Source of the DNA: Pseudomonadota bacterium
Lineage (GTDB): Bacteria; Pseudomonadota; Gammaproteobacteria; Burkholderiales; Burkholderiaceae_C
DNA length: 64,000 bases
Direction of reading: 5' to 3'
Assembly (NCBI GenBank): GCA_020161065.1
Contig: JAIUPH010000040.1
Span: forward strand, 61,961-125,960
The position numbers and the translations under genes are program-made. This document shows, in pieces, positions 1 to 64,000 of this stretch. The notes under the pieces were generated by a model. It ran no database searches. It was not told where the DNA came from and saw only the letters and a program-made list of their open reading frames with translations. Each line of letters starts with the position of its first letter. Position 1 is the first letter of the stretch.

Positions 1-1137
1 CCCGGAGCCGGCGGCTCCTACGTCGAGATGGGCGCCGAGGCCGCGCGCCGCGCGCTGGCCGACGCCGGCGTCGACTACCGGCACGTGCAGCAGGCCTACG
101 CCGGCTACGTCTACGGCGACTCGACCTGCGGCCAGTCGGCGCTGTACGAGGTGGGCCTCACCGGCATCCCGGTGGTCAACGTCAACAACAACTGCTCGAC
201 CGGTTCGTCGGCGCTGTTCCTGGCGCGCCAGGCGGTCGACAGCGGCGCCGTCGACTGCGCGCTGGCCCTCGGCTTCGAGCAGATGCAGCCCGGCGCGCTG
301 AAGTCGCACTGGGACGACCGCCCGGCGGCGATGGCCAAGGGCAACGCCGTGGTCCGCCAGCTCACCGGCGACGTCGACGGCCTGCCCGCCGCGCTGCGCA
401 TGTTCGGCGGCGCCGGCCGCGAGCACATGCGCCAGTACGGCACGACGATGGAAACCTTCGCCGCGATCCGCGCCAAGGCCAGCCGCCATGCGGCGAACAA
501 CCCGCTGGCCATCTTCCGCAAGGTGGTCAGCACCGAGGACGTGATGGCCGACCAGCCGGTGTGGCCGGGCGTGATGACGCGGCTGATGGCCTGCCCGCCG
601 ACCTGCGGCGCGGCGGCGGCGCTGGTCGTCTCCCAGCCCTTCGCGAAGCGCCACGGCCTGCGCACCCAGGTGCGCATCCTCGCGCAGGCGATGACGACCG
701 ACGGCCCCAGCTCGTTCGAGCCGCCGTCGCTGATCCGCGCCGTCGGCTTCGACATGGCGCGCGCCGCCGCCGGCCAGGTCTACGAGCGCGCCGGCGTCGG
801 CCCCGAGGACATCCGCGTCGCCGAGCTGCACGACTGCTTCGCCCACAACGAGCTGCTGACCTACGAGGCGCTGGGCTTGTGCCCCGAGGGCGGCGCCGCG
901 AAGTTCGTCGCCGACGGCGACAACACCTACGGCGGCCGCGTCGTCACCAACCCCTCGGGTGGCTTGTTATCCAAGGGCCATCCGCTGGGCGCCACCGGGC
1001 TGGCGCAGTGCTTCGAGCTGACGCAGCAGTTGCGCGGCAACGCCGAGGCGCGCCAGGTCGACGGCGTGCAGCTCGCGCTGCAGCACAACCTGGGCCTCGG
1101 CGGCGCCTGCGTCGTCACGCTGTACGGCCGCGGCTGA
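1..1137 (+). CDS. Thiolase / SCP-x-type lipid-transfer thiolase, 5' end outside window
   Basis: The reading frame is open from base 1, and the first residues (PGAGGSYVEM) fit the usual thiolase start after a short missing N-terminus, so the ATG at 28 is probably internal. About 378 residues are visible. The nucleophile region NNNCSTGSSAL and the C-terminal GGLLSKGHPLGATG motif are present, as in thiolases of the SCP-x/lipid-transfer group that cleave 3-ketoacyl-CoA. It heads an operon with two MaoC-type proteins, an SDR and an acyl-CoA dehydrogenase, which makes a side-chain or branched acyl-CoA degradation role likely. The substrate cannot be told from sequence. Confidence 0.88.
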   Translation, partial: PGAGGSYVEMGAEAARRALADAGVDYRHVQQAYAGYVYGDSTCGQSALYEVGLTGIPVVNVNNNCSTGSSALFLARQAVDSGAVDCALALGFEQMQPGALKSHWDDRPAAMAKGNAVVRQLTGDVDGLPAALRMFGGAGREHMRQYGTTMETFAAIRAKASRHAANNPLAIFRKVVSTEDVMADQPVWPGVMTRLMACPPTCGAAAALVVSQPFAKRHGLRTQVRILAQAMTTDGPSSFEPPSLIRAVGFDMARAAAGQVYERAGVGPEDIRVAELHDCFAHNELLTYEALGLCPEGGAAKFVADGDNTYGGRVVTNPSGGLLSKGHPLGATGLAQCFELTQQLRGNAEARQVDGVQLALQHNLGLGGACVVTLYGRG

Positions 1138-1165
1138 ATCGGGTCCATCGAAAGGAAGCGAAGAC

Positions 1166-1609
1166 ATGGCAGACAAGAGCTTGATCGGCCGCGTGCTGAA
1201 CCACGGCAAGGTCGACGTCGAGAAGGGGCGGCTGCGCTTCTTCGCCAAGGCCACCGGCCAGGCCGATCCGGTCTACAGCGACGAGGCGGCGGCGCGCGAC
1301 GCCGGCCACCCGGCGCTGCCGGTGCCGCCGACTTTCCTGATGTGCCTGAACAGCGAGGTCGGCAGCCTGCTCGACACGCTGAACACGCTGCGACTCGACC
1401 TCGGCCGCATCCTGCATGCCGAGCAGGCCTTCGACTACCACCGCGCGGCCTACGCCGGCGACACGCTGAGCTTCGAGACCAAGGTGGCCGACGTCTACGA
1501 GAAGAAGGGCGGCGCGCTGCTCTTCGTCGTCAACCAGACGCGGGTGACCAACCAGCGCGGCGAGCATGTCGCCGACCTGCGCAGCACGATCGTGCAGCGC
1601 AACGCCTGA
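1166..1609 (+). CDS. MaoC-like N-terminal (FAS1-type) dehydratase domain protein
   Basis: A 147-residue hotdog-fold protein like the N-terminal half of MaoC/HTD2 dehydratases, with FFAKATGQADPVYSDEAAA near residue 25 and a VPPTFL segment after it. It lies 28 bases after the thiolase, with a purine-rich AAGGAA ribosome site ahead of the ATG. Single-domain MaoC proteins of this kind usually pair with a second MaoC subunit to hydrate 2-enoyl-CoA, and the next gene is exactly that. The pairing is inferred from adjacency; the substrate is unknown. Confidence 0.82.
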   Translation: MADKSLIGRVLNHGKVDVEKGRLRFFAKATGQADPVYSDEAAARDAGHPALPVPPTFLMCLNSEVGSLLDTLNTLRLDLGRILHAEQAFDYHRAAYAGDTLSFETKVADVYEKKGGALLFVVNQTRVTNQRGEHVADLRSTIVQRNA

Positions 1610-1623
1610 GAGGAGCCGGCACG

Positions 1624-2046
1624 ATGAACAAGTCCCTGAGCCACGCCGACGTGAAGGTCGGCGACACGCTGCCGGCGCTGACGCTGCCGGCCATCGGCCG
1701 CACCACGCTGGCGCTGTACGCCGGCGCTTCGGGCGACCACAACCCGATCCACATCGACATCGACTTCGCGCGCCGCTCGCGCATGCCCGACGTGTTCGCC
1801 CACGGCATGCTGTCGGCCGCCTACGTGGCGCGCGCGCTCACCGACTGGGCGCCGCAGCGCCAGCTGCGCAGCCTGGCGCTGCGCTTCACCGGCATCACCC
1901 ACCTGGGCCACCGGCCGACCTGCAGCGGCCGCGTGACCGAGACCTTCGAGGCCGGCGGCGAACGCCGCGCCAGGGTCGAGCTGCGCTGCGCCAACCAGTA
2001 CGGCGAGGACAAGATCGTCGGCGAAGCCGTGCTGGCGCTGGACTGA
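1624..2046 (+). CDS. MaoC family (R)-hydratase subunit
   Basis: This 140-residue MaoC protein starts at the ATG at 1624, preceded by GAGAGGAGC. The motif GASGDHNPIHIDIDFAR near residues 36-52 carries the Asp/His pair of the hydratase active site, followed by FAHGMLSAAYVARAL typical of MaoC. It lies 14 bases after the previous MaoC-like gene, and the two probably form a heteromeric enoyl-CoA hydratase. The frame is also open further upstream, but that would overlap the previous gene completely, so the later ATG is chosen. Confidence 0.87.
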   Translation: MNKSLSHADVKVGDTLPALTLPAIGRTTLALYAGASGDHNPIHIDIDFARRSRMPDVFAHGMLSAAYVARALTDWAPQRQLRSLALRFTGITHLGHRPTCSGRVTETFEAGGERRARVELRCANQYGEDKIVGEAVLALD

Positions 2047-2095
2047 GCACCGCCGCCTTTTCCCAATCCCCCAACCCTTTCGCAACGAGAACCCC

Positions 2096-2926
2096 ATGAG
2101 CAAGCTCGCAGGCAAGACCGCCCTCATCACCGGCTCGGGCCGCGGCATCGGCCGCGCCCTGGCGCTGAAGCTCGCCGCCGACGGCGCGCGCCTGGTCATC
2201 AACGACCTCGACGCCGAGCCGGCCGACGAGGTGGTGGGGCTGATCCGCGCGGCCGGCGGCGAAGCCGTGGCCTGCGTCGGCAGCGTCACCGCGCCCGACT
2301 TCGCCGAGCGCTTCGTCAAGACCGCGGTCGACCACTACAAGAGCATCGACATCGTCGTCAACAACGCCGGCTACACCTGGGACAACGTGATCCAGAAGAT
2401 GAGCGACGAGCAGTGGTACGCGATCATCGACGTGCACCTGACGGCGCCCTTCCGCATCCTGCGCACCGCCTACCCGGTGATCAGCGCGGCCGCCAAGGCC
2501 GACCTGGCGGCCGGCCGCGAGGTGTTCCGCAAGGTCGTCAACGTTTCGTCGGCGGCCGCCGGCGGCAACCCCGGCCAGGCCAACTACTCGTCGGCCAAGG
2601 CCGGCATCATCGGCCTGACCAAGACGCTGGCCAAGGAATGGGGGCGGCTGAAGGTCAACGTCAACTGCGTCGCCTTCGGCCACATCGAAACGCGGCTGAC
2701 CGTGCCCTTCGCCGGCGCCGAGAGCGCCACCGTGGACATCGAGGGCCGCAAGATCAAGGTCGGCATCAGCCAGGAGCTGGTCGAGATGTCCAAGAAGATG
2801 ATCCCGCTCGGCCGCCCCGGCTCGGCCGAGGAAGCCGCCGGCTCGCTGTCGCTGTTCTGCGGCCCCGAATCGAACTACATCAGCGGCCAGGTGATCGTCT
2901 GCGGCGGCGGCTTCGGCTCGCTGTGA
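2096..2926 (+). CDS. SDR family 3-hydroxyacyl-CoA/3-oxoacyl reductase
   Basis: A 276-residue classical short-chain dehydrogenase. The cofactor motif TGSGRGIG is at residues 12-19, NNAG at 89-92, a catalytic Ser at about 151 and YSSAK giving Tyr164/Lys168. Asp at the end of the second beta strand (VINDLD) suggests NAD(H) rather than NADP(H). In this operon it most likely oxidises the 3-hydroxyacyl-CoA made by the MaoC pair before thiolytic cleavage. A roughly 25-residue insert near 125-150 and the extended C-terminal part resemble the HSD17B4-type SDRs of steroid and branched acyl-CoA pathways, but that is only an impression. Confidence 0.88.
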   Translation: MSKLAGKTALITGSGRGIGRALALKLAADGARLVINDLDAEPADEVVGLIRAAGGEAVACVGSVTAPDFAERFVKTAVDHYKSIDIVVNNAGYTWDNVIQKMSDEQWYAIIDVHLTAPFRILRTAYPVISAAAKADLAAGREVFRKVVNVSSAAAGGNPGQANYSSAKAGIIGLTKTLAKEWGRLKVNVNCVAFGHIETRLTVPFAGAESATVDIEGRKIKVGISQELVEMSKKMIPLGRPGSAEEAAGSLSLFCGPESNYISGQVIVCGGGFGSL

Positions 2927-2939
2927 CGCGGAGCGCACG

Positions 2940-4085
<1,146 letters not shown>

Positions 4086-4107
4086 GCCCCGGCGCGACGG
4101 CGTCGGC

Positions 4108-5358
4108 TCAAGCCGCGCAACTGCGAAAGCCGGCCGGCACGTCGCTGCGCCCGGGCGGGAAGAAGTTGCGGTACTTCGCATCGCGCAGGCGCGGCTGCGT
4201 GCAGTGCGACGCGCCCTTGAGCACCGGCCGGCCGTCGAACCAGGGCGCCGAGTAGTCGCGGTAGGGGTGCGGCTGGAAGCCGGGAAACGGCGCAAACGGG
4301 CTGGCCGTCCATTCCCACACGTCGCCCCAGCGAAAGGCCGGCCCGGCGGTGCCGGCGGCGCATTCCCACTCGGCCTCGGTCGGCAGGCGGCGGCCGGCCC
4401 AGCGGCACCAGGCCTCGGCTTCGTGCCGCGTCAGGTGGCAGGCGGGCTCGCGCGGGTCGAGCGCCGTCCACTGGCCGTCGCGCCACTGTTGCCACCGGGC
4501 ACCGTCGCGCCTCAGATAACGCGGCATCTGGACGTCATGCATGCCATGTACGTCACGTACATCCTGCGCGGCGCGCCAGGCGGCGCCGGCGGCCGACCAC
4601 CATTCGGGCTGGCCGTAGCCGCCGGCTGCGACGAACGGCAGGAACTCGGCCCAGCGCACGGCCTGGGCGTCGATGACGAAGGGCGCCAGCGCCACCTCGG
4701 CGCCGGGCAGCTCGTTGTCGAAGGCGAAGCCGCGCATCGCGGCGTGGCCCAGCCGCCAGGCTTGCGCCGGCAGCGCCAGCGCGGCACCCGGCTCGGGCAG
4801 CGGCGGGGCGCGCCAGCGCGGGTCGTCGATCGCGATGCCCAGGCTGCGCGCCATGTACAGCGCCGCCTCGTGGTGCATGTCTTCGTGCAGCAAGGCGAGG
4901 CGAAAGAAGTACAGCGCGTCGTCGTCGTCGGCGTCGGCCTGCCGCAGCAGCGCCAGGGTCTGCTCCAGCTGGCGCGCCAGGTCGTCGCGCGTGGCGTCGG
5001 CGTCGGGCAGCGCCAGTTGCCAGCGGCTGTCGTGCGGCACGCGGCTGGAGTCGTACAGCGCATCGGCACCGGCGCGCAGCGGCGCATGGCGCGGCCGTTC
5101 GGGGTCGGCCCGCACGCCGGCGGCGAGCACTGGATTGCGGGCGATCCAGTAGGCCTGGAACCAGCCGATGTGGCCCAGCTCCCACAGCGGCGGGTTGAGC
5201 GCCGGGTGCAGTGGCACCCGCAGGCCCGGCAAGGCCTGCTCGTAGCGCGCAAAGGTGGCCAGCGTGTCGGCGCGGCTGGCCTGCAGCAGCGCCGCCAGCA
5301 CGGCCGGCGGGCCGCGGCGGGCGGCCTCGGCGGCGCGCGTTAGGCTTGCATCGTGCAT
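4108..5358 (-). CDS. senA: Selenoneine synthase SenA
   Basis: A 416-residue protein with an N-terminal DinB-like domain and a C-terminal FGE-sulfatase (formylglycine-generating-enzyme) domain, the architecture of EgtB and SenA. The iron site is His63 (ELGHIGW) with His158 and His162 in LHEDMHHEA. The catalytic domain shows RRLPTEAEWE, GDVWEWTASPF and GFRSC. SenA is known to join hercynine to a selenosugar and form the C-Se bond of selenoneine. It is called SenA rather than EgtB because its divergent neighbour is a SenB-type glycosyltransferase. The start is the ATG at 5358; the two genes' start codons overlap, so expression must be coordinated from inside or upstream of each other. Confidence 0.86.
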   Translation of the reverse strand: MHDASLTRAAEAARRGPPAVLAALLQASRADTLATFARYEQALPGLRVPLHPALNPPLWELGHIGWFQAYWIARNPVLAAGVRADPERPRHAPLRAGADALYDSSRVPHDSRWQLALPDADATRDDLARQLEQTLALLRQADADDDDALYFFRLALLHEDMHHEAALYMARSLGIAIDDPRWRAPPLPEPGAALALPAQAWRLGHAAMRGFAFDNELPGAEVALAPFVIDAQAVRWAEFLPFVAAGGYGQPEWWSAAGAAWRAAQDVRDVHGMHDVQMPRYLRRDGARWQQWRDGQWTALDPREPACHLTRHEAEAWCRWAGRRLPTEAEWECAAGTAGPAFRWGDVWEWTASPFAPFPGFQPHPYRDYSAPWFDGRPVLKGASHCTQPRLRDAKYRNFFPPGRSDVPAGFRSCAA

Positions 5359-6366
5359 CCGGACACCCTCGTCATCGTGACGCCGGCGCTGGCCGCGGCC
5401 AACAACGGCAACTGGCAGACGGCCCACCGCTGGGCCGGCATGCTGCGGCCAGCTTACCGCGTGCACCTGGCCGCGCAGTGGCAGGCCGGCGACGAGGCCG
5501 CGATGATCGCGCTGCACGCGCGGCGCTCGGCGCCGGCGGTGGCGGCCTGGCGCGCCGCCCACCCGGCGCGGCCGCTGCTGCTGGTGCTGACCGGCACCGA
5601 CCTGTACCGCGACATCGCGCTCGACGCCGAGGCCCGCCGCTCGCTGGCCCTCGCCGATGCGCTGGTGCTGCTGAACGAACTGGGCGCGCGCAGCCTGCCC
5701 GAGGCGCTGCGGCCGAAGGCGCACGTCATCCTGCAGTCCTGCGCCGCGCGCCGGCCGCTGCCGCGAACCGGGCGCCACCTGCGCGCCGTGATGGTGGGCC
5801 ATCTGCGCGACGAGAAGGATCCGCGCACCTACTGGCGCGCCGCCGAGCGGCTGGCGGCGCGCGCCGACATCGTGTTCGATCACATCGGCGCCGCGCTGGA
5901 CCCGACGCTCGGCGCCGAGGCCGGCGCGCTGGCGGCCCGGCTGCCGCGCCTGCGCTGGCTGGGGGCGCTGGCGCATGCCGAGACACGCCGGCGCATCCAG
6001 GCCGCGCACGTGCTGGTGCACGCCAGCCGCATGGAAGGCGGCGCGCATGTCGTCATCGAAGCCATTCGCAGCGGCACGCCGGTGCTGGCCACGCGCATCG
6101 ACGGCAACGTCGGCCTGCTGGGCAGCGGCTACCAAGGCCTGTTCGAGCCCGGCGACGACGCGGCGCTGGCCGCGCTGCTGGTGCGCGCCCGCGACGACGC
6201 CGCCCTGCTGCCGCGGCTGGCGGCGCAACTGGCGCCGCGCGCGCCGCTGTTCGCGCCCGCGGCCGAGCGCAGCGCGCTGCGGCAACTCGTCGGCCACTGC
6301 CTGGCGGCCGGCGGCCGCACCGCCCCCGCAGACGGGGGTGGTCGAAGCGGGCCGCCTCGCCTGTAA
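5353..6366 (+). CDS. senB: Selenosugar synthase SenB (TIGR04348-type glycosyltransferase)
   Basis: A 337-residue family-4-like glycosyltransferase starting at a GTG. The N-terminus VIVTPALAAANNGNWQTAHR is the hallmark of this small family. LTGTDLYRDI lies near residue 80, and a donor-binding segment HASRMEGGAHVVIEA near 220-235. SenB is known to make a selenosugar from selenophosphate and a UDP-sugar, which SenA then uses. The gene is divergent to senA with a 6-base overlap of the 5' ends. No selenophosphate synthase (senC/selD) lies nearby, so that step must be encoded elsewhere. The last about 25 residues are low-complexity. Confidence 0.85.
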   Translation: MHPDTLVIVTPALAAANNGNWQTAHRWAGMLRPAYRVHLAAQWQAGDEAAMIALHARRSAPAVAAWRAAHPARPLLLVLTGTDLYRDIALDAEARRSLALADALVLLNELGARSLPEALRPKAHVILQSCAARRPLPRTGRHLRAVMVGHLRDEKDPRTYWRAAERLAARADIVFDHIGAALDPTLGAEAGALAARLPRLRWLGALAHAETRRRIQAAHVLVHASRMEGGAHVVIEAIRSGTPVLATRIDGNVGLLGSGYQGLFEPGDDAALAALLVRARDDAALLPRLAAQLAPRAPLFAPAAERSALRQLVGHCLAAGGRTAPADGGGRSGPPRL

Positions 6367-6469
6367 CGAAAAGCTGCTGCCTTCTATACTGCCCGCGGCC
6401 TGGCGACAGCCGGGTCACGTCGGTGAAGTTCGGCCGCCCCAGGCGGCCGCGTGGGGTTTGCGCACTGCG

Positions 6470-9400
6470 ATGAGTTTCGAGTCCATCGTCGATGCCGCCG
6501 TGGCGCTGTTGCGGCGCCGCGGCCGCGTCACCTATCGCATGCTGCAGCGCGAATTCGCGCTCGACGACGCGGCGCTGGCCGACCTGCGCGACGAACTGGT
6601 GCTGGGCCAGCGCGTGGCCCGCGACGAAGGCGGCCTGGTGCTCGAATGGACCGATCGCGGCAACGACGTGTCCGAGCGGCGCTGGCTGACGGTGTTGTTC
6701 TGCGACCTGGTCGGCTCCACGCGCTTGTCGGCGCAGCTCGACCCGGAAGACCTGCACGACGTCGTGCGGCGCTACCACGACACCTGCACCGAGGCGCTGC
6801 AGCCCACCGGCGGCTGGATCGCCCAGTACATGGGCGACGGCCTGATGGTGTACTTCGGCTATCCCAACGCCAACGAAGACGATGCCGAACGCGCGGTGCG
6901 CGCCGGGCTGAGCCTGGTGCAAGCGGTGGCGCGCCTGAGCCGCGAGCTGCAGCCGCGCGTGCCCAGCGCCCTGGCCGTGCGCGTGGGCATCCACACCGGC
7001 CGCGTGGTGGTCGGCGGGCTGGGCGACGCGCGCAACCGCGAGAACCTGGCGATGGGCGAGGCGCCCAACCTGGCCGCGCACATCCAGGCGCATGCCGAGC
7101 CCGGCACGGTGCTGGTCAGCGCCGCCACCTGGGAGCTGCTGCCGCCCGGCTTCGACGCCGAGGACCTGGGCCCGGTGGTGCTGAAGGATCCGTCGCGCCC
7201 GCTGCACCTGCTGCGCGTGCGCGGCGAGCGCCGCACCCACGGCGCCGCCGAAGCGCCCCCGGCGCCGCGGCTGGAAGCGGCCGATGGCCCGTTCGCGCGC
7301 TTGTGCACGCTGTGGGCGCAGGTGCGCCACGGCCCGGGCCGCGTGCTGCTGCTGCGCGGCGAGGCGGGCCTGGGCAAGTCGCGCCTGGCGGCCGAGCTGT
7401 GCGGCCTGGCCGCGCGCGACCGCGTGCCGCTGCGCATGCTGCGCTGCTCGGCCTTTCACCGCCACACGGCGCTGCACCCCATCGCCAGCGAACTGCTGGC
7501 GATGGCCGGGCTGGACCCCGATGCGCCCGGCGACGACGTGCCGCGGCGGCTGGCCGGCGCGCTGCAGGCCGACGGCATCCACCACCCCGCGGCCGAGCGG
7601 CTGCTGCCCGCGCTGTACGGCGCGGCCCCGGCCGCTGGCGAGCGCCCGGCTGCCGGCGCCTTGTCGGCCGAGCAGCGCATGCAGGCGCTGCAGGCGCTGA
7701 TGGCCGACTGGCTGGCCGCCGGCGCGCGCAACGGCCCGGCCCTGCTGCTGTGCGAAGACGTGCAATGGGCCGACCCGTCGACGCTGGCGGTGCTGCGCCG
7801 CCTGGCCGGCAAGCTGCCGCCCGGGCTGCTGCTGCTGATGACGGCCCGGCCCGAGATCGAGCTGGCCTTCGACCCGCCGCCGCCCGAAGTGATCGGGCTC
7901 GACCGCATGGCGGCGCCGTTCATCCGCGAGATCGTGCTAGGCCTGCCCGGTGCGCAGGCGCTGCCGGCGGCCACGCTGGAGCGCATCGCCGTGCTCGCCG
8001 AAGGCGTGCCGCTGTACGCCGAGCAGATCGCGCGCTCGGTGCTCGAAACGCTGCACGACGCGCCGGGCAGCGACGGCGACGGCGACGCCGGCCGCGCGGG
8101 CGACGCGCCGGCGTCGATCGAAGTGCCGGCCAGCCTGAGCGCGTCGCTGCTGGCGCGGCTGGACCGCATGGGCTCGGCCAAGGCCGTGGCCCAGGTGGCC
8201 GCGCTGCTGGGCCCGGTGTTCTCGCGCCAGCTCCTGGCCGCCGTCTGCGGGCTGCCGCCGGCCGAGCTGTCCGGCGCGCTGGCGCAGCTGGAACGCGGCG
8301 GCATTCTGCGCGCCGCCGACGTCGGCGCGCCCGGCCGCTACGTGTTCGGCCATGCGCTGCTGCAGGCCGTCGCGGCCGACTCGATGCTGCGCGCCGCGCG
8401 CCAGGCCGCGCATGCCCACATCGCCGAGGTGCTGCAGTCGAACTTCGCCGCCGCCACGCAGGCCGAGCCCGAGACGCTGGCGCGCCACTTCAGCGGCGCC
8501 GGCAAGCCCTGGCAGGCCGCGGCGCAATGGCGGCGCGCCGGCGAGCAGGCGCTGGCGCGCTCGGCACTGGTCGAGGGCTTGTCGCACCTGCGGCTGGGCA
8601 TGGACGAGCTGGCCGCCCTGCCCGCCGGCGCGGAGCGCGACGCGCTGGAGCTGTCGCTGCAGATTCCGCTGGCCAGCGCGCTGCGCGCCGTGCAAGGCGT
8701 GGCCGCGCAGGCCACCGGCCAGGCCTACGAACGCGCCGTGGCGCTGGCCGAGCAGCGCGCCGATGGCGAGGGCTTGATCCCGGCGCTCAACGGCTTGTAC
8801 TCGTACCACCTGGTGGGCAACCGCTTCGACGCCGCGCGCGCGCCCGCCGAGCGGCTGCTGGCCGAAGCCAGCGCGCGCGGCAACGCGCTGTTCCAGATGA
8901 TCGGCCATCGCGCCGTCGGCGCCGTGGCGCTGCACATCGGCGAGCCCAAGGCGGCGCTCGCCCATCTGGAACGCGGGCTGGCCATGTACGACGGGCCGAC
9001 GCACGCGCCGCTGGCGCCGCAGCTGGGCATCGACCACCGCGTGATGACGTCCAACTTCCTGGCGCTGGCCTGCGCGGTGCTGGGCGAGGACGAACGCGCG
9101 CAGGCGGTCCTGGCCGATTCACTGGCCTGGGCCAACGAGATCGGCCACGCGCACAGCGTCGGACAGGCCTTGTCGTTCCGCTGCATCGTCGGCGCGCTGC
9201 ACGACGACTGGGCCGCCATGCCGGCCGAGGCCGAACGCACGAGCGCGCTCGCCCGCCAGCACGGCTTGACGCTGATGCAGATCGTCGGCGAGTTCTTCAC
9301 GCTGGCCACGCAGGCCCTGCAAGGCCCGACCGCCGAGGTGGCGCCGGCCGTCGCCGGCATGCAGGCCGCGCTGCAGCGCTGGTGGGCCACCGGCGCCTAC

Positions 9401-9691
9401 AACTACCGCCCGCTGTGCCAGTCTTTGCTGGCGCGGGCGCTGGCGCGGCTGCAGCGGCACGACGAAGCGCTGGCGCTGCTCGAACTGGCCCAGCGGCAGA
9501 TGGCCGAAGCCGGCGAGCGCTGGATCGAAGCGCCGCTGTGGCGCTTGCGCGGCGAACTGTTGCCCGCGGGCTCGGCGGCGCAGGCCGAGGCCTGGGCGCA
9601 AGGCCGCGCGGTGGCCCGCTCGCAGGGAGCACTGGGCCTGCTGCGGCGCTTCGTGGCGCCGGCGCCGGCCGAGATTCAAGACGCCGATTGA
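6470..9691 (+). CDS. Class III adenylate/guanylate cyclase fused to AAA-type ATPase and TPR region
   Basis: A 1073-residue signalling protein. A small winged-helix-like N-terminus (1-65) is followed by a class III cyclase domain (about 70-255) with LFCDLVGSTR carrying the first metal Asp79 and MGDGLMVYFG carrying Asp123. A STAND/AAA ATPase follows with P-loop GEAGLGKS near 297-304 and Walker B LLLCEDVQWAD near 425. The remaining C-terminal half is alanine-rich helical repeats of TPR type. It would make cAMP or cGMP in response to an unknown ligand. Its end overlaps by 16 bases the end of the convergent flavin monooxygenase gene. A protein with a cyclic-nucleotide-binding domain sits at the far side of that operon. 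Confidence 0.87.
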   Translation: MSFESIVDAAVALLRRRGRVTYRMLQREFALDDAALADLRDELVLGQRVARDEGGLVLEWTDRGNDVSERRWLTVLFCDLVGSTRLSAQLDPEDLHDVVRRYHDTCTEALQPTGGWIAQYMGDGLMVYFGYPNANEDDAERAVRAGLSLVQAVARLSRELQPRVPSALAVRVGIHTGRVVVGGLGDARNRENLAMGEAPNLAAHIQAHAEPGTVLVSAATWELLPPGFDAEDLGPVVLKDPSRPLHLLRVRGERRTHGAAEAPPAPRLEAADGPFARLCTLWAQVRHGPGRVLLLRGEAGLGKSRLAAELCGLAARDRVPLRMLRCSAFHRHTALHPIASELLAMAGLDPDAPGDDVPRRLAGALQADGIHHPAAERLLPALYGAAPAAGERPAAGALSAEQRMQALQALMADWLAAGARNGPALLLCEDVQWADPSTLAVLRRLAGKLPPGLLLLMTARPEIELAFDPPPPEVIGLDRMAAPFIREIVLGLPGAQALPAATLERIAVLAEGVPLYAEQIARSVLETLHDAPGSDGDGDAGRAGDAPASIEVPASLSASLLARLDRMGSAKAVAQVAALLGPVFSRQLLAAVCGLPPAELSGALAQLERGGILRAADVGAPGRYVFGHALLQAVAADSMLRAARQAAHAHIAEVLQSNFAAATQAEPETLARHFSGAGKPWQAAAQWRRAGEQALARSALVEGLSHLRLGMDELAALPAGAERDALELSLQIPLASALRAVQGVAAQATGQAYERAVALAEQRADGEGLIPALNGLYSYHLVGNRFDAARAPAERLLAEASARGNALFQMIGHRAVGAVALHIGEPKAALAHLERGLAMYDGPTHAPLAPQLGIDHRVMTSNFLALACAVLGEDERAQAVLADSLAWANEIGHAHSVGQALSFRCIVGALHDDWAAMPAEAERTSALARQHGLTLMQIVGEFFTLATQALQGPTAEVAPAVAGMQAALQRWWATGAYNYRPLCQSLLARALARLQRHDEALALLELAQRQMAEAGERWIEAPLWRLRGELLPAGSAAQAEAWAQGRAVARSQGALGLLRRFVAPAPAEIQDAD

Positions 9692-11313
9692 AGCGGCGAC
9701 AACGACCGCGACGGCGACGGCGCCCGTGCCGCGGCCGCGCCCCGCTCGCTGAGCGCGCCGGCCTGCCACAGCCGGCCGAAGGCGGCCGCCGTGCGCGCCG
9801 GCCCGAAGGCGGCGTGCCAGCGGTCCAGCAGCACGGCCAGCGTCGGCGCCTCGTCCGCTGCGCCCAGCGCGGCCAGCCAGCGCTCGATCGGCACGCCGGC
9901 GAGGTGCGTCACCGGCTCATCGAAGCCGGGCGCCGCGAGCGCCGGCCGTTGCCGCACCCAGCCGTCGTCGAGCACCGTGTGAGGCTCGATTCTGACGTTA
10001 GCGGCCAGCGCCAGCCTCGCCTGCAGGTCCGGCCAGGCGGGCACCGGCGGCGCGGCCCGCGCGCGCGGCGTCCAGAACGGGCCGGGCCACTGCGCGGCGG
10101 GCGCCGCGTGATGGCTGCCGGCCAGCCGCGCATGCCGTTGCGCGTGGGCGCGGCTGCGCGCGCGGTGCAGCTCCCAGGCCAGCGCGGCGTCAGCCGGGCG
10201 GTGCCAGGCGGTGTGCACGCAGGCGGCGGCCTGCACGCCGCTGCGCAGCGCCGCCGCCAGGCCCTGCGACGACAGCGGGTCGATGCAGGCCGCGGCGTCG
10301 CCGGCCAGCAGCAGCCCGGGCGCCGGCGCGGCATCGGCCGCCGCGCGCGGCGTGGCATCGCAGACGCGCAAGGCGACCAGCACGCAGCCGGCCAGCCGGC
10401 TCGACAAAGGCGCGGCCGCCGCCAGGTGCCGGCGATAGAGGCGTTCGCGGCCGCCGCCGTCCAGGCCGTGCAGCGCGGCGGCATCGACGAAGGCGGCGAC
10501 GCACCGTGCGGCCGCGGCCTCGCCTGCGCCATCGCCTGCGCCCTCGCCCTCGCTCGTGCCCGCGCTCACGCCGACCGACGGCAGCAGCCAGACCCAACCG
10601 TCGGCGTGCGCCGCCACCACGCTGCCGCCGAACGGCGACGCGCCGCCGGCCGCATCGCCAGTCGCCTCGCCCGCCGCATGCCGCGGCCGCCAATGGCCGC
10701 ACAGCGCCACGCTGCGCGGGCCATCGGCCGCCGCCGGCGCGCCGCGGCGGCCGCGGGCGTCGATCACGAGGTCGGCGCGCAGCAGCGTGTGCCGGCCGTC
10801 GTGGCGCAGCGGCGTGGCCCAGCCGCCGTCCAGCGGCTGCGGCGCGCCGGCATGGGCGCCCAGCAGGCGGGCGCCGGCGGCGCACGCGGCCTGCCGCAGC
10901 AGCGCGTCGAAGCGGTCGCGCGGCAGGGCCAGCGCGTCGCGCGCGCTGCCGCCGGCGGCCATTGCCGCGGCGGCCATCGCCCCGTCGGCGCGGTTGGCGG
11001 CGGCTGGTGGCCAATGGCGTTCGCTCGAGGCATCGGCGCGCGCGCCGCAGCGCGCCGGCAGGTCGGCCAGGCCCAGTTCGGCCAGCAGCGGCAGCGCGCC
11101 GGCGGCCAGCGTCTCGCAGGGGTGGCTGCGCTCGCTGCCCGGGTGAAGGCGGCCGCGCTCGACCAGGGTCACCGCATGGCCGCGCCGCGCCAGGCACAGC
11201 GCCGCCACCGCGCCGGCCGGCCCGCCGCCCAGCACGGCGACCTGCGCACCGCGGCGCGGGACCGCCGCGGCGCCGGCGATCGCGGCATCAGCCGAAGAGC
11301 TCGGGCCGCGCAT
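9676..11313 (-). CDS. LodB/QhpG-like FAD-dependent monooxygenase (halogenase fold)
   Basis: A 545-residue flavoprotein. The Rossmann motif VLGGGPAGAVAALCLARRG begins near residue 23, the DARGRRG segment follows mid-protein, and the second FAD motif is LLAGDAAACIDPLSSQG. This is the p-hydroxybenzoate hydroxylase/tryptophan halogenase fold. LodB and QhpG, which hydroxylate a protein-bound Trp during formation of a cysteine tryptophylquinone (CTQ) cofactor, belong to the same fold, and the neighbours here suggest that role. The ATG at 11313 overlaps the radical SAM gene by 26 bases. The last about 120 residues form a separate poorly conserved helical region. A catalytic halogenase Lys could not be assigned. 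Confidence 0.72.
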   Translation of the reverse strand: MRGPSSSADAAIAGAAAVPRRGAQVAVLGGGPAGAVAALCLARRGHAVTLVERGRLHPGSERSHPCETLAAGALPLLAELGLADLPARCGARADASSERHWPPAAANRADGAMAAAAMAAGGSARDALALPRDRFDALLRQAACAAGARLLGAHAGAPQPLDGGWATPLRHDGRHTLLRADLVIDARGRRGAPAAADGPRSVALCGHWRPRHAAGEATGDAAGGASPFGGSVVAAHADGWVWLLPSVGVSAGTSEGEGAGDGAGEAAAARCVAAFVDAAALHGLDGGGRERLYRRHLAAAAPLSSRLAGCVLVALRVCDATPRAAADAAPAPGLLLAGDAAACIDPLSSQGLAAALRSGVQAAACVHTAWHRPADAALAWELHRARSRAHAQRHARLAGSHHAAPAAQWPGPFWTPRARAAPPVPAWPDLQARLALAANVRIEPHTVLDDGWVRQRPALAAPGFDEPVTHLAGVPIERWLAALGAADEAPTLAVLLDRWHAAFGPARTAAAFGRLWQAGALSERGAAAARAPSPSRSLSPLQSAS

Positions 11314-12799
11314 CGGACAGGCGCGCGTAGCTGCGCAGGCAGTGGTCGAGCCAGCCGCGGATGAAATCGCAGGCCGCGCGGCCGCGGTGCAGCACCTCGT
11401 GGTGGCAGCCGCCGCCGCACAGGTAGCGCGCCCAGCAACTGGCGCATGGCTGCTGGCGATGGACGTGGCGCTGCGCCAGCCACGCGCCGCGGGCCTGGTC
11501 GTCGATGCCGCGGCCGAGGTCGCCGAAGCGCGCCGCGTCGTCGCCGATGAAGCGGTGGCAGGCGTGCAGCGCGCCGTCGGCGGCCACGCCCAGGTAGCCG
11601 GCGCCGGCGCCGCAGGGCAGCGGCCGGTGGGTGCCGCGATGCAGTTCGCGCAAGGCGTCGAGCAGGTTGGCGAACGGATAGGCGTCGGGCTTGCCGTCGC
11701 GCAGCAATTGGCGCTCGCAAGCGTCGGCAACGTCGACGATCTGCGCCAGCAGCTCGGCAAAGCCGCCATCGGCGATGCGCAGCGCGGCGTCCGCCGCCAC
11801 CAGGCTGGGCGCCACGCCGACGGCGGCGAAGCCCAGGCCGATCAAGTGCTCGACATCGCCGCGCAGCGCGCGGTGCAAGGGCGTGACGGTGATGCGGGCG
11901 CTGGCGCGCAGCCGCGGCCGGCCCGGCAGCGCGGCTTCGCCCTGGCGCGCCAGCAGCGCCGGCAGCCGCGCCAGCACCTGGGCATGGCTGCCGCCGCCGC
12001 CGCGGCGCGGCCGCAGCCGGTCGTTCAGCGCGGCGCTGCCGTCGAGGCTGACCGTGACCGCAAAGCCATGGTGGGCGAAGAACGCGGCGTCGTCGTCGGT
12101 CAGCCGCGTGGCGTTGGTGGTCAAGGCCAGTTGCAGCCGCAGGCCGCGGCGGGCACAGGCTTCGCCGGCGTACTCGGTGGCGCGGCGCAACAGCGCGCGC
12201 GCGAGCAGCGGCTCGCCGCCCATGAAGGCCAGCCGCGCGGTGGCGCCGGGCGCCAGGCCGCCGACCAGGCGGTCCACCGCGGCCTGGGCCACGGCCCAGC
12301 CCATCGCCTCGCGCCGCGGCGCCTGGCCGAAGCTGCCGCCATCGGCATAGCAGTAGCCGCAGCCCAGGTTGCAGTGCTCGGCGATGTTCAGCGCCAGCGC
12401 GGTGACCGGCGGCGTGCCGATGTCGTCGTCGACCACCGCCGGCCGCGCGGCGGCCAGGTTCAGCCGCGCCAGCAGCGCCTGCTCTGCCGCCGGGCCGGCG
12501 GCCAGCGCGCGGTCGGCGGCGGCGGCCTCGGCCGGCGGCAGGTCGTAGACGCGCGAGCCGTCGACCACCAGCAGGTGGGCGCCGGCCGCGGTGTCGAAGC
12601 GGTGCAGCGCGCTGCCGCCGTGGGTCCGCGCCGCGGCCGGCGGCGCGGTCGGTGGCGCGGATGGCGAGGCGGTCGGCGACGCGGTCGGCAGCGCGGTCGT
12701 CGCGGACAGCGCCGATCGCAGCGGCCCGCGGCCGATGGCCGAGACCGGGATGCGCGTGATCGCCGCGGCCGCTTGCATCGGGGCCCCTTGGCGGCTCAT
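11288..12799 (-). CDS. Radical SAM / SPASM peptide-maturase-like protein
   Basis: A 503-residue protein. Residues 1-60 are low-complexity (repeated Pro/Ser/Thr/Ala). The radical SAM cluster motif is Cys143-x3-Cys147-x2-Cys150 (CNLGCGYCYA), followed by FMGGEPLL and TTNAT. The C-terminal SPASM region has Cys406, Cys424, Cys462, Cys465, Cys471, Cys475 and Cys487, enough for auxiliary iron-sulfur clusters. Proteins with this layout (anSME, QhpD, PqqE types) modify ribosomally made peptides or proteins. Its ATGA overlap with the LodA-like gene upstream argues that this protein is the substrate or partner. The target is inferred, not shown. Confidence 0.82.
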   Translation of the reverse strand: MSRQGAPMQAAAAITRIPVSAIGRGPLRSALSATTALPTASPTASPSAPPTAPPAAARTHGGSALHRFDTAAGAHLLVVDGSRVYDLPPAEAAAADRALAAGPAAEQALLARLNLAAARPAVVDDDIGTPPVTALALNIAEHCNLGCGYCYADGGSFGQAPRREAMGWAVAQAAVDRLVGGLAPGATARLAFMGGEPLLARALLRRATEYAGEACARRGLRLQLALTTNATRLTDDDAAFFAHHGFAVTVSLDGSAALNDRLRPRRGGGGSHAQVLARLPALLARQGEAALPGRPRLRASARITVTPLHRALRGDVEHLIGLGFAAVGVAPSLVAADAALRIADGGFAELLAQIVDVADACERQLLRDGKPDAYPFANLLDALRELHRGTHRPLPCGAGAGYLGVAADGALHACHRFIGDDAARFGDLGRGIDDQARGAWLAQRHVHRQQPCASCWARYLCGGGCHHEVLHRGRAACDFIRGWLDHCLRSYARLSDARPELFG

Positions 12800-14607
12800 G
12801 GCGCGGGCGCCAAGGCGTCGAACAGCGGCACGCCGATGCCGTGCCGGGCCAGTTGCTCGGCCTCTTGGCGCAGCACGTCCATCGCAGCGCGGGCCTCGGT
12901 GATGGCGCGCTGCGCCGCCTGCGGGTCGCGCCGCGCCTGCGCCTGGTAGCCGCTTTTCAGCGCCGCCATCAAGCGCGCCAGGTGCTGCAGCGCTTCGCGG
13001 GCCTGCGCCTCGGTGCCCAGCTGCAGCGGCCGCAGGTAGGGCGCGGTGGCGTCCTGCGCGCCGTAGGCGCCCAGCGTGCGGGCCAGCTGGTCGAAGCGCT
13101 CGTAGTGCGACACGCCGTCGCTGTCGATGCGCACCGCCAGCTCGAACAGGTGGCGTGGGTAGGCCGGCTGCTCCAGCGTGGCGACGCAGCGCGCATAGGC
13201 GCGGTCGAGGTCGCCGCGCGGGCGTTCGATGAACGCATAGCGGCGCAGGATGTCGGGCGACAGCGCCTGCAGGTCCGGCAAGGGCTCGCCCAGCCACAGC
13301 CGCGGCGGGGCCAAGACGTCGAGCACCGGTTCGTAGTGCTCGCCGCCCGGGTAGAAGCCGGCGGCATCCAGCTCCCACAGCAGCTGGTTGGCCCAGCGCA
13401 GGTGCGTCATCTCGCCGACGGCCAGCAGCGTCATCGCCTGGCGGGCGGCCACCAGGTCGTCGTGCATCGTCGCCCACGCGCCGTGCCGGTGGTCGTGCGC
13501 AGGGTCGCGCAGCGAGAACAGGCCGTACAGGTAGGCGCAGCACAGCGTCATCTCCAGCGGGGCCAGGCGGTGACGCAGGTCGTCGATCATCGCCGCCGCG
13601 TCGGGGTACGGCGTGGCGCGCTCGTGCCGCGGCGGGTGGTAGACGGCGCCGACCTCGTGCCCTTCGATCACGTAGGCCAGTTCCTGCCAGCGGCGGTTGA
13701 TCTCGAAGTGGTCGAGCTGCCAGGCGCGCGCTTCGGCGCGCGACGGCGGGGCGGCGACGTTGCCGGCCGGGCTGCGGTCGCGGCGCAGCCAGTCCAGCCA
13801 GGTCAGCGCCTGGTCGGGGTCGGCCGGCACGGCATCGCTCGGCGCCGTGCGGTCGATCTCGCCGAGCACCACGTCGGGGTGGTTCGAGGCCCAGTAGTAG
13901 CAGGCGCAGTCGCGGAAGTCGTGCTGCCAGGGGTTGCACATCGATTCGGTCAGTTCGCCCGGCGGGTAGGCGGTATCGATCACGCCGTCATCGCCGGTGT
14001 AGCGGCGGCGACGGCCGGTCAGCTCGACGACCGGCTGCGGGTCGGGCGCGTCGCGCTGGATCACGGCAATCTTGAGCGGCACGTCGGCACGCAGGCAGCG
14101 CACGAAGCGCCACAGCGTTTCGCCATCGTAGGGCGTGCCGTCCTCGGCGCTGCAGGCGATGCGCTTGCCTTCCTGTTCCAGCCAGTGCAGGTACCAGCGG
14201 CCGTTGCTCAGGCTGGTGCCGACCTTGCTCATGTAGGTGTCGAGCAGCGTCTGCACCCAGTGCTCGCCGCCGCGCTGCGGCAGCATGGGGTCGTTCAGGT
14301 AGTCGAGGTAGACCAGCCGGATGCCGGCCTGGTCGGGCAGCGCCTCGGGCACCGGCCGCAGCGGCTGCGTGACGACGCGAAACAGGATGCCGGGAAAGAA
14401 GCGGCCTTCGAGGTTGCGCACGTCCATCTCGAGGCCGGGAAAGCAGTTGCCGACGCCCGATTCGAGCCGCGCGGTGGCCGGGTTGCCGACGGCGCGGGCG
14501 TTGAAGTCCGGCGCGGCGGCGCGCGCCGTGCGGTTGCGCGCCCGCGGGCCGCCGCCCGGCCGCGACGACGGCTCGGCCGCGGCCGGCGCTGGGGTCGGTT
14601 GCTTCAC
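12796..14607 (-). CDS. LodA C-half-like protein with ferritin-like domain (putative quinone-cofactor subunit)
   Basis: A 603-residue protein starting at GTG, overlapping the previous stop as GTGA. Residues 50-250 include GVGNCFPGLEMDVRN and ELTESMCNPWQHDF, then RDCACYYWASNHPDVVLGE. The last two stretches resemble the region of LodA/GoxA amino-acid oxidases that carries the Cys and Trp of the CTQ cofactor; here Cys224, Cys234, Cys236 and Trp239 are candidates. Residues about 345-580 look like a VioB-type ferritin-like domain (VGEMTHLRWANQLLWELD). The LodA likeness is by eye and moderate. Function as an amine or amino-acid oxidase subunit is inference. Confidence 0.6.
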   Translation of the reverse strand: MKQPTPAPAAAEPSSRPGGGPRARNRTARAAAPDFNARAVGNPATARLESGVGNCFPGLEMDVRNLEGRFFPGILFRVVTQPLRPVPEALPDQAGIRLVYLDYLNDPMLPQRGGEHWVQTLLDTYMSKVGTSLSNGRWYLHWLEQEGKRIACSAEDGTPYDGETLWRFVRCLRADVPLKIAVIQRDAPDPQPVVELTGRRRRYTGDDGVIDTAYPPGELTESMCNPWQHDFRDCACYYWASNHPDVVLGEIDRTAPSDAVPADPDQALTWLDWLRRDRSPAGNVAAPPSRAEARAWQLDHFEINRRWQELAYVIEGHEVGAVYHPPRHERATPYPDAAAMIDDLRHRLAPLEMTLCCAYLYGLFSLRDPAHDHRHGAWATMHDDLVAARQAMTLLAVGEMTHLRWANQLLWELDAAGFYPGGEHYEPVLDVLAPPRLWLGEPLPDLQALSPDILRRYAFIERPRGDLDRAYARCVATLEQPAYPRHLFELAVRIDSDGVSHYERFDQLARTLGAYGAQDATAPYLRPLQLGTEAQAREALQHLARLMAALKSGYQAQARRDPQAAQRAITEARAAMDVLRQEAEQLARHGIGVPLFDALAPAP

Positions 14608-16301
14608 TTCGACACCTCGGGTTGAGGGTTAGGGGTTGCTGCCAGCCGATCGAGGAAGTCGATCATCAGGTGGTACTGGCGACGGGTCAGCGACAGCGGC
14701 ACGTAGTACGCGTCGCGCATGTAGGGCGGCATGCGCATGTCGTGCATCAGGTCGCGGTCGACGCGCGGGTCGCGGAAATCGGCGTGCGGCTCGGGGCCGG
14801 GCCGCTCGTCCCACTGGCCGAGCAGGCCGAACGGCGGCCGCAGCAGGCGCTTGACGCGATCGACGTTGCGGCGCAGGAAGTCGATCAGCACCGTCTCGTC
14901 CATCAGCGGGCCGTGCACATGGCCGATGGCGTTGGTGAAGCTCAGCGTGTCGCCGCGCACGCTGGGGCTGTAGACCGAATCGGTCTGCCCCGGCGTCAGG
15001 TCGCCGATGCGGTCGGCATAGGGCTTGTCGGCCCGGGTCATGCTGCGGCCGTCGGTCTGCGGCAAGCGGGCGCCGCCGCCGCCTTTCGGCGGCGGCGCGC
15101 TGCCGGCGCCGCCGCTGTTGTCCTGCAGCGCTTCGGTGCGCGCGGCATCGAGGTTCATCGACGACGCCGTTTCGAAGACGCGGCGGAACAGCGCCACCAC
15201 CTCGGCCTGCACCTGGGCGAAGGGCATCGTATCGACCGCCATCAGCCCGTGGTCGCGGTCGGCCAGGTCATCGTCGATGCCGTAGAACGGCCGGCGGTCC
15301 GGCGCGTAGTGCGGCGGGCCGACGAAGACGCGGCCTTCGGCCACGTAGCGCGTGCCGCGCCAGGCCAGCGCGGCGGTGATCAGCACGTCGCAGGTGTCGT
15401 CGACCACGGCCCAGGCGCGGCTGTCGCCTTCCTCGGCGCCGTCGTAGCCGTCCTGCGGCTGCGGGTCTTCGAACAGGCCGGTGACCATGCGGTACTGCGA
15501 GAACACCGTGTCCGGCGACAGGATGCGGTTCTCGGGCTCGACGATCATGTGCACGCGGCCGTCTTCCTTGCGGAAGAACTGCAGCGAGTCCCAGCGGCCG
15601 GTGACGGTCAGCCGGTCGGGTCCGTAGGCCGCCGTCGGCGGGCCGTAGACCTTGCCTTCGGCCGGCGTGAAGCGCAGGCGCAGCACCGACAGGTCGACCT
15701 CGGCGAAGCCCGGCTCGGCTTCGCTGCGCGGGCGCATCCATTGCACGGCGCCCAGCGGAATCGGCCGCTCGCGGCTGACCAGCGGCACCTGGCCCGCGGT
15801 GTGGCGGCTGAAGGCCTGCAAGGCATGGCGGCGATGGTCGGTGCCGGCGATCTCGGCCCGCGCCGTGAAGCCGCAGGCCGGGTCGTCGGTGCGGCGCGCG
15901 GCTTTCAGGTTGGAGGCCGTGACTTCGAGCGCCACGTGGTCCAGGCCGATGCCCAGTTCGGCCAGCAGGTCCAGCGTCACCGCCTGCTCTTCCAGGCCGC
16001 CGTCCGCCGCGCGCTGCAGCGTGGCCCACAGTTCGAGGAAAGGCGCCACCGGGCGGATGCGGCCGTCGTCGTCCTTGAAGCGGATGTGCTCGGGCAGGTA
16101 GGGCACCAGGCCGCCGTCGTCGCGCACGCCAAAGCTCACCGCCGGCTGCAGCACGGTGAGCGTGCTGCCGTGGGCGCTGCGCCCTTCGGCCCATTCGAAG
16201 GCCTCCAGCGGATGCGGGCTGCCGCCGACGCGGGCAATGGCCATCGGCGGATGGAAGTGCAGCCCGACCAGGCTGCGGCGCGTGCCGGTTCGCTCGCTCA
16301 T
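14604..16301 (-). CDS. LodA N-half-like protein (putative partner subunit)
   Basis: A 565-residue cytoplasmic protein without signal peptide or membrane segment. The start LVGLHFHPPMAIARVGGSP recalls the N-terminus of LodA-family oxidases, which begin with a similar IARVGNS motif. A low-complexity linker (SAPPPKGGGG) near residue 400 separates it from a C-terminal region with MHDMRMPPYMRDAYYVPLSL. The gene overlaps its upstream neighbour as ATGA and its downstream neighbour as GTGA, so the pair are probably made in equal amounts and may form one enzyme. No catalytic residues can be named. It could instead be a scaffold or an unrelated conserved protein. Confidence 0.5.
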   Translation of the reverse strand: MSERTGTRRSLVGLHFHPPMAIARVGGSPHPLEAFEWAEGRSAHGSTLTVLQPAVSFGVRDDGGLVPYLPEHIRFKDDDGRIRPVAPFLELWATLQRAADGGLEEQAVTLDLLAELGIGLDHVALEVTASNLKAARRTDDPACGFTARAEIAGTDHRRHALQAFSRHTAGQVPLVSRERPIPLGAVQWMRPRSEAEPGFAEVDLSVLRLRFTPAEGKVYGPPTAAYGPDRLTVTGRWDSLQFFRKEDGRVHMIVEPENRILSPDTVFSQYRMVTGLFEDPQPQDGYDGAEEGDSRAWAVVDDTCDVLITAALAWRGTRYVAEGRVFVGPPHYAPDRRPFYGIDDDLADRDHGLMAVDTMPFAQVQAEVVALFRRVFETASSMNLDAARTEALQDNSGGAGSAPPPKGGGGARLPQTDGRSMTRADKPYADRIGDLTPGQTDSVYSPSVRGDTLSFTNAIGHVHGPLMDETVLIDFLRRNVDRVKRLLRPPFGLLGQWDERPGPEPHADFRDPRVDRDLMHDMRMPPYMRDAYYVPLSLTRRQYHLMIDFLDRLAATPNPQPEVSK

Positions 16302-17896
16302 GGCGCCGCCTTGGCGCTGCGCCGGCGCGCGGGCTGGCGCGGCGGCGTGGGCGGATCGAGTTCAGGCACGGCAATCGCCGGCGGCCCATAGGGCTCGTAG
16401 GTGATGGCGCCGGGCGCCGCGGCCGGCCAGGCGCGGCCCGGCTCGGGGCTGACGCTCTGGCCGTAGCGGAAGACCTCGTGCGGGTCGTACTTGCGCTTGA
16501 TGGCCAGCAGCCGGCCGAACTGCTCGCCCCAGTAGCGGCGGCGGTAGTCGGTCTGCGCGGCGCGCGGGTAGTTCTGGTACGACTCGCCGTTGCTCAATGG
16601 TTCGACCAAGGCCATGAACTCGCCGAGGTAGGCCTGCAACTGGCGGCGCTCGTCGTCGTTCATCCAGAACACGTCGACGAAGAAGTCGCAGTCGGAATCG
16701 CGGTGGACGAAGGCGTTGAAGTCGCGCGGCACCGCATTGATCGCGCCGCCATAGGGCTCGATGCAGATCGTCGACCAGGTGTTCGGCGACGCGGCCAGCT
16801 TGCGGCAGATGTTCTTCCAGTCGGCGCGCTTGAGCGGCTTGCCGAACAACACCGACTGCTTGTCTTCGCGCGCCAGGTCCGGGCACGGCGGAATGTTCTC
16901 GAGCAGCCATTCATTCAGCTCGTTGTAGCTGCCGACGCGGTCGTAGACGGTCGACAGCACGCCGCCGGTGTCGTTCATCAGCGGCCGCAACAGCGCGTGG
17001 CCCTCTTTGCGGTCGCCCCAGTAGATGCCGCGCATCAGCAGCACCGGCGTCTGGTCGGGGCCGTTGAAGCTGATGAACAGCATGTAGCCGAGTTCCGGCG
17101 GCGCGCCCTGGCGCATGAAGCCCTTTTGCAGCGCCACCAGGGCATCGGGCGCCTGGTCCAGCGTCCACTGCAGGCCGAAGCCCCACAGCTTGGGCATGTC
17201 GTGCAGCCGGTAGGTGGCGCGCAGCAGCACGCCGAAGTTGTTGCCGGTGCCGCCGCGCAAGGCCCAGAACAGGTCGGCGTTGCAGTCGGCCGCGGCGCGC
17301 ACGATGCGGCCGTTGGCCAGCATCACCAGCATCTCTTCGACGTTGTCGCAGTTGATGCCGAACTTGCGCGAGGTGAAGCCGTAGCCGCCGCCTTGCATGT
17401 AGCCGGCCACGCAGACGTCGCCGCAGCCGCCGGTGGGCATGTGCAAGCCGTAGTCGGCCAGCGTGGCGTTGAGATGGCCCCAGTTGGTGCCCGGGCCGAC
17501 GATGGCGCGGCGCCCTTCGTAGTCGATGGTGACGGCGTTCAGGCGGCTCAGGTCGATCACCATGCTGTCGTTGACGCTGTAGCCGGCCGTCGAATGACCG
17601 CCCGAGCGCGTGGTGATCCACAGCCGGTGCCGGCGGGCGAAGGCCAGGCATTCCCAGACGTCCTGGAACACCTCGCAGTAGACGATCAGCAGCGGGAACT
17701 TCTGGAACGCCTGGTTGGTGAGCTGGCGCGCATGGTCGTAGCCGGGATCGGAGGGCAGCGTCACCGTGCCCTGCAGGCGCTTCTGGAACGCGTGCAACAC
17801 CGTCTGGTGCAACGCGACGTCGGAACCTTCGTTCGACGCGGCCCAGCCGGCCAGACGTTCGCGCCGTTCGCGCTGCTTGCGACTCATTCGCCACAT
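16298..17896 (-). CDS. BBE-type FAD-linked oxidase (bicovalent flavin)
   Basis: A 532-residue FAD_binding_4 plus BBE (berberine bridge enzyme) protein. RSGGHSTAGYSV carries the His, and GGCGDVCVAGYMQGGGYG the Cys, expected to bind FAD through two covalent bonds. The C-terminus has YWGEQFGRLLAIKRKYDP, the BBE signature. Such enzymes oxidise alcohols, amines or sugars with O2. A GAGGAG ribosome site precedes the ATG at 17896; an ATG at 17886 is also in reach but in another register. It is the first gene of the operon, and its stop overlaps the next start as ATGA. No secretion signal is seen, although many BBE enzymes are exported. Confidence 0.85.
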   Translation of the reverse strand: MWRMSRKQRERRERLAGWAASNEGSDVALHQTVLHAFQKRLQGTVTLPSDPGYDHARQLTNQAFQKFPLLIVYCEVFQDVWECLAFARRHRLWITTRSGGHSTAGYSVNDSMVIDLSRLNAVTIDYEGRRAIVGPGTNWGHLNATLADYGLHMPTGGCGDVCVAGYMQGGGYGFTSRKFGINCDNVEEMLVMLANGRIVRAAADCNADLFWALRGGTGNNFGVLLRATYRLHDMPKLWGFGLQWTLDQAPDALVALQKGFMRQGAPPELGYMLFISFNGPDQTPVLLMRGIYWGDRKEGHALLRPLMNDTGGVLSTVYDRVGSYNELNEWLLENIPPCPDLAREDKQSVLFGKPLKRADWKNICRKLAASPNTWSTICIEPYGGAINAVPRDFNAFVHRDSDCDFFVDVFWMNDDERRQLQAYLGEFMALVEPLSNGESYQNYPRAAQTDYRRRYWGEQFGRLLAIKRKYDPHEVFRYGQSVSPEPGRAWPAAAPGAITYEPYGPPAIAVPELDPPTPPRQPARRRSAKAAP

Positions 17897-18076
17897 GGCC
17901 GGTACTCCTCTTGGGTGATGGGCGCCAGGTCGTCGGTGCCGCGGCCGCGACCGTTCGCGGTGGCCGCTGGCCGGCACTGTGACGACTTGTATCAGCAGCG
18001 CCGGCTGTCGACAAGGCCCCATGCCAATCGTGACGGCGGTGACGGCGGTGACGGAGCAGCGCGTCCTTGCCTCTCT

Positions 18077-18106
18077 CAAGTTGATCCGGCTCCGCCGGGC
18101 AACTTG
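18077..18106 (-). terminator. Possible hairpin terminator of the cNMP-domain gene
   Basis: CAAGTT and AACTTG flank an inner CCGG/CCGG pair, giving a stem-loop 66 bases after the stop of the minus-strand gene at 18172. A second G/C palindrome (CCCCCGCGGGGG at 18109-18120) lies next to it. There is no clear U-run, so rho-independent termination is uncertain. Confidence 0.35.
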
Positions 18107-18171
18107 ATCCCCCGCGGGGGGCGGGACGGGCCCCCGGCCCGGACCTGGGGGTGCTCAGAAGGTGCGCAGTG

Positions 18172-19302
18172 TCAGGCGGTGCGCTGCTTCAGGCGCTGCG
18201 CCAGGCACCAGGCCAGGTTGCGCCAGAACACCAGCGCCGCGGCCGGCGGCAGCGCGGCCAGCGCCGCGGGGCTGAACTGCAGCAGCCTGGTGCCCGGCAC
18301 GGCGGCCACCAGGTCGGCGCTGCGCGGCTCGCCGGTGACGAAGGCGATTTCGCCGAAGGGCTCGCCCGGCCCCATGGCGCCGACCACGCGGCCGTTGATC
18401 ACCGCGTGCACCACGCCGGCCGCGACCACGCCCAGCAGGCGGCCGCCGTCGCCTTGCGCCAGGATACGATCGCCCACCGCGCTGTCCAGCGTCAGGCTGC
18501 CGGCCAGCAGCGCCTGCACCTCGGCGTCCGACAGGCCGCGGCTGAGCAAGGCATGCACCGGCCGCTCGCCTTCGTCGGCGGCCGGCTGGTAGGCGGCCAC
18601 GCCGGTGTCGATGCGGCCATGGCGGCGCTCGAAGTCGCGCCACCACGGCAGCGTGGGGTCGTCGTCGCCGAAGTCGCCGGCCTTGACCAGCAGGCGCAGT
18701 GGCGAGTGCACGGCCTCCAGGTGGGCGCGGTCGGCGGCCAGCAGCACCAGCGGGATGCGGTAGCCGCCATAGGCGCTGGCCCGCATCGGCGCCAGCGGCC
18801 GCGCGCCCAGCCGCAGGTAGCGCTGCAGCAGCGCCGGCTCGGCGATGAAGGACGCCACGCTGGCGCCGTCCTGCAGATGCAGGCGCAAGGACTCGGCCAG
18901 CAGCACCAGCCCGGCCGCCGTCTTGCGCGCTTCGGGCAGCAGCGCGAAGAAGGTGACGACCACCGTGCGCTCCAGCACCGCCGGGCTCAGCCGGTCCAGC
19001 GCATAGGCGCCGACCGTGGCGGCCACGCCCAGCAGGTGCCGCGCCTCGGTGGTCTGCAGCACGCCCACCATGCGGCCGCCTTGGCGGTCGCGCACGCCCC
19101 AGGCGCGCGTCGGCGGCGTCGTGCCGCCGAAGGCCGGCGACGCCCAGGGGTCGTCGCCGACGATGCGGTGCAACTCTTCGCCGCGCACCGCGCGCAGCAG
19201 CGCGCTGCCGTCGTCGAGATCGGCGCCGCCGCCGATCGGCGCGGCCGCATAGCGGCCGGTCATCACGTCCCATTGGCCGCGAAGGGTTTGCAGCAGGTTC
19301 AT
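18172..19302 (-). CDS. FeeM/GNAT-like domain fused to cyclic-nucleotide-binding domain
   Basis: Counted from the ATG at 19302 the protein has 376 residues; the frame is open to a TTG at 19380. Residues about 1-230 look like an N-acyl-amino-acid-synthase or autoinducer-synthase type GNAT fold (TFFALLPEARKTAAGLVLL, then a YGGYRIPLVLLA segment). Residues about 255-370 form a cNMP-binding fold with the phosphate-binding cassette PGEPFGEIAFVTGEPRSADL. It would sense cAMP or cGMP and could acylate a small molecule. Its gene precedes the BBE/LodA-like operon on the same strand, and the cyclase lies at the other end. The N-terminal assignment is tentative. Confidence 0.6.
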   Translation of the reverse strand: MNLLQTLRGQWDVMTGRYAAAPIGGGADLDDGSALLRAVRGEELHRIVGDDPWASPAFGGTTPPTRAWGVRDRQGGRMVGVLQTTEARHLLGVAATVGAYALDRLSPAVLERTVVVTFFALLPEARKTAAGLVLLAESLRLHLQDGASVASFIAEPALLQRYLRLGARPLAPMRASAYGGYRIPLVLLAADRAHLEAVHSPLRLLVKAGDFGDDDPTLPWWRDFERRHGRIDTGVAAYQPAADEGERPVHALLSRGLSDAEVQALLAGSLTLDSAVGDRILAQGDGGRLLGVVAAGVVHAVINGRVVGAMGPGEPFGEIAFVTGEPRSADLVAAVPGTRLLQFSPAALAALPPAAALVFWRNLAWCLAQRLKQRTA

Positions 19303-19633
19303 GCGGTCCTCGGCGGTCGGGTCCTCGGCGGTCGATGTGGCGATGCAAGGATAGGAGCCAGCGCGCGACTCTAGAATCAATCAGCACCACGTCGTCGAAC
19401 GCCATTGAAACTCGCCACCTGCGAGTGCGATTGCGGTCCCATGTAAGTTCAACGAGGATCAAGCCCCAAGCGCAACTCGTTGATGCGCTTGAGATTCTCG
19501 TTCACCGCGGTCCATACGGTGTCACGCCGCCGATGGCGAAATGGGTAGCCAAGTGGGTAGCTAGCGGGTAGCTAGCCGGGTAGCTAGCAACCTACATTGG
19601 GGCAGACATCAACAGGCCTAGGAGGCCCGTGAA
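19303..19633. other. Non-coding junction between chromosome and island
   Basis: No convincing complete gene is seen. A short minus-strand open frame from about 19545 down to a stop at 19449 ends in NENLKRINELRLGLDPR and reads like the 3' end of a gene, possibly one cut by island insertion, but I do not recognise it. No tRNA was found, although P4-type integrases often sit beside one. A short tandem repeat lies at 19543-19588. Confidence 0.4.
19543..19588 (+). repeat. Tandem GGGTAGCTAGC repeat upstream of the integrase
   Basis: Three exact copies of GGGTAGCTAGC are at 19555-19565, 19566-19576 and 19578-19588, with a partial copy GGGTAGC at 19543. They end 45 bases before the integrase start. 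Short direct repeats beside an integrase can be arm-type binding sites, but that is inference. Confidence 0.8.
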
Positions 19634-20890
19634 GTGCGTCAGCGCAACCTTCTTGACGACGTCCAGATCCGTCACTGGATTGCAAGGGGCGAGCCCGTTG
19701 CAAAGTCCGATGGCGACGGACTGACCTTCACCCTGTCCAAAGCGGGAACCGCGGCATGGGTGTTTCGCTACCGGAACGCCGGGACCCGACGCAAGGAGGT
19801 CACGCTTGGCAACTACCCCGACCTCACACTTGCCGCGGCTCGGAAGCTCGCTCGTGAACGCCGGGTTGACATCGACAAAGGGCGCGACCCGGCAGCCGAC
19901 AAGAAGCTGGAAAGGATGCGCGCCCAGCAGGCCTGGACCGTGCGCACGCTCGCCGAGGACTACAAGACCAAGAAGCTGACCACCCCGCCGCTCGCCGAGG
20001 GAACCGTGTACTACCGGCGATGGGACATCGACAAAGTCATCGTCCCGAAGCTCGGCTCCCTCGAAGTTCGGCAGATCGTGCCGGCGGACATCGTTCACAT
20101 CCTCGAGAGCAGCAAGCGCTCGTGGACGATCTGCAAGCGAATCCTGACCTCGGCCAAACAGCTCTTTGGGCATGCTTGCGGCAAGAGGCTCATCGACTAC
20201 AACCCATGTGCCGGCATCGAACTCGTTGCGCTGATGGGCGCTCGGCCTCCCGTGCGCAAGCGGGTCATGCTCACTGAAGAGGAGCTTCGGACTCTGCTCA
20301 AGGACGTGGATGACATCGGCCTTGCAAACGCGCTTGCGCTTCGGATCCTGCTCGCGACTTGTGTTCGATCCATCGAGTTGACGAAGGCTCGCTGGGAGCA
20401 CATCGACCTGGAACGAGGTACCTGGTGGGTGCCGGAAGAATCCGTCAAGACTCGGGTCGGTTTCCTGGTCCCGCTTACCCCGACGGTCGTGACCTGGTTC
20501 CAGCGTTTGCATGAGTTGGCTGGCAATTCGACGTGGGTGCTGCCGGCACGAACGGCTCGCCGCGTCCGCCTCCAGGGAGACACCCATGTGGGCAAAACGA
20601 CCCTGTGGGCAGCCATCACTCGTGCATTCGAGCAAGGAAAGATCGACGTGCGGCGGTTTACACCGCACGACACCCGCAGCACCGCCAAGGGGCACATGCG
20701 AAACATGGGTGTCGCCAACGAGATCACCGAGTTGGCGCTGAACCACACCCTCAAGGGTATGGAGGCCATCTACGACGTACGGGAAGAGATCCCCGAGCGA
20801 CGCGCGGCCTTGGAACTCTGGGCTGCCTTCATTTCCGCTTGCGAGGCCGGTACCCCTTGGAACGTAGCACCGCTGCGCCGCGCGGCTTGA
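19634..20890 (+). CDS. P4-type tyrosine integrase (DUF4102 arm-binding domain)
   Basis: A 418-residue site-specific recombinase starting at GTG with a perfect AGGAGG at 19620-19625. The N-terminal arm-DNA-binding domain shows GLTFTLSKAGTAAWVFRYR and EVTLGNYPDLTLAAAR. The catalytic part has Arg in ATCVRSIELTKARW, the HDTRST box and a C-terminal EAIYD with the nucleophile Tyr. It would integrate and excise the island that follows. Codon use is less extreme in GC than the genes to the left, consistent with transfer. The attachment repeats could not be identified by eye. Confidence 0.92.
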   Translation: MRQRNLLDDVQIRHWIARGEPVAKSDGDGLTFTLSKAGTAAWVFRYRNAGTRRKEVTLGNYPDLTLAAARKLARERRVDIDKGRDPAADKKLERMRAQQAWTVRTLAEDYKTKKLTTPPLAEGTVYYRRWDIDKVIVPKLGSLEVRQIVPADIVHILESSKRSWTICKRILTSAKQLFGHACGKRLIDYNPCAGIELVALMGARPPVRKRVMLTEEELRTLLKDVDDIGLANALALRILLATCVRSIELTKARWEHIDLERGTWWVPEESVKTRVGFLVPLTPTVVTWFQRLHELAGNSTWVLPARTARRVRLQGDTHVGKTTLWAAITRAFEQGKIDVRRFTPHDTRSTAKGHMRNMGVANEITELALNHTLKGMEAIYDVREEIPERRAALELWAAFISACEAGTPWNVAPLRRAA

Positions 20891-20978
20891 GCTGACCAAC
20901 CCAGTTCTTCGTCGCACCGTTCCACTGTGCCAGCCGGGCGTATGGCGTGCGCCGCACACGTTCGGCCGGGCACTCAGG

Positions 20979-21518
20979 TCAACTGCGCATGCGGCACCGG
21001 GCGCGATAGATGCACGATGCGCACACTCGGCTCGTTGCCGGATAGTAAGGCGACTCCGTGCCCGCCAGAAGGGCTTCGCGCCGCGAGGCAAAGTCCCAAA
21101 CGACATGCGGCGACAAGAGCCTGACCGAATGCGCGCTGCGCCCGGCTGCCGACTCGACGACAACCCATGCGACGGGAGCGACACTTTCCCCTGTCTCGCC
21201 CTCCAGCGCAACGCGCTGCGCCGACAGTTCAATGATGTCCGATAGGTGGACCCTGTCGGCTTGTCGCGTCTTGAGTTCGACCAGAACGATTGGCCCGCTC
21301 TGCCCTCGGTACGCGCGATCCACGCGAGCTACCACCTGCCAGTCGTCACCCGACCTGAAAGTCCGCTCCGAGTAGGCGAGCGTGTGATCCTTCAACCCCT
21401 CGGGCATCCATCGATCCACCTGCACGGAGCGCCGGCGAACAAGGCGTGCCGCAGCCCACACCGCTGTCACGCAGACAACGCAGCCGGCGAGAAGAAGCCA
21501 GAGCTCAGCCGCTGGCAT
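20979..21518 (-). CDS. Membrane-anchored Cas4/RecB-like PD-(D/E)XK nuclease core
   Basis: A 179-residue protein. One N-terminal membrane helix (about 5-25) is followed by the nuclease core: Asp67 (RVDRAY), Glu81-x-Lys83 (VELKTR) and Gln101 (SAQRVAL). Three cysteines close the protein as C166-x2-C169-x5-C175, the C-terminal part of a Cas4-type 4Fe-4S site. The N-terminal cysteine that Cas4 proteins have is missing, but a matching C-x-R motif is in the overlapping upstream gene. The two may form one split nuclease. There are no CRISPR genes nearby, so an island-maintenance or exonuclease role is more likely. Confidence 0.62.
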   Translation of the reverse strand: MPAAELWLLLAGCVVCVTAVWAAARLVRRRSVQVDRWMPEGLKDHTLAYSERTFRSGDDWQVVARVDRAYRGQSGPIVLVELKTRQADRVHLSDIIELSAQRVALEGETGESVAPVAWVVVESAAGRSAHSVRLLSPHVVWDFASRREALLAGTESPYYPATSRVCASCIYRARCRMRS

Positions 21519-21963
21519 GGCTTGCCTCGCGATCGGCGAGCAGACGGGTGGCGAACCAAACCAACGGCCCGATCGCCGCCCTTACCGCAGACCGCGTCGC
21601 CGGCCATCTCTCCATTGTCCGGCACACCGCTGGCGCCAGTCGGTAGTAGGTAAAGATCAGACTCCGTCCTGCACGCGTGGGTCGAAGGTACCGATCGCGG
21701 AAGAGCCGCAGGACTTGCGTCTCCGGTCCGTCACCAAAGACATGCGTGGCAATGAAGCAGCGTCCTCGTCGCGCTGCTTCAGACTCGCCTTCAGACGCGA
21801 ACAGACGATGCGCCCGCAGCCCGCGCTGCAGGGCCACCCTCTGCGCGGGTGTTGGCCGCTTTCCCTCAAAGTGCTCGAAAACGACCAGCCGCTCGCAGAC
21901 TCCCATCTGCGACAACGTTGACGCGCTGACCGCGCGCTTCGCCTTGCGCTTGCGCCGCATCAT
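21505..21963 (-). CDS. Cas4 N-terminal-like segment with CFI-box C-terminal domain
   Basis: A 152-residue protein beginning with two Met codons behind GGAGCGGAGGA. Residues 12-55 (SASTLSQMGVCERL with Cys23/Arg25, then GLRAH with His52) match the beginning of Cas4/RecB-type nucleases, which need an N-terminal Cys and this His. Residues about 67-140 (CFIATHVFGDGPETQ, FRDRYLRPTRAGR, TYYRLAP) look like the CFI-box C-terminal domain seen in unrelated bacterial proteins. It overlaps the nuclease-core gene by 14 bases and the previous gene as ATGA. How the two halves work together is not known to me. Confidence 0.55.
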   Translation of the reverse strand: MMRRKRKAKRAVSASTLSQMGVCERLVVFEHFEGKRPTPAQRVALQRGLRAHRLFASEGESEAARRGRCFIATHVFGDGPETQVLRLFRDRYLRPTRAGRSLIFTYYRLAPAVCRTMERWPATRSAVRAAIGPLVWFATRLLADREASHASG

Positions 21964-22268
21964 TCCTCCGCTCCACCGTTGCTGACCTCGAACGCCTGGC
22001 TGGTCTGGCGCGCCACAGCTGGGTCCACGCTGGCATTCGGCGCCTTCAGCACGGCCGCCATCGGCGCCGGCACCGGCGCCGGAACGGTCATGCCGAGATG
22101 CCAATGCTGCGCCAGCAGGCCTTCATGGGCGAGGAACCGCAGCCGGTTGACGCGCTTGGGGCCCTTGTTGAATCGCATCAGGTCGTCGAACAGCCGTGGG
22201 TTGTCGTCGCGCGACAGCTCGAAGAGCAGCCTGACGCTGTGGTCCGCCTTCGTCTCGACCGCACTCAT
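21960..22268 (-). CDS. Small ParR/StbB-like partner of the ParM protein
   Basis: A 102-residue protein. Residues 12-50 (LLFELSRDDNPRLFDDLMRF, then KGPKRVNRLRFLAHEG) have the look of small ribbon-helix-helix-like adaptors found beside ParM/StbA genes. The C-terminal half is Pro/Ala-rich and probably disordered. Both ends overlap neighbours as ATGA, so it is translated with the actin-like gene before it. ParR-type proteins bind a centromere site and the actin filament; that role is inferred only from position and size. Confidence 0.5.
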   Translation of the reverse strand: MSAVETKADHSVRLLFELSRDDNPRLFDDLMRFNKGPKRVNRLRFLAHEGLLAQHWHLGMTVPAPVPAPMAAVLKAPNASVDPAVARQTSQAFEVSNGGAEE

Positions 22269-23299
22269 GCCCTGCCCCCTTCCGCCGCCGCAGCGCCTGC
22301 GCCCTGTGTGGCCGCTGCCACATGGTTGGAACCTGCGATCTGATACCCGCGCACGTTGGCGAACATCGGCTCCTTGACCTCCAGCACCTCGTGCGACGCG
22401 AACGCCTGCTTGACCGCTTTGCGGAACAGGAACGCACCACCGCCGACGAGGATCACGTTGCGCACGTCGTAGGCGGGTCCGATGCGGCGCATCATGGCCG
22501 CGACGGCCTGCCGGGCGATGCTCTCGACCATCGGTCTCATACGCGAAAGCTGATAGGTCTTCTGGTACACGGTCAACGCCTTGCCGGTCCTCAGCGCGTG
22601 GTCGATGCTGTCCAGGCCGGTGTAGGGCGAGCCGATCTCCACGCTCACGTCGTCCGCGATGAGGTTCAGGATGTCGGCCACGCCGCGGTCGACCGAGTGG
22701 CTGCGCTTGTGCGAGAGCTTCATGCCGCGCGCCACCAGCCAGTCGAAGGTGCGCGAGCCGGGGTCGATCACCAGGCTTTGTTCGTCCTGCATCGCGAGCA
22801 CGCGGTCGTGCTGGTCCGCGTAGTCGATCAGCGCGCCGTGCGGCTGGGCCATTGCCAGCGCCTTGCGCACGTGCACCGTCTTGCCGCCGCCCACGTTGTG
22901 CCGGCCGGTCATCAGCTTCTCGAGCGCGGCCTTGTCGGCGGCGAAGGTCGCCACGGGCAGGCCAACCACGAGAAGGTCGATGTGTTCCACCTTCATCGAG
23001 CGCATCGCCCCACGCGCCAGCGCCAGGTACTCGGGCGTGTCGATGTAGCGATGGTGGATCTGCGTGGCGCGGAACCCGTCGCCGGCAAGGACCACGTCCG
23101 GGCCGACCTCGTAGAAGACGCTCTTGATGGGAATCGCGAAGGTCCGTCGGCGTTCCGCACCCAGCGATGCCGACGGGTCGCGCGTGCTGAGGCAGGCGAG
23201 TGACGGGAAGCTGGCGCAGCGGATGTCGGCGTGGTTCCCGCCCGTCGTGTACTTGGTGTAGCCGAAGCCAACGTCGATGGCTCGGACGATTGCATTCAT
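22265..23299 (-). CDS. ParM/StbA-type actin-like partition protein
   Basis: A 344-residue protein of the actin/Hsp70 ATPase fold. The phosphate-1 motif is AIDVGFGYTKY (residues 7-17), and the phosphate-2 region is SLVIDPGSRTFDW. The adenosine motif VILVGGGAFLF lies near 290. Length and layout match StbA/ParM proteins that segregate plasmids and stabilise integrative elements. The start at 23299 has GGAG eight bases upstream. It leads a four-gene overlapping operon (ParM, ParR-like, and the two Cas4-like parts). The 1-kb gene-free stretch ahead of it could hold promoter and centromere. Confidence 0.82.
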   Translation of the reverse strand: MNAIVRAIDVGFGYTKYTTGGNHADIRCASFPSLACLSTRDPSASLGAERRRTFAIPIKSVFYEVGPDVVLAGDGFRATQIHHRYIDTPEYLALARGAMRSMKVEHIDLLVVGLPVATFAADKAALEKLMTGRHNVGGGKTVHVRKALAMAQPHGALIDYADQHDRVLAMQDEQSLVIDPGSRTFDWLVARGMKLSHKRSHSVDRGVADILNLIADDVSVEIGSPYTGLDSIDHALRTGKALTVYQKTYQLSRMRPMVESIARQAVAAMMRRIGPAYDVRNVILVGGGAFLFRKAVKQAFASHEVLEVKEPMFANVRGYQIAGSNHVAAATQGAGAAAAEGGRA

Positions 23300-24322
23300 G
23301 GAGTTGCTCCTACAGGACCTTAGAAGACCGTTCAGCATCGGACGACCGATGGCTGGCTCCCATGCGGAAGACTGTCGAACCGGGCGCGCTATCGCGATCA
23401 GGTCGCTCGCGACGTCGACCAGCGTGGAACGCGGCTCTCGGTGCACTCCCACCCCGCCGCCGCCGCAACGGCGCTTCCTCAAGTCGCTCCACGGTCGCAT
23501 CCGTCTCGGTCCCGTCAAGTGCCGCAGTCGCGCCAATGCCCCGCCAGGCCGTCCTTTCCTGGTCCATGGGAGACAGAGGTAGGAGAAAGGCTTGTCAACC
23601 CCTCTTGCCCTGTGAGCCGACCTCGATCACGGCGCGCTAATGGGCACATTTCGAGCTTGAGGTCGGCGTCGCGCTGGCACATGATTGCGGTGCGTCAAGC
23701 CGGTAGCTTCCACACCGGACGCGGCGCACAGTCGCCGTGTCGAAGGAAGCACCATCAGTCCAGTGACCTCGGTCGCCGAGGGCCTCGAGCCCCGGATCCG
23801 CGCGGACTTCGATCCGCCAAGTTCACCCACCAGCCGCCATGGCCCGCGAGGCCATGGACTGCGGCGCGCCTTCGGGCACCCGCCTCCTTTCCCCTGACGT
23901 TCCAGCTTCACGCGCCGCGGCCGCCTCGAGCGACTGCGACCCACGACACACCGGCTCGACCGGCATCCGTGGGACCTGCGTGAACGGACCGCCCACCGCG
24001 TTGGCTGCGGTGGTGCCTTTCGGTCCGGTTGAAACGTCCGCGTGCGGTCCCTCGATGGGCCGTCGTACGGGTGACGCCCGCACACCATGCCGCGCCCGCC
24101 CTCGGCCCCTGCCGAGCTGGCGTTGCGGTCCGCCCCGAGCGGACAGCCACGCGTGTACGCACCGTGTGCAAGGCGATCACTTTTACGAAGGCCTGGACGG
24201 TGCTGCCGTCCGAACCCTAGGCAACCGCGCGTGGGGACGCGCAACGACTCGATGCCTCGCCCCGCACCTGTCGGTCTCTCAACGGGCCACTCATTTCGAT
24301 TCATCGGCACCCGGAGGTCGCC
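23300..24322. other. One-kilobase intergenic region between parM-type gene and second integrase
   Basis: Open frames here lack ribosome sites and recognisable protein motifs, so I call no gene. The stretch separates two divergent transcription units. It is a natural place for the parM promoter, a centromere-like site or a transfer origin, but no clear iterons or nick-site motif were seen by eye. Confidence 0.45.
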
Positions 24323-25480
24323 ATGTCCCAAACCGATCCGCTCACCGTCGATCTCGACACCTTGCCGCTGCAGCCGCAGCGGTGCATGCACGTGCTGGCG
24401 TTGATCCTGCGCCGGCACAACTGGCAGCACGCCGTCAAGGCCAAGAACATCGGCCATCGCACCGCGCAGTCGCGGGGCCGGCTCTGTGTGTGGGTGTTCC
24501 GCTTCCTGCACCACAACCCGGTCAAGGCCTTCAAGCTCGACCCACGTTCGTTCAGCGGTCGCCATGCCGACTTCGTGCTGGCGCACTGGTGTGCCGAAGC
24601 CAAGGCCGGCCGCCTGGCGCCGGGCACGATCCCGACCTACTACTCGCACCTCAAGACCTTCACCCGCTGGATCGGCAAGCCCAAGCTGCTCAAGCCCATC
24701 CGGGCCTACTTCGACGACCCCGCGCTGTACCGGCGCAGTGGCATCACGACGGACGACAAGTCGTGGCGCGCGCTGGGCATCGATGTCCCCTCGGTGATCC
24801 GCGATGTCGAGGACTACGACGTGCACGCGGCGGCCAGCCTCTGGTTGATGCTTGCCTTCGGGCTGCGGTTCAAGGAGAGCCTGATGCTGCGTCCGCACGT
24901 CGACGTGGCGACCGCGCGCCAAGCCAAAGGCGATTCTGGATCGGATGGGGAGGACGGGAGCGCAGCGGTCCAGTACCTCGACACACACCGCGGCACGAAA
25001 GGCGGGCGGCAGCGCTACGTGCCGATCGACGATGCCTTGTGCCGGCATGCCGTCACCTACGCGTGCCACGTCGCCAAGGGCACGCAGGGCAGCGTCGGCG
25101 ACCCGAACCTGACGCTGGTCCAGGCGCTGCGCCGGTTGCGCTACGTGATGGAGCGCTTTGGCATCACGAAGCGCGATCTGCGCGTGGTTCCGCATGGCCT
25201 GCGGCACCAGTTCGCGGCCAGCCGCTACACCGAGCTGACCGGCTCGCTGCCCCCGGTGGCCGGCGGCCAGGGAGTCGCGGCGGACGCCGACAACGCCGCG
25301 CGGCAACGCGTGTCCGCCCTGCTCGGCCATGGTCGGCCGCAGATCACGAACGCGTATTTAGGTCAGTCCGCGGTTATGCGCAGCAAACCGACAGCCGGCT
25401 CGCCGGCCGATCTGGCCGCGCCTGCGACCGCCGAACCCGACGCCCCGCCGGTGGCCACCCCCTCCACTTCCACGCTTTGA
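24323..25480 (+). CDS. Integrase-domain protein (second tyrosine recombinase)
   Basis: A 385-residue protein with CCGGAGG ahead of the ATG. The N-terminal half (residues 30-120, KNIGHRTAQSRGR and YYSHLKTFTRWIG) matches the SAM-like core-binding domain of putative integrases. The catalytic half shows Arg in AFGLRFKES, the box HGLRHQF, then LLGHGRPQITNAYLG with His and the nucleophile Tyr. All the key residues of a tyrosine recombinase are in place. It stands apart from the island's end, so it may resolve dimers or move a sub-element. It is followed at 7 bases by an unknown gene. Confidence 0.78.
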   Translation: MSQTDPLTVDLDTLPLQPQRCMHVLALILRRHNWQHAVKAKNIGHRTAQSRGRLCVWVFRFLHHNPVKAFKLDPRSFSGRHADFVLAHWCAEAKAGRLAPGTIPTYYSHLKTFTRWIGKPKLLKPIRAYFDDPALYRRSGITTDDKSWRALGIDVPSVIRDVEDYDVHAAASLWLMLAFGLRFKESLMLRPHVDVATARQAKGDSGSDGEDGSAAVQYLDTHRGTKGGRQRYVPIDDALCRHAVTYACHVAKGTQGSVGDPNLTLVQALRRLRYVMERFGITKRDLRVVPHGLRHQFAASRYTELTGSLPPVAGGQGVAADADNAARQRVSALLGHGRPQITNAYLGQSAVMRSKPTAGSPADLAAPATAEPDAPPVATPSTSTL

Positions 25481-25487
25481 GGACACC

Positions 25488-26144
25488 ATGAAGCCCTACA
25501 AGCTGCCCTTCAGCCTACCGCCGGCGCTGCCGATGCCGTTCGACGCGGATGCGACCGTCGCCCCCGGTCTGTTCGCCAAGCCCGCGCTGCCCGTCGTGCG
25601 ATGCGAGCCCTTGGCCCGCGTCTGGTCCAAGGCGCTGCGCGATGGGGTCGCGGCGGCGGTCACGCACGACCATGCCCTGTTCGAGCGGCTCCCTGGCCGC
25701 CACGATCCGGAGTCGCTGAACGACATCTACACCGACTCACCGCTGGTAAGTCCCTGGACGCCCGCCAACCTGGCGCACCAGTTGCCGCCGATGGAGCGGG
25801 CCGGGATTCGTGCCTTGAGTCCCTCGCTGTGGCTGCTCGAATGGGACACGGGCGGCAGCCTGGTCTGGGAGCTGATCGTGCCCGCCCTGCTTGCCGACCC
25901 ACCACGCGCGGCGTTCTGGGCCGGGGCGATGGTCACCGCCTTCGGCCATGTCGAGGAGGATCGCGCGGCCTTCGCCAGGTTCGCCATTGCGGCGATACGC
26001 CGGCCGACCGTGGGGCTCGAGCTGGACATCCGCCAGACACCGTTCGGCATCTGGTGCCCGTGGCTTCCGCGGGCGACGCCAGCGGCTCGCCACGCCGCCA
26101 AGCGGTGGATGCTCGATCATCTGCTGGGCCTGCTGCGCACATGA
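25488..26144 (+). CDS. Hypothetical island protein
   Basis: I do not recognise this 218-residue protein. It begins with a Pro-rich MKPYKLPFSLPPALPMP, has no signal peptide or clear membrane segment, and is rich in Trp in its C-terminal half (SLWLLEWDTGGSLVWEL, FGIWCPWLPRA). It is seven bases after the integrase-domain gene and overlaps the next small gene as ATGA, so it belongs to that transcription unit. Confidence 0.6.
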   Translation: MKPYKLPFSLPPALPMPFDADATVAPGLFAKPALPVVRCEPLARVWSKALRDGVAAAVTHDHALFERLPGRHDPESLNDIYTDSPLVSPWTPANLAHQLPPMERAGIRALSPSLWLLEWDTGGSLVWELIVPALLADPPRAAFWAGAMVTAFGHVEEDRAAFARFAIAAIRRPTVGLELDIRQTPFGIWCPWLPRATPAARHAAKRWMLDHLLGLLRT

Positions 26145-26254
26145 GCGAAGAGATCGCGCCGTTCGACATCCCTGGCGACCACGACCTGTTCGCCGTGCCG
26201 CTGATGCTGGAACCCGTCACGGCCCTGCCACAGCCGGGAGGCGTGCTTCACTAG
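26141..26254 (+). CDS. Small hypothetical protein, 37 residues
   Basis: An acidic 37-residue frame (MSEEIAPFDIPGDHDLFAV onward) whose ATG overlaps the stop of the preceding gene as ATGA. The overlap and ordinary codon use support translation. Function is unknown. It ends 22 bases before the end of the convergent ParB-family gene. Confidence 0.45.
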   Translation: MSEEIAPFDIPGDHDLFAVPLMLEPVTALPQPGGVLH

Positions 26255-26276
26255 GGCCCGCCGTCCCGGCCCTCGA

Positions 26277-28316
26277 TCAACGGGCGCCTTCGCCGGGGGT
26301 TTCCTCGTCCTGCGGCTCACCCCCGGACGCGGCTTGCATGTCCCCACCTTCAAGCCGCGCGCGGTCGGTCTCGGGCCGTTGCGGCGGGGTCCGCAGGCAC
26401 CTCGGCAGCCAGCCCACCGCGGCCAGCGCCTGCTCGGCACCCGCCGCCGCGCCATCCTTCTTCAGCCCGGCCAGCGGCGCGGCGGCGTTGGCACCCGCAG
26501 CCTCGGTCACCGCGGCGAGTGTCGTCGCCTTCGACACATGGTTGAAGTACGAGGCGGCACTGGCCTTCCACCAGCGCCGCATATCGAGCGCCAGCGCCTG
26601 GGCCAGCGCGTCCGTGCTCTGGCGTTCGTGCTCGGTGCCATCGACCCCGGTGACGCTCGCGGCGACGAGGAAGGTCAGCAGTCCGATCACGGTCGGGCGT
26701 TCCTGCGCCAGCAGCCAGGGCAGCAACGCCGCACCGTCGGCGGGCAGTCGCGCGGTCCACTCGATGCGGGTCTGCTCCATCAGCTTCCAGGCTTCGGCCT
26801 CGGCCATGTCCGCGGACTCGCGCCGCAGGTCCTCGTGCGTCTCGCTCGCGCTGACGGTGAGCGCATCGTCGCCGCCGCGGTAGCGGTGGAAGCCGTCCTT
26901 GAGCAGCTTCGCCGCCAGATGAGCTGTCAGCGCGGCCAGGGCCACATCAGGCCGCAGCAGGAGTTCGGCCTGGATCGCCGCGACGCGGTGTGCGGTCAGG
27001 CTGCGCATCAGCTTCTCGGAATGCACCGCGCGGGCGCCGCCCTTTGGCAGGCTCACGAGCGCAGAGCCGGTGGTCGGCTCGCCGCTTGTGGCTTGCCGCG
27101 CCGCCTGCACGACCGCATCACGATCCTCCGGCCGGACCAGCCCGCGCTTGACCTCGACCGTTCCCCGCGATCCCACGAACACCACGCAGCCCGCCTGCGC
27201 CAGAAGGTCCGCCGGAAACACCGCCAGCGCTTCGTCGATGGCGTTGAGCTCGGCTTGCAGCCGCTCGTCGTCGGCCTCCAGCGCGGCGTACTCGTCCTCG
27301 TCGCCATCGTCGTCCGACATCGCCTCCATGCGCGCGTGCAACGTCTCCAGTTCGGCTTCGAGTTGCGCATGGCGCGCCGCCTCGTCCGCGTTCGGCGCGC
27401 GACGTGCGCGGCGCACCTCGCCGTGACGCTGGTAGTCCTCGTAGACATACCGGGCCTGCACGTCGACCCACTTCCAGCCTTCGGCGGCGACCTCGCGGGC
27501 AGGCTGTTGCAGCTTGTCCAGCGCCAGCCGCTCCAGCAGCGCGGCGTCCTGCAGGTAGGCCTTGCCGTGGTCGCTGAACAGGTCGCGCCGCAGGGGACCG
27601 CCCGCGGCTTCGTAGGCGGTCACCGTCACGAAGATCGCCACGCCGTCGCGATCCGACTCGACCTCGCCGCGGGTCAGCAGCCGGCGCAGTTGATCCGCAC
27701 TGCGGTTCCATTCGGGCAACTGCTGCCACAGCTGCTCCTGCCGCGCCGGGTCATCGATCGACGCGAGCACCATCAGGCAGTCCAGCCCGATCCCGCCTGC
27801 ACGGAACAGCGTCAGCAGCGCGGGCGACACCGCCGCCAGCTTGAGCCGGCGCTTCACGACTTGCGGCGTGACGCCGAAGGCCGCCGCCACGTCCTCGACC
27901 GACCGGCCGCCGTCGATGAGTCGGGCAAAAGCCGCGAACTCGTCGGCCGGATTCAAGGCCTCGCGCTCGACGTTCTCGATCAGGCTGGCCATCAGCGCCT
28001 GCTCGGCCGGCACCACCAGCACCGGCACCGGCTGGTTCTCTGCCCAGCGGCCCTGCTCCACCAGCAGCGCCATCGCGCGCAGGCGCCGGCCGCCGGCGCA
28101 GACCTCGTGCACGCCACGCGCGCCGCGAACGACGATCAGGTTGTGCAGCAGGCCCGCGGCCTCGATGGACGCCGCCAGTTCGGTGAGCGGCAGCGGCGCC
28201 GCCCGGTTCTCGGGCCGCGCCTGGTAGGTCGGCGACAGCACGAGCTTGTTGAAGGGAACGAAGCTGCGAGGAGAAGCCGCGATCACGGCTTCCAGCTCCT
28301 GCTTGGAGAGTTTCAT
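26277..28316 (-). CDS. Large ParB/RepB/Spo0J-family protein
   Basis: A 679-residue protein, about twice the length of a typical ParB. Residues 20-110 form the ParB-N/sulfiredoxin-like domain (SPTYQARPEN, EVCAGGRRLRAM, ASLIENVEREALNPADEF). An HTH follows near 135-160 (SVEDVAAAFGVTPQVVKRRLKLA). Residues 320-375 are an acidic coiled coil. The long C-terminus is unlike chromosomal ParB. An AGGAGC ribosome site precedes the start. Proteins of this shape occur in integrative elements and megaplasmids as partition or silencing factors. No ParA gene is present here. Confidence 0.8.
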   Translation of the reverse strand: MKLSKQELEAVIAASPRSFVPFNKLVLSPTYQARPENRAAPLPLTELAASIEAAGLLHNLIVVRGARGVHEVCAGGRRLRAMALLVEQGRWAENQPVPVLVVPAEQALMASLIENVEREALNPADEFAAFARLIDGGRSVEDVAAAFGVTPQVVKRRLKLAAVSPALLTLFRAGGIGLDCLMVLASIDDPARQEQLWQQLPEWNRSADQLRRLLTRGEVESDRDGVAIFVTVTAYEAAGGPLRRDLFSDHGKAYLQDAALLERLALDKLQQPAREVAAEGWKWVDVQARYVYEDYQRHGEVRRARRAPNADEAARHAQLEAELETLHARMEAMSDDDGDEDEYAALEADDERLQAELNAIDEALAVFPADLLAQAGCVVFVGSRGTVEVKRGLVRPEDRDAVVQAARQATSGEPTTGSALVSLPKGGARAVHSEKLMRSLTAHRVAAIQAELLLRPDVALAALTAHLAAKLLKDGFHRYRGGDDALTVSASETHEDLRRESADMAEAEAWKLMEQTRIEWTARLPADGAALLPWLLAQERPTVIGLLTFLVAASVTGVDGTEHERQSTDALAQALALDMRRWWKASAASYFNHVSKATTLAAVTEAAGANAAAPLAGLKKDGAAAGAEQALAAVGWLPRCLRTPPQRPETDRARLEGGDMQAASGGEPQDEETPGEGAR

Positions 28317-28385
28317 GGGGGCTCCTGAATGAGGGCGGGCGCGACATCGGCCCGTGGATTCAGGTTCCCATGAGGGATGGCGCCA

Positions 28386-29057
28386 TCAAGCGCGGGGTGG
28401 CTGCATGGGCGGCAGACACGCCCGGTGCTTGTGCTGGATCGGGCCGATCCGCCCTGCGAGCACCGGGTCCTGCAGCGCTACCACCAGCAGGTTGGCCGTC
28501 ATCAAGGCCATGCCGTTGCCGTTCTGCAGCACACCGACGAGTTGCTGAGGCGTGCCGCCAGCCAGACTCTGCACCACGGGCCGGATGCCGCCGTGCACGT
28601 ACGAGTTCATCGGCTGCCAAGTCGCTGCCTTGAAGGCGCCGAGCGTCTGCGCCAGGAACGGCGGCGCGGTCTTCGCCAGCGTCTGCAACATCGCGTCGAC
28701 GTTCGGCCCGAGCACGGGCTCGGCAAGCTGACCCGGGGCCATCGGCGCTGCGAAGCGATCCAGCCACTCGTCGCTGGCGCCGTGCAAGAGCCAGATCGAT
28801 CGCACCGTCGCCTCGAAGTGCAGGCGCACCAGGGCCAGGGCCACGGTGTGCATGCCGGCGCGAATCAGCAGGCGCTGCGCCACCCAGAACTCCATCGCGA
28901 CGTCGCACAACGCGAGGGTCAGCAGCGCTCGCCGCGACGGTGGGCGGCGCGGATGCGCCAGCAGCGGGGCCAGGTCAGCCTCGAAGCGCTCGCACTGCTC
29001 GAGCATTTCCGCCAAGGCTTCGTCAGCGTCGGCGGGTGGTGGCTGGTCGTCCGGCAT
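28386..29057 (-). CDS. Hypothetical HEPN-like helical protein
   Basis: A 223-residue mostly helical protein. The stretch ALALVRLHFEATVRSIWLLHGASDEW followed by SYVHGGIRPVV is a pattern I associate with uncharacterised HEPN-like families; an Rx4-6H-type motif is plausible at the VHGGIR region but not proven. It is a single minus-strand gene between the ParB-type gene and the giant helicase. HEPN-type proteins are often toxins or RNases in defence loci, so a defence role is possible but unproven. Confidence 0.5.
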   Translation of the reverse strand: MPDDQPPPADADEALAEMLEQCERFEADLAPLLAHPRRPPSRRALLTLALCDVAMEFWVAQRLLIRAGMHTVALALVRLHFEATVRSIWLLHGASDEWLDRFAAPMAPGQLAEPVLGPNVDAMLQTLAKTAPPFLAQTLGAFKAATWQPMNSYVHGGIRPVVQSLAGGTPQQLVGVLQNGNGMALMTANLLVVALQDPVLAGRIGPIQHKHRACLPPMQPPRA

Positions 29058-29433
29058 GCCTCATTGTCGGGCGCGAGCCGCCACCGCGCGGCCCCTGCCA
29101 AATCGGGCCTTGGCGGTGGCAACCGGTTGAGACGCGATCGGACCCGCAGGCCTTCGCGCACAGTGCAAGGGCTACCCGCAGGCGTCAGCCTGCCCAGCCC
29201 CGACTTGCGTCGGCGCCGCGGTCGATACCCGCCTTGCAAGCCCCTTCGTGCTCCGCCAGGAGCCCGATGCCCGCGGCACACCGGCACCGCATCTGACTGA
29301 TTGATCGCCGCCTCGCGCGGCACCAGAGCCACCCACCCATGCGCTTGCGCATCCGGTGGGCCATCCATCCACCTGACGGGGAGCCATCGCCCCGTGGGGG
29401 CAGGTGCGTCTCCGTCGCCCCACGGAGACCCCC
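29058..29433. other. Intergenic region upstream of the methylase-helicase
   Basis: No gene is called. Near its end, ACGGGG and CCCCGT (about 29379-29398) form an inverted repeat, and a second CCGT/ACGG repeat lies just before the ribosome site GGAG of the helicase gene. This leader resembles those ahead of other island genes at 39,264 and 40,769 in having GC palindromes directly upstream. Confidence 0.4.
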
Positions 29434-32400
29434 ATGACTCGCATCCCCGAGCCCTGTTCCTGGCTGCCCGGCTTCGAGCCGGAGCCCGCCGCGGCCTTCG
29501 CGCCGCCCATGCCTCCAGTCCCTCCCGATCCGCCGCTCGACGACGAGCCGGGCGACGAGGAACACGAGCCTCGCCCAGCACAACCGTTGTGGCAACCGAG
29601 CGAACCGCCGACGCCCGGCGCCGCGCGGCGCCCCTGGCCAAAACTGCCGTCCGGCGGGCTCGACATCCCGCGCGGCGCCGTCGCCAAGTTCGAGGCCAAC
29701 CTGGCCGCGATCGACACCCTGCGTGCACTCGACGCGTCGGGCCGCGAACCCGACGATGCCCAGCGTGGCACGCTGCTGCGCTACACCGGCTGGGGTGGCC
29801 TGCCCGCGAGCTTCAACCTCGAGGCGCCGGAGCCGGCCTGGGCACGTCGCGCCGCGCAACTGCGCGACGCGCTCGATGCCGATGACCACAGCTCTGCGCT
29901 GGCGTCGGTCAACAACAGCCACTACACCCCGGTCGCAGTGATCGCGGCGATGTGGCAGGCGGTTCGAGGCTTTGGCTTCACCGGAGGCCGCGTGCTCGAA
30001 CCAAGTGCCGGCATCGGCCACTTCCTCGGCGCGATGCCAGCGGCGCTGGCCGAGCACTGCACGGTCACGGCCATCGAGATCGACCGGCTTTCGGGCCGGA
30101 TGCTGCGGGCGCTGTACGGCGCCAGCGGCGTGGACATGCGCATCGGCGCGTTCGAGAAGACCCCCCTGGCGAACGACTGGTACGACCTGGCGATCGGCAA
30201 CGTGCCCTTCGGCGCCTACAAGGTGGCCGACTCGAGCAACCGGCCCTATGGCCGCTTCAGCATCCACAACTACTTCCTCGGCCGCGCGCTCGATCTGCTG
30301 CGGCCCGGTGGACTGGCCTGTTTCATCACCAGCAGCCACACGATGGACAGCTGGGAGGACAGCGTGCGGCGCTACCTAGCGTCGCAGGCGGTGCTGGTCG
30401 GCGCGATCCGCCTGCCGCGTGGCGCTTTCGCCGAGATCGCCTCGACCGATGTGCAGGCAGACATCCTGTTCCTGCGCAAGCGGGTGACGGGTGAGGCCGA
30501 CGAGCAGCCATGGCTGGGCCTGAGCATGGTGCCCGAGTCGCTGCGCGATCCACGCTGCGGCGAACGCTACCTGCAGGTCAACCAGTGGTACGCGGCGCAG
30601 CCCGAGTTCTGCATCGGCCGCATCCGCCAGGAAAGCAACGGCCACGAGCCGGTGCCGACCGCGGTGTTCGACGGCGACCTGGCCGCAGAGCTCCCGCGGC
30701 GAGTCGATCTGCTGCCACGCGGCGTTTACAGCGCCGCCGCGCCAGAGGCAATGCCGGCCCCGCGACGCGCAACGATCGTGGCAGGCGGAACCCGGCCCGG
30801 GAGTCATCACCTCCACCACGGCCGCGTGCATCGTGTGGAAGACGGCGAGTTGGTGGACATCCACGAGCGCCTGAACGCCACGCAGCGCGCTCGCATCGCG
30901 GGCCTGTGTTCGATTCGCGACCACGCGCGGGCATTGCTCGATCTGCAGTTGGCGGACGCCGACGACAGCCGGCAGCGCCACGAGCGCGCCATGCTGAACG
31001 GCAGCTACGACCGCTACGTCGCGCGCTTCGGGTGCCTGTCGAACCGGGCCAACGCACTCGCGTTCCGGCGCGACCCCGACTACCCGCTGCTGTTGTCGCT
31101 GGAGCACTACGACGAGGAGACCGAAACCGCCACCAAGGCGGCGCTGTTCAGCCGGCGGACGCTGGCGCGGATCGTCGAACCCGAAGCCGCGGCTGAACCT
31201 GAGGAGGCGCTCGCCGCCTCTGTGCAGTGGCGCGGCCGGGTCGATCCGGCCTGGATGGGTCAGTTGTTGTCCGCATCGCCACAAGCGGTGCTCGATGCGC
31301 TGGCCGAGCGCGGGCTGGTGTTCCTGGATCCGGCGGACGGGCTGTGGAAGACCGCCGACGACTACCTGTCCGGCGAAGTCAAGGCCAAGCTCAGGCAGGC
31401 GCTGGCTGCCGGCCCGGAGGCCGCGCTCAATGTGACCGCACTGGAGCGTGTGCAGCCCGAGGACTTGCCACCGGCATCGATCGAGCCGCGCCTGGGCGCG
31501 GTGTGGATTCCCGCCGGCGACGTGGAGGACTTCATCCGGCAGGTGCTGGAGCAGAAGGACTGCGAGGTGGGCTACTCGGCGCAGGCCGGAGCCTGGTCGG
31601 TGCGCTACCCTGAATGGAGCGCGCGCCAGAACGTCAAAGTGACGCAGGAGTTCGGCACCTCGCGGCTGAACGCCATCGAGTTGGTGCAGTGCGCGTTGAA
31701 CGTGCAGGTACCGACGGTCCGCGACCCGGACCCGGAGAGCGACCGCATGATCGTCAATCCCGACGAGACACTGGCGGCGCCCGAGAAGCTGGCACTGATC
31801 AAGGAGCGTTTCGCGGGCTGGGCCTTCGACGAAGCCGAGCGCCGTGAGCGGCTGTGCCGGACCTACAACGATCTGTTCAACGCCACGCGGCCGCGGCAGT
31901 TCGACGGCTCGCACCTGAAGCTGCCCGGGTTCTCGCGCTGCTACGCGCTGCACCCGCACCAGCGGGACGCCGTGTGGCGTGTCGTGCAGTCCGGCAACAC
32001 CGGGCTGTTCCACGTCGTCGGCGCCGGCAAGACCGCGGTCTGCGCGATCGCCGGCATGGAGCTGCGGCGCCTCGGCTGCGCGGCCAAGCCCTGCCACGTG
32101 GTGCCGAACCACATGCTGGCGCAGTACACGGCCGAGTTTGTCCGGCTGTACCCCAATGCCGCCGTGCTGATGGCGGGCAAGGAAGACCTGGAGGGCGACC
32201 GCCGGCGCGAGCTGGTGTCGCGCATCGCCACGGGAAACTGGGACGCGGTGGTCATCACGCACTCGAGCTTCGAGCGCATCCGGATGTCGCCGGCTTTCAC
32301 ACAAACCTTCATCGAGGAACTCATCATGGAAATCGAGATGGCAGTGCGCGCCGAGCGGCGCAACGACCGGGGCAACCGGATCGTCAAGCAGCTCGAAGCG

Positions 32401-34401
32401 ATGAAGAAGAACTGGACGGTGCGGCTCGAGAAGCTGCTGGCCGACGCGAAGAAGGACGATCTGCTGAGCTGGGAACAGCTCGGCGTCGACACGCTCTTCG
32501 TCGACGAGGCCCACCTGTTCAAGAACCTGTACCGGTTCACGAAGATGACGCGCGTCGCCGGCCTGCCGCTGGCGAACTCGGAGCGGGCCTTCGACCTGTT
32601 CCTGAAGACGCGCTACACGATGCGCCTGCACGGCGGCGCGCAGCGCGGGGTGGTGTTCGCCACTGCCACGCCGGTGGCCAACACGATGGCCGAGGTGCAC
32701 ACGATGATGCGCTACCTGCAGCCGCGAAGGCTGGAGGCACTCGGGCTGCAGCAGTTCGACGCCTGGGCGGCCACCTTCGGTGAGAGCGTCACGGCGCTCG
32801 AGATCGCGCCCGACGGAAGCGGCTATCGCATGAACACGCGCTTCGCGCGTTTCATCAACGTGCCCGAGCTGACGGCGGTGTTCGGCGAAGTGGCCGACAT
32901 CCGCACCGCGGAGATGCTGAACCTGCCGGTGCCGGTATTGCGTGGCGGCAAGCCCCGCATCGTGGCCTGCCCGGCGAGCAGTACGCTGAAGGCCTACGTG
33001 CGCACGCTGGTCGAGCGCGCGGAAGCGATCCGCATGGGCCGCGTCAAGCCGCAGCAGGACAACATGCTCGCGGTGACCACCGACGGCCGCAAGGCTGCGC
33101 TGGACTTTCGACTGGTGGCGCCGAGCGTGCGCTTCGACGCGCAAGGTAAGGTGGCGGCCTGTGTCCGCGAGGTGATGGCCGTGCGTGAACGCACCGAGGC
33201 CTTTCGCGGCGCGCAACTGGTGTTCTGCGACCTGTCGTCACCGAAGGAGGGCAAGGCCTTCAGCGTCTACGACGATCTGAAGCAGCGGCTGATCGATGCC
33301 GGTGTGCCGGCAACCGAGATCGCGTTCGTGCACGACGCCGATACCGATGCGCAGAAGGCCGCGCTGTTCAAGGCCGTGCGCGAGGGCCGGGTGCGGGTAC
33401 TGCTCGGATCGACGGCCAAGATGGGCATCGGCACCAACGTGCAGACCCGGCTGGCGGCGCTGCACCACCTGGACGCGCCCTGGCGGCCGTGCGATGTGGA
33501 ACAGCGCGAAGGACGCATCCTGCGCCAGGGCAACGAGTGCGAGGACGTGGAGATCTTCCGCTACGTCACCGAAGGCAGCTTCGACAGCTACATGTGGCAG
33601 GCCTTGGAGACCAAGGCGCGTTTCATCGCCCAGGTGATGAGCGGCGACAAGGGGTTGCGTTCGATCGAGGATGTGGAACTGGCCGCGCTGTCGTACGCCG
33701 AAGTGAAGGCGCTCGCCTCGGGCAACCCGCTCGTGATCGAGAAGGCCGGTGTGGACGCCGAGGTGGCCAAACTGTCGACGCTGTTCTCGGTGTGGCGCAA
33801 CCAGCGCTATGCCAACGAGAGCGAGGTGGCGCGGCTGCCGATGCTTATCGAGGCGCTGGAACGCAAGCTGGCACTGCTGGTTCAAGACTGCGAGCGCGCG
33901 GAGCCGGCATCCGCCGGAGACATGCGCGTCGAGTTGGCCGGCCAGGTGCTGGTCGGCGCAGAGGCTGTCGGCGAAGGCTTGCGGCAGTTGGTGCGTGCGG
34001 CAAAGGCCGCGCAAGGCAGCGTCGAGCAGCGCGTCGGCCGGTTCGCTGGTTTCAACCTCGGACTGCGCGCCAGCCGCGACGACGGCGTTCCCGGCCTGTA
34101 CCTCGAAGGGCACTGCCGGTACGACGCCGACGTGTACCAGACGGCCCAGGGCCTGGTGGCGGCGCTGCTCGCAGCGCTGGCGTCGGTACCGAAGGAGCGC
34201 GAAGCGGCACGCCAGCAGTTGGCGGTGCGCGGCAAGCGCCTGGCCGATCTGCGCATCGAGCTCGAACGCCCGTTCGAGCATGAGGGCCGCCTGGCGGACC
34301 TCCTCGCGCGGCAGCGCCGCCTGCAGCGCCAACTCGACCTCGATCAGGACTCGGCGGGCGCCAGCCGCATGGATGCCGAGGATTCGAAGCTTGCCGCCTG
34401 A
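29434..34401 (+). CDS. DarB-like N6-adenine methylase / SNF2-type helicase fusion
   Basis: A 1655-residue protein starting at the ATG at 29434. A methyltransferase domain has motif I VLEPSAGIGHF near residue 187 and GNVPFG near 256, the variant of NPPF seen in this giant family. The helicase core has HVVGAGKTAV (P-loop) near 860, LFVDEAHLFKN near 1022, and the C-terminal helicase motif DVEQREGRILRQGNE near 1355. A coiled C-terminus follows. Phage P1 DarB, which guards DNA from restriction, and large proteins on integrative elements share this design. An antirestriction or defence role is inferred. A strong hairpin follows the gene. Confidence 0.82.
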   Translation: MTRIPEPCSWLPGFEPEPAAAFAPPMPPVPPDPPLDDEPGDEEHEPRPAQPLWQPSEPPTPGAARRPWPKLPSGGLDIPRGAVAKFEANLAAIDTLRALDASGREPDDAQRGTLLRYTGWGGLPASFNLEAPEPAWARRAAQLRDALDADDHSSALASVNNSHYTPVAVIAAMWQAVRGFGFTGGRVLEPSAGIGHFLGAMPAALAEHCTVTAIEIDRLSGRMLRALYGASGVDMRIGAFEKTPLANDWYDLAIGNVPFGAYKVADSSNRPYGRFSIHNYFLGRALDLLRPGGLACFITSSHTMDSWEDSVRRYLASQAVLVGAIRLPRGAFAEIASTDVQADILFLRKRVTGEADEQPWLGLSMVPESLRDPRCGERYLQVNQWYAAQPEFCIGRIRQESNGHEPVPTAVFDGDLAAELPRRVDLLPRGVYSAAAPEAMPAPRRATIVAGGTRPGSHHLHHGRVHRVEDGELVDIHERLNATQRARIAGLCSIRDHARALLDLQLADADDSRQRHERAMLNGSYDRYVARFGCLSNRANALAFRRDPDYPLLLSLEHYDEETETATKAALFSRRTLARIVEPEAAAEPEEALAASVQWRGRVDPAWMGQLLSASPQAVLDALAERGLVFLDPADGLWKTADDYLSGEVKAKLRQALAAGPEAALNVTALERVQPEDLPPASIEPRLGAVWIPAGDVEDFIRQVLEQKDCEVGYSAQAGAWSVRYPEWSARQNVKVTQEFGTSRLNAIELVQCALNVQVPTVRDPDPESDRMIVNPDETLAAPEKLALIKERFAGWAFDEAERRERLCRTYNDLFNATRPRQFDGSHLKLPGFSRCYALHPHQRDAVWRVVQSGNTGLFHVVGAGKTAVCAIAGMELRRLGCAAKPCHVVPNHMLAQYTAEFVRLYPNAAVLMAGKEDLEGDRRRELVSRIATGNWDAVVITHSSFERIRMSPAFTQTFIEELIMEIEMAVRAERRNDRGNRIVKQLEAMKKNWTVRLEKLLADAKKDDLLSWEQLGVDTLFVDEAHLFKNLYRFTKMTRVAGLPLANSERAFDLFLKTRYTMRLHGGAQRGVVFATATPVANTMAEVHTMMRYLQPRRLEALGLQQFDAWAATFGESVTALEIAPDGSGYRMNTRFARFINVPELTAVFGEVADIRTAEMLNLPVPVLRGGKPRIVACPASSTLKAYVRTLVERAEAIRMGRVKPQQDNMLAVTTDGRKAALDFRLVAPSVRFDAQGKVAACVREVMAVRERTEAFRGAQLVFCDLSSPKEGKAFSVYDDLKQRLIDAGVPATEIAFVHDADTDAQKAALFKAVREGRVRVLLGSTAKMGIGTNVQTRLAALHHLDAPWRPCDVEQREGRILRQGNECEDVEIFRYVTEGSFDSYMWQALETKARFIAQVMSGDKGLRSIEDVELAALSYAEVKALASGNPLVIEKAGVDAEVAKLSTLFSVWRNQRYANESEVARLPMLIEALERKLALLVQDCERAEPASAGDMRVELAGQVLVGAEAVGEGLRQLVRAAKAAQGSVEQRVGRFAGFNLGLRASRDDGVPGLYLEGHCRYDADVYQTAQGLVAALLAALASVPKEREAARQQLAVRGKRLADLRIELERPFEHEGRLADLLARQRRLQRQLDLDQDSAGASRMDAEDSKLAA

Positions 34402-34404
34402 CGG
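34376..34404 (+). repeat. Direct repeat copy 1 (3' end of helicase gene)
   Basis: These 29 bases are the last codons and stop of the methylase-helicase gene. They recur with 26 of 29 identities at 35634-35662, on the far side of the Mrr-like gene. Confidence 0.85.
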
Positions 34405-34411
34405 CGGCTTT

Positions 34412-34439
34412 GGCCCCTTCCCTACGCAGGGAAGGGGCC
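34412..34439 (+). terminator. Strong hairpin after the methylase-helicase gene
   Basis: A perfect 12-base stem (GGCCCCTTCCCT with AGGGAAGGGGCC) closes a four-base loop, eleven bases after the stop codon. The following CTCTACATTT is only weakly T-rich. It separates the helicase gene from the nuclease gene. Confidence 0.75.
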
Positions 34440-34570
34440 CTCTACATTTGGCCCAGCTGCGGCGTTTGTGCGTGCCTTCAAGTGCGGTGGCTAACAACGC
34501 CCCAGCGCGGGCCTAAGGGAGTCAGGCGAGCTGCACATTGCGGCATCCCCGTCTTAGGCAGAATGTTGAT

Positions 34571-35515
34571 ATGTCGCACGGTACAAGAAAGAAGATCACC
34601 GCAAGCCGCGCCCTGTTCATCAATCTCGGCCAAGGCGGCATGTGGGAGGCCGAGTGCGTTTCCAGCGACACGCTGCGCTTCGGCTATCACGTGATTCCAC
34701 ATGCTGCCTGCGTCAACGGCGAGTGGAACGTTGTCGAGAAGGTTCTTCGCGAGAAAACCGACTCACAGACCGCGATAACCAGTCACCTGCGCCAAGTCAA
34801 AGAGTTCTATCAAGCCAAGGAGGATGTTCTCTGGATTACGTTCTTCTCCGACCGGTTGTGGTGGGCGTTCTCGAAGCCCGAGATTGCGGTGCACGAGAAC
34901 GGTGAAAAGACGCGACCCGTGATCGGAAAGTGGTCCGACTCCGACGTAATGGGCGAACGACTACTGAAGGCGCGCTTGAGCGGTCGCCTGCTATCGCTCG
35001 CCATGTATCGGGGCACCATCTGCAGCGTCGATCAGCTGACGTACCTTCTGCACAAGTTGAACGGCACGGTCGAACCCCACGTAGCCGAAGTGCAGATGGC
35101 GTACGAGCGCCTGCAGCGAAGCCTCGTGCCGATCATCAAGAGCCTGCACCCGAAAGAGCTTGAGATCTTGGTCGATCTGATTTTTCGGCAGTCTGGCTGG
35201 CAGCGAGTCGGTGTCGCGGGTGGTACAGAAAAGGATGTGGACCTAGATCTCCTGTCGCCGGTAACGCTGGAGAGGATCGGCGTACAGGTGAAGTCGAAGG
35301 CCACTCCGGCGGTTTGGCGCGCCTACCGCGAGAAGTTCGCCGACATGCGCGGCTTCACGCGCTTCTACTTCGTGACCCATTCTCCGGATCCCGGGCTCAT
35401 CGGTGAGGCGGAGAAAGGCGAGGACGAAAGCTTCATATTTTGGGGCGCTGAGCAGCTTGCTTCCCAAGCAGTGCGGGGCGGGTTGACGGGCTGGCTGTTG
35501 GACAAGGCTGCCTAG
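34571..35515 (+). CDS. Mrr-like restriction endonuclease-fold protein
   Basis: A 314-residue protein starting at the ATG at 34571. Residues 1-190 form an unknown N-terminal domain. Residues 195-300 are an Mrr/PD-(D/E)XK domain: ELEILVDLIFRQSGW carries the helical Glu, Asp222 and Asp224 lie in EKDVDLDL, and Gln239-Val-Lys241 in GVQVKSK completes the D-QxK type active site. Type IV enzymes of this fold cut modified DNA. Its codon use is less GC-rich than the helicase gene, and direct repeats flank it, so it looks like inserted cargo. It has no methylase partner of its own. Confidence 0.72.
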   Translation: MSHGTRKKITASRALFINLGQGGMWEAECVSSDTLRFGYHVIPHAACVNGEWNVVEKVLREKTDSQTAITSHLRQVKEFYQAKEDVLWITFFSDRLWWAFSKPEIAVHENGEKTRPVIGKWSDSDVMGERLLKARLSGRLLSLAMYRGTICSVDQLTYLLHKLNGTVEPHVAEVQMAYERLQRSLVPIIKSLHPKELEILVDLIFRQSGWQRVGVAGGTEKDVDLDLLSPVTLERIGVQVKSKATPAVWRAYREKFADMRGFTRFYFVTHSPDPGLIGEAEKGEDESFIFWGAEQLASQAVRGGLTGWLLDKAA

Positions 35516-35633
35516 CGCAACTGCTGGGTCGCTGGGCCTACACATGCCGCTTCTAGCCGATGCCAGTAGGTGACCCACCTCGCGACGCGATCACCTCATG
35601 GCAATGCCGGACGAATCGCGTAGCCCGGCCAAT

Positions 35634-35662
35634 CCGAGGACACGAAGCTCGCCGCCTGACGG
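35634..35662 (+). repeat. Direct repeat copy 2 flanking the Mrr-like gene
   Basis: This stretch repeats the helicase gene end at 34376-34404 (three mismatches), including the Lys-Leu-Ala-Ala-stop codons, although no gene ends here. It marks the right border of the segment carrying the Mrr-like gene. Confidence 0.85.
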
Positions 35663-35737
35663 TTCTGGCCTCAGCCAGCTGCTGCGGGGCGGGTGCTTCT
35701 TCACGCCTGCGTGGCCTCGCCGAAAGTCGCTAACAGA

Positions 35738-36136
35738 TCAGTCCACCGACAGCGCATGAATGATCGGGCAGCAGCTCTTGCCGCCGGGCGCATCGCACTG
35801 GCGCACCAGCTTGGCGAGCGCCTTGCGCATGGCCTTGAGGTCGGCCAGCTTGGTGTCGATGACTTGCAGCTTGCGGTCCGCCAGCTCTCGCGTTTCGGCG
35901 CAGGCGCGCGCCTCTTCGAGCCGCAGCAGGCCGGCGATTTCCTCGAGCGTGAAACCGAGCACCTGAGCGCGCCTGATGAAGCGCACGTGCTTGGTGAGTT
36001 CGGCCGGGTAGCGGCGCTGCCCGTTGAGCGGCCTTTCCGGCTCCGCGAGCAGGCCGCGCCGCTGGTAGTAGCGGATCGTCTCCACATTGACACCAGCCTC
36101 GGCGGCCAGCCGCCCGATCGACAGTTCAGACGTCAC
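35738..36136 (-). CDS. merR: MerR, mercury-responsive regulator
   Basis: A 132-residue MerR. The HTH begins SIGRLAAEAGVNVETIRYYQRRG. The metal ligands expected for Hg(II) are Cys79, Cys114 and Cys122/Cys123 (QCDAPGGKSCCPI), matching the three cysteines of Tn501 MerR in order and spacing. It is divergent from merT across a typical operator. It would repress the promoter without metal and twist it open when Hg binds. Confidence 0.9.
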   Translation of the reverse strand: MTSELSIGRLAAEAGVNVETIRYYQRRGLLAEPERPLNGQRRYPAELTKHVRFIRRAQVLGFTLEEIAGLLRLEEARACAETRELADRKLQVIDTKLADLKAMRKALAKLVRQCDAPGGKSCCPIIHALSVD

Positions 36137-36146
36137 GTCTCACCCC

Positions 36147-36178
36147 TTGACTCCGTACCATGGTACGGACTCTAGACT
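36147..36178 (+). promoter_or_regulatory. mer operator-promoter (PT)
   Basis: TTGACT (-35) at 36147-36152 and TAGACT (-10) at 36173-36178 are 20 bases apart, longer than the usual 17. A perfect 16-base palindrome, CCGTACCATGGTACGG, at 36153-36168 fills the spacer. This is the standard MerR-type arrangement that needs the regulator to twist the DNA. Confidence 0.88.
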
Positions 36179-36208
36179 GCGATCGTCGTCATAGGTTCGG
36201 AGGCCGCG

Positions 36209-36556
36209 GTGGCATCGCTCAACGTCAAGGGTTCGCTCGTTGCGGGCGCGTTGGCGGCCATCGGGGCGTCGATCTGCTGCGTCGGGCCGCTCGTGCTGTT
36301 GTTGATGGGCATCGGCGGGGCCTGGGTGGCCAACCTGGCGGCCTTGGAACCCATGCGCCCGTTCTTCATCGGCGCGACCCTGCTCTTCGTCGCGCTCGCC
36401 TTCCGCCGCCTTTACCTCATGCCTCAGGTCTGCGAGCCCGGCGCGCCCTGCGCCGATCCGCGGATCGTCATGCGACAGCGACTGATGTTCTGGATCGTCG
36501 TTGTCGCCCTGGCCAGCTTGCTCGCGGTGCCATGGATGGCGCCACTCTTCTACTGA
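36209..36556 (+). CDS. merT: MerT mercuric ion transporter
   Basis: A 115-residue inner-membrane protein starting at GTG with CGGAGG upstream. It has three membrane helices, with vicinal Cys23-Cys24 in the first (SICCVGP) and Cys75/Cys81 in the cytoplasmic loop, as in MerT. It takes Hg(II) from MerP and brings it into the cell. An uptake system only makes sense with a reductase or sequestration inside, and no merA follows. Confidence 0.92.
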   Translation: MASLNVKGSLVAGALAAIGASICCVGPLVLLLMGIGGAWVANLAALEPMRPFFIGATLLFVALAFRRLYLMPQVCEPGAPCADPRIVMRQRLMFWIVVVALASLLAVPWMAPLFY

Positions 36557-36568
36557 CGGAACCCCACG

Positions 36569-36847
36569 ATGCGCAAGATCCTCGCCGCGACCCTCGCTCT
36601 CGTCATTCCCGTCGCAGTGCTGGCCGGCGGCGAGCAGACTGCCATCCTCGACGTGCAAAACATGACCTGCAGCGTGTGCCCGATCACGGTCAAGAAATCG
36701 CTGCAGAAGGTACCCGGCGTCACCGACGCCAAGATCGACTTCGAGCGCAAGACCGCGACGGTCCGGTTCGAGGCCGGCAAGGCCGACGTGGCTGCGCTGG
36801 TGAAGGCGACCACCGAAGCCGGCTTTCCGTCGACGCCCCGCAAGTAG
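36569..36847 (+). CDS. merP: MerP periplasmic mercury-binding protein
   Basis: A 92-residue HMA-domain protein with a signal peptide (residues 1-19, ending VAVLAGG). The metal motif NMTCSVC gives Cys34 and Cys37. It lies 12 bases after merT and hands Hg(II) to it. Confidence 0.94.
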   Translation: MRKILAATLALVIPVAVLAGGEQTAILDVQNMTCSVCPITVKKSLQKVPGVTDAKIDFERKTATVRFEAGKADVAALVKATTEAGFPSTPRK

Positions 36848-36851
36848 GCGC

Positions 36852-37064
36852 ATGGCCACCATCGTCGTCGACTCGACGCTGACGTGCCCGCAGTGTGGCC
36901 ACGTTGCGCACGAGACCATGCCGGTCGACGCCTGCCAGTTCTTCTACCAATGCGTGGCCTGCAAGACGCTGCTGAAACCACAGCCGGGCGACTGCTGCGT
37001 GTTCTGCTCCTACGGCTCGGTGAAGTGTCCTCCGGTCCAGGCAAGCAGGTCGTGCTGCGGTTGA
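36852..37064 (+). CDS. GDCCVxC-domain protein of the mer operon
   Basis: A 70-residue cysteine-rich protein. TCPQCGH and QCVACKT form zinc-ribbon-like pairs, and the name-giving motif GDCCVFC is near residue 46, with a Cys-Cys end. In some relatives the variable position is selenocysteine; here it is Phe (TTC codon), and no in-frame TGA is present. Members are often found in mer operons and are thought to bind Hg, but their role is unproven. It starts five bases after merP. Confidence 0.85.
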   Translation: MATIVVDSTLTCPQCGHVAHETMPVDACQFFYQCVACKTLLKPQPGDCCVFCSYGSVKCPPVQASRSCCG

Positions 37065-37097
37065 CCCGCGGCGGATGTGCCCCGGCAGAATGGGGCG

Positions 37098-37418
37098 ATG
37101 AAGACTTTCCTGCTGTTCGTCGTCACGGCCCTGGCCGAGATCGTGGGCTGCTATCTGCCCTACCTGTGGTTGAAGCAGGGTCGCTCGGTCTGGCTATTGG
37201 TGCCTGCCGCCTTGAGCCTGGCGCTCTTTGCCTGGCTGCTGACCCTGCACGCCACCGCTGCCGGGCGCGTCTACGCGGCCTACGGTGGCGTCTACGTCGG
37301 GGTGGCACTTGCGTGGCTGTGGGCCGTTGACCAGGTGCGTCCGACACCGTGGGACCTGGCAGGCGTCGCGGTGGCCCTTCTCGGCATGGGCATCATCATG
37401 TTTCAGCCGGTGCGCTAG
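37098..37418 (+). CDS. YnfA/UPF0060 family small membrane protein
   Basis: A 106-residue protein with four membrane helices and the family features [15 protein letters not shown] near the start, and [20 protein letters not shown] at the end. YnfA proteins resemble half-size multidrug (SMR-like) transporters; their substrates are poorly known. It is 33 bases behind the GDCCVxC gene on the same strand and probably closes the mer transcript. It meets the second MerR gene tail to tail, seven bases apart. Confidence 0.88.
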
Positions 37419-37425
37419 CGTCGGC

Positions 37426-37884
37426 TCAGCCGCAGCAGTTCGCTGCAACGTTGGACGGTGCCGAGGCCAGATCTCTGAGGATCGTGCAACGCGCGGCCGG
37501 ACCGCCGGCGCACATCTCGGAGCAGGACTTCGCGAAGCGCGCCAGGCTGCGCTCCAGCGCGCGCAGTTCGGCGAGTTTGGCCCGCACGGTCTTCAGGTGT
37601 GCCTGTGCGATGTCCAGTGTCTCGAAGCAGTCGCGCTGTTCGCTGGCAGCCAGCGACACCAGTTCGCGGACTTGCTCGATCGGAAAGCCGAAGTCCCGGC
37701 AATGCCGCACGAAGGTGAGCAAGTCCACGGCGCTCGCGTCGTACACGCGGTGGCCACTGTCGCGTCGCCTCGCCGGCGGTATGAGACCGATCTCCTCGTA
37801 GTAGCGGATCGTCGGTACGCTGCAGCCGCTGCGATCGGCCAGCGCACCGATCGTCAGTGCCGCTTCGGTCTGCGGGGTTTTCAT
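37426..37884 (-). CDS. MerR family metal/redox-responsive regulator
   Basis: A 152-residue MerR-family protein. The HTH is TIGALADRSGCSVPTIRYYE. The effector region contains Cys86, Cys121, Cys125 and Cys133 (SCSEMCAGGPAARC), plus a C-terminal Cys-Cys, a layout for thiol-binding of a soft metal. Start chosen at the ATG at 37884 with AAGAGG upstream; the frame extends 21 bases more. It is divergent from a MerF-like gene over its own operator. The metal cannot be told; Hg is plausible from context. Confidence 0.82.
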   Translation of the reverse strand: MKTPQTEAALTIGALADRSGCSVPTIRYYEEIGLIPPARRRDSGHRVYDASAVDLLTFVRHCRDFGFPIEQVRELVSLAASEQRDCFETLDIAQAHLKTVRAKLAELRALERSLARFAKSCSEMCAGGPAARCTILRDLASAPSNVAANCCG

Positions 37885-37894
37885 GGAAGGCCTC

Positions 37895-37925
37895 TTGCAT
37901 CTCAAGTGACTTGAGGTTCTACAGT
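37895..37925 (+). promoter_or_regulatory. MerR-type promoter of the second metal unit
   Basis: TTGCAT at 37895-37900 and TACAGT at 37920-37925 are 19 bases apart. The spacer holds the perfect inverted repeat CTCAAGTGACTTGAG at 37901-37915. Its half-site resembles the SoxR box (CTCAAGT). It should be controlled by the divergent MerR-family gene. Confidence 0.8.
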
Positions 37926-37967
37926 GAGTGTATCGGGGTGCCGCGCCTCGCTACCAATGAGGACACG

Positions 37968-38258
37968 ATGAAGAAAGTCTGGGCCGTATTCGGTGTCGCT
38001 GCCGCCTGCGCCGCTTGCTGTGCCATTCCCCTTGCGCTCCCGCTGCTGGCGGGGCTCACCGCTTCCGGGCTTGGCCTGGCCGTACTGGGCTGGCAGGCTG
38101 CTACCGCCGTGCTCATCGCGACAGCGGCACTGGGTATCGCCGTCGTTCTTCACAACCGACGACGAGCCCGTGCCCACGAGGCCGCGGCGGCATCGGGTGC
38201 CGCTTGTGGCTGTCCGCCGTCCTCCTGCGCCGGTGGCGGCGCAAGGGCTTCGTCGTGA
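37968..38258 (+). CDS. MerF-like small metal transporter
   Basis: A 96-residue protein with two membrane helices. The first carries a cysteine pair (ACAACCAIPLALPLLAG), and the C-terminus has further cysteines (ACGCPPSSC). MerF has the same plan: two helices, vicinal Cys in the first, Cys pair at the C-terminus. It lies just behind the MerR-type promoter and overlaps the next start as GTGA. The name MerF-like is by layout, not by close sequence match. Confidence 0.65.
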   Translation: MKKVWAVFGVAAACAACCAIPLALPLLAGLTASGLGLAVLGWQAATAVLIATAALGIAVVLHNRRRARAHEAAAASGAACGCPPSSCAGGGARASS

Positions 38259-38638
38259 ACGACCGGCACGCTGATGTCAGTGCGCCGATCGCCTGCACGC
38301 TGGAGGCACGGGAGCTGACGTCCCGCTTCGCCGAGATCGGCGCACTGGCCGACCACGCGTTGCTGCACCATGAACAGGACGGCCGCACGCTGCACCTTCG
38401 CCATGGCCTCGGCGCCGCGGCGCAGCTCGAGCGGCTCGTGGCGCAGGAACGTCAGTGCTGCGCTTTCCTGCAGATCGACATGCACAGGACGCCCGACGCG
38501 GTGCATCTCGACATCACCGCGCCGGCCGAAGCCGGCGAGTTCGCGCCGCTGCTCTACGGGCACTTCGTCGGGCGGGCGGTGCGGCTGGAATGCGCCTGCG
38601 GGCCATCCAGCGGTTGCAGCGGCGGCGGCCACCGATGA
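38255..38638 (+). CDS. Cysteine-containing hypothetical protein of the second metal unit
   Basis: A 127-residue soluble protein starting at the GTG that overlaps the previous stop. The middle has LERLVAQERQCCAFLQID, a pattern (ER-x-CC-x-FL) I have seen in small proteins beside metal regulators. It ends in CACGPSSGCSGGGHR. The cysteines suggest metal binding. Function is unknown; coupling with the MerF-like protein suggests a cytoplasmic metal chaperone. Confidence 0.65.
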   Translation: MNDRHADVSAPIACTLEARELTSRFAEIGALADHALLHHEQDGRTLHLRHGLGAAAQLERLVAQERQCCAFLQIDMHRTPDAVHLDITAPAEAGEFAPLLYGHFVGRAVRLECACGPSSGCSGGGHR

Positions 38639-39150
38639 TGCGCATGCCAGCGCTCTTCGCTCAACGCCGCGCGAACGGCTCGCGCCAAAGAAGGGCTGAC
38701 CGTGCTGTGTGTCTTCAAGCGACGGCCAGGTCGGCAAACGAACGGGAGTCCTCGGCGGGCTTGACTCGATTCCGTCGTCGCTGACGAGGTCGATCGCTTA
38801 CGCCACGTCACAGGACCGACGAAGGCGCACATTTGCGCGTGGCGGTCATCGACGCCCGCACCAGCACCCTTGCTTCGGCAAGGCCTCCGGCCAACACTGG
38901 CGGCGCTACCTGTGGGCATCGTGCCTGCAAAGCCTTCACCGGAGCTTCGGCTGCGCTGAAGTCCAGCCTCGCTGGCGTCGCGGTCGTTACCCGCCCTCGA
39001 GCGCCAGGCCCTGCCTGGTCAGGCCGCTCCATGCGGCCCGTCAACGGCTCCTGCCACCGTGCGGGCGCCGGAGTGGATGAAGCCGCCGAGGTGTGGGCTT
39101 CACCAGCGCCGACATGCGCTGCGCAAGCAGCGTCATGCCCGGCACCGAGC

Positions 39151-39185
39151 AAGGCCCCGATCGAAAGACCGCGGGCCTTTCTTTC
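39151..39185 (+). terminator. Possible rho-independent terminator
   Basis: AAGGCCC at 39151-39157 pairs with GGGCCTT at 39173-39179 around a 15-base loop, followed by TCTTTC. The loop is long, so it is only a candidate. Confidence 0.4.
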
Positions 39186-39263
39186 ATGGTGAACCACACC
39201 TCTCACGAGGCCGTGGCTTGCCATCCAGTCGCTTCGACCCACCCGGGCCGAAGCATCCCAGAC

Positions 39264-39280
39264 GGGGAACCATGTTCCCC
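39264..39280 (+). promoter_or_regulatory. Operator-like palindrome GGGGAACCATGTTCCCC
   Basis: A perfect 7-3-7 inverted repeat 43 bases ahead of a small frame with a good ribosome site. A closely related palindrome, GGGAACCCGTTCCC, lies at the same kind of position before radC, and both are followed by a GGCGTTCCC stretch. This suggests a shared island regulator. Confidence 0.6.
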
Positions 39281-39323
39281 GACGGGAGCGGCGTTCCCCT
39301 TCGCTTCACGAAGGAGAACTGCC

Positions 39324-39452
39324 ATGTGTGCAAGCCAAGCAACAAGAGCTCCGCGGCCCGTCGGCGTGCTGCTCGGAGGATCGGGACGCGTTCGCGCGCA
39401 GGTCCCTCCGCCACCGCGCCTGGCTGCGTTGCTGCGCCCCGCCGCGGCGTGA
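39324..39452 (+). CDS. Possible small protein, 42 residues
   Basis: The ATG at 39324 has AAGGAG eight bases upstream and sits behind the palindromic leader described above. The product is a basic, Pro/Ala/Arg-rich peptide with no recognisable family. The signals, not the sequence, support it. Another overlapping frame in this stretch is equally open, so this may be only a leader. Confidence 0.3.
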   Translation: MCASQATRAPRPVGVLLGGSGRVRAQVPPPPRLAALLRPAAA

Positions 39453-39629
39453 GAGTGCATTCGTCGGCGAGTCGCCTGGTCTCACGGCCAGACACTCGCC
39501 CGACGAGGCCGATAGGTCGCGTTCCGCGTACCACCGCCAACGATGCCGATTCGTCGGCGATCTTCTAACCAGGGGAGTCCACCGTCTCCCCTCGGGGTGC
39601 CGGTGCGCTCGCCGACCAAGGAGTCCCCC

Positions 39630-40127
39630 ATGTTGAACGACAGGCCCTACCCGGCTCCCCGCAAGGCGAAGCGCTCGGCCGTGGAGATCGAAGAAGAGCG
39701 CGCCTGGGTCCGCTTCTACCGGCAGGTCGGCCAGGCCGACATCGCCGCCGAGGTGCTGGCCCAGCTCGATGCCGACGCGCAGGCGCGGCACGACCACCTC
39801 GCGCTGTACCTGAGCTGCCGCGAGTCGCTGCGAGCGCACAAGGTGCGGACGCAGCGCAACAAGCGGATCGGGCAGTTCGTGCGGCAGGCTGGCCGCGTGC
39901 TCGTCGCCGAGCCGCTGCGAGCGCTTCGACTGAAGAGCTCGCGCGCGTTCGATCTGCTCGTCGAGTGCCTGCCCGAGATGCGGCGCGAACCCGCTGCGGC
40001 GAAGGTGCGGCAGCTTCGGCGCGACGCCGAAGTCGCTCAGGCCCATGCCACCTTCGACCCCAAGGCCCCGCAGCCGTCGGTGTCGGACACCACCGCGCCA
40101 GCGCGCGTCGCGGTGCGCACGGCCTGA
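39630..40127 (+). CDS. Hypothetical island protein (165 residues)
   Basis: Not recognised. The ATG at 39630 has AAGGAG upstream. The N-terminus is basic (APRKAKRSAVEIEEERAWVRFYR) and the body is helical, charged and without membrane segments. The last 30 residues are Pro/Ala-rich. A hairpin followed by a T-rich run ends the gene at 40139-40174. Confidence 0.65.
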   Translation: MLNDRPYPAPRKAKRSAVEIEEERAWVRFYRQVGQADIAAEVLAQLDADAQARHDHLALYLSCRESLRAHKVRTQRNKRIGQFVRQAGRVLVAEPLRALRLKSSRAFDLLVECLPEMRREPAAAKVRQLRRDAEVAQAHATFDPKAPQPSVSDTTAPARVAVRTA

Positions 40128-40138
40128 CGCCACCCCCC

Positions 40139-40174
40139 GCCCCGGAGCCCTCGTGCTTCGGGGCTTCCTTTCTT
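40139..40174 (+). terminator. Rho-independent-type terminator between convergent genes
   Basis: GCCCCG at 40139-40144 pairs with CGGGGC at 40159-40164, followed by TTCCTTTCTT. It lies between the ends of the plus-strand gene at 40127 and the minus-strand gene at 40174, and probably serves the plus-strand gene. Confidence 0.65.
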
Positions 40175-40530
40175 CACGCCGCGACTTCGAGTCGGGCCCG
40201 CTCCTGGTCGATCAGCCAATGCAGGAACTGCGTGTCGCGCGAGCGGCCCCAGTAGTGCGCCTTGCAGCGGGCCACATAGGCGTCAAGGTCGGCTGGCGTG
40301 TGGATGTCCACCGGCTCGATGTCGGTGAGCCGGAACAGCCGTTCGGCCTCGGGCCGAGTCAGTCGAATGTGGGTTCCAAGGCGGATCATGGCGGGCGCGC
40401 AAACGAGGGTCTCGCCGCCATGCTCGCGCCAAGCCGCGCACACCTGCAAGCGCAAAACACGCTCTCGTTGGACTTTCTTCGCCAGTTCGACTCCAGTCGC
40501 GTCCGGCAGCGATTCCAGTCGCAGCCACAT
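40174..40530 (-). CDS. Hypothetical island protein (118 residues)
   Basis: Unrecognised small protein. The C-terminal part ([20 protein letters not shown], then [14 protein letters not shown]) is well structured and probably helical. The start is uncertain: the ATG at 40530 gives 118 residues, a later ATG at about 40389 gives 71, and the frame is also open further upstream. No partner gene on this strand. Confidence 0.5.
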
Positions 40531-40768
40531 GGCGCCGCGTTGCGGGCACGCGACGCGACACCGGGCACTGGCGCCACGCAGAACTCTCCCATTCCGCCGG
40601 CCCGCTCGGATGGCGCTCGCATCGCCACCCGGCCGGCGGAACCCCGACCCGACGACACTGACGCGGCAATCGATCGCGAGATCAATCCCTCCGACAGGAG
40701 GTCCTGGCCCGGCCAGGCGTAGCAGTCGTGACCTGCCCTCTTTGGCGCCCTCGCGGCGCCACCCGCTC

Positions 40769-40782
40769 GGGAACCCGTTCCC
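40769..40782 (+). promoter_or_regulatory. Operator-like palindrome GGGAACCCGTTCCC ahead of radC
   Basis: A perfect 6-2-6 inverted repeat about 50 bases before the radC-type start, related to the palindrome at 39264-39280. Both lie in a similar GGCGTTCCC-containing leader. Confidence 0.6.
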
Positions 40783-40834
40783 GGCTGGGGCGGCGTTCCC
40801 GTTCGTCCTTTCGATGAACCTCATGGAGAACGCC

Positions 40835-41434
40835 ATGCAGAATCTTTCTGCCTTGTCGCGCGCCGAGCTGATCGGCGCCCTGCTCGCCCCCGTCCTGCCC
40901 AAGGACCATCCGCACGCGGATCAGGTGAACGACCTCGATTCCGCCTATTTCGGTACCGCTGCTGTCGCCACCGAGGCCAGCGACGCCTTGCTCGACCACA
41001 AACTCGTTGTCGCACGCGAGTTGCTGATGCGTGACCTGCGCGCGCAACTGAGCGCCGGCCCGGTGATGAACTCGCCGCAGGCGCTGCGCGACTGGCTGCG
41101 CCTGCACTGCGCCGGCCTGCAGCACGAAGTCTTCATCGTGCTGTTTCTCGATGCGCAGAACCGGCTGCTCAGTGCCGTGGAGATGTTCCGCGGCACGCTG
41201 ACGCAGACCTCGGTCTACCCGCGCGAGATCGTCAAGAGCGCGCTGGAGCGCAACGCCGCCGCGGTGGCGCTGGCGCACAACCACCCGAGCGGCTCGGCCG
41301 AGCCGAGCCGTGCCGACGAGTTCCTGACGCAGAACCTCAAGTCGGCGCTGGCGCTGGTCGATGTCCGGGTCCTCGACCACTTCATCGTGGCCGGCGACCA
41401 ATGCGCGTCGTTCGCCGAACGCGGACTGATCTGA
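40835..41434 (+). CDS. radC: RadC family JAMM-domain protein (mobile-element type)
   Basis: A 199-residue RadC/DUF2466 protein. The JAMM metal motif is His148 and His150 in AHNHPSG with Asp161 in SRADEF, and Glu98 in HEVF completes the site. The ATG at 40835 is chosen because GGAG lies at proper distance; in-frame ATGs at 40814 and 40823 lack one. Such RadC proteins are common on genomic islands and defence elements. No DNA repair role has been shown for the family. Confidence 0.9.
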
Positions 41435-41522
41435 CCCGCGGCAGCCGCCGCCATCGACAACCCCGAGGGGGCGTATCGCCCTCGCGGGCGAGCGCCCCTT
41501 CGAGAAGAGAAGGAGCAACACC

Positions 41523-41702
41523 ATGTTCACCGGCACTTCGCCGCAATCACCCACCTGCCCGGTCTGCCCGGGCCGGGGCGTACCGCTCGGCCAACTCGGC
41601 CGCCTGCGCTGGTACCGCTGCCGCGATTGCGGCATCGACTTCAACCGGCGCGCGAAAGCGCCGCCGAGCCCGTCCCTCCGGCCCGCCGGGAGGGCGTCAT
41701 GA
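41523..41702 (+). CDS. Small zinc-ribbon protein
   Basis: A 59-residue protein with Cys12-x2-Cys15 and Cys33-x2-Cys36, a one-zinc ribbon. GAAGGAG lies upstream of the ATG, and the stop overlaps the next start as ATGA. Short ribbons of this type often bind nucleic acid or other proteins. Function is unknown. It leads a three-gene overlapping unit behind radC. Confidence 0.6.
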   Translation: MFTGTSPQSPTCPVCPGRGVPLGQLGRLRWYRCRDCGIDFNRRAKAPPSPSLRPAGRAS

Positions 41703-42007
41703 GCGAGCCTGTCCTGACCCGCCTTCGCGAACTCGCGGAGCCCCTCGTCGCGCTGTCCACCGCGCACCTTTCACCGGCCACGCGCCAGCTTCTGCAGGAG
41801 GACCAGTTGTCCGTGAATGCCTATCCGACACTCACCGGAGGCTTCGTCTACGTCGGCGCGCCCCGCTACGACACGCCGCTCGAGGCCGACCTCGCCCGCC
41901 TGTTCGAGCTGGCCGAACGCGCGGGCATCGTCTGGCTCAAGTTCGACGTGCACGGCGCCACGGTCGAAGGCATCGAATGCTTCGAAGACCCCGGGGAAGC
42001 GCCATGA
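41699..42007 (+). CDS. Hypothetical island protein (DUF5983-like)
   Basis: A 102-residue soluble protein, overlapping genes on both sides as ATGA. The central NAYPTLTGGFVYVGAPRYD and the end GIVWLKFDVHGATVEGIECF suggest a small alpha/beta fold of the DUF5983 kind found on plasmids and islands. The name is tentative; function is unknown. Confidence 0.55.
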   Translation: MSEPVLTRLRELAEPLVALSTAHLSPATRQLLQEDQLSVNAYPTLTGGFVYVGAPRYDTPLEADLARLFELAERAGIVWLKFDVHGATVEGIECFEDPGEAP

Positions 42008-42327
42008 GCCGGCACCATCTGCGCACGGTACGCGGTACAAGCCCACTGCTCGTCGTGATGGGCTACGACCGGCCGCTGAACGAGTTCTTCCTGCAACTCT
42101 GGGACGATGCGCCGGGTGCCGAAGCCGAGGAGCCTGCGTACAGCAGCCTGGATGAGCCAGCGGCAGACTGGCGCGACATCGCCACGGTGGTGCGGCGACT
42201 CGAAGAACTCGACGTTCCGGTGCCGCGCTCGATGATCGATGCCGTCGTCGCCGACGGCGTCCAGCGCGCCGGCAACCGGATCGTCGAGCACGCGCCCGAC
42301 GGGTGCGCCACGGAGCTGTCGGCCTGA
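42004..42327 (+). CDS. Hypothetical island protein (107 residues)
   Basis: A soluble acidic protein beginning SRHHLRTVRGTSPLLVVMGY. The aromatic-rich DRPLNEFFLQLWDD segment is a pattern seen in uncharacterised plasmid proteins. It is the last of three overlapping genes and is followed at once by a strong hairpin. No function can be given. Confidence 0.6.
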   Translation: MSRHHLRTVRGTSPLLVVMGYDRPLNEFFLQLWDDAPGAEAEEPAYSSLDEPAADWRDIATVVRRLEELDVPVPRSMIDAVVADGVQRAGNRIVEHAPDGCATELSA

Positions 42328-42347
42328 CGCGGGTCGGCGCTCGAACC

Positions 42348-42382
42348 GGGGAAGCTCAGGCCACCACAGGCCTGGCTTCCCC
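42348..42382 (+). terminator. Hairpin terminator after the small-gene operon
   Basis: GGGGAAGC at 42348-42355 pairs with GCTTCCCC at 42375-42382, with an inner AGGCC/GGCCT stem. It starts 21 bases after the stop at 42327. The T-run is weak. It lies between convergent genes. Confidence 0.65.
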
Positions 42383-42429
42383 ACTTTCGAAGCTCGCAAC
42401 GGATGGCGCCGACTTCAGCGCTCGGCTGC

Positions 42430-43485
42430 TCAGTGTCGGTGCGCGTGGTGCGCGTCAGGCACGTGGGCATGCCCATGCCGTTGCGGCTCGTGCCGATGCC
42501 GATGACTGTGTTCGCCCGCCAGCATGGGCTCGTGCACATGGGTGTGGTGGCCGTCGTCGTGGCGGTGGGCGTGCTCGTGCTCCAGCGCTTCGTGCTCGTG
42601 TTCGTGGCCATGCGATTCCGCCAAGTGCAGCACGACGCCGGCCAACATCAACCCGCTGCCGAGCGCCATCAGGCCACTGGCGTAGCGGTCGCCCAAGGCA
42701 ACGGCGAACGCGGCGCCGATGAAGGGGGCGAAGGCAAAGACCGACCCGGTGCGCGCCGCGCCAAACGCCCGTTGCGCCAGCAGGTAGAAGCGCAGGCTGG
42801 GGCCGTATCCCGAGGCACCGATGGCGAACAGGGCCAGCGCGGTGCCAGCCGAGGGCAAGGGCTCGCCGAACAGCACCGCCAGGGCCACGGTGGCCGACGC
42901 GCCCAGCACCGCCTTGGCCATCACCACCTGCCCGGGATCGCGCTCCGCCAGCGCCCGCGACAGCGTGTTGTCCACGCCCCATGCCGCAGTGGCCAGCAAC
43001 ACGGCCAGCAGGCCCCACAGTTGCGCGCCGCCGCTGCGCCCCTGGTCGAGCACCAGCACCATGCCGCCGGCCAGCAGCAGCCCCATCGCCATCCAGACCC
43101 GCCCGTCCATCGTCTCGCGGTACAAGCGCCAGGCCAGCACGGCAGTGAACAAGGCCTCCAGCGTCAACATCAGCGAGGCGCTGGTGCCGCTGGTGTTCTG
43201 CAGCCCCCAGGCCAGCGCGACCGGGCCGATCACCGCACCGAAACCTGCCATCGCCAGCAACCGCGGCAGATCGGTGCGCTGCAACCGAGCCTCGCGGTCG
43301 ATGCGCTGGCGCGACAGCAAGCCGACGGCGGCCGCCCCTGCGTAGAGCAGTGCGGCCGTGCTGAAGGCTCCGAGCCCGGCGCCGAACTGTTGCACCAGCG
43401 GCGTGCTGACGCCGAACAGCGCCGCGGCCAGCAGCGCGAGCAGCCCGCCTCGAAGGGCCGGTAGGGTCTGGACGGAAAAGTTCAT
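42430..43485 (-). CDS. EamA/DMT family transporter with His-rich tail
   Basis: A 351-residue protein with about ten membrane helices in two EamA repeats (LLALLAAALFGVSTPLVQQF and LLAVLLATAAWGVDNTLSRA). The last 60 or so residues are a cytoplasmic His tail with about 23 His. Such a tail is typical of Ni, Co or Zn transporters and metal-buffering proteins. It sits near the mer genes and may export a divalent metal. An ATG two codons upstream at 43491 is equally possible. No clear ribosome site. Confidence 0.82.
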   Translation of the reverse strand: MNFSVQTLPALRGGLLALLAAALFGVSTPLVQQFGAGLGAFSTAALLYAGAAAVGLLSRQRIDREARLQRTDLPRLLAMAGFGAVIGPVALAWGLQNTSGTSASLMLTLEALFTAVLAWRLYRETMDGRVWMAMGLLLAGGMVLVLDQGRSGGAQLWGLLAVLLATAAWGVDNTLSRALAERDPGQVVMAKAVLGASATVALAVLFGEPLPSAGTALALFAIGASGYGPSLRFYLLAQRAFGAARTGSVFAFAPFIGAAFAVALGDRYASGLMALGSGLMLAGVVLHLAESHGHEHEHEALEHEHAHRHDDGHHTHVHEPMLAGEHSHRHRHEPQRHGHAHVPDAHHAHRH

Positions 43486-43516
43486 CTGCATGAAGCCAAA
43501 GCGGCGGACGGCGACT

Positions 43517-43855
43517 TTATGCTCGGCACGTTCGAGCGCGGTCCGCCGCGACGTTTGGCCCCAGTGTGCAGGAGTCCGGGGCACACGCATCGACCGCTTC
43601 GTCGACGCCGACGTGCATGGCGTCGAGGTCAATCACCGCATCCGCCATCGCCGTCAGCTCGGGTGTCTGCGAGACGAAGAACTCGCGTTCGTACCCGCCC
43701 AGCCTGAGCACCTCGCGCTTCATCGCCATGAACATGCGCTTGCGGTCAGCGTCCAGTGCGCCATCGGCCTCGTCGCAGAAGAGCGTGTCGCAGCGCCGGC
43801 CTGACTGCTGCGCGAGGTACAGCGCCACGGCGCGTGTCAGGCATTCGTTGATCCA
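43517..43855 (-). pseudogene. C-terminal fragment of SMC/SbcC-type ATPase (copy 1)
   Basis: The reading frame gives ECLTRAVALYLAQQSGRR, then the Walker B stretch TLFCDEADGALD and a D-loop, as at the end of SMC-like AAA ATPases. Everything upstream (P-loop, coiled coil, ABC signature) is missing; a stop codon directly precedes the homologous part. The end runs about 30 unrelated residues towards the transporter gene. Copy 2 lies in opposite orientation 115 bases away. Confidence 0.7.
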
Positions 43856-43970
43856 CTATGCCGAGAACCCGGATATGCCGAGTGCGCGATCCGGCAGGCG
43901 TCCCGGCCCCTGCAACTGCGCCGCAGGTACCTGCGAAGCGATGCGGCATAACACGTGCGGATCGGGGACG

Positions 43971-44324
43971 ATGAGCCCCGACGCGCGCGGTGGCAAGAGC
44001 CTCAGCCTGATGAGCGGCGGTGAGCGAACTTTCATCGACGCCTGCCTGACGCGCGCGATTGCCCTGTACTTGGCCCAGAACACGGGACGGCGATTCGATA
44101 CGCTCTTCTCCGACGAGGCCGATGGGCCACTCGATCCAGAACACAAGCGCATGTTCATGGCGATGAAGCGCGAAGTCCTTCGGCTCGGCGGCTACCGGCA
44201 GGAGTTCTTCATCACCCAGACCCCGCACCTCGCGGCGATGGCAGATGCAATCATCGACCTCGACGCCATGCGGGTCGATGTGCATTCAGATGTTGCTCTG
44301 GTTGCTGAAGAAGCTCGTAGGTAG
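43971..44324 (+). pseudogene. C-terminal fragment of SMC/SbcC-type ATPase (copy 2)
   Basis: This frame has the ABC signature LSLMSGGERTF, then ACLTRAIALYLAQNTGRR and Walker B TLFSDEADGPLD. It keeps slightly more than copy 1 but still lacks the P-loop half. The two copies are clearly homologous at the protein level but differ at many positions (for example NTGRRFD against QSGRRCD), so this is old duplication or two related genes cut short. Neither can be an active ATPase alone. Confidence 0.7.
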
Positions 44325-44857
44325 ATGGGTTCAGTCGATGCACCTCGAACTTCGACGCGTACCACACAGGCACTCCTCACGCTGCGCTCCGAACGCACAC
44401 GATGCGCGTAAAGCGAACACTCGGATGCGAAGGCCGTACGTCAGTGCCCGGCCAGAAACGGTCAAACGAGGACGCGCCGCTGACCCGGCACTCGGCTGGC
44501 GGGAAGCTCAAGCACAGCATAGCCAGCTAGCCCAACCCCCGGTCGACGATGTGTCGGGCGACATGAAAAGCGGTCAGTTCTGAATGTCGTTTGACAACGA
44601 TGTTCGCTTGGCGGCGGAGGCTGGCCGCAGCACTGCCCCATGCGAGCGCTTCAGCTGACCGCCGGTGCGCTAGCTAGCTCTCCGTCGACCGGGTTACCCG
44701 CTCCCAAAGGGTCGTCTGCCGCCCGCCGGACCACTGTCCGCTGCGACATCAAATCTGCGAACTCGCTGGCGGCTCGATGCGAAGCACGACAGCCCGGCCC
44801 CGCGCCGCGCGGACGCGCCAGATACAGAGAACCTGCGGAAGTCACATCGGCTCCGCA
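44325..44857. other. Gene-free stretch at the probable right side of the island
   Basis: No coding signal was seen. It holds short GCTAGCTAGC-like sequences (44669-44678) that weakly recall the repeat at 19543-19588, but not enough to call an attachment site. The PHA locus begins on its right. Confidence 0.4.
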
Positions 44858-45481
44858 TCATGTCGCGTATCGTCCGCGCAGATAGTCGAGGTAGGGCCTC
44901 GACGCTTCGTTGACGTACGGCGACAACATCACCAGCAGGTGATACGCCACAGCCCTTGTTCCAGAAACGGATCCTTGGGCCCCGACGGGCAGGAGGTTCT
45001 CGAATGAATGCCATGCCGTGTTGGCGAGCACGGCCTGGAGGACCAGGGCCGTCAACTGCTCGTCGGTGGCGTCGATGACCTGCAGACCGCGCAGCTTTTC
45101 GAGCACGGCGCGCATGGCGGCAATGCGCCGGCCGACGAGTTCGCGCAGCGGAACGACGAGCGCCGGATACTCCCGCACGAGAAAGTCGACGTCGCGCAGG
45201 ATGAAGCGGTACTGATCGATCACCTCGAGCGCGAGGTGCATCGTCATCCACAGGTCCTCGATGGCCTCGACGGACTCGTGCGAATCTGCGAATGGCCTTA
45301 GCGACTCGGTCAGCCTGCGCAGCAACCAAGCGACCAGTACCTCCTTCTTCTTGAAGTGGTAGTGAAGATTACCCGGGCTGATGTCCAACTCGGTGGCGAT
45401 GCGGTTGGTCGAAACCTGCGCCAGACCCTCGTCGTTGAAGAGGTTTCGGGCCGTCTCCAGGATGCGGTCGCGAGTTCTCAC
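44858..45481 (-). CDS. phaD: PhaD-like TetR family regulator
   Basis: A 207-residue TetR protein. The HTH is ILETARNLFNDEG with ISPGNLHYHFKKKEVLV. Its start TRDRILE and whole layout resemble Pseudomonas PhaD, the activator of phasin and pha genes in medium-chain PHA loci, and the context of phaI-like and phasin genes upstream supports this. The effector pocket is not readable. It is the last gene of the minus-strand PHA series, three bases after the phaI-like gene. Confidence 0.75.
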   Translation of the reverse strand: MRTRDRILETARNLFNDEGLAQVSTNRIATELDISPGNLHYHFKKKEVLVAWLLRRLTESLRPFADSHESVEAIEDLWMTMHLALEVIDQYRFILRDVDFLVREYPALVVPLRELVGRRIAAMRAVLEKLRGLQVIDATDEQLTALVLQAVLANTAWHSFENLLPVGAQGSVSGTRAVAYHLLVMLSPYVNEASRPYLDYLRGRYAT

Positions 45482-45484
45482 GAA

Positions 45485-45835
45485 TCAACGACGGTCGCGT
45501 CCCTTCGGCGCCGGCCCGAGCGCCTCCAGCCGCTGTTGCAGGTCCGTGATCTGCTCGCGCATTCGGGCGAGTTCCACCGCATCGGGAAAGCCCAAACGCC
45601 GCAGCGCCGCGGCAACGCGCTGGTCGAGGACATCCTCGAAGGCGGGCAAGGGCGTGAGCGCACGTAGACCCTTGTTGAGCAAGGCCTGTCGCGCGTCAAG
45701 CAACTGCCCTGCCGCCTGTAGTGCTCGCTGGCGTGCTCCACCTTCGGCGGCCGGCCCCGTCGGGTCCGGTGATCGCCGAGGTGAGGACGCCGCGCTCCGG
45801 CGCCGCTTTGCGGAGAGAGGCTCCTGCTTCTTCAT
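45485..45835 (-). CDS. PhaI-like granule-associated protein
   Basis: A 116-residue protein. The basic N-terminus (KRRRSAASSPRRS) is followed by a C-terminal segment EDVLDQRVAAALRRLGFPDAV and a short coiled coil (LARMREQITDLQQRLEAL). The same order, with a similar DxRVxxALxRLG stretch and coiled coil, ends Pseudomonas PhaI. Phasins of this type cover PHA granules. The N-terminal half is unlike PhaI. Confidence 0.65.
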   Translation of the reverse strand: MKKQEPLSAKRRRSAASSPRRSPDPTGPAAEGGARQRALQAAGQLLDARQALLNKGLRALTPLPAFEDVLDQRVAAALRRLGFPDAVELARMREQITDLQQRLEALGPAPKGRDRR

Positions 45836-45869
45836 GAGGCCTGCAGACAGCCGTAGGCAGCAACCGGCG

Positions 45870-46403
45870 TCAGGCGCGGCGGCCTGCTGTGGCCTTGCGG
45901 CGCGCCGGCTTGCGCTTGGCAGGCGCAGGCGTCGCGACGACGACATCGCCTTCGATACGCGCAGCCGCCTGCTTGGCGCGCGCGGCGACGAACCCGGACG
46001 CGTCCCGACCGGCTGCCGCGATGGGTTGCACGATGACGATTGCGCTGGAGAGCGGCAACGGCGCGAGCATGGCTTCGAGGCTCGTCACGCGCCCTGACAA
46101 CCGATCGACGCCGGCAGTTGCAGCCTTGACGACCGCCTGCACGGCCTGCGTCGACAGCTTGCTCAGCGCATCGACGCCTTTGGCGTAGAAGCCGCTGACC
46201 TCGCGCTGCGCGGCGACGAGATCGTGGCGCAGTTGTTCGCTCAGACGCGCGCCGCCGCGTGCGACCAACCCGTCCCACCCGGCGTCGACGCGACCGATGA
46301 CACGGTTGCCCCCGCTGCGGCATGCGCCGATCAGGGCCTCGGCGGTTTGGCCGCAGGACTGCAGCGTTTCGTTCGCCGCGGCAGACAGGTTCGAAGTGCT
46401 CAT
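45870..46403 (-). CDS. Phasin-like protein with basic tail
   Basis: A 177-residue helical protein with an AAAGGA-type ribosome site. Residues 10-125 are an amphipathic all-helical region of phasin type. The last 20 residues (AKRKPARRKATAGRR) are basic, like the DNA-binding tail of PhaF that links granules to the nucleoid. The link to PhaF is by composition and context only. Confidence 0.65.
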   Translation of the reverse strand: MSTSNLSAAANETLQSCGQTAEALIGACRSGGNRVIGRVDAGWDGLVARGGARLSEQLRHDLVAAQREVSGFYAKGVDALSKLSTQAVQAVVKAATAGVDRLSGRVTSLEAMLAPLPLSSAIVIVQPIAAAGRDASGFVAARAKQAAARIEGDVVVATPAPAKRKPARRKATAGRRA

Positions 46404-46564
46404 GCTCGTTTCCTTTCGAGGGTTGGTACGATGGACCTCGCGTGCTCGACCGAGCGTGTCATGCGAGAGCCTGATCGGCATTGTTTCGATCGGTCCTAGA
46501 GCTCGAAACCCACAGACGCGCGAAAGTTAGAGCACGAGCACTACGCGGGGGCGGAGTCGCCCGC

Positions 46565-46798
46565 TCAGCCTTCGTACTTGAACGACAACTGAACGCGGGC
46601 CCGGAACGCGACCACCTTGCCGTCTTCGACCTTCATGTCCAACTTGCCGACCTCTGCGACGCGAAGGTCGCGCAGCGTGTTTGCCGCTGTCTCGACGGCG
46701 TTGCGCGCCGCGTCTTCCCAGGACTGGGCGCTGGTGCCGATCACCTCGGTGATGCGATAGACGCTGGACTCGCTGCTTGCACTGGGCTTCTTGGCCAT
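46565..46798 (-). CDS. Dodecin (flavin-binding)
   Basis: A 77-residue dodecin. YRITEVIGTSAQSWEDAARN at the N-terminus and VAEVGKLDMKVEDGKV with AFRARVQLSFKYE at the end give the beta-alpha-beta-beta fold. Dodecins form 12-mers that store or buffer flavin (or CoA). Its place among flavoprotein genes (ETF, ETF-QO, acyl-CoA dehydrogenase) fits. It has about 160 bases ahead of the next gene and so may have its own promoter. Confidence 0.92.
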   Translation of the reverse strand: MAKKPSASSESSVYRITEVIGTSAQSWEDAARNAVETAANTLRDLRVAEVGKLDMKVEDGKVVAFRARVQLSFKYEG

Positions 46799-47006
46799 CT
46801 GCTCTCTCCTGACGAATGCGTTGAGTTCAACGCGGGTTGATGGATCGTTTTGCCTTCGTCGCCTCTGCTTTCTCAACGGGGGGCCGCCTTGGCCGCGGCT
46901 CGAAGCATGTTGCCGGTTGAGAGTCTGAGAAGTTGGAGATGCCGCGCGACGCGATCGGCGTGCGCGCTCGATTCAACTCCCGGCAGCCGGAGCAGCGACA
47001 GTCCGA

Positions 47007-47558
47007 TCACAACCTCTCCCTGACGCGCTGCAGCTTCGAGGCGCGGGCGATCGCCTGTTCGATCAGGTCCTTGGCATGCTCGGCATCTCCCCAGCCGTCG
47101 AACTTCGACCACTTACCTGGCTCGAGATCCTTGTAGTGCGCGAAGAAGTGTTCGATCTGCCGCCACAAGATTTCAGGCAAATCCGTGTAGTTGTGCACGC
47201 GGCCGTAGCGCTGCGTGAGGCGGCTGACTGGAACCGCAACGATCTTCTCGTCTCCTCCGCTTTCATCCACCATCTTGAGCACGCCGACTGGCCGTACTGC
47301 GATGGCGCAGCCTGGCATCAGCGGGCGTGTATTTGCCACGAGAACATCGCAGGGATCGCCATCCTCCGAGAGCGTGTGTGGGATGAAGCCATAGTTGCCG
47401 GGATAGCGCATCGGCGTGTAGAGAAACCGATCGACGACGAGCATGCCTGCTGCCTTGTCCGTCTCGTACTTGATCGGCTCGCCGCCAACCGGCACCTCGA
47501 TGACGGCATTCACTTCATTCGGTGGATCGCTGCCGATCGACAGATTCTCGAGGTGCAT
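47007..47558 (-). CDS. ppa: Inorganic pyrophosphatase
   Basis: A 183-residue family I pyrophosphatase. The signature Asp residues are in [10 protein letters not shown] (D-x-D-P-x-D). [11 protein letters not shown] precedes it and [11 protein letters not shown] follows, all as in Ppa. It removes pyrophosphate made by acyl-CoA synthetases such as the fadD product in this locus. It lies between two phasin-like genes on the minus strand. Confidence 0.95.
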
Positions 47559-47592
47559 TTGGCGAGCCTTTCGACTGGGGACATTGGCGCGA

Positions 47593-48156
47593 TCACTTGG
47601 GGGGCCGTTGGCGTAGGGTGGACTGCATTTGCCTGAACTCCAAGAGATCGGCTTGCAGACGCCGAGCCAGGACGGCGAGCGCTTCTCGTTGGGTCGAGCT
47701 GGCCAGGGCCGCCATTTCGCGCACGCTGGCCAGCGTCAACTGCACCGCGCCGCGCGCCAGTTCGTCGACGTGCGCGACGGTCTCGCGCGCGCCTGCGTGG
47801 CGCATCAACTTGCTGACCGCGCGCAGCTCGGAGAGGGCTTCGCGCAATGTGTCGATGCGGCGCTCGAGCAGCGCCTGCACGCCGGCGACCGACATACGGC
47901 CCGCTTCGATCAGCGCGCGCGCGTCCTCGCGTCGCGACTGGGCCAGGGCCGCGGCCACCTGCGTGAACGTGGTCGGCCCGGCCTGCGGCTCGGCTGCGCT
48001 CGCCACCGTCTTCTGCGGGCTGCGCTTCTTGGCGGGTGGTGCCTTCGCAGCGGCGCGGCGCAGCTGCGCCGGCTTCGATGTGCGTGCCTTTGCCGGTTCT
48101 GGCGCGCCCGCCTTCTCGCGATCGGGCTTGCCGACGATTGCCTTGCCGCGACTCAC
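47593..48156 (-). CDS. Phasin-like protein with Lys/Ala-rich N-terminus
   Basis: A 187-residue protein starting at a GTG that overlaps the stop of the HTH gene. Residues 1-60 are Lys/Ala/Pro-rich ([17 protein letters not shown]). Residues 65-180 form one long helical phasin-type domain ([20 protein letters not shown] onward). It probably coats granules, with the basic arm binding DNA or polymer. Named by fold impression and context. Confidence 0.6.
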
Positions 48157-48788
48157 CGGGGCCGCCTCTGGTCCGCCGCACCGCGGAAGCCGACCGCCAT
48201 CTCGAACGCCCGGCGCGTGAACGACAACACCTCGGCGAAGTCCTCGTCGTCGAGCTGGCGCGCGGCATCGTTGCCGCGGTAGACGTTGGCGAGTTCGCGT
48301 TCGCGCGCGCCCTGGACCGCGAGCTTGCCGACGCCCAGCGACTCCAGCGTCTTCCACAGCTCGGGGTTGTATTGGCGCGTGAGCGACATCGCCACCGGGA
48401 TCGGATCGTTGCGACCCAGCACGCCGGCCAAGCGCAGCACGATCTCGAACGGCAGGGTTGCCACACCGCCTTCGGCCTCCTCGAGCAGCTTGGCATCGCC
48501 CAGGCCGACCGCCTCGCTCAGCTCGCGTGCCGTCATGCCGGCCGCCTCGCGCCAGCGCCGCAACTGGGTGCCGGCCTTGGCGACCGCCTGCTTTCGCTTG
48601 GGATCCTTGACGCGCGCCTGCGTGAGACTGAGACCGATGTCCGCGGCGCTGCCGGTCACGCTCAGCAGCGTGTCGGCCCACGAACGCACCTGGCGCGCCA
48701 GTGCGAACAGCGGCAGGTCGGGCGTGGCGGTCTTCGCGCTGGCGGCGCGCTGCCGGCCCCGCGGCGCAGCGACGGTCTTGCGTGGCAC
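48153..48788 (-). CDS. HTH (XRE-like) protein of the PHA locus
   Basis: A 211-residue protein. A lambda-repressor-like HTH lies near 75-130 (LRRWREAAGMTARELSEAVG, then DAKLLEEAEGG). The N-terminus is basic and low-complexity. The C-terminal domain has no known match. Overlap with the phasin-like gene as GTGA suggests it controls granule genes. It follows etfA on the same strand at 15 bases. Confidence 0.7.
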   Translation of the reverse strand: MPRKTVAAPRGRQRAASAKTATPDLPLFALARQVRSWADTLLSVTGSAADIGLSLTQARVKDPKRKQAVAKAGTQLRRWREAAGMTARELSEAVGLGDAKLLEEAEGGVATLPFEIVLRLAGVLGRNDPIPVAMSLTRQYNPELWKTLESLGVGKLAVQGARERELANVYRGNDAARQLDDEDFAEVLSFTRRAFEMAVGFRGAADQRRPR

Positions 48789-48803
48789 GTCGTGGTCCCT
48801 CCG

Positions 48804-49742
48804 TCAGGTGCGCAGTGCGGCCGTCAATTCGGGAACCGCTTCGAACAGGTCGGCCTCGAGCCCGTAGTCGGCGACGCTGAAGATCGGTGCCTCGGGATCC
48901 TTGTTGATCGCGACGATCACCTTCGAGTCCTTCATGCCTGCCAGGTGCTGGATGGCACCGGAGATGCCGCAGGCCACGTACAGCTGCGGCGCGACGATCT
49001 TGCCCGTCTGCCCGACCTGCCAGTCGTTGGGCGCATAGCCTGCATCGACCGCGGCCCGGCTCGCGCCGAGCGCGGCGCCCAACGCGTCGGCCAGAGGCGT
49101 CAGCACTTCGCCGAACTTCTCCGCCGAACCGAGGCCGCGTCCGCCGCTGACGATGATCTTGGCCGCCGTGAGTTCCGGGCGGTCGAGCTTGGCGATCTCG
49201 GCGCCGACGAAGAGCGAGGTGCCCGCGTCCTGCACCGCCGGCGTGAGCACCAGACGTGCATCGCCTCCATCCACGGGCGCGGCGTCGAAGGCCGTGGTGC
49301 GTACCGTGAGAACCTTGATGCGGTCCTTGCTGCGCACGGTGGCGATGGCATTTCCGGCGTAGATCGGCCGCTCGAAGGTGTTCAGCGACACGACTCGGGT
49401 CACGTCGCTGATCTGGGCCACGTCGAGCCCGGCTGCCACGCGCGGCGCCACGTTCTTGCCATGGGCCGTTGCCGGAAAGACGATGGTCTCGTACTCGCCG
49501 GCCACGGCGAGCACCTGGGCGGCGATGTTCTCGGCCAGCTGTCCCTCCAGTGCCGCCGCATCGGCATGCACAACGCGCGCGACGCCTGGCACGGCGGCGG
49601 CGGCCTGGGCGACCGCGGCGGCTTGGTGCCCCGCCACCAGCACATCCACCGAAACGCCGAACGCGGCGGCGGCCGTGACGGCATTGAGCGTGGCCACCTT
49701 CAGCGACCGGTTGTCGTGTTCCGCGATGACGAGGACGGCCAT
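48804..49742 (-). CDS. etfA: Electron transfer flavoprotein subunit alpha
   Basis: A 312-residue ETF-alpha of usual length. The FAD site [15 protein letters not shown] is near residue 200, and [20 protein letters not shown] with [13 protein letters not shown] closes the protein. With EtfB it accepts electrons from acyl-CoA dehydrogenases. The gene order here is etfB, ETF-QO, etfA, so the oxidoreductase gene separates the two subunits. Confidence 0.95.
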
Positions 49743-49785
49743 GGCAGGTTTGCTCCTGAGTGTGTCGAGGGTGATAGCGAGCGCG

Positions 49786-51459
49786 TCACATGCCGGCGTA
49801 GTTCGGTCCGCCGCCGCCTTCGGGCGTCACCCAGACGATGTTCTGCGTGGGGTCCTTGATGTCGCAGGTCTTGCAGTGCACGCAGTTCTGCGCGTTGATC
49901 TGCAGCCGGTCGCCGCCGTCGGCGTTCTGCACGAATTCGTACACGCCCGCGGGGCAGTAGCGGCTCTCGGGCCCGCCGAACTGCGAGAGGTTGATCCGCA
50001 CCGGAACCGTGGCATCCTTCAAAGTCAGGTGCGCCGGCTGGTTCTCTTCGTGGTTGGTGTTGCTTACGAAGACCGACGACAGGCGGTCGAAGCTCAGCCG
50101 GCCATCGGGCTTCGGGTACGCGATGGGCTGGAAGCCGCTGGCCGGCTGCAATGCCTCGTGATCGGCCTTGTGGTTGTGCAGCGTCCAGGGCGGGCTGGTC
50201 ACGCCGAGCTTGGGCAGCAGCCACTGCTCGACGCCGGTCATCACCTGACCCACCGTCTTGCCCTTCTTGAACCAGAGCTTGAAGTTGCGCGTCTGCAGCA
50301 ACTCCGCGTTGAGCCAGCTCTTCTCGAACGCCTCGGGGTAGGCAGTGAGCTCATCCTGGGCGCGGCCCGCAGCGAGCGCTGCCGCCATCGCTTCGGCGCA
50401 GAGCATGCCGGACTTGATCGCCGCGTGGCTGCCCTTGATGCGCGCCGCGTTCAGGTAGCCGGCGTCGCAGCCGATCAGCGCGCCGCCCGGGAACACCGTC
50501 TTCGGCAGCGCCTGCGGCGTGCCGTTGTTGATCGCCCGCGCGCCGTAGCCGATGCGCTTGCCGCCTTCGATGTGCGCGCGGATCGCCGGGTGCGTCTTCC
50601 AGCGCTGCATCTCCTCGAACGGACTCAGGTACGGGTTGGCATAGTCGAGACCGATCACGAAACCGAGCGTGACCTGGTTGTCCGCCAGGTGGTAGAGAAA
50701 GCCGCCGCCGAAGGTGTCGCCCGCCATTGGCCAGCCGGCGGTGTGCACCACGCGGCCCGGCTGCGCCTTGTCGGCGGGCAACTCCCACAGCTCCTTGATG
50801 CCGATCGCGAAGGTCTGGGTGTCGCGTCCTTCTGTCAGCTTGTACCTGGCGAGCAACTGCTTGCCCAGGTGGCCGCGCGCGCCCTCGGCGAAGACCGTGT
50901 ACTTGCCGCGCAGTTCCATGCCGAGCTGGAAGTTCTCGCCAGGCTCGCCTTCCTTCGTGATGCCCATGTTGCCGGTCGCCACGCCCGCGACGCATCCCTG
51001 CTCGTCGTACAGCACCTCGGCCGCGGCAAAGCCCGGGAAGATTTCGACGCCGAGCGCTTCGGCCTGCTGCGCCATCCACTTGACGACGTTCGACAGGCTG
51101 ACGACGTAGCAGCCGTGGTTGTGCAGGTTGCGCGGCACCAGCCAGTCGGGTGTGCGCGTGCTGCCGGTTTCGCTCAGGAACAGCACGTCATCGCCGGTCA
51201 CCGCCTGGTCCAGCGGGGCACCCCGCTTCTTCCAGTCCGGGAACAGCTCGTCCATCGCGCGCGGGTCCATCACGGCGCCCGAGAGGATGTGCGCGCCGGG
51301 CTCCGAGCCCTTCTCGAGCACGACGACGCTCGCGTCCGGCGCAAGCTGCTTCAACCGGATCGCGGTGGCCAGCCCGGCCGGCCCGGCGCCGACCACGACC
51401 ACGTCGTAGTCCATGGTCTCGCGCGGACCGTGGGCGGCGATGAGTTCCCGTGTGCTCAT
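49786..51459 (-). CDS. Electron transfer flavoprotein-ubiquinone oxidoreductase
   Basis: A 557-residue ETF-QO. FAD motif DVVVVGAGPAGLATAIRL is at residue 20, and the C-terminal ferredoxin part has CPAGVYEF, then NCVHCKTCDIKDPTQNI for one 4Fe-4S cluster. The enzyme sits on the inner membrane face and passes electrons from ETF to ubiquinone. The ATG at 51459 is chosen; the frame runs further but without a ribosome site. Neighbours are etfB and etfA. Confidence 0.95.
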   Translation of the reverse strand: MSTRELIAAHGPRETMDYDVVVVGAGPAGLATAIRLKQLAPDASVVVLEKGSEPGAHILSGAVMDPRAMDELFPDWKKRGAPLDQAVTGDDVLFLSETGSTRTPDWLVPRNLHNHGCYVVSLSNVVKWMAQQAEALGVEIFPGFAAAEVLYDEQGCVAGVATGNMGITKEGEPGENFQLGMELRGKYTVFAEGARGHLGKQLLARYKLTEGRDTQTFAIGIKELWELPADKAQPGRVVHTAGWPMAGDTFGGGFLYHLADNQVTLGFVIGLDYANPYLSPFEEMQRWKTHPAIRAHIEGGKRIGYGARAINNGTPQALPKTVFPGGALIGCDAGYLNAARIKGSHAAIKSGMLCAEAMAAALAAGRAQDELTAYPEAFEKSWLNAELLQTRNFKLWFKKGKTVGQVMTGVEQWLLPKLGVTSPPWTLHNHKADHEALQPASGFQPIAYPKPDGRLSFDRLSSVFVSNTNHEENQPAHLTLKDATVPVRINLSQFGGPESRYCPAGVYEFVQNADGGDRLQINAQNCVHCKTCDIKDPTQNIVWVTPEGGGGPNYAGM

Positions 51460-51487
51460 GGTGATGCTGACTCGGCCCTGAAGAAGC

Positions 51488-52237
51488 TCAGATAACCTTC
51501 GCTTCGTTCTTGAGCTTGTCGACCAAGGCCGCGACGTCGGCGACCTTGACACCGGCCTTGCGCCCCGAGGGTTCGCGAACCGACAGCGTCTCCAGGCGCG
51601 GTGCCACATCGACGCCGAGGTCGGCGGGCTTGAGTACTGCCAGCGGCTTCTTCTTCGCCTTCATGATGTTGGGCAGGGTGACATAGCGCGGTTCGTTCAG
51701 GCGCAGGTCGGTGGTCACGACCGCCGGCGTGGCGAGGCTCACTGTTTCCAGCCCGCCGTCGACTTCGCGCGTGACGCGCACACGACCGTCCTCGACCTCG
51801 ACCTTGCTCGCGAAGGTCCCCTGCGGCCGACCCAGCAGCGCGGCGAGCATCTGGCCGGTCTGGTTGCAGTCGTCGTCGATCGCCTGCTTGCCGAGAATCA
51901 CCAGCGCGGGCTTCTCCTGCTCCACCAGTGCCTTCAACAGCTTGGCCACCGCCAACGGCTGCAGCTCGTCGCCTGTCTCGACCAGGATGCCGCGGTCGGC
52001 GCCGATCGCCATCGCGGTGCGCAGCGTCTCCTGGCATTGCGCCACGCCACACGAGACGGCGACGATCTCGCTCGCCACGCCCTTTTCCTTCAACCGCACC
52101 GCCTCCTCGACGGCGATCTCGTCGAAGGGATTCATGCTCATCTTGACGTTGGCGATGTCCACGCCGGTGCCGTCGGCCTTGACGCGCACCTTGACGTTGT
52201 AGTCGACGACCCGCTTGACGGCGACGAGGATCTTCAT
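51488..52237 (-). CDS. etfB: Electron transfer flavoprotein subunit beta
   Basis: A 249-residue ETF-beta. It begins [19 protein letters not shown] and has the signature [19 protein letters not shown] in the form typical of the family, plus the AMP-site region [20 protein letters not shown]. It pairs with EtfA. The gene starts 15 bases after the acyl-CoA dehydrogenase stop and is followed by ETF-QO. Confidence 0.95.
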
Positions 52238-52252
52238 GGCAGGGCCCCCAGG

Positions 52253-54049
52253 TCAGAACTGTTCTTCGGCGAGCGCCATCGTGCTGGCGCCGGCGTGCAT
52301 GGTCGCCTCGGCGAGCCCGCGCGCCCGCGACAGGTCCTGGTCGGCGAAGAAGCGCGCCGTGGCGACCTTGGCGCGGTAGAACGCCGCATCACCGTCGCCG
52401 GCCGCAAGCTTGCGCTGCGCCGCCAGCGCGGCGCGCCCCATCTGCCAGCCGCCGCACACCACGCCGCACAGGTGCAGGAACGGCACCGCGCCAGCCAGTA
52501 CCGCGTTGAGGTCCTGCATGCCGGTTGCCAGAATCCAGCGCACGCTGTCGGCCAGGCTCTTCGAACCCTCGCGCAGGCGTGCGCCGATCGCGTGAAGCTG
52601 AGCATCGTCGCCGGCCTCGAGCTGCTCGCACACGGCGTCGATCTGCGACAGCAGCGCCTGCATCGAGCGCCCGCCGTCGCGCAGCACCTTGCGCCCGATC
52701 AGGTCGTTGGCCTGGATGCCCGTGGTGCCCTCGTAGATCGTGGTGATGCGCGCGTCGCGCAGGTGCTGCGCCGCGCCGGTCTCCTCGATGAAACCCATGC
52801 CGCCGTGGATCTGGATACCGGTCGAAGCCACCTCGACGCCGGTCTCGGTGCACCAGCCCTTGAGGATCGGGATCAGCAGGTCGACGCCGGCATGCGCTGC
52901 GTTGCGTTCCGCGTCGTCGCTGGCACGGTGCGCCTGGTCGAACATCGCCGCCACCACATAGGCCAGCGCGCGCATCGCTTCGACGCGCGACTTCATGCTC
53001 ATCAGCATGCGCCGCACGTCGGGGTGGCGGATGATCGGCACGCTCGGGCCCTTGGGCGCCGTGGCGTCCTTGCCCTGGACGCGATCCTTGGCATGGGCCA
53101 GGGCCTGCTGGTAGGCGAGCTCGGCCACGCCCAGCCCCTGCACGCCGACGCCGAAGCGCGCCTCGTTCATCATGATGAACATATATTCGAGACCGCGGTT
53201 CTCCTCGCCGATCAGGTAGCCGATCGCGCCCGGGCCGTCGCCGAACGCGAGCACCGCGGTCGGGCTGGCGTGGATGCCCATCTTGTGTTCGATCGACACG
53301 CAGCGCACGTCGTTGCGCTCGCCGAGCGAGCCGTCGTCGTTGACGAGGAACTTGGGCACCAGGAACAGCGAGATGCCCTTGACGCCCTCCGGCGCCGTGG
53401 GCGTGCGCGCGAGCACCAGGTGGACGATGTTGTCGGTGAGGTCGTGCTCGCCGAAGCTGATGAAGATCTTCTGGCCCTGGATCCGGTAGTGATCGCCCTC
53501 GGGCGTGGCCTTGCTGCGGATGAGCCCGAGGTCGGAACCGGCCTGCGGCTCGGTCAGGTTCATCGTGCCGGTCCACTCACCCGAGACCATCTTGTGCAGG
53601 TAGCGCTGCTTCTGCGCGTCGCTGCCGCGCAGGAAGACCGCCTCGATCGCGCCCTGGGTCAGAAGCGGCGCCATCGAGAACGCCATGTTCGACGCGTTCC
53701 ACATCTCCATCACCGCGGTGTCGACCAGCTTGGGCAGCCCCTGGCCGCCGAAGGCGGGGTCGAAGCGCAGGCCGTTCCAGCCCGACTCGACGAACTTGGC
53801 ATAGGCCTCGACGAAGCCCTTGGGCGTGGTGACGCGGCCGTCGTCGTGGCGCTTCAGGCCCTGCTGGTCTCCGACCTTGTTCAGCGGCCCCCAGACCTCG
53901 CCGGAGAAGGTGGCGGCGCCTTCGAGCACCGCATCGACGAGTTCGGTGCTCACGTCGCCGTAGCCGGGCAGCCGGGCAATCGCGTCGAGGCCCGCCAGTT
54001 CGTGCAGCACGAACTGCATGTCCTTCATCGGGGCGGTGTAGGTGCTCAT
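52253..54049 (-). CDS. Acyl-CoA dehydrogenase (long form with C-terminal domain)
   Basis: A 598-residue dehydrogenase of the roughly 600-residue group with an extra C-terminal helical domain. MNLTEPQAGSDLGLIRS in the middle domain binds FAD and substrate, and IQIHGGMGFIEETGAAQHLRDARI is the C-terminal motif. It likely oxidises medium- or long-chain acyl-CoA and gives electrons to the ETF encoded next. Start at 54049; a short N-terminal segment of the type YTAPMKDMQFVL is typical of this group. Confidence 0.92.
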   Translation of the reverse strand: MSTYTAPMKDMQFVLHELAGLDAIARLPGYGDVSTELVDAVLEGAATFSGEVWGPLNKVGDQQGLKRHDDGRVTTPKGFVEAYAKFVESGWNGLRFDPAFGGQGLPKLVDTAVMEMWNASNMAFSMAPLLTQGAIEAVFLRGSDAQKQRYLHKMVSGEWTGTMNLTEPQAGSDLGLIRSKATPEGDHYRIQGQKIFISFGEHDLTDNIVHLVLARTPTAPEGVKGISLFLVPKFLVNDDGSLGERNDVRCVSIEHKMGIHASPTAVLAFGDGPGAIGYLIGEENRGLEYMFIMMNEARFGVGVQGLGVAELAYQQALAHAKDRVQGKDATAPKGPSVPIIRHPDVRRMLMSMKSRVEAMRALAYVVAAMFDQAHRASDDAERNAAHAGVDLLIPILKGWCTETGVEVASTGIQIHGGMGFIEETGAAQHLRDARITTIYEGTTGIQANDLIGRKVLRDGGRSMQALLSQIDAVCEQLEAGDDAQLHAIGARLREGSKSLADSVRWILATGMQDLNAVLAGAVPFLHLCGVVCGGWQMGRAALAAQRKLAAGDGDAAFYRAKVATARFFADQDLSRARGLAEATMHAGASTMALAEEQF

Positions 54050-54108
54050 GATGGGTGTCTCCGTGCGTGTTGTGTACGTGTCGCGTGCGTGGGCCGGGTG
54101 CGCTGGCT

Positions 54109-56064
54109 TCAGCGCTCCATCACGTAGGTCCCAGGTGCTGGCGCCAGGGGCCGGTACTTGCGCGATCCGAGCTTCGCGGGCGCGGGCTTCAGCTCGCCGG
54201 ACTTGCCCTTGATCCACTCGCGCCAGTGCGGCCACCAGCTGCCTTCCTGCTTGCTCGGCTGGGCACCCTCGGCCCAGGCCATCGGGTCGTCCGTAGCGGC
54301 CGGGCCGCTGAAGAAGAAGGCCTTGGGCACGCCCGGCGGGTTGATCATGCTTTGCAGGTGGCCCGCGTTGGCCAGCACGAACGTCGTCTCGGGCCCGAAC
54401 AGCCGCGCCGTGCCGTAACACGCGCGCCAGGGCGTGATGTGGTCGGTGATGCCGGCGATCACGTACGCGCCAAGCTTGACTTGGCCCATGTCGACCGGCA
54501 CGCCGAGCACTTCGAGGGTGCAGGCGTTGATGTACGGGTTCTTCTCGACCATCTCGAGCAGGTCGCAGTGGAACTGGCCGGGCAGCCGGGTCGTGTCGGC
54601 ATTCCAGGCCAGCACGTCATAGGCCGGCGGGCGGTTGCCGAGCAGGTAGTTGTTGACCCAGTAGTTCCAGATCAGGTCGTTCGGGCGCAGCCAGGCGAAC
54701 ATCGACGCCATCTCCGCGCCATCGACGAAGCCCTTGCGCTGCGAGCGCGCCTTGGCGGCACGGATCGTCGCCGGCGAGTTGAACAGGCCCAGCGTCGAAT
54801 CCTCGATCGCCGCCTCGGTGTCGAGCACGCACACCGCCCAGGTGGTGTTGGCGACCTTGGGCTTGCCGGTGGCAGCCAGCCACGCCAGATAGGCCGCCAG
54901 CGTCATGCCGCCCGAGCACGTGCCCCACATGTTGACGTCGGGACTGCCGGTGATCTTGCACGTCGCGTCGACCGCCGCATCGAGGGCACGCACGTAGTCG
55001 TCCAGGCCCCAGTGCCGGTGCTCGACCGTCGGGTTGCGCCAGCTGACGACGAACAGCTGCACGCCCGAGTCGGTCGCCCACTTGACGAGGCTCTTGTCCG
55101 GCGTCAGGTCGATGGCGTAGTACTTGTTGACCTGCGGCGGCGACATCACGAGTGGGCGGGCGTGCACCTGCGGCGTCGTCGGAGCGAACTGCAGCAGCTC
55201 GAACATCTCGTGGCGCAGCACCACCTGGCCGGGCGAGGTGGCGATGGTCTCGCCGACCTTGAACGGCGTGGCGTCGACCATCGAAGGCAGCATGTGGTTG
55301 TGGCGCGCGTCGTGGATCAGGTTCTTCAGCCCCTTGACGAGGTTGTCGCCGCCGGTGTCGACGATCTTGCGCACCGCCGCCGGATTGCCGAGCACCCAGT
55401 TGCTCGGCGCAAGCGCGTCGGTGATCAACGAGGCGAAGAAGTGCGCGCGACCCTTCTCGAGCTTGTTCAATGCCGACTGTTCGATGAAGTGCGACAGCTC
55501 CTTCTGCGTCGCCAGGTACGACTGCATCAGGCGCGCGTACAGGGCGTTGCTCTTCCACGCCGGATCGGCGAAGCGCCGGTCCTTGGGGTCGGGCACCAGC
55601 TCGGACTTCCCCTTCGCGACCTGGCCCAGCTCCTTCACGTAGCGGCCCAGGTGCGTGCTGGCCCGCCGCGGCGTACTGGTGACGGCCTTGAGCAGCGAGC
55701 CGGCCGCGCTTGCGACGTCGCGCTTGTTCAAGCCGATCAGCGGGTTGATCGCGAGCGTGTTGCGGCTGGCCTCGGCGACGAGGCCACCAAGATCGCTGGC
55801 CGTGCCGAGCGCAGACAGGCCGGCCTTGCTCGCGCTGCCGGACAGCTTGGCGGCGGTATCCGCGGCGCTGCGCGCCTTCTTCGCGACGCGCGTGGCGGCA
55901 GCGGTGGCGGTGTTGGCGGTCTTGCCGACAACGCGCCTGGCGCCCGCCGCGGCCGTGGTGCGGACGGCAGCGGTGGTGGCGGCAGCCGTCTTGCCGGCGG
56001 CACGCTTGGCGCCTGCCGCGGCGGTGGTGCGGGCGCGGCCCGCGGAGGCGGTGTTGGTGGCCAT
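54109..56064 (-). CDS. phaC: PHA synthase, class II-like
   Basis: A 651-residue polymerase. The nucleophile is Cys383 in GTCSGG, with Asp541 (GITDHITPW) and His569 (NAGHLQSMINPPG). The segments PLIGLNKRD, KSNALYARLMQSYLA, SWRNPTVEHRHWGLDDYVRA and NPPGVPKA match the Pseudomonas class II (medium-chain) enzymes better than class I. The first about 85 residues are an Ala/Thr/Lys-rich extension, about 70 longer than Pseudomonas PhaC1, resembling a histone-like or phasin-like tail. The gene lies between a MaoC-type hydratase and an acyl-CoA dehydrogenase. Confidence 0.9.
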   Translation of the reverse strand: MATNTASAGRARTTAAAGAKRAAGKTAAATTAAVRTTAAAGARRVVGKTANTATAAATRVAKKARSAADTAAKLSGSASKAGLSALGTASDLGGLVAEASRNTLAINPLIGLNKRDVASAAGSLLKAVTSTPRRASTHLGRYVKELGQVAKGKSELVPDPKDRRFADPAWKSNALYARLMQSYLATQKELSHFIEQSALNKLEKGRAHFFASLITDALAPSNWVLGNPAAVRKIVDTGGDNLVKGLKNLIHDARHNHMLPSMVDATPFKVGETIATSPGQVVLRHEMFELLQFAPTTPQVHARPLVMSPPQVNKYYAIDLTPDKSLVKWATDSGVQLFVVSWRNPTVEHRHWGLDDYVRALDAAVDATCKITGSPDVNMWGTCSGGMTLAAYLAWLAATGKPKVANTTWAVCVLDTEAAIEDSTLGLFNSPATIRAAKARSQRKGFVDGAEMASMFAWLRPNDLIWNYWVNNYLLGNRPPAYDVLAWNADTTRLPGQFHCDLLEMVEKNPYINACTLEVLGVPVDMGQVKLGAYVIAGITDHITPWRACYGTARLFGPETTFVLANAGHLQSMINPPGVPKAFFFSGPAATDDPMAWAEGAQPSKQEGSWWPHWREWIKGKSGELKPAPAKLGSRKYRPLAPAPGTYVMER

Positions 56065-56084
56065 GGTGGGTCGTCCTTCGCCGC

Positions 56085-56549
56085 TCAGCCGAACACCATC
56101 GCGAGCGTGGTGGCCACCAGCGCCGGCTTGTCGCCGCCCTCGATCTCGACCGTGTTCTCGAGCGAAAGCAGCCAGCGGCCGCCGCCCTTGTCCTCGGCGG
56201 CGGCGAGCTTGATGCGGTTGCGCACCCGCTTGCCCGCCAGCACCGGCGCTGGGAATCGCACCTTGTCGAGGCCGTAGTTGAGGATCTGCTTGGCGCGCAC
56301 GCGCGGCACGAGAATCTCCATGCCGGTGGGCGCCAGCAGCGCGAGCACCAGGTAGCCGTGCGCGATCGTGCCGCCGGCCGGACTCTCCTTGGCCGCGCGT
56401 TCGACATCAACGTGGATCCATTGACGGTCTTCGGTGCAGTGCGCGAATTCGTCGATGCGCTGCTGGCCGACTTCGATCCACGATGAAACGCCGATCTCTT
56501 GGCCGGCCTTGTCCGCCAGCTCGGCGGGGCCCATGGGTGCAGTGCTCAT
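56085..56549 (-). CDS. PhaJ-like (R)-specific enoyl-CoA hydratase
   Basis: A 154-residue single-domain MaoC protein. The active-site stretch is TEDRQWIHVDVERAA, and GGTIAHGYLVLALL follows. It would turn 2-enoyl-CoA from beta-oxidation into (R)-3-hydroxyacyl-CoA, the monomer for PhaC, which is encoded 21 bases downstream. That pairing supports the PhaJ role, though the sequence alone only says MaoC family. Confidence 0.8.
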   Translation of the reverse strand: MSTAPMGPAELADKAGQEIGVSSWIEVGQQRIDEFAHCTEDRQWIHVDVERAAKESPAGGTIAHGYLVLALLAPTGMEILVPRVRAKQILNYGLDKVRFPAPVLAGKRVRNRIKLAAAEDKGGGRWLLSLENTVEIEGGDKPALVATTLAMVFG

Positions 56550-56576
56550 GTTGAGTCTCCTGGTTCGAAGAGGTGT

Positions 56577-57485
56577 TCAGGCTTCGTCGAGGAATTCATT
56601 GATGGCGCGTACCGACTCCTCTTGGCGCGTCATCAAGAAAAGGTGGCCGCAGTCGAACAGCTTGAGTTCGCTGTTCGGAATGAGTGATCGCATCAGCCGG
56701 GCATTGAAGGTGTGGATCAGCGGGTCGTCACGGCCGGCCATCACCAGCGTGCGCTGCTTCAGGCGGCACAACCAATGCACGCTGGTCCAACCCGTCGCGG
56801 CGCCGATCTGCAGGTAATAGCCCCAGCGCGACTGCCACTTGACGTGCTTCATGAACTCGGCCGCCAGCTCGGGCCGGCGGCGGAAGTCGCCGCCGTAGAT
56901 GTCGCCGCTGACCTGGGTTGCGTAGGCCTTGCTCATGTAGCGCCGTGGCGTGACCATGCGCGCGATCGCCTTCGGATGCCCCGGCAGCATGAACATGCCC
57001 GAGGTCGTCGCGCACAGGATCAGCCGCCGGCAGCGCTCGCCTGCCGTGCGTGCGAATTCCTGCGCCGCCACGCCGCCCCATGAGACACCGAGCACGTCCG
57101 CCTGCGCGTGCCCGAAGTGATCGAGCACGCCGAGCGCCCAGCGCGCCAGCGTGCGCAGCCGGTAGGGCCGGCGCGGCATCGGCGAATGACCGACGCCCGG
57201 GACATCGAACACGATGACCTCGCGCGCGGGCATCGCGCGTGCAAGCGGCTCGAGCAGTTCGATGCTGCCGCCGATGCCGTTGAACATCAGCAACGGCGTT
57301 GCGCCGCGCCGCGAACCCGCCTGGCGCCCGACGCGCAGCAGCTGGGCGCCCACCCGCAGCATCTGGATCTCGAGCGCATGTCCGCCGGCCTCAGCGGTGT
57401 GGGCGACGGCTTCGCTGCGGCCCACCGGCGATTCGGGCGAGCCTGCACGCGGCGCGGGGACGGCGCCCATGGCAACGTCGGTCAC
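56577..57485 (-). CDS. phaZ: Intracellular PHA depolymerase, PhaZ type
   Basis: A 302-residue alpha/beta hydrolase. LLMFNGIGGSIELLEPLA is the family N-terminus, the nucleophile elbow is GVSWGG, and CGHLFLMTRQEES carries the His. It resembles the medium-chain PHA depolymerase of Pseudomonas. The start is the GTG at 57485; an ATG at 57470 is also possible. It starts 7 bases after fadD. It would mobilise stored polymer. Confidence 0.83.
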   Translation of the reverse strand: MTDVAMGAVPAPRAGSPESPVGRSEAVAHTAEAGGHALEIQMLRVGAQLLRVGRQAGSRRGATPLLMFNGIGGSIELLEPLARAMPAREVIVFDVPGVGHSPMPRRPYRLRTLARWALGVLDHFGHAQADVLGVSWGGVAAQEFARTAGERCRRLILCATTSGMFMLPGHPKAIARMVTPRRYMSKAYATQVSGDIYGGDFRRRPELAAEFMKHVKWQSRWGYYLQIGAATGWTSVHWLCRLKQRTLVMAGRDDPLIHTFNARLMRSLIPNSELKLFDCGHLFLMTRQEESVRAINEFLDEA

Positions 57486-57492
57486 GTGCGCC

Positions 57493-59124
57493 TCAATCGA
57501 CGTTGCGCAGCTCGCGCCGGAGAATCTTGCCGACGTTGGATTTCGGCAGCGCGTCGACGAAGCGCACGACGCTCGGCACCTTGTAGCCGGTCATGCCGGC
57601 ACGGCAATGCGCGATCACCTCGGCCTCCGTCACGCCGGCGCCCGGCAGGCGGACGACGAACAGCTTGACGGCCTCGCCGGTTTTCGCATGCGGCACGCCG
57701 ATGCACGCCGCCTCGGCCACGCCGGGGCAGTTGGCGACCACGGCCTCGACCTCGTTCGGATAGACGTTGAAGCCCGAGACGATGATCATGTCCTTCTTGC
57801 GGTCAACGATCTTCAGGAAGCCCTTGTCGTCGAAGACGCCGATGTCGCCGGTGCGGAAGTAGCCGTCGCTTGTGAACGCCGTGGCGTTCGCGTCGGGCTT
57901 CTCCCAGTAGCCGCGCATCACCTGCGGCCCCTTGACGCAGATCTCTCCCGGCTGCCCCAGCCCCACTTCGAGGTCCTTGTCGTCGAGCAGCTTGACGTCG
58001 GTCGACGGCATCGGCAGGCCGGTCGTGCCGGTGAACTCGGTGATGTAGGCCGGGTTGAACGACACCACCGGCGAGGTTTCCGACAGGCCGTAGCCCTCGC
58101 GAATGAAGTGGCCCGTGATGGCCTTCCAGCGGTCGGACACCGCCCCGACCACGGCAGCGCCGCCGCCGATCGCGATCTTCAGGCGCGTCCAGTCCACTTC
58201 GCCGAGCTTCGGGTGCTGCACGAGCCCGCCGTACAGCGTGTTGACGCCCATGAAGACCGTCGGCCTGGCCTGCGCCAACACCCCGACAAAGCCGTCCATG
58301 TCGCGCGGGTTGGCGACGAGCCAGTTCTCGGCGCCCACCGACAGATAGCTGAGCGACACCATCAGCGCGAAGATGTGGTACAGCGGGATCGCCGTCACCA
58401 ACACCTCCTCGCCCTCTTTCACCGCCACCGGCATGAAGGCCTTGAACTGCTCGGTGTTGGCGACGAGATTTCGGTGCGACAGCGCGGCCCCCTTTGACAG
58501 CCCGGTGGTGCCGCCGGTGTATTGCAGGAACAGCAGGTCGTCGCCGGTCAGCGCCACCGGCCGCAGCGGCAGCCCGCCGCCCTGGGCCAGCGCCTCGGCG
58601 AAGGAGACCGACTCGCCGAGCCGTGCATCGACCGGCGGGCTCGGCAGCGTGGCGCCGCTGGCGTCGCCGGCGCCGACCGTGATGACGGCCTTCAGGCCGG
58701 TGTTGGCGCGCACCTCGGCCAGCGTCGGCGTCGAGCCGTTGAAGACGACGATCGTCTCGACGCCGGCATCGTTGAGCTGGTGCTCCAGTTCGCGCGGCGT
58801 GTACAGCGGATTCACGTTCACCTGCACCGCGCCGGCGCGCATGATGCCCAGCAGCGTGACCGGGAACGCCAGCAGGTTCGGCATCATCACCGCGACGCGG
58901 TCGCCCTGGCGTACGCCCAGCTTGGTCTGCAGGTAGGACGCGAACGAGCGCGACAGCCGGTCGACGTCGGCGTAGTTCAAGGTCTGGCCGAACGCCTTGA
59001 ACGCGGGACGCGAGGCGTGGCGCTTGAGCGCGGCGTCCAACAGATCGACCATTGACGCGTAGCGATCGGCATCGATCTCGGCGGGGATGTCGGCGTACGA
59101 CTGGGTCCAGTGGCGAGTGCCCAT
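57493..59124 (-). CDS. fadD: Long-chain fatty acid-CoA ligase
   Basis: A 543-residue adenylate-forming enzyme. The P-loop is YTGGTTGLSKGAALSHRNL, with GYGLSETSPVV, DGYFRTGDIG and the C-terminal PKSNVGKILRREL. Length and motifs match FadD. The ATG at 59124 has GGAG upstream. It is the first gene of the fifteen-gene minus-strand PHA/fatty-acid series and provides its acyl-CoA; the pyrophosphate it releases is handled by ppa downstream. Confidence 0.93.
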   Translation of the reverse strand: MGTRHWTQSYADIPAEIDADRYASMVDLLDAALKRHASRPAFKAFGQTLNYADVDRLSRSFASYLQTKLGVRQGDRVAVMMPNLLAFPVTLLGIMRAGAVQVNVNPLYTPRELEHQLNDAGVETIVVFNGSTPTLAEVRANTGLKAVITVGAGDASGATLPSPPVDARLGESVSFAEALAQGGGLPLRPVALTGDDLLFLQYTGGTTGLSKGAALSHRNLVANTEQFKAFMPVAVKEGEEVLVTAIPLYHIFALMVSLSYLSVGAENWLVANPRDMDGFVGVLAQARPTVFMGVNTLYGGLVQHPKLGEVDWTRLKIAIGGGAAVVGAVSDRWKAITGHFIREGYGLSETSPVVSFNPAYITEFTGTTGLPMPSTDVKLLDDKDLEVGLGQPGEICVKGPQVMRGYWEKPDANATAFTSDGYFRTGDIGVFDDKGFLKIVDRKKDMIIVSGFNVYPNEVEAVVANCPGVAEAACIGVPHAKTGEAVKLFVVRLPGAGVTEAEVIAHCRAGMTGYKVPSVVRFVDALPKSNVGKILRRELRNVD

Positions 59125-59264
59125 GCATGTCTCCTGCTTGTGTTGACACCGCGCTCTGCGAGGTGGCTTGCTGGAGCAGGACTGTCGGGTCTGAACGCTT
59201 CGGCGTAAATGTCGGGCGAGGACAGGATGCGCATCGCCGAGGACAGTGGCTAAGGAGTTTCCCT

Positions 59265-59440
59265 GGGTTCTCCGTGTGGAGATTGCCGAAGGCGACAGTG
59301 CGATTCCAGGACACGTCATGAGTACGACACCGAGACCGAACACGGCGCTTGCGCCGCGCGAAAAGCGGTACGCGCCGTTCAAGGTGCATGCGCCTCTCCG
59401 ACTACGGCATGTTCGGCTATGCGTTGGCGTGCGCCGAGTC
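59265..59440 (+). pseudogene. Deleted duplicate of the araC-type gene start
   Basis: This stretch repeats 61406-61769 (the 53 bases before, and the start of, the intact AraC-type gene) almost base for base. The shared protein start is STTPRPNTALA. About 188 bases between the coding parts have been lost, which shifts the frame, so the copy is dead. Its ATG (59318) is in frame with the alpha/beta hydrolase behind it, which could give a longer hybrid start. Confidence 0.85.
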
Positions 59441-59491
59441 TTGCCGTTTTCCCTGGGTCGTGCAGCACCACAGCGAACCGAGAATGAAACG

Positions 59492-60367
59492 ATGACCACC
59501 TCCACTTCCTCCTTCCTCTCCGACGCCGACGGCACCCGCGTGGTGACCTACACCTGGTCCGACGTGGACGACCAGCCCGCCGGCGTGGTGCAGATCGCCC
59601 ACGGGCTGGCCGAACACGGAGAGCGCTACGACCGCTTTGCCCACGCGCTGAACACCGCCGGCTTCGTGGTCCACGCGGCCGACCACCGCGGGCACGGACG
59701 CACCGCCAACGGACGGCTGGGCGACTTCGGCGCCGCCGGGTTCGGCGGCCTGATCGCCGATGTGGCCCAGTTCGGCGCCGCGCTTCGCGCGCGGCACGGC
59801 GGCCTGCCGCTGTTCCTCTTCGGGCATTCGATGGGCTCGTTCGCCGCGCAGGCGGCCCTGCTCGACCACGCCGCCCCCTGGGCGGGCGTGGTGCTGTCCG
59901 GCTCGACCGCGCTGGACGCCTTCGCCGCCGCCATGGCCAACGCTCCCGCCGACGCCCCCGCCGGTCTCGAAGCTTTCAACGCGGGCTTCGAGCACCGCAC
60001 GGGCTACGAATGGCTGTCCCGCGACCCCGCCGAGGTGGACGCCTACGTGGCGAACCCCTGGTGCGGCTGGGACGTGCCGGCCGATGTGATTCCCGCCCTG
60101 TTCGAACCCGCATCCCGGGTGGCCGACCCGGTGCGGCTGGCCGGCATCCGCCGTGACCTGCCGGTGCTGATCGCGTCGGGCGACGCCGACCCGCTGGCCG
60201 GCGGCGGCGCGCTGATCCAGTTGCTGGGCCAGCGCTACCACGATGCCGGCCTGGCCGATGTGACGGTGAAGCTGTACCCGGGTGGCCGCCACGAAATCCT
60301 GAACGAGACCAACCGCGACGAGGTCACCGCCGACATCGTGGCCTGGCTGCGCGCGCACGCGGGGTAG
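59492..60367 (+). CDS. Alpha/beta hydrolase, monoacylglycerol-lipase type
   Basis: A 291-residue Hydrolase_4 family protein. HGLAEHGERYDRFAHAL and DHRGHGRTAN are typical of this lysophospholipase/monoglyceride-lipase family. The nucleophile is in FGHSMGSFAAQ, the Asp in SGDADPL and the His in GGRHEILNE. It would hydrolyse acylglycerols or other small esters, a source of fatty acids for the nearby locus. The ATG at 59492 lies just after the truncated araC copy. Confidence 0.9.
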   Translation: MTTSTSSFLSDADGTRVVTYTWSDVDDQPAGVVQIAHGLAEHGERYDRFAHALNTAGFVVHAADHRGHGRTANGRLGDFGAAGFGGLIADVAQFGAALRARHGGLPLFLFGHSMGSFAAQAALLDHAAPWAGVVLSGSTALDAFAAAMANAPADAPAGLEAFNAGFEHRTGYEWLSRDPAEVDAYVANPWCGWDVPADVIPALFEPASRVADPVRLAGIRRDLPVLIASGDADPLAGGGALIQLLGQRYHDAGLADVTVKLYPGGRHEILNETNRDEVTADIVAWLRAHAG

Positions 60368-60379
60368 GCGCCGCGCCGC

Positions 60380-60520
60380 CTCACGGCGCCGGCAACGGAA
60401 GCGCAGGGCCTGCTGCCCCACAGGCGTGATCACCACATCCCGCCTCATCCCGCGCCGCACCCGCTGCTGCGCCAACAGGTGCTGGTGCAACGCGTCGGCC
60501 AGTTCGCCCGCGAGCCTGGC
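60380..60520 (-). pseudogene. C-terminal remnant of an ArsR-like winged-helix regulator
   Basis: One frame reads LAGELADALHQHLLAQQRV and then RRGMRRDVVITPVGQQAL, the sort of end seen in ArsR-type repressors (ligand helix, then VVITPxG). The N-terminal HTH is missing and the frame does not join the neighbouring fragment. Low confidence, by eye only. Confidence 0.35.
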
Positions 60521-60594
60521 CGGCCTCGGCTCCCGCGTCGGGGATTTCGAGGGAGCGTTTGGGAATCCTATGCGCCGGTCTGCGGCGGGCCACT

Positions 60595-61224
60595 CTGGCG
60601 GATGTCGAAGCTATGGCCCTCGCCTGCGCGTCCAGGCCATTGCGCAGCCGCTGGCCCATCGCCTGCATGTGGGTGATGCCGTCCAGCGCCTGCAGCTTGC
60701 GCAAGGTGGCCAGTGCCGAGGCCATGGCCACGGCGCCGCACCAGAACGAGCCGGTGACGAAGATCGACGCCGCGGCCTCGCGCGCGCGCCGCGCCGTGGC
60801 AGGCGCCGCGCGCCAGCAGCAGCTTGCGCTTGCGCGTCGCGGCGCGCGCGGTGGTCACGCCAATCGTCGTCGCGTCGGTGCCGTTCTTCGCGAACAGCGC
60901 CCAGTCGGCATGCGCGACCAAGGCGGTGAAGAACTCGGCCAGGTCCACCAGCACCGGGGCCGGGCCGTTCATCACATCGCCTGCACGTGCCTGGGCGGCG
61001 GCAGCGGCATCCACGTCGGCATCGTGATGGCCCCGCATCACCGGGCCCCAGCTGCACATGAAGTCGATGTACTCGCGGCCTGTCGGTATCCCACAGCCGG
61101 CAGCCATCGGCGTGCGAGAAGAACTGCGGATAGCCGGCCGGCAGGCCCTGCGCGCGCGTGTGGCCCACAGGCCGCCGGGGATGACGCGCGCCGCGCGCTC
61201 GCGCAGCGCGGCGTCGGTGTTCAT
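60595..61224 (-). pseudogene. Class III aminotransferase (GSA-type), broken
   Basis: Starting at the ATG at 61224, the frame reads GGLW, then a frameshift to the frame of the stretch PAGYPQFFSHADGCRLWDT, then back to REYIDFMCSWGPVMRGHHDAD. ADWALFAKNGTDATTIGVTT follows, as in glutamate-1-semialdehyde-type aminotransferases. After GACHGAA the middle, including the PLP Lys region, is missing, and the sequence resumes in another frame with ASIFVTGSFWCGAVAMASAL and LRKLQALDGITHMQAMGQRL. It cannot be active. Its start overlaps the stop of the TRAP fragment as ATGA, so the two were an operon elsewhere. Confidence 0.8.
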
Positions 61225-61394
61225 CTGCCCAGCAAGCCCAGCGACAGGGTCGGGTAGACGATCACGATCACCAGCCAGATCAGCATGATGGTGATGAACG
61301 GGATCACCGACCTGACGATGGTGCCGAAGGCCACCTTGAAGGCCGCAATGGCGACGATCAGGTTCAGGCCCACCGGCGGCGTGAGGTAGCCGAT
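61221..61394 (-). pseudogene. C-terminal fragment of TRAP transporter large permease (DctM)
   Basis: About 57 residues remain, beginning IGYLTPPVGLNLIVAI and ending LSLGLLGR. TPPVGLNL is the conserved C-terminal motif of DctM. The fragment is cut at its 5' side near 61395, right where the duplicated araC leader begins, so that point is a rearrangement joint. Confidence 0.8.
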
Positions 61395-61458
61395 TGAACC
61401 GCCCCGGGTTCTCCGTGTGGAGAATGCGGAAGGCGACAGTGCGACTTAAGGACACGTC

Positions 61459-62532
61459 ATGAGTACGACACCGAGACCGAACACGGCGCTTGCGCTACAC
61501 GAAAAGCGGTACGCGCCGTTCAAGGTGCACGCCGTCATGCGCGCCCTGAGTGAACTGGGGGTGGACACCAAGCTGCTGCTGGCCGGCTCCAGTCTGTCGC
61601 AGGCCGAAGCCTCGAGTGCCCACACTCGGATCTCGGTCCATCAGTTCCTCGTGGTGTGCCGTAACGCCGGCAGGCTGTCGCCAAAGGCGGGATGGGCCGC
61701 ACTCGTGGGGGGCGGGATGCGCCTCACCGACTACGGCATGTACGGCTATGCGTTGGCGTGCGCCGAGTCGATGCGCGGTGCCTGCGAACTCGCCGTGCGC
61801 TATCACGCACTTGCCACACCGGTCATGCGGATTGCCTTCGAGGTGGAGCACGACGTGGCCTCATGGGTTCTCCCGACGCTCGACGAAGCCGCGCTACCCG
61901 ACGTCGATAGAGATCTGTTTCGCGCGCTGCTGGAAATGCAGCTCGGCACGCACGTCAGCCTCACGAAGCACGTGATGGGCGCCTGGTGCGTGCCCGCGCG
62001 CGCGGGCTTCGCGTTGCCGCGTCCGAGGCACGCCGGCCTGTTGGAACGCGTGCTCGAATGCACCGTCACCTTCGATCAGCCTCGCACGCAAGTGGACTAC
62101 CCAGCCGAGTGGCTGGACCGGCCACCCCAATTCGCGAACCCCATCGCCGCGACCCAGGTCTCGGCAGCCTGCGCCAAGTTGTTGGAGGACCACAAGTGGA
62201 ACTCGGGCACGAGCCGCCGGGTATATGCCGAACTGACGCGAACACCGGGCCGCTTTCCCGGCATCGACGAGATCGCGGCGGTGCTGTGTATCACCGCCCG
62301 GACGCTGCGGCGACGGCTCGACGAGGAGGGGACGACCTACAAGGAACTGCTGGCGAGCGTGCGCCAAGCCTTGGCCGTCGACTACCTGTCGACCTCGTTC
62401 CTCGAGGTCGACGACATTGCTGCCGCCCTGGGTTTCAGCGACGCGGCGAGCTTTCGCCACGCCTTCAAGCGCTGGACGGGCCGCACCCCCGGCGAATACC
62501 GGGCCGGAGCCGCGTCGCCGAGCGCCGACTGA
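61459..62532 (+). CDS. AraC family regulator with arabinose-binding-like (OruR-type) N-terminus
   Basis: A 357-residue regulator. The N-terminal domain (about 25-215) is of the OruR/AraC_binding type, seen in regulators of fatty-acid and related pathways. The two-HTH C-terminal domain ends with VDDIAAALGFSDAASFRHAF and KRWTGRTPGEYR. It is the intact version of the copy at 59265. Its place near the fadD series suggests control of fatty-acid or PHA genes, unproven. The 53 bases ahead are shared with the duplicate. Confidence 0.9.
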   Translation: MSTTPRPNTALALHEKRYAPFKVHAVMRALSELGVDTKLLLAGSSLSQAEASSAHTRISVHQFLVVCRNAGRLSPKAGWAALVGGGMRLTDYGMYGYALACAESMRGACELAVRYHALATPVMRIAFEVEHDVASWVLPTLDEAALPDVDRDLFRALLEMQLGTHVSLTKHVMGAWCVPARAGFALPRPRHAGLLERVLECTVTFDQPRTQVDYPAEWLDRPPQFANPIAATQVSAACAKLLEDHKWNSGTSRRVYAELTRTPGRFPGIDEIAAVLCITARTLRRRLDEEGTTYKELLASVRQALAVDYLSTSFLEVDDIAAALGFSDAASFRHAFKRWTGRTPGEYRAGAASPSAD

Positions 62533-62952
62533 GCTTCAGTGCGCGCAGAAATCAGCGAACAATCTCTCCGTCCCAGTGGCGCCGGTCGACCTGTAGCTCA
62601 CGGTGGGCTCGCCCCAACGGGTTCAGCGGCCTGGGTTCGAGTCGTGCCTTGTGACCTACCGAAGGCCTGACCGACGGCTTGGCGAGCGACCGAGCGGCTG
62701 CATTGGGTCGAGCTCGTACAGCCAGGGTGGCCGCTCGAACGATCGCGATCTGAACACACCAGTCCTTCGCGCGGGTTCGGCCAACGCCCTTCGTGGCCAT
62801 CGCCGAGGCCGGGGCCCTGCGGTCCCAGCGATCCCAGAAGGTTGCTCCGGAACCCTCATGGACGGTTGGTCGAGGTCCGCCGGCACGGCCGCCGCCTGCA
62901 TATACGGCGGCGGCCGGCAACACTGGCAAGCCGATGACGGAAAGCCGCCGGT
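62533..62952. other. Gene-free region before the recombinase
   Basis: No gene is called. A minus-strand frame is open here, but the sequence is low-complexity and without motifs. The GCCGCCG-type palindrome around TATA at 62887-62910 (GCCGCCGCC ... GGCGGCGGCC) might be the end of the mobile element on the right. Confidence 0.4.
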
Positions 62953-63954
62953 TCAAAGCGCGCTGAGAAACGCCATCAACTTGTCCTCCGGCCGATAGCG
63001 CCTGGCCTGCACACCGGGAGGCGCGACCTTGTCCAGCACACGCTCCTTCAACGTCAGATCGGCATCGAGGTAAATCTGGGTGGTCTCCAGCGATTCGTGG
63101 CCAAGCCACAGCGCGATCACCGACCGGTCGACTCCAGCCTGAAGGAGTTCCACCGCCGTGGTGTGACGCAACACATGTGGCGTCACGCGCTTGCGCGTCA
63201 AGGATGGGCAGGCCCGGCCGGCTGTGGCAACGTGCTTGGCCACGAGGTACTGGACGCCGTCAGCGCTGAGGCGGCTGCCTCTGGCACTCGGGAACAGTGT
63301 GACGGGCTCGGGTCCTAAGTCCCTGCTCATCCATGACCGCAACACGACCTGTGTCTGGTTGGCCAGCGGCGTGCAGCGCTCTTTGCGTCCTTTGCCGAGC
63401 ACGTGGACGTGGGCGCCCGTGCCGAACCTGACATCGGCGGCTCGTAGGCCGGTTATCTCGGACAGACGCAGCCCGGTCTGGACCGCAAGCAACAACAGGA
63501 CATGGTCACGCCGTCCCGACCATGTGGTCCGATCGGGTGCCGCAAGTAGGGCTTCGACCTCTTCGCGCGTCAGGTGGCAGACCTGCTTGCGGGTGCATCG
63601 CTTGCTGGGAATCGCCAGGACGCGCTGGATCAGGCCCGCATGTCCAGGCGATTCAAAGGCGGCGTACCGAAAGAAGGACCGAATAGCGCTCTGCCGCAGG
63701 TTCCGGCTTCTGGCACCTACGCCGCGTTCGTGCTCCAGGTCGGCAAGGAACGCCGCGATCAGCGGCGCGTCGAGTTGCTCCAACGCCAGCGCGCTCGGTG
63801 CAACCTTGAGGCGCTTCTCGGCGAACCGGAGGAAGAGGCGGAAGGTGTCACGATAGGACGCGATCGTATGCGCGCTCGCCTGCCGCTGCTGCATGAGTCT
63901 TCGGGTGAAGAACCCCTCCAGCAGCACAGCGAGATTGCCAGTCGCGGCCGTCAT
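62953..63954 (-). CDS. Tyrosine recombinase, RIT-type third member
   Basis: A 333-residue tyrosine recombinase. The SAM-like core-binding domain is at 10-100, and the catalytic residues are Arg in VQTGLRLSEI, Lys in LGKGRKERC, HVLRHTT, GHESLETT and the Tyr of QIYLD. The ATG overlaps the stop of another gene to its right as ATGA. Overlapping sets of three such recombinases are known as RIT (recombinase in trio) elements, and length and arrangement fit the last member. Only two genes are in view. Confidence 0.85.
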   Translation of the reverse strand: MTAATGNLAVLLEGFFTRRLMQQRQASAHTIASYRDTFRLFLRFAEKRLKVAPSALALEQLDAPLIAAFLADLEHERGVGARSRNLRQSAIRSFFRYAAFESPGHAGLIQRVLAIPSKRCTRKQVCHLTREEVEALLAAPDRTTWSGRRDHVLLLLAVQTGLRLSEITGLRAADVRFGTGAHVHVLGKGRKERCTPLANQTQVVLRSWMSRDLGPEPVTLFPSARGSRLSADGVQYLVAKHVATAGRACPSLTRKRVTPHVLRHTTAVELLQAGVDRSVIALWLGHESLETTQIYLDADLTLKERVLDKVAPPGVQARRYRPEDKLMAFLSAL

Positions 63955-64000
63955 GACTGCTTCTCCCAGTGACGCTCGAACCGGGCGAGCGCGTGGCCCA
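63951..64000 (-). CDS. Partial CDS, upstream recombinase of the RIT-like set
   Basis: Only the last about 16 codons are in the window, reading GHALARFERHWEKQS then stop. The stop overlaps the next ATG as ATGA. By analogy with RIT elements it would be a second tyrosine recombinase, but this short end cannot prove that. Confidence 0.4.
   Translation of the reverse strand, partial: GHALARFERHWEKQS

Follow-up and report, generated by a model that had tools for sequence, protein, structure and literature searches.

A bacterial gene cassette combining a split LodA-like protein with relatives of the QHNDH maturation enzymes

Introduction

Which kind of enzyme does the five-gene operon studied here encode, and which of the known routes to a quinone cofactor do its maturation genes follow? 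Protein-derived quinone cofactors are few. The operon lies in the window, i.e. the whole 64,000-nucleotide stretch of DNA that was analysed, and a first-pass annotation had taken it for a cysteine tryptophylquinone (CTQ) system in a form that it did not know. In LodA, the CTQ residues are C516 and W581 (PMC4417212). In QhpC, the small gamma subunit of quinohemoprotein amine dehydrogenase (QHNDH), CTQ is formed by C37 and W43, and thioethers join C27 to D33 and C41 to D49 (PMC8172795; for C41-D49 also PMC7876137). The two maturation routes are described as convergent (PMC7876137).

The form that was new to the first-pass annotation is not described in the open-access papers that we searched either. 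These gave no account of a radical SAM maturase occurring together with a LodA-like protein, which does not prove its absence elsewhere. On our best reading of the sequences, what is new in the cassette is the combination of a LodA-type protein with QHNDH-type maturation, parts known until now from two separate systems.

The operon and its products

Five overlapping minus-strand genes span positions 9676-17896 (Table 1). The overlaps of 4, 4, 4 and 26 bases all lie where the first-pass annotation had placed them. The search against family models that it proposed as a check, here with Pfam, named a BBE oxidase (PF01565, 100.9 bits; PF08031, 49.3 bits), a radical SAM protein (PF04055, 45.7 bits), an FAD_binding_3 protein (45.4 bits) and, in the C-half, a ferritin-like domain (PF12902, 27.3 bits, cut-off 22.3); LodA_C in the C-half stayed under its cut-off (22.8 bits against 25). 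No Rfam family reached its gathering score in positions 5000-22000 of the window.

Table 1. Positions of the cassette genes, their main features and the neighbouring genes in the window.
Feature	Position	Strand	Remark
BBE (berberine bridge enzyme-like) family FAD-linked oxidase	16298..17896	-	ORF open upstream to 18079
LodA/GoxA N-terminal half (N-half), 565 aa	14604..16301	-	profile and fold match
LodA C-terminal half (C-half) with fused ferritin-like domain, 603 aa, GTG start	12796..14607	-	
Quinone-site motif C224-x5-D230-x3-C234-x-C236-x2-W239-x5-D245 in the C-half	13873..13938	-	
Ferritin-like (PF12902) domain, C-half residues 335-598	12814..13605	-	
Radical SAM/SPASM protein, QhpD lineage, putative thioether-forming maturase	11288..12799	-	TIGR03906 best family
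FAD monooxygenase, QhpG lineage, putative Trp hydroxylase	9676..11313	-	NF049967 best family, and tree
Class III nucleotidyl cyclase with AAA ATPase, putative regulator	6470..9691	+	PF00211 73.1 bits, PF13191 54.5 bits
Protein with C-terminal cyclic-nucleotide-binding domain	18172-19302	-	
Tyrosine recombinase/integrase, arm-type DNA-binding domain	19634-20887	+	

The N-half had no Pfam or NCBIfam match. Its family profile matches the solved GoxA (E 1e-7) and LodA (E 1e-4), and LodA and GoxA were the top fold matches of its predicted structure, far above other folds. For the C-half, a profile-profile comparison of the family (93 rows) with canonical LodA C parts gave a probability of 96.8 and E 3e-10; nine of 15 canonical sequences had passed the cut for this profile. 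The N-half, by profile and fold, and the C-half, by profile, are homologous to successive portions of LodA/GoxA. Both halves lie in a single ORF in six of 94 related loci (L035, L089, L091, L092, L095 and L096); the fusions of L089 and L096 are of the Dyadobacter type. A LodA/GoxA member would be one chain with LodA_C above the cut-off, whereas the window has two genes and a score below it. No further LodA_C match was found in the window's own genome.

The annotation of a split LodA-like protein with a ferritin link is therefore borne out by the profiles, the N-half fold and the PF12902 match. The expected structural likeness to LodA was recovered by fold for the N-half. For the C-half the likeness to LodA is one of profile, and the fold search returned the ferritin part. 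In the AF2 model of the C-half, built for the chain alone, residues 224-242, i.e. the motif, are under pLDDT 50, and the LodA part gave no fold match; with the motif region so poorly modelled, this lack of a match carries no weight.

PF12902 is the ferritin-like domain of VioB-type proteins. In the C-half the profile lies above its cut-off and the fold is helical and ferritin-like. E352, E399, H402, E461, D497 and H501, assigned by sequence pattern, are the likely diiron ligands. Compared with PF12902 proteins such as Caulobacter CC_0557, the domain is here instead fused to the LodA C-half, or encoded by a separate adjoining gene in layout C (see below). At one locus (L010, 3971-5605) the N-half protein seems, by annotation, to bear an extra ferritin-like domain, and the C-half HMM also matches it.

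Conservation and layouts of the cassette

We collected 95 loci: 80 of 191 relatives from a genome scan, 14 plasmid loci (of 19 records) and the canonical LodA locus L002. Counts over 94 loci exclude L002, and the C-half is present in 94/94 by selection. In HMM searches of the 94 loci, the N-half and the radical SAM gene were each found in 89, the flavoprotein in 86 (in one of these, L088, with only 24 bits and apart from the other genes) and the BBE oxidase in 23. The radical SAM gene is absent from five loci. Three of these end inside the C-half (L033, L040, L063), L051 begins just before the C-half, and L036 is a truncated copy with 1.3 kb of sequence downstream. L054 showed no flavoprotein match within 17.6 kb.

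In a tblastn search of 72,556 plasmid records, C-half relatives were found in 19 and N-half relatives in 19, with 18 common to both. This co-occurrence, together with the conservation in the genome scan, led us to reject a chance match or a single-genome oddity. The two plasmid records outside this overlap were odd. At L011 the N-half was visible only by HMM. At L130 (Azospirillum argentinense plasmid p5) the cassette starts like layout B but is cut by an IS3 transposase gene, which follows a shortened radical SAM gene; the C-half was not found. An apparent in-frame TGA in two congeners turned out to be the normal stop codon at the gene end.

Three layouts were observed. Layout A, that of the window, reads BBE / N-half / C-half with ferritin / radical SAM / flavoprotein; Thalassococcus halodurans DSM 26915 (L090) is a cultured carrier. 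Layout B reads N-half / radical SAM / C-half with ferritin / flavoprotein, and layout C reads ferritin-like gene / N-half / short C-half / radical SAM / flavoprotein. The cassette genes are homologous, conserved and linked in at least eight phyla, as assigned from the record titles (Proteobacteria, Cyanobacteria, Actinobacteria, Bacteroidota, Acidobacteria, Planctomycetes, Myxococcota and Nitrospirota). Their spread is patchy: 3/81 genomes of the window's genus were positive, its own included, and the 2/300 genomes of its order were its own and one with a canonical LodA.

All 23 BBE homologues lie just upstream of the N-half. In the flavoprotein tree layout A needs three changes and does not form a single clade, which may reflect repeated origin or loss of the BBE layout. 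The operon does have an oxidase gene of its own, as first annotated, but this feature is confined to one layout. On the other side, the cyclase/ATPase gene is convergent with the flavoprotein gene and their tails overlap by 16 bases. A homologue adjoins the cassette in 17 of the 23 BBE-type loci; the other six contigs have at most 829 bases past the flavoprotein gene or do not reach that gene. The original module limits of 9676-17896 were thus too narrow and left this neighbour out.

The quinone-site motif

The strongest evidence is a conserved C-x5-D-x3-C-x-C-x2-W-x5-D site in the C-half, which the first-pass annotation had overlooked. The motif is invariant in 14/14 C-half rows (the window and 13 plasmid loci) and in 53/53 rows of alignment A8; alignment A1 was made without L011, and A2 without L011 and L012. 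It is present in 93/95 loci, the exceptions being the canonical LodA locus L002 and L063, where the contig ends inside the gene. Since one genome-scan pattern contained part of the motif, the genome loci are biased towards it. The plasmid loci, picked by tblastn and free of this bias, have it in 14/14.

D230 and C234 align with D512 and C516 of the LodA chain, and W239 was matched to the LodA quinone Trp by context, with 16 canonical controls. The CTQ Cys, the Trp and the nearby Asp (LodA C516, W581 and D512) all have counterparts in the C-half. We also considered C55 (NCFPGLE) as the quinone Cys and rejected it, as LodA C516 aligns with C234 and L015 has F at this place.

In all 16 canonical LodA controls the D, C and W are retained, position D-6 is A or G, and there is no Cys between the quinone C and W. 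LodA itself has a Cys at D-5 and one control (L116) has one at D-1; D or E stands at W+6 in 3/14 tabulated. Since 16/16 controls are without the extra cysteines, the presence of these residues tracks that of the QhpD-like gene. The families cannot be told apart by spacing alone, because in the canonical LodA of L002 (1387-2955, minus strand) the quinone Trp also stands five positions after the Cys, and its context is WWPAQ as in QhpC.

The QhpC pattern is C-x5-D-x3-C-x3-C-x-W-x5-D (four loci, two genera). As in QHNDH, the C-half has a Cys six residues before the active-site Asp and an Asp six residues after the quinone Trp. The second Cys is one residue out of register, with 8 residues for C41-D49 and 9 for C236-D245. 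The profile of the C-half family did not match QhpC significantly (P 0.041, probability 1.3), and canonical LodA, which lacks the extra cysteines, matched it better (P 0.0012, probability 19.6). The likeness of the C-half to QhpC therefore rests on spacing.

The maturation enzymes

For the radical SAM protein the best NCBIfam model was TIGR03906 (QhpD) with 272 bits, below the equivalog cut-off of 453, followed by PapB with 215. All 42 alignment rows, two QhpD among them, have CxxxCxxC and the same seven SPASM-region cysteines without exception. Near 12 canonical LodA loci we found one weak radical SAM match only (L112, 93.5 bits), compared with 331 and 337 for true QhpD. QhpC (PF08992) had no match in the window's own genome, while the same model finds 4/299 genomes, so the QhpD-like enzyme needs another substrate.

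The flavoprotein scored best with NF049967 (QhpG; 200.6 bits, equivalog cut-off 240), and LodB reached 60.5. The trees took in 40 cassette loci. In the flavoprotein tree (54 rows: 40 cassette, 10 LodB, 4 QhpG), layouts A and C group with QhpG and layout B with LodB, and the support for this split is 99/95. The window flavoprotein falls on the QhpG side and not in the LodB/GoxB lineage, so QHNDH-type genes account for both maturation steps and the substrate protein is LodA-type. The earlier view that the operon joins both maturation logics through a LodB/QhpG-like flavoprotein held for the CTQ-type parts, but not for the LodB side. The radical SAM tree likewise sets layout B apart, and the two maturation genes thus seem to have travelled together; this tree was rooted on one very long row and its QhpD branch depth was not used.

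The window flavoprotein keeps QhpG E42, near FAD, and the GW-motif Trp, while the substrate-channel Arg47 and Arg70 are replaced by G and S (roles of these residues from PMC7876137). That the arginines are not conserved could be expected with a different protein substrate.

Proposed mechanism and alternatives

We consider it rather likely that the cassette makes a two-chain LodA-type quinoprotein with QHNDH-type maturation, i.e. by a cross-linking radical SAM enzyme and a Trp-hydroxylating flavoprotein. The radical SAM enzyme would link C224 to the active-site D230 and C236 to D245 by thioethers, as QhpD does in QhpC, and C55-E60 is perhaps a further thioether made by it. W239 would then be hydroxylated by the flavoprotein, and a C234-W239 bond and oxidation would give CTQ, with the rest of the LodA-like active site provided by the N-half. 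The mature enzyme would most likely oxidise an amine or amino acid with O2. From domain content one may guess that H2O2 is removed or used by the fused ferritin-like domain, which is probably diiron, that the BBE oxidase shares the substrate of the enzyme or works on its product, and that the cyclase/ATPase senses a signal that switches the module on. The cross-links, the quinone, the substrate and the role of the cassette are what we infer from the linked and conserved genes.

Several observations count against this proposal. Both maturation enzymes score below the QhpD and QhpG cut-offs, Arg47 and Arg70 are not conserved, and L054 has no flavoprotein match. The C-half/QhpC profile match is non-significant, the second Cys is out of register and the AF2 model is poor at the motif. 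LodA and L116 have cysteines of their own near the Asp (D-5 and D-1), D/E occurs at W+6 in 3/14 controls, and C55 is F in L015.

The C-half could also be modified to something other than CTQ, for instance a structural site that is hydroxylated or stapled by thioethers, or a metal-binding site of C224, C234 and C236. PapB-type ranthipeptide maturases score well too (215 bits), three cysteines inside 13 residues could bind metal, and the ferritin-like domain offers another redox centre. We nevertheless think such a product unlikely, as LodA D512 and C516 are kept, the Trp is kept in a [FYW]W-x4-P-like context, and 86/94 loci have a flavoprotein of the QhpG/LodB superfamily. Alternatively, the BBE oxidase, the flavoprotein, the VioB-like ferritin domain and the LodA-like protein might act in sequence in a small-molecule pathway, with the radical SAM enzyme modifying a metabolite or another peptide. 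Natural-product pathways often include BBE and tryptophan-halogenase-like flavoproteins, and the PF12902 match is to a VioB-type domain. Such a pathway strikes us as decidedly improbable, since only 23/94 loci have BBE whereas the remaining four genes are kept as a set in different phyla, few flanking families are shared from one layout to another, and the flavoprotein groups with QhpG and LodB, both protein modifiers.

There is very little chance, in our estimate, that the flavoprotein makes the CTQ of an ordinary LodA-type enzyme by itself and that the radical SAM gene lies beside it by accident. LodB and GoxB, which mature LodA and GoxA, are indeed flavoproteins (PMC7876137). Against an accident, the radical SAM gene is present in 89/94 loci, the remaining five being contigs cut short or, in one case, a truncated copy; the 12 canonical LodA loci have the one weak match near them, and the extra cysteines follow the gene.

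Relation to known systems

With the CTQ-dependent amino acid oxidases LodA/GoxA and their partners LodB/GoxB, the cassette shares the N-half fold, the C-half homology, the three quinone-site residues (Asp, Cys and Trp) and the presence in the operon of a flavoprotein from the same superfamily. It differs in that the protein is split into two chains and fused to a ferritin-like domain, its quinone site carries two additional cysteines and an invariant Asp, a radical SAM gene is present, and the window flavoprotein falls on the QhpG side. With QHNDH (QhpC/QhpD/QhpG), it shares the lineage of both maturation enzymes and two spacings, from the cross-linking Cys to the active-site Asp and from the Trp to the next Asp. 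In contrast to QHNDH, its substrate is LodA-type and not a small gamma subunit, the genome is without a QhpC gene, and the third QhpC cross-link (C7-E16) has no clear equivalent in the C-half. Diheme alpha and propeller beta subunits of QHNDH were not found by Pfam among the five operon and two flanking proteins.

In fungi, lodA-like genes of group V lie near a PF12902 gene (PMC4417212) and so also pair a LodA-like protein with a ferritin-like neighbour. The fungal genes are described with lodB-like genes, and the word 'radical' is absent from the main text of that paper.

The cassette may represent a third CTQ enzyme class that links the two known ones, with the LodA scaffold, a QHNDH cross-linked site including a thioether on the catalytic Asp, and members on both sides of the flavoprotein tree; we put this forward tentatively, as a plausible but somewhat doubtful reading. 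If it is true, LodA/LodB and QHNDH maturation would share ancestry and not be convergent (contra PMC7876137). With a widespread cassette that places QHNDH-type maturation on a LodA-type protein, the convergence question becomes testable by mass spectrometry of one protein. The cassette would also represent a large family, without an NCBIfam family name, whose members may be amine oxidases carrying an iron domain of their own. For QhpD-type radical SAM enzymes, the range of substrates would extend beyond a small subunit to a large enzyme in two pieces.

Flanking genes

Flanking families recur little between layouts (25 families listed), and the five annotated representatives were one cyclase, one DyP peroxidase, one kinase and two without a Pfam match. 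In the window, a protein with a C-terminal cyclic-nucleotide-binding domain is encoded directly upstream of the BBE gene, the cyclase being at the opposite end of the module. We left it out of the module, as only two weak homologues were found near other cassettes. A tyrosine recombinase/integrase with an arm-type DNA-binding domain lies beside the module, and no tRNA genes were found in the window. An island boundary beside the module is possible.

Around layout B (L004, L010 and others) the recurring neighbours include DyP-type peroxidases, a large protein that Pfam does not match and a C25 peptidase, the last also found beside layout C. In rhizobia, tyrosinase genes stand beside layout C (L008, 11086-12567; L015, 10266-14191), and L015 also has a multicopper oxidase. 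Tyrosinase and multicopper oxidase neighbours are similarly reported for a Bradyrhizobium lodA operon (PMC4417212). In several unrelated bacteria, a canonical lodA was found within about 10 kb of the split cassette (L048, L086, L096 and the plasmids NZ_CP132742.1, NZ_CP141049.1 and NZ_CP088279.1), and the two quinoproteins may work together.
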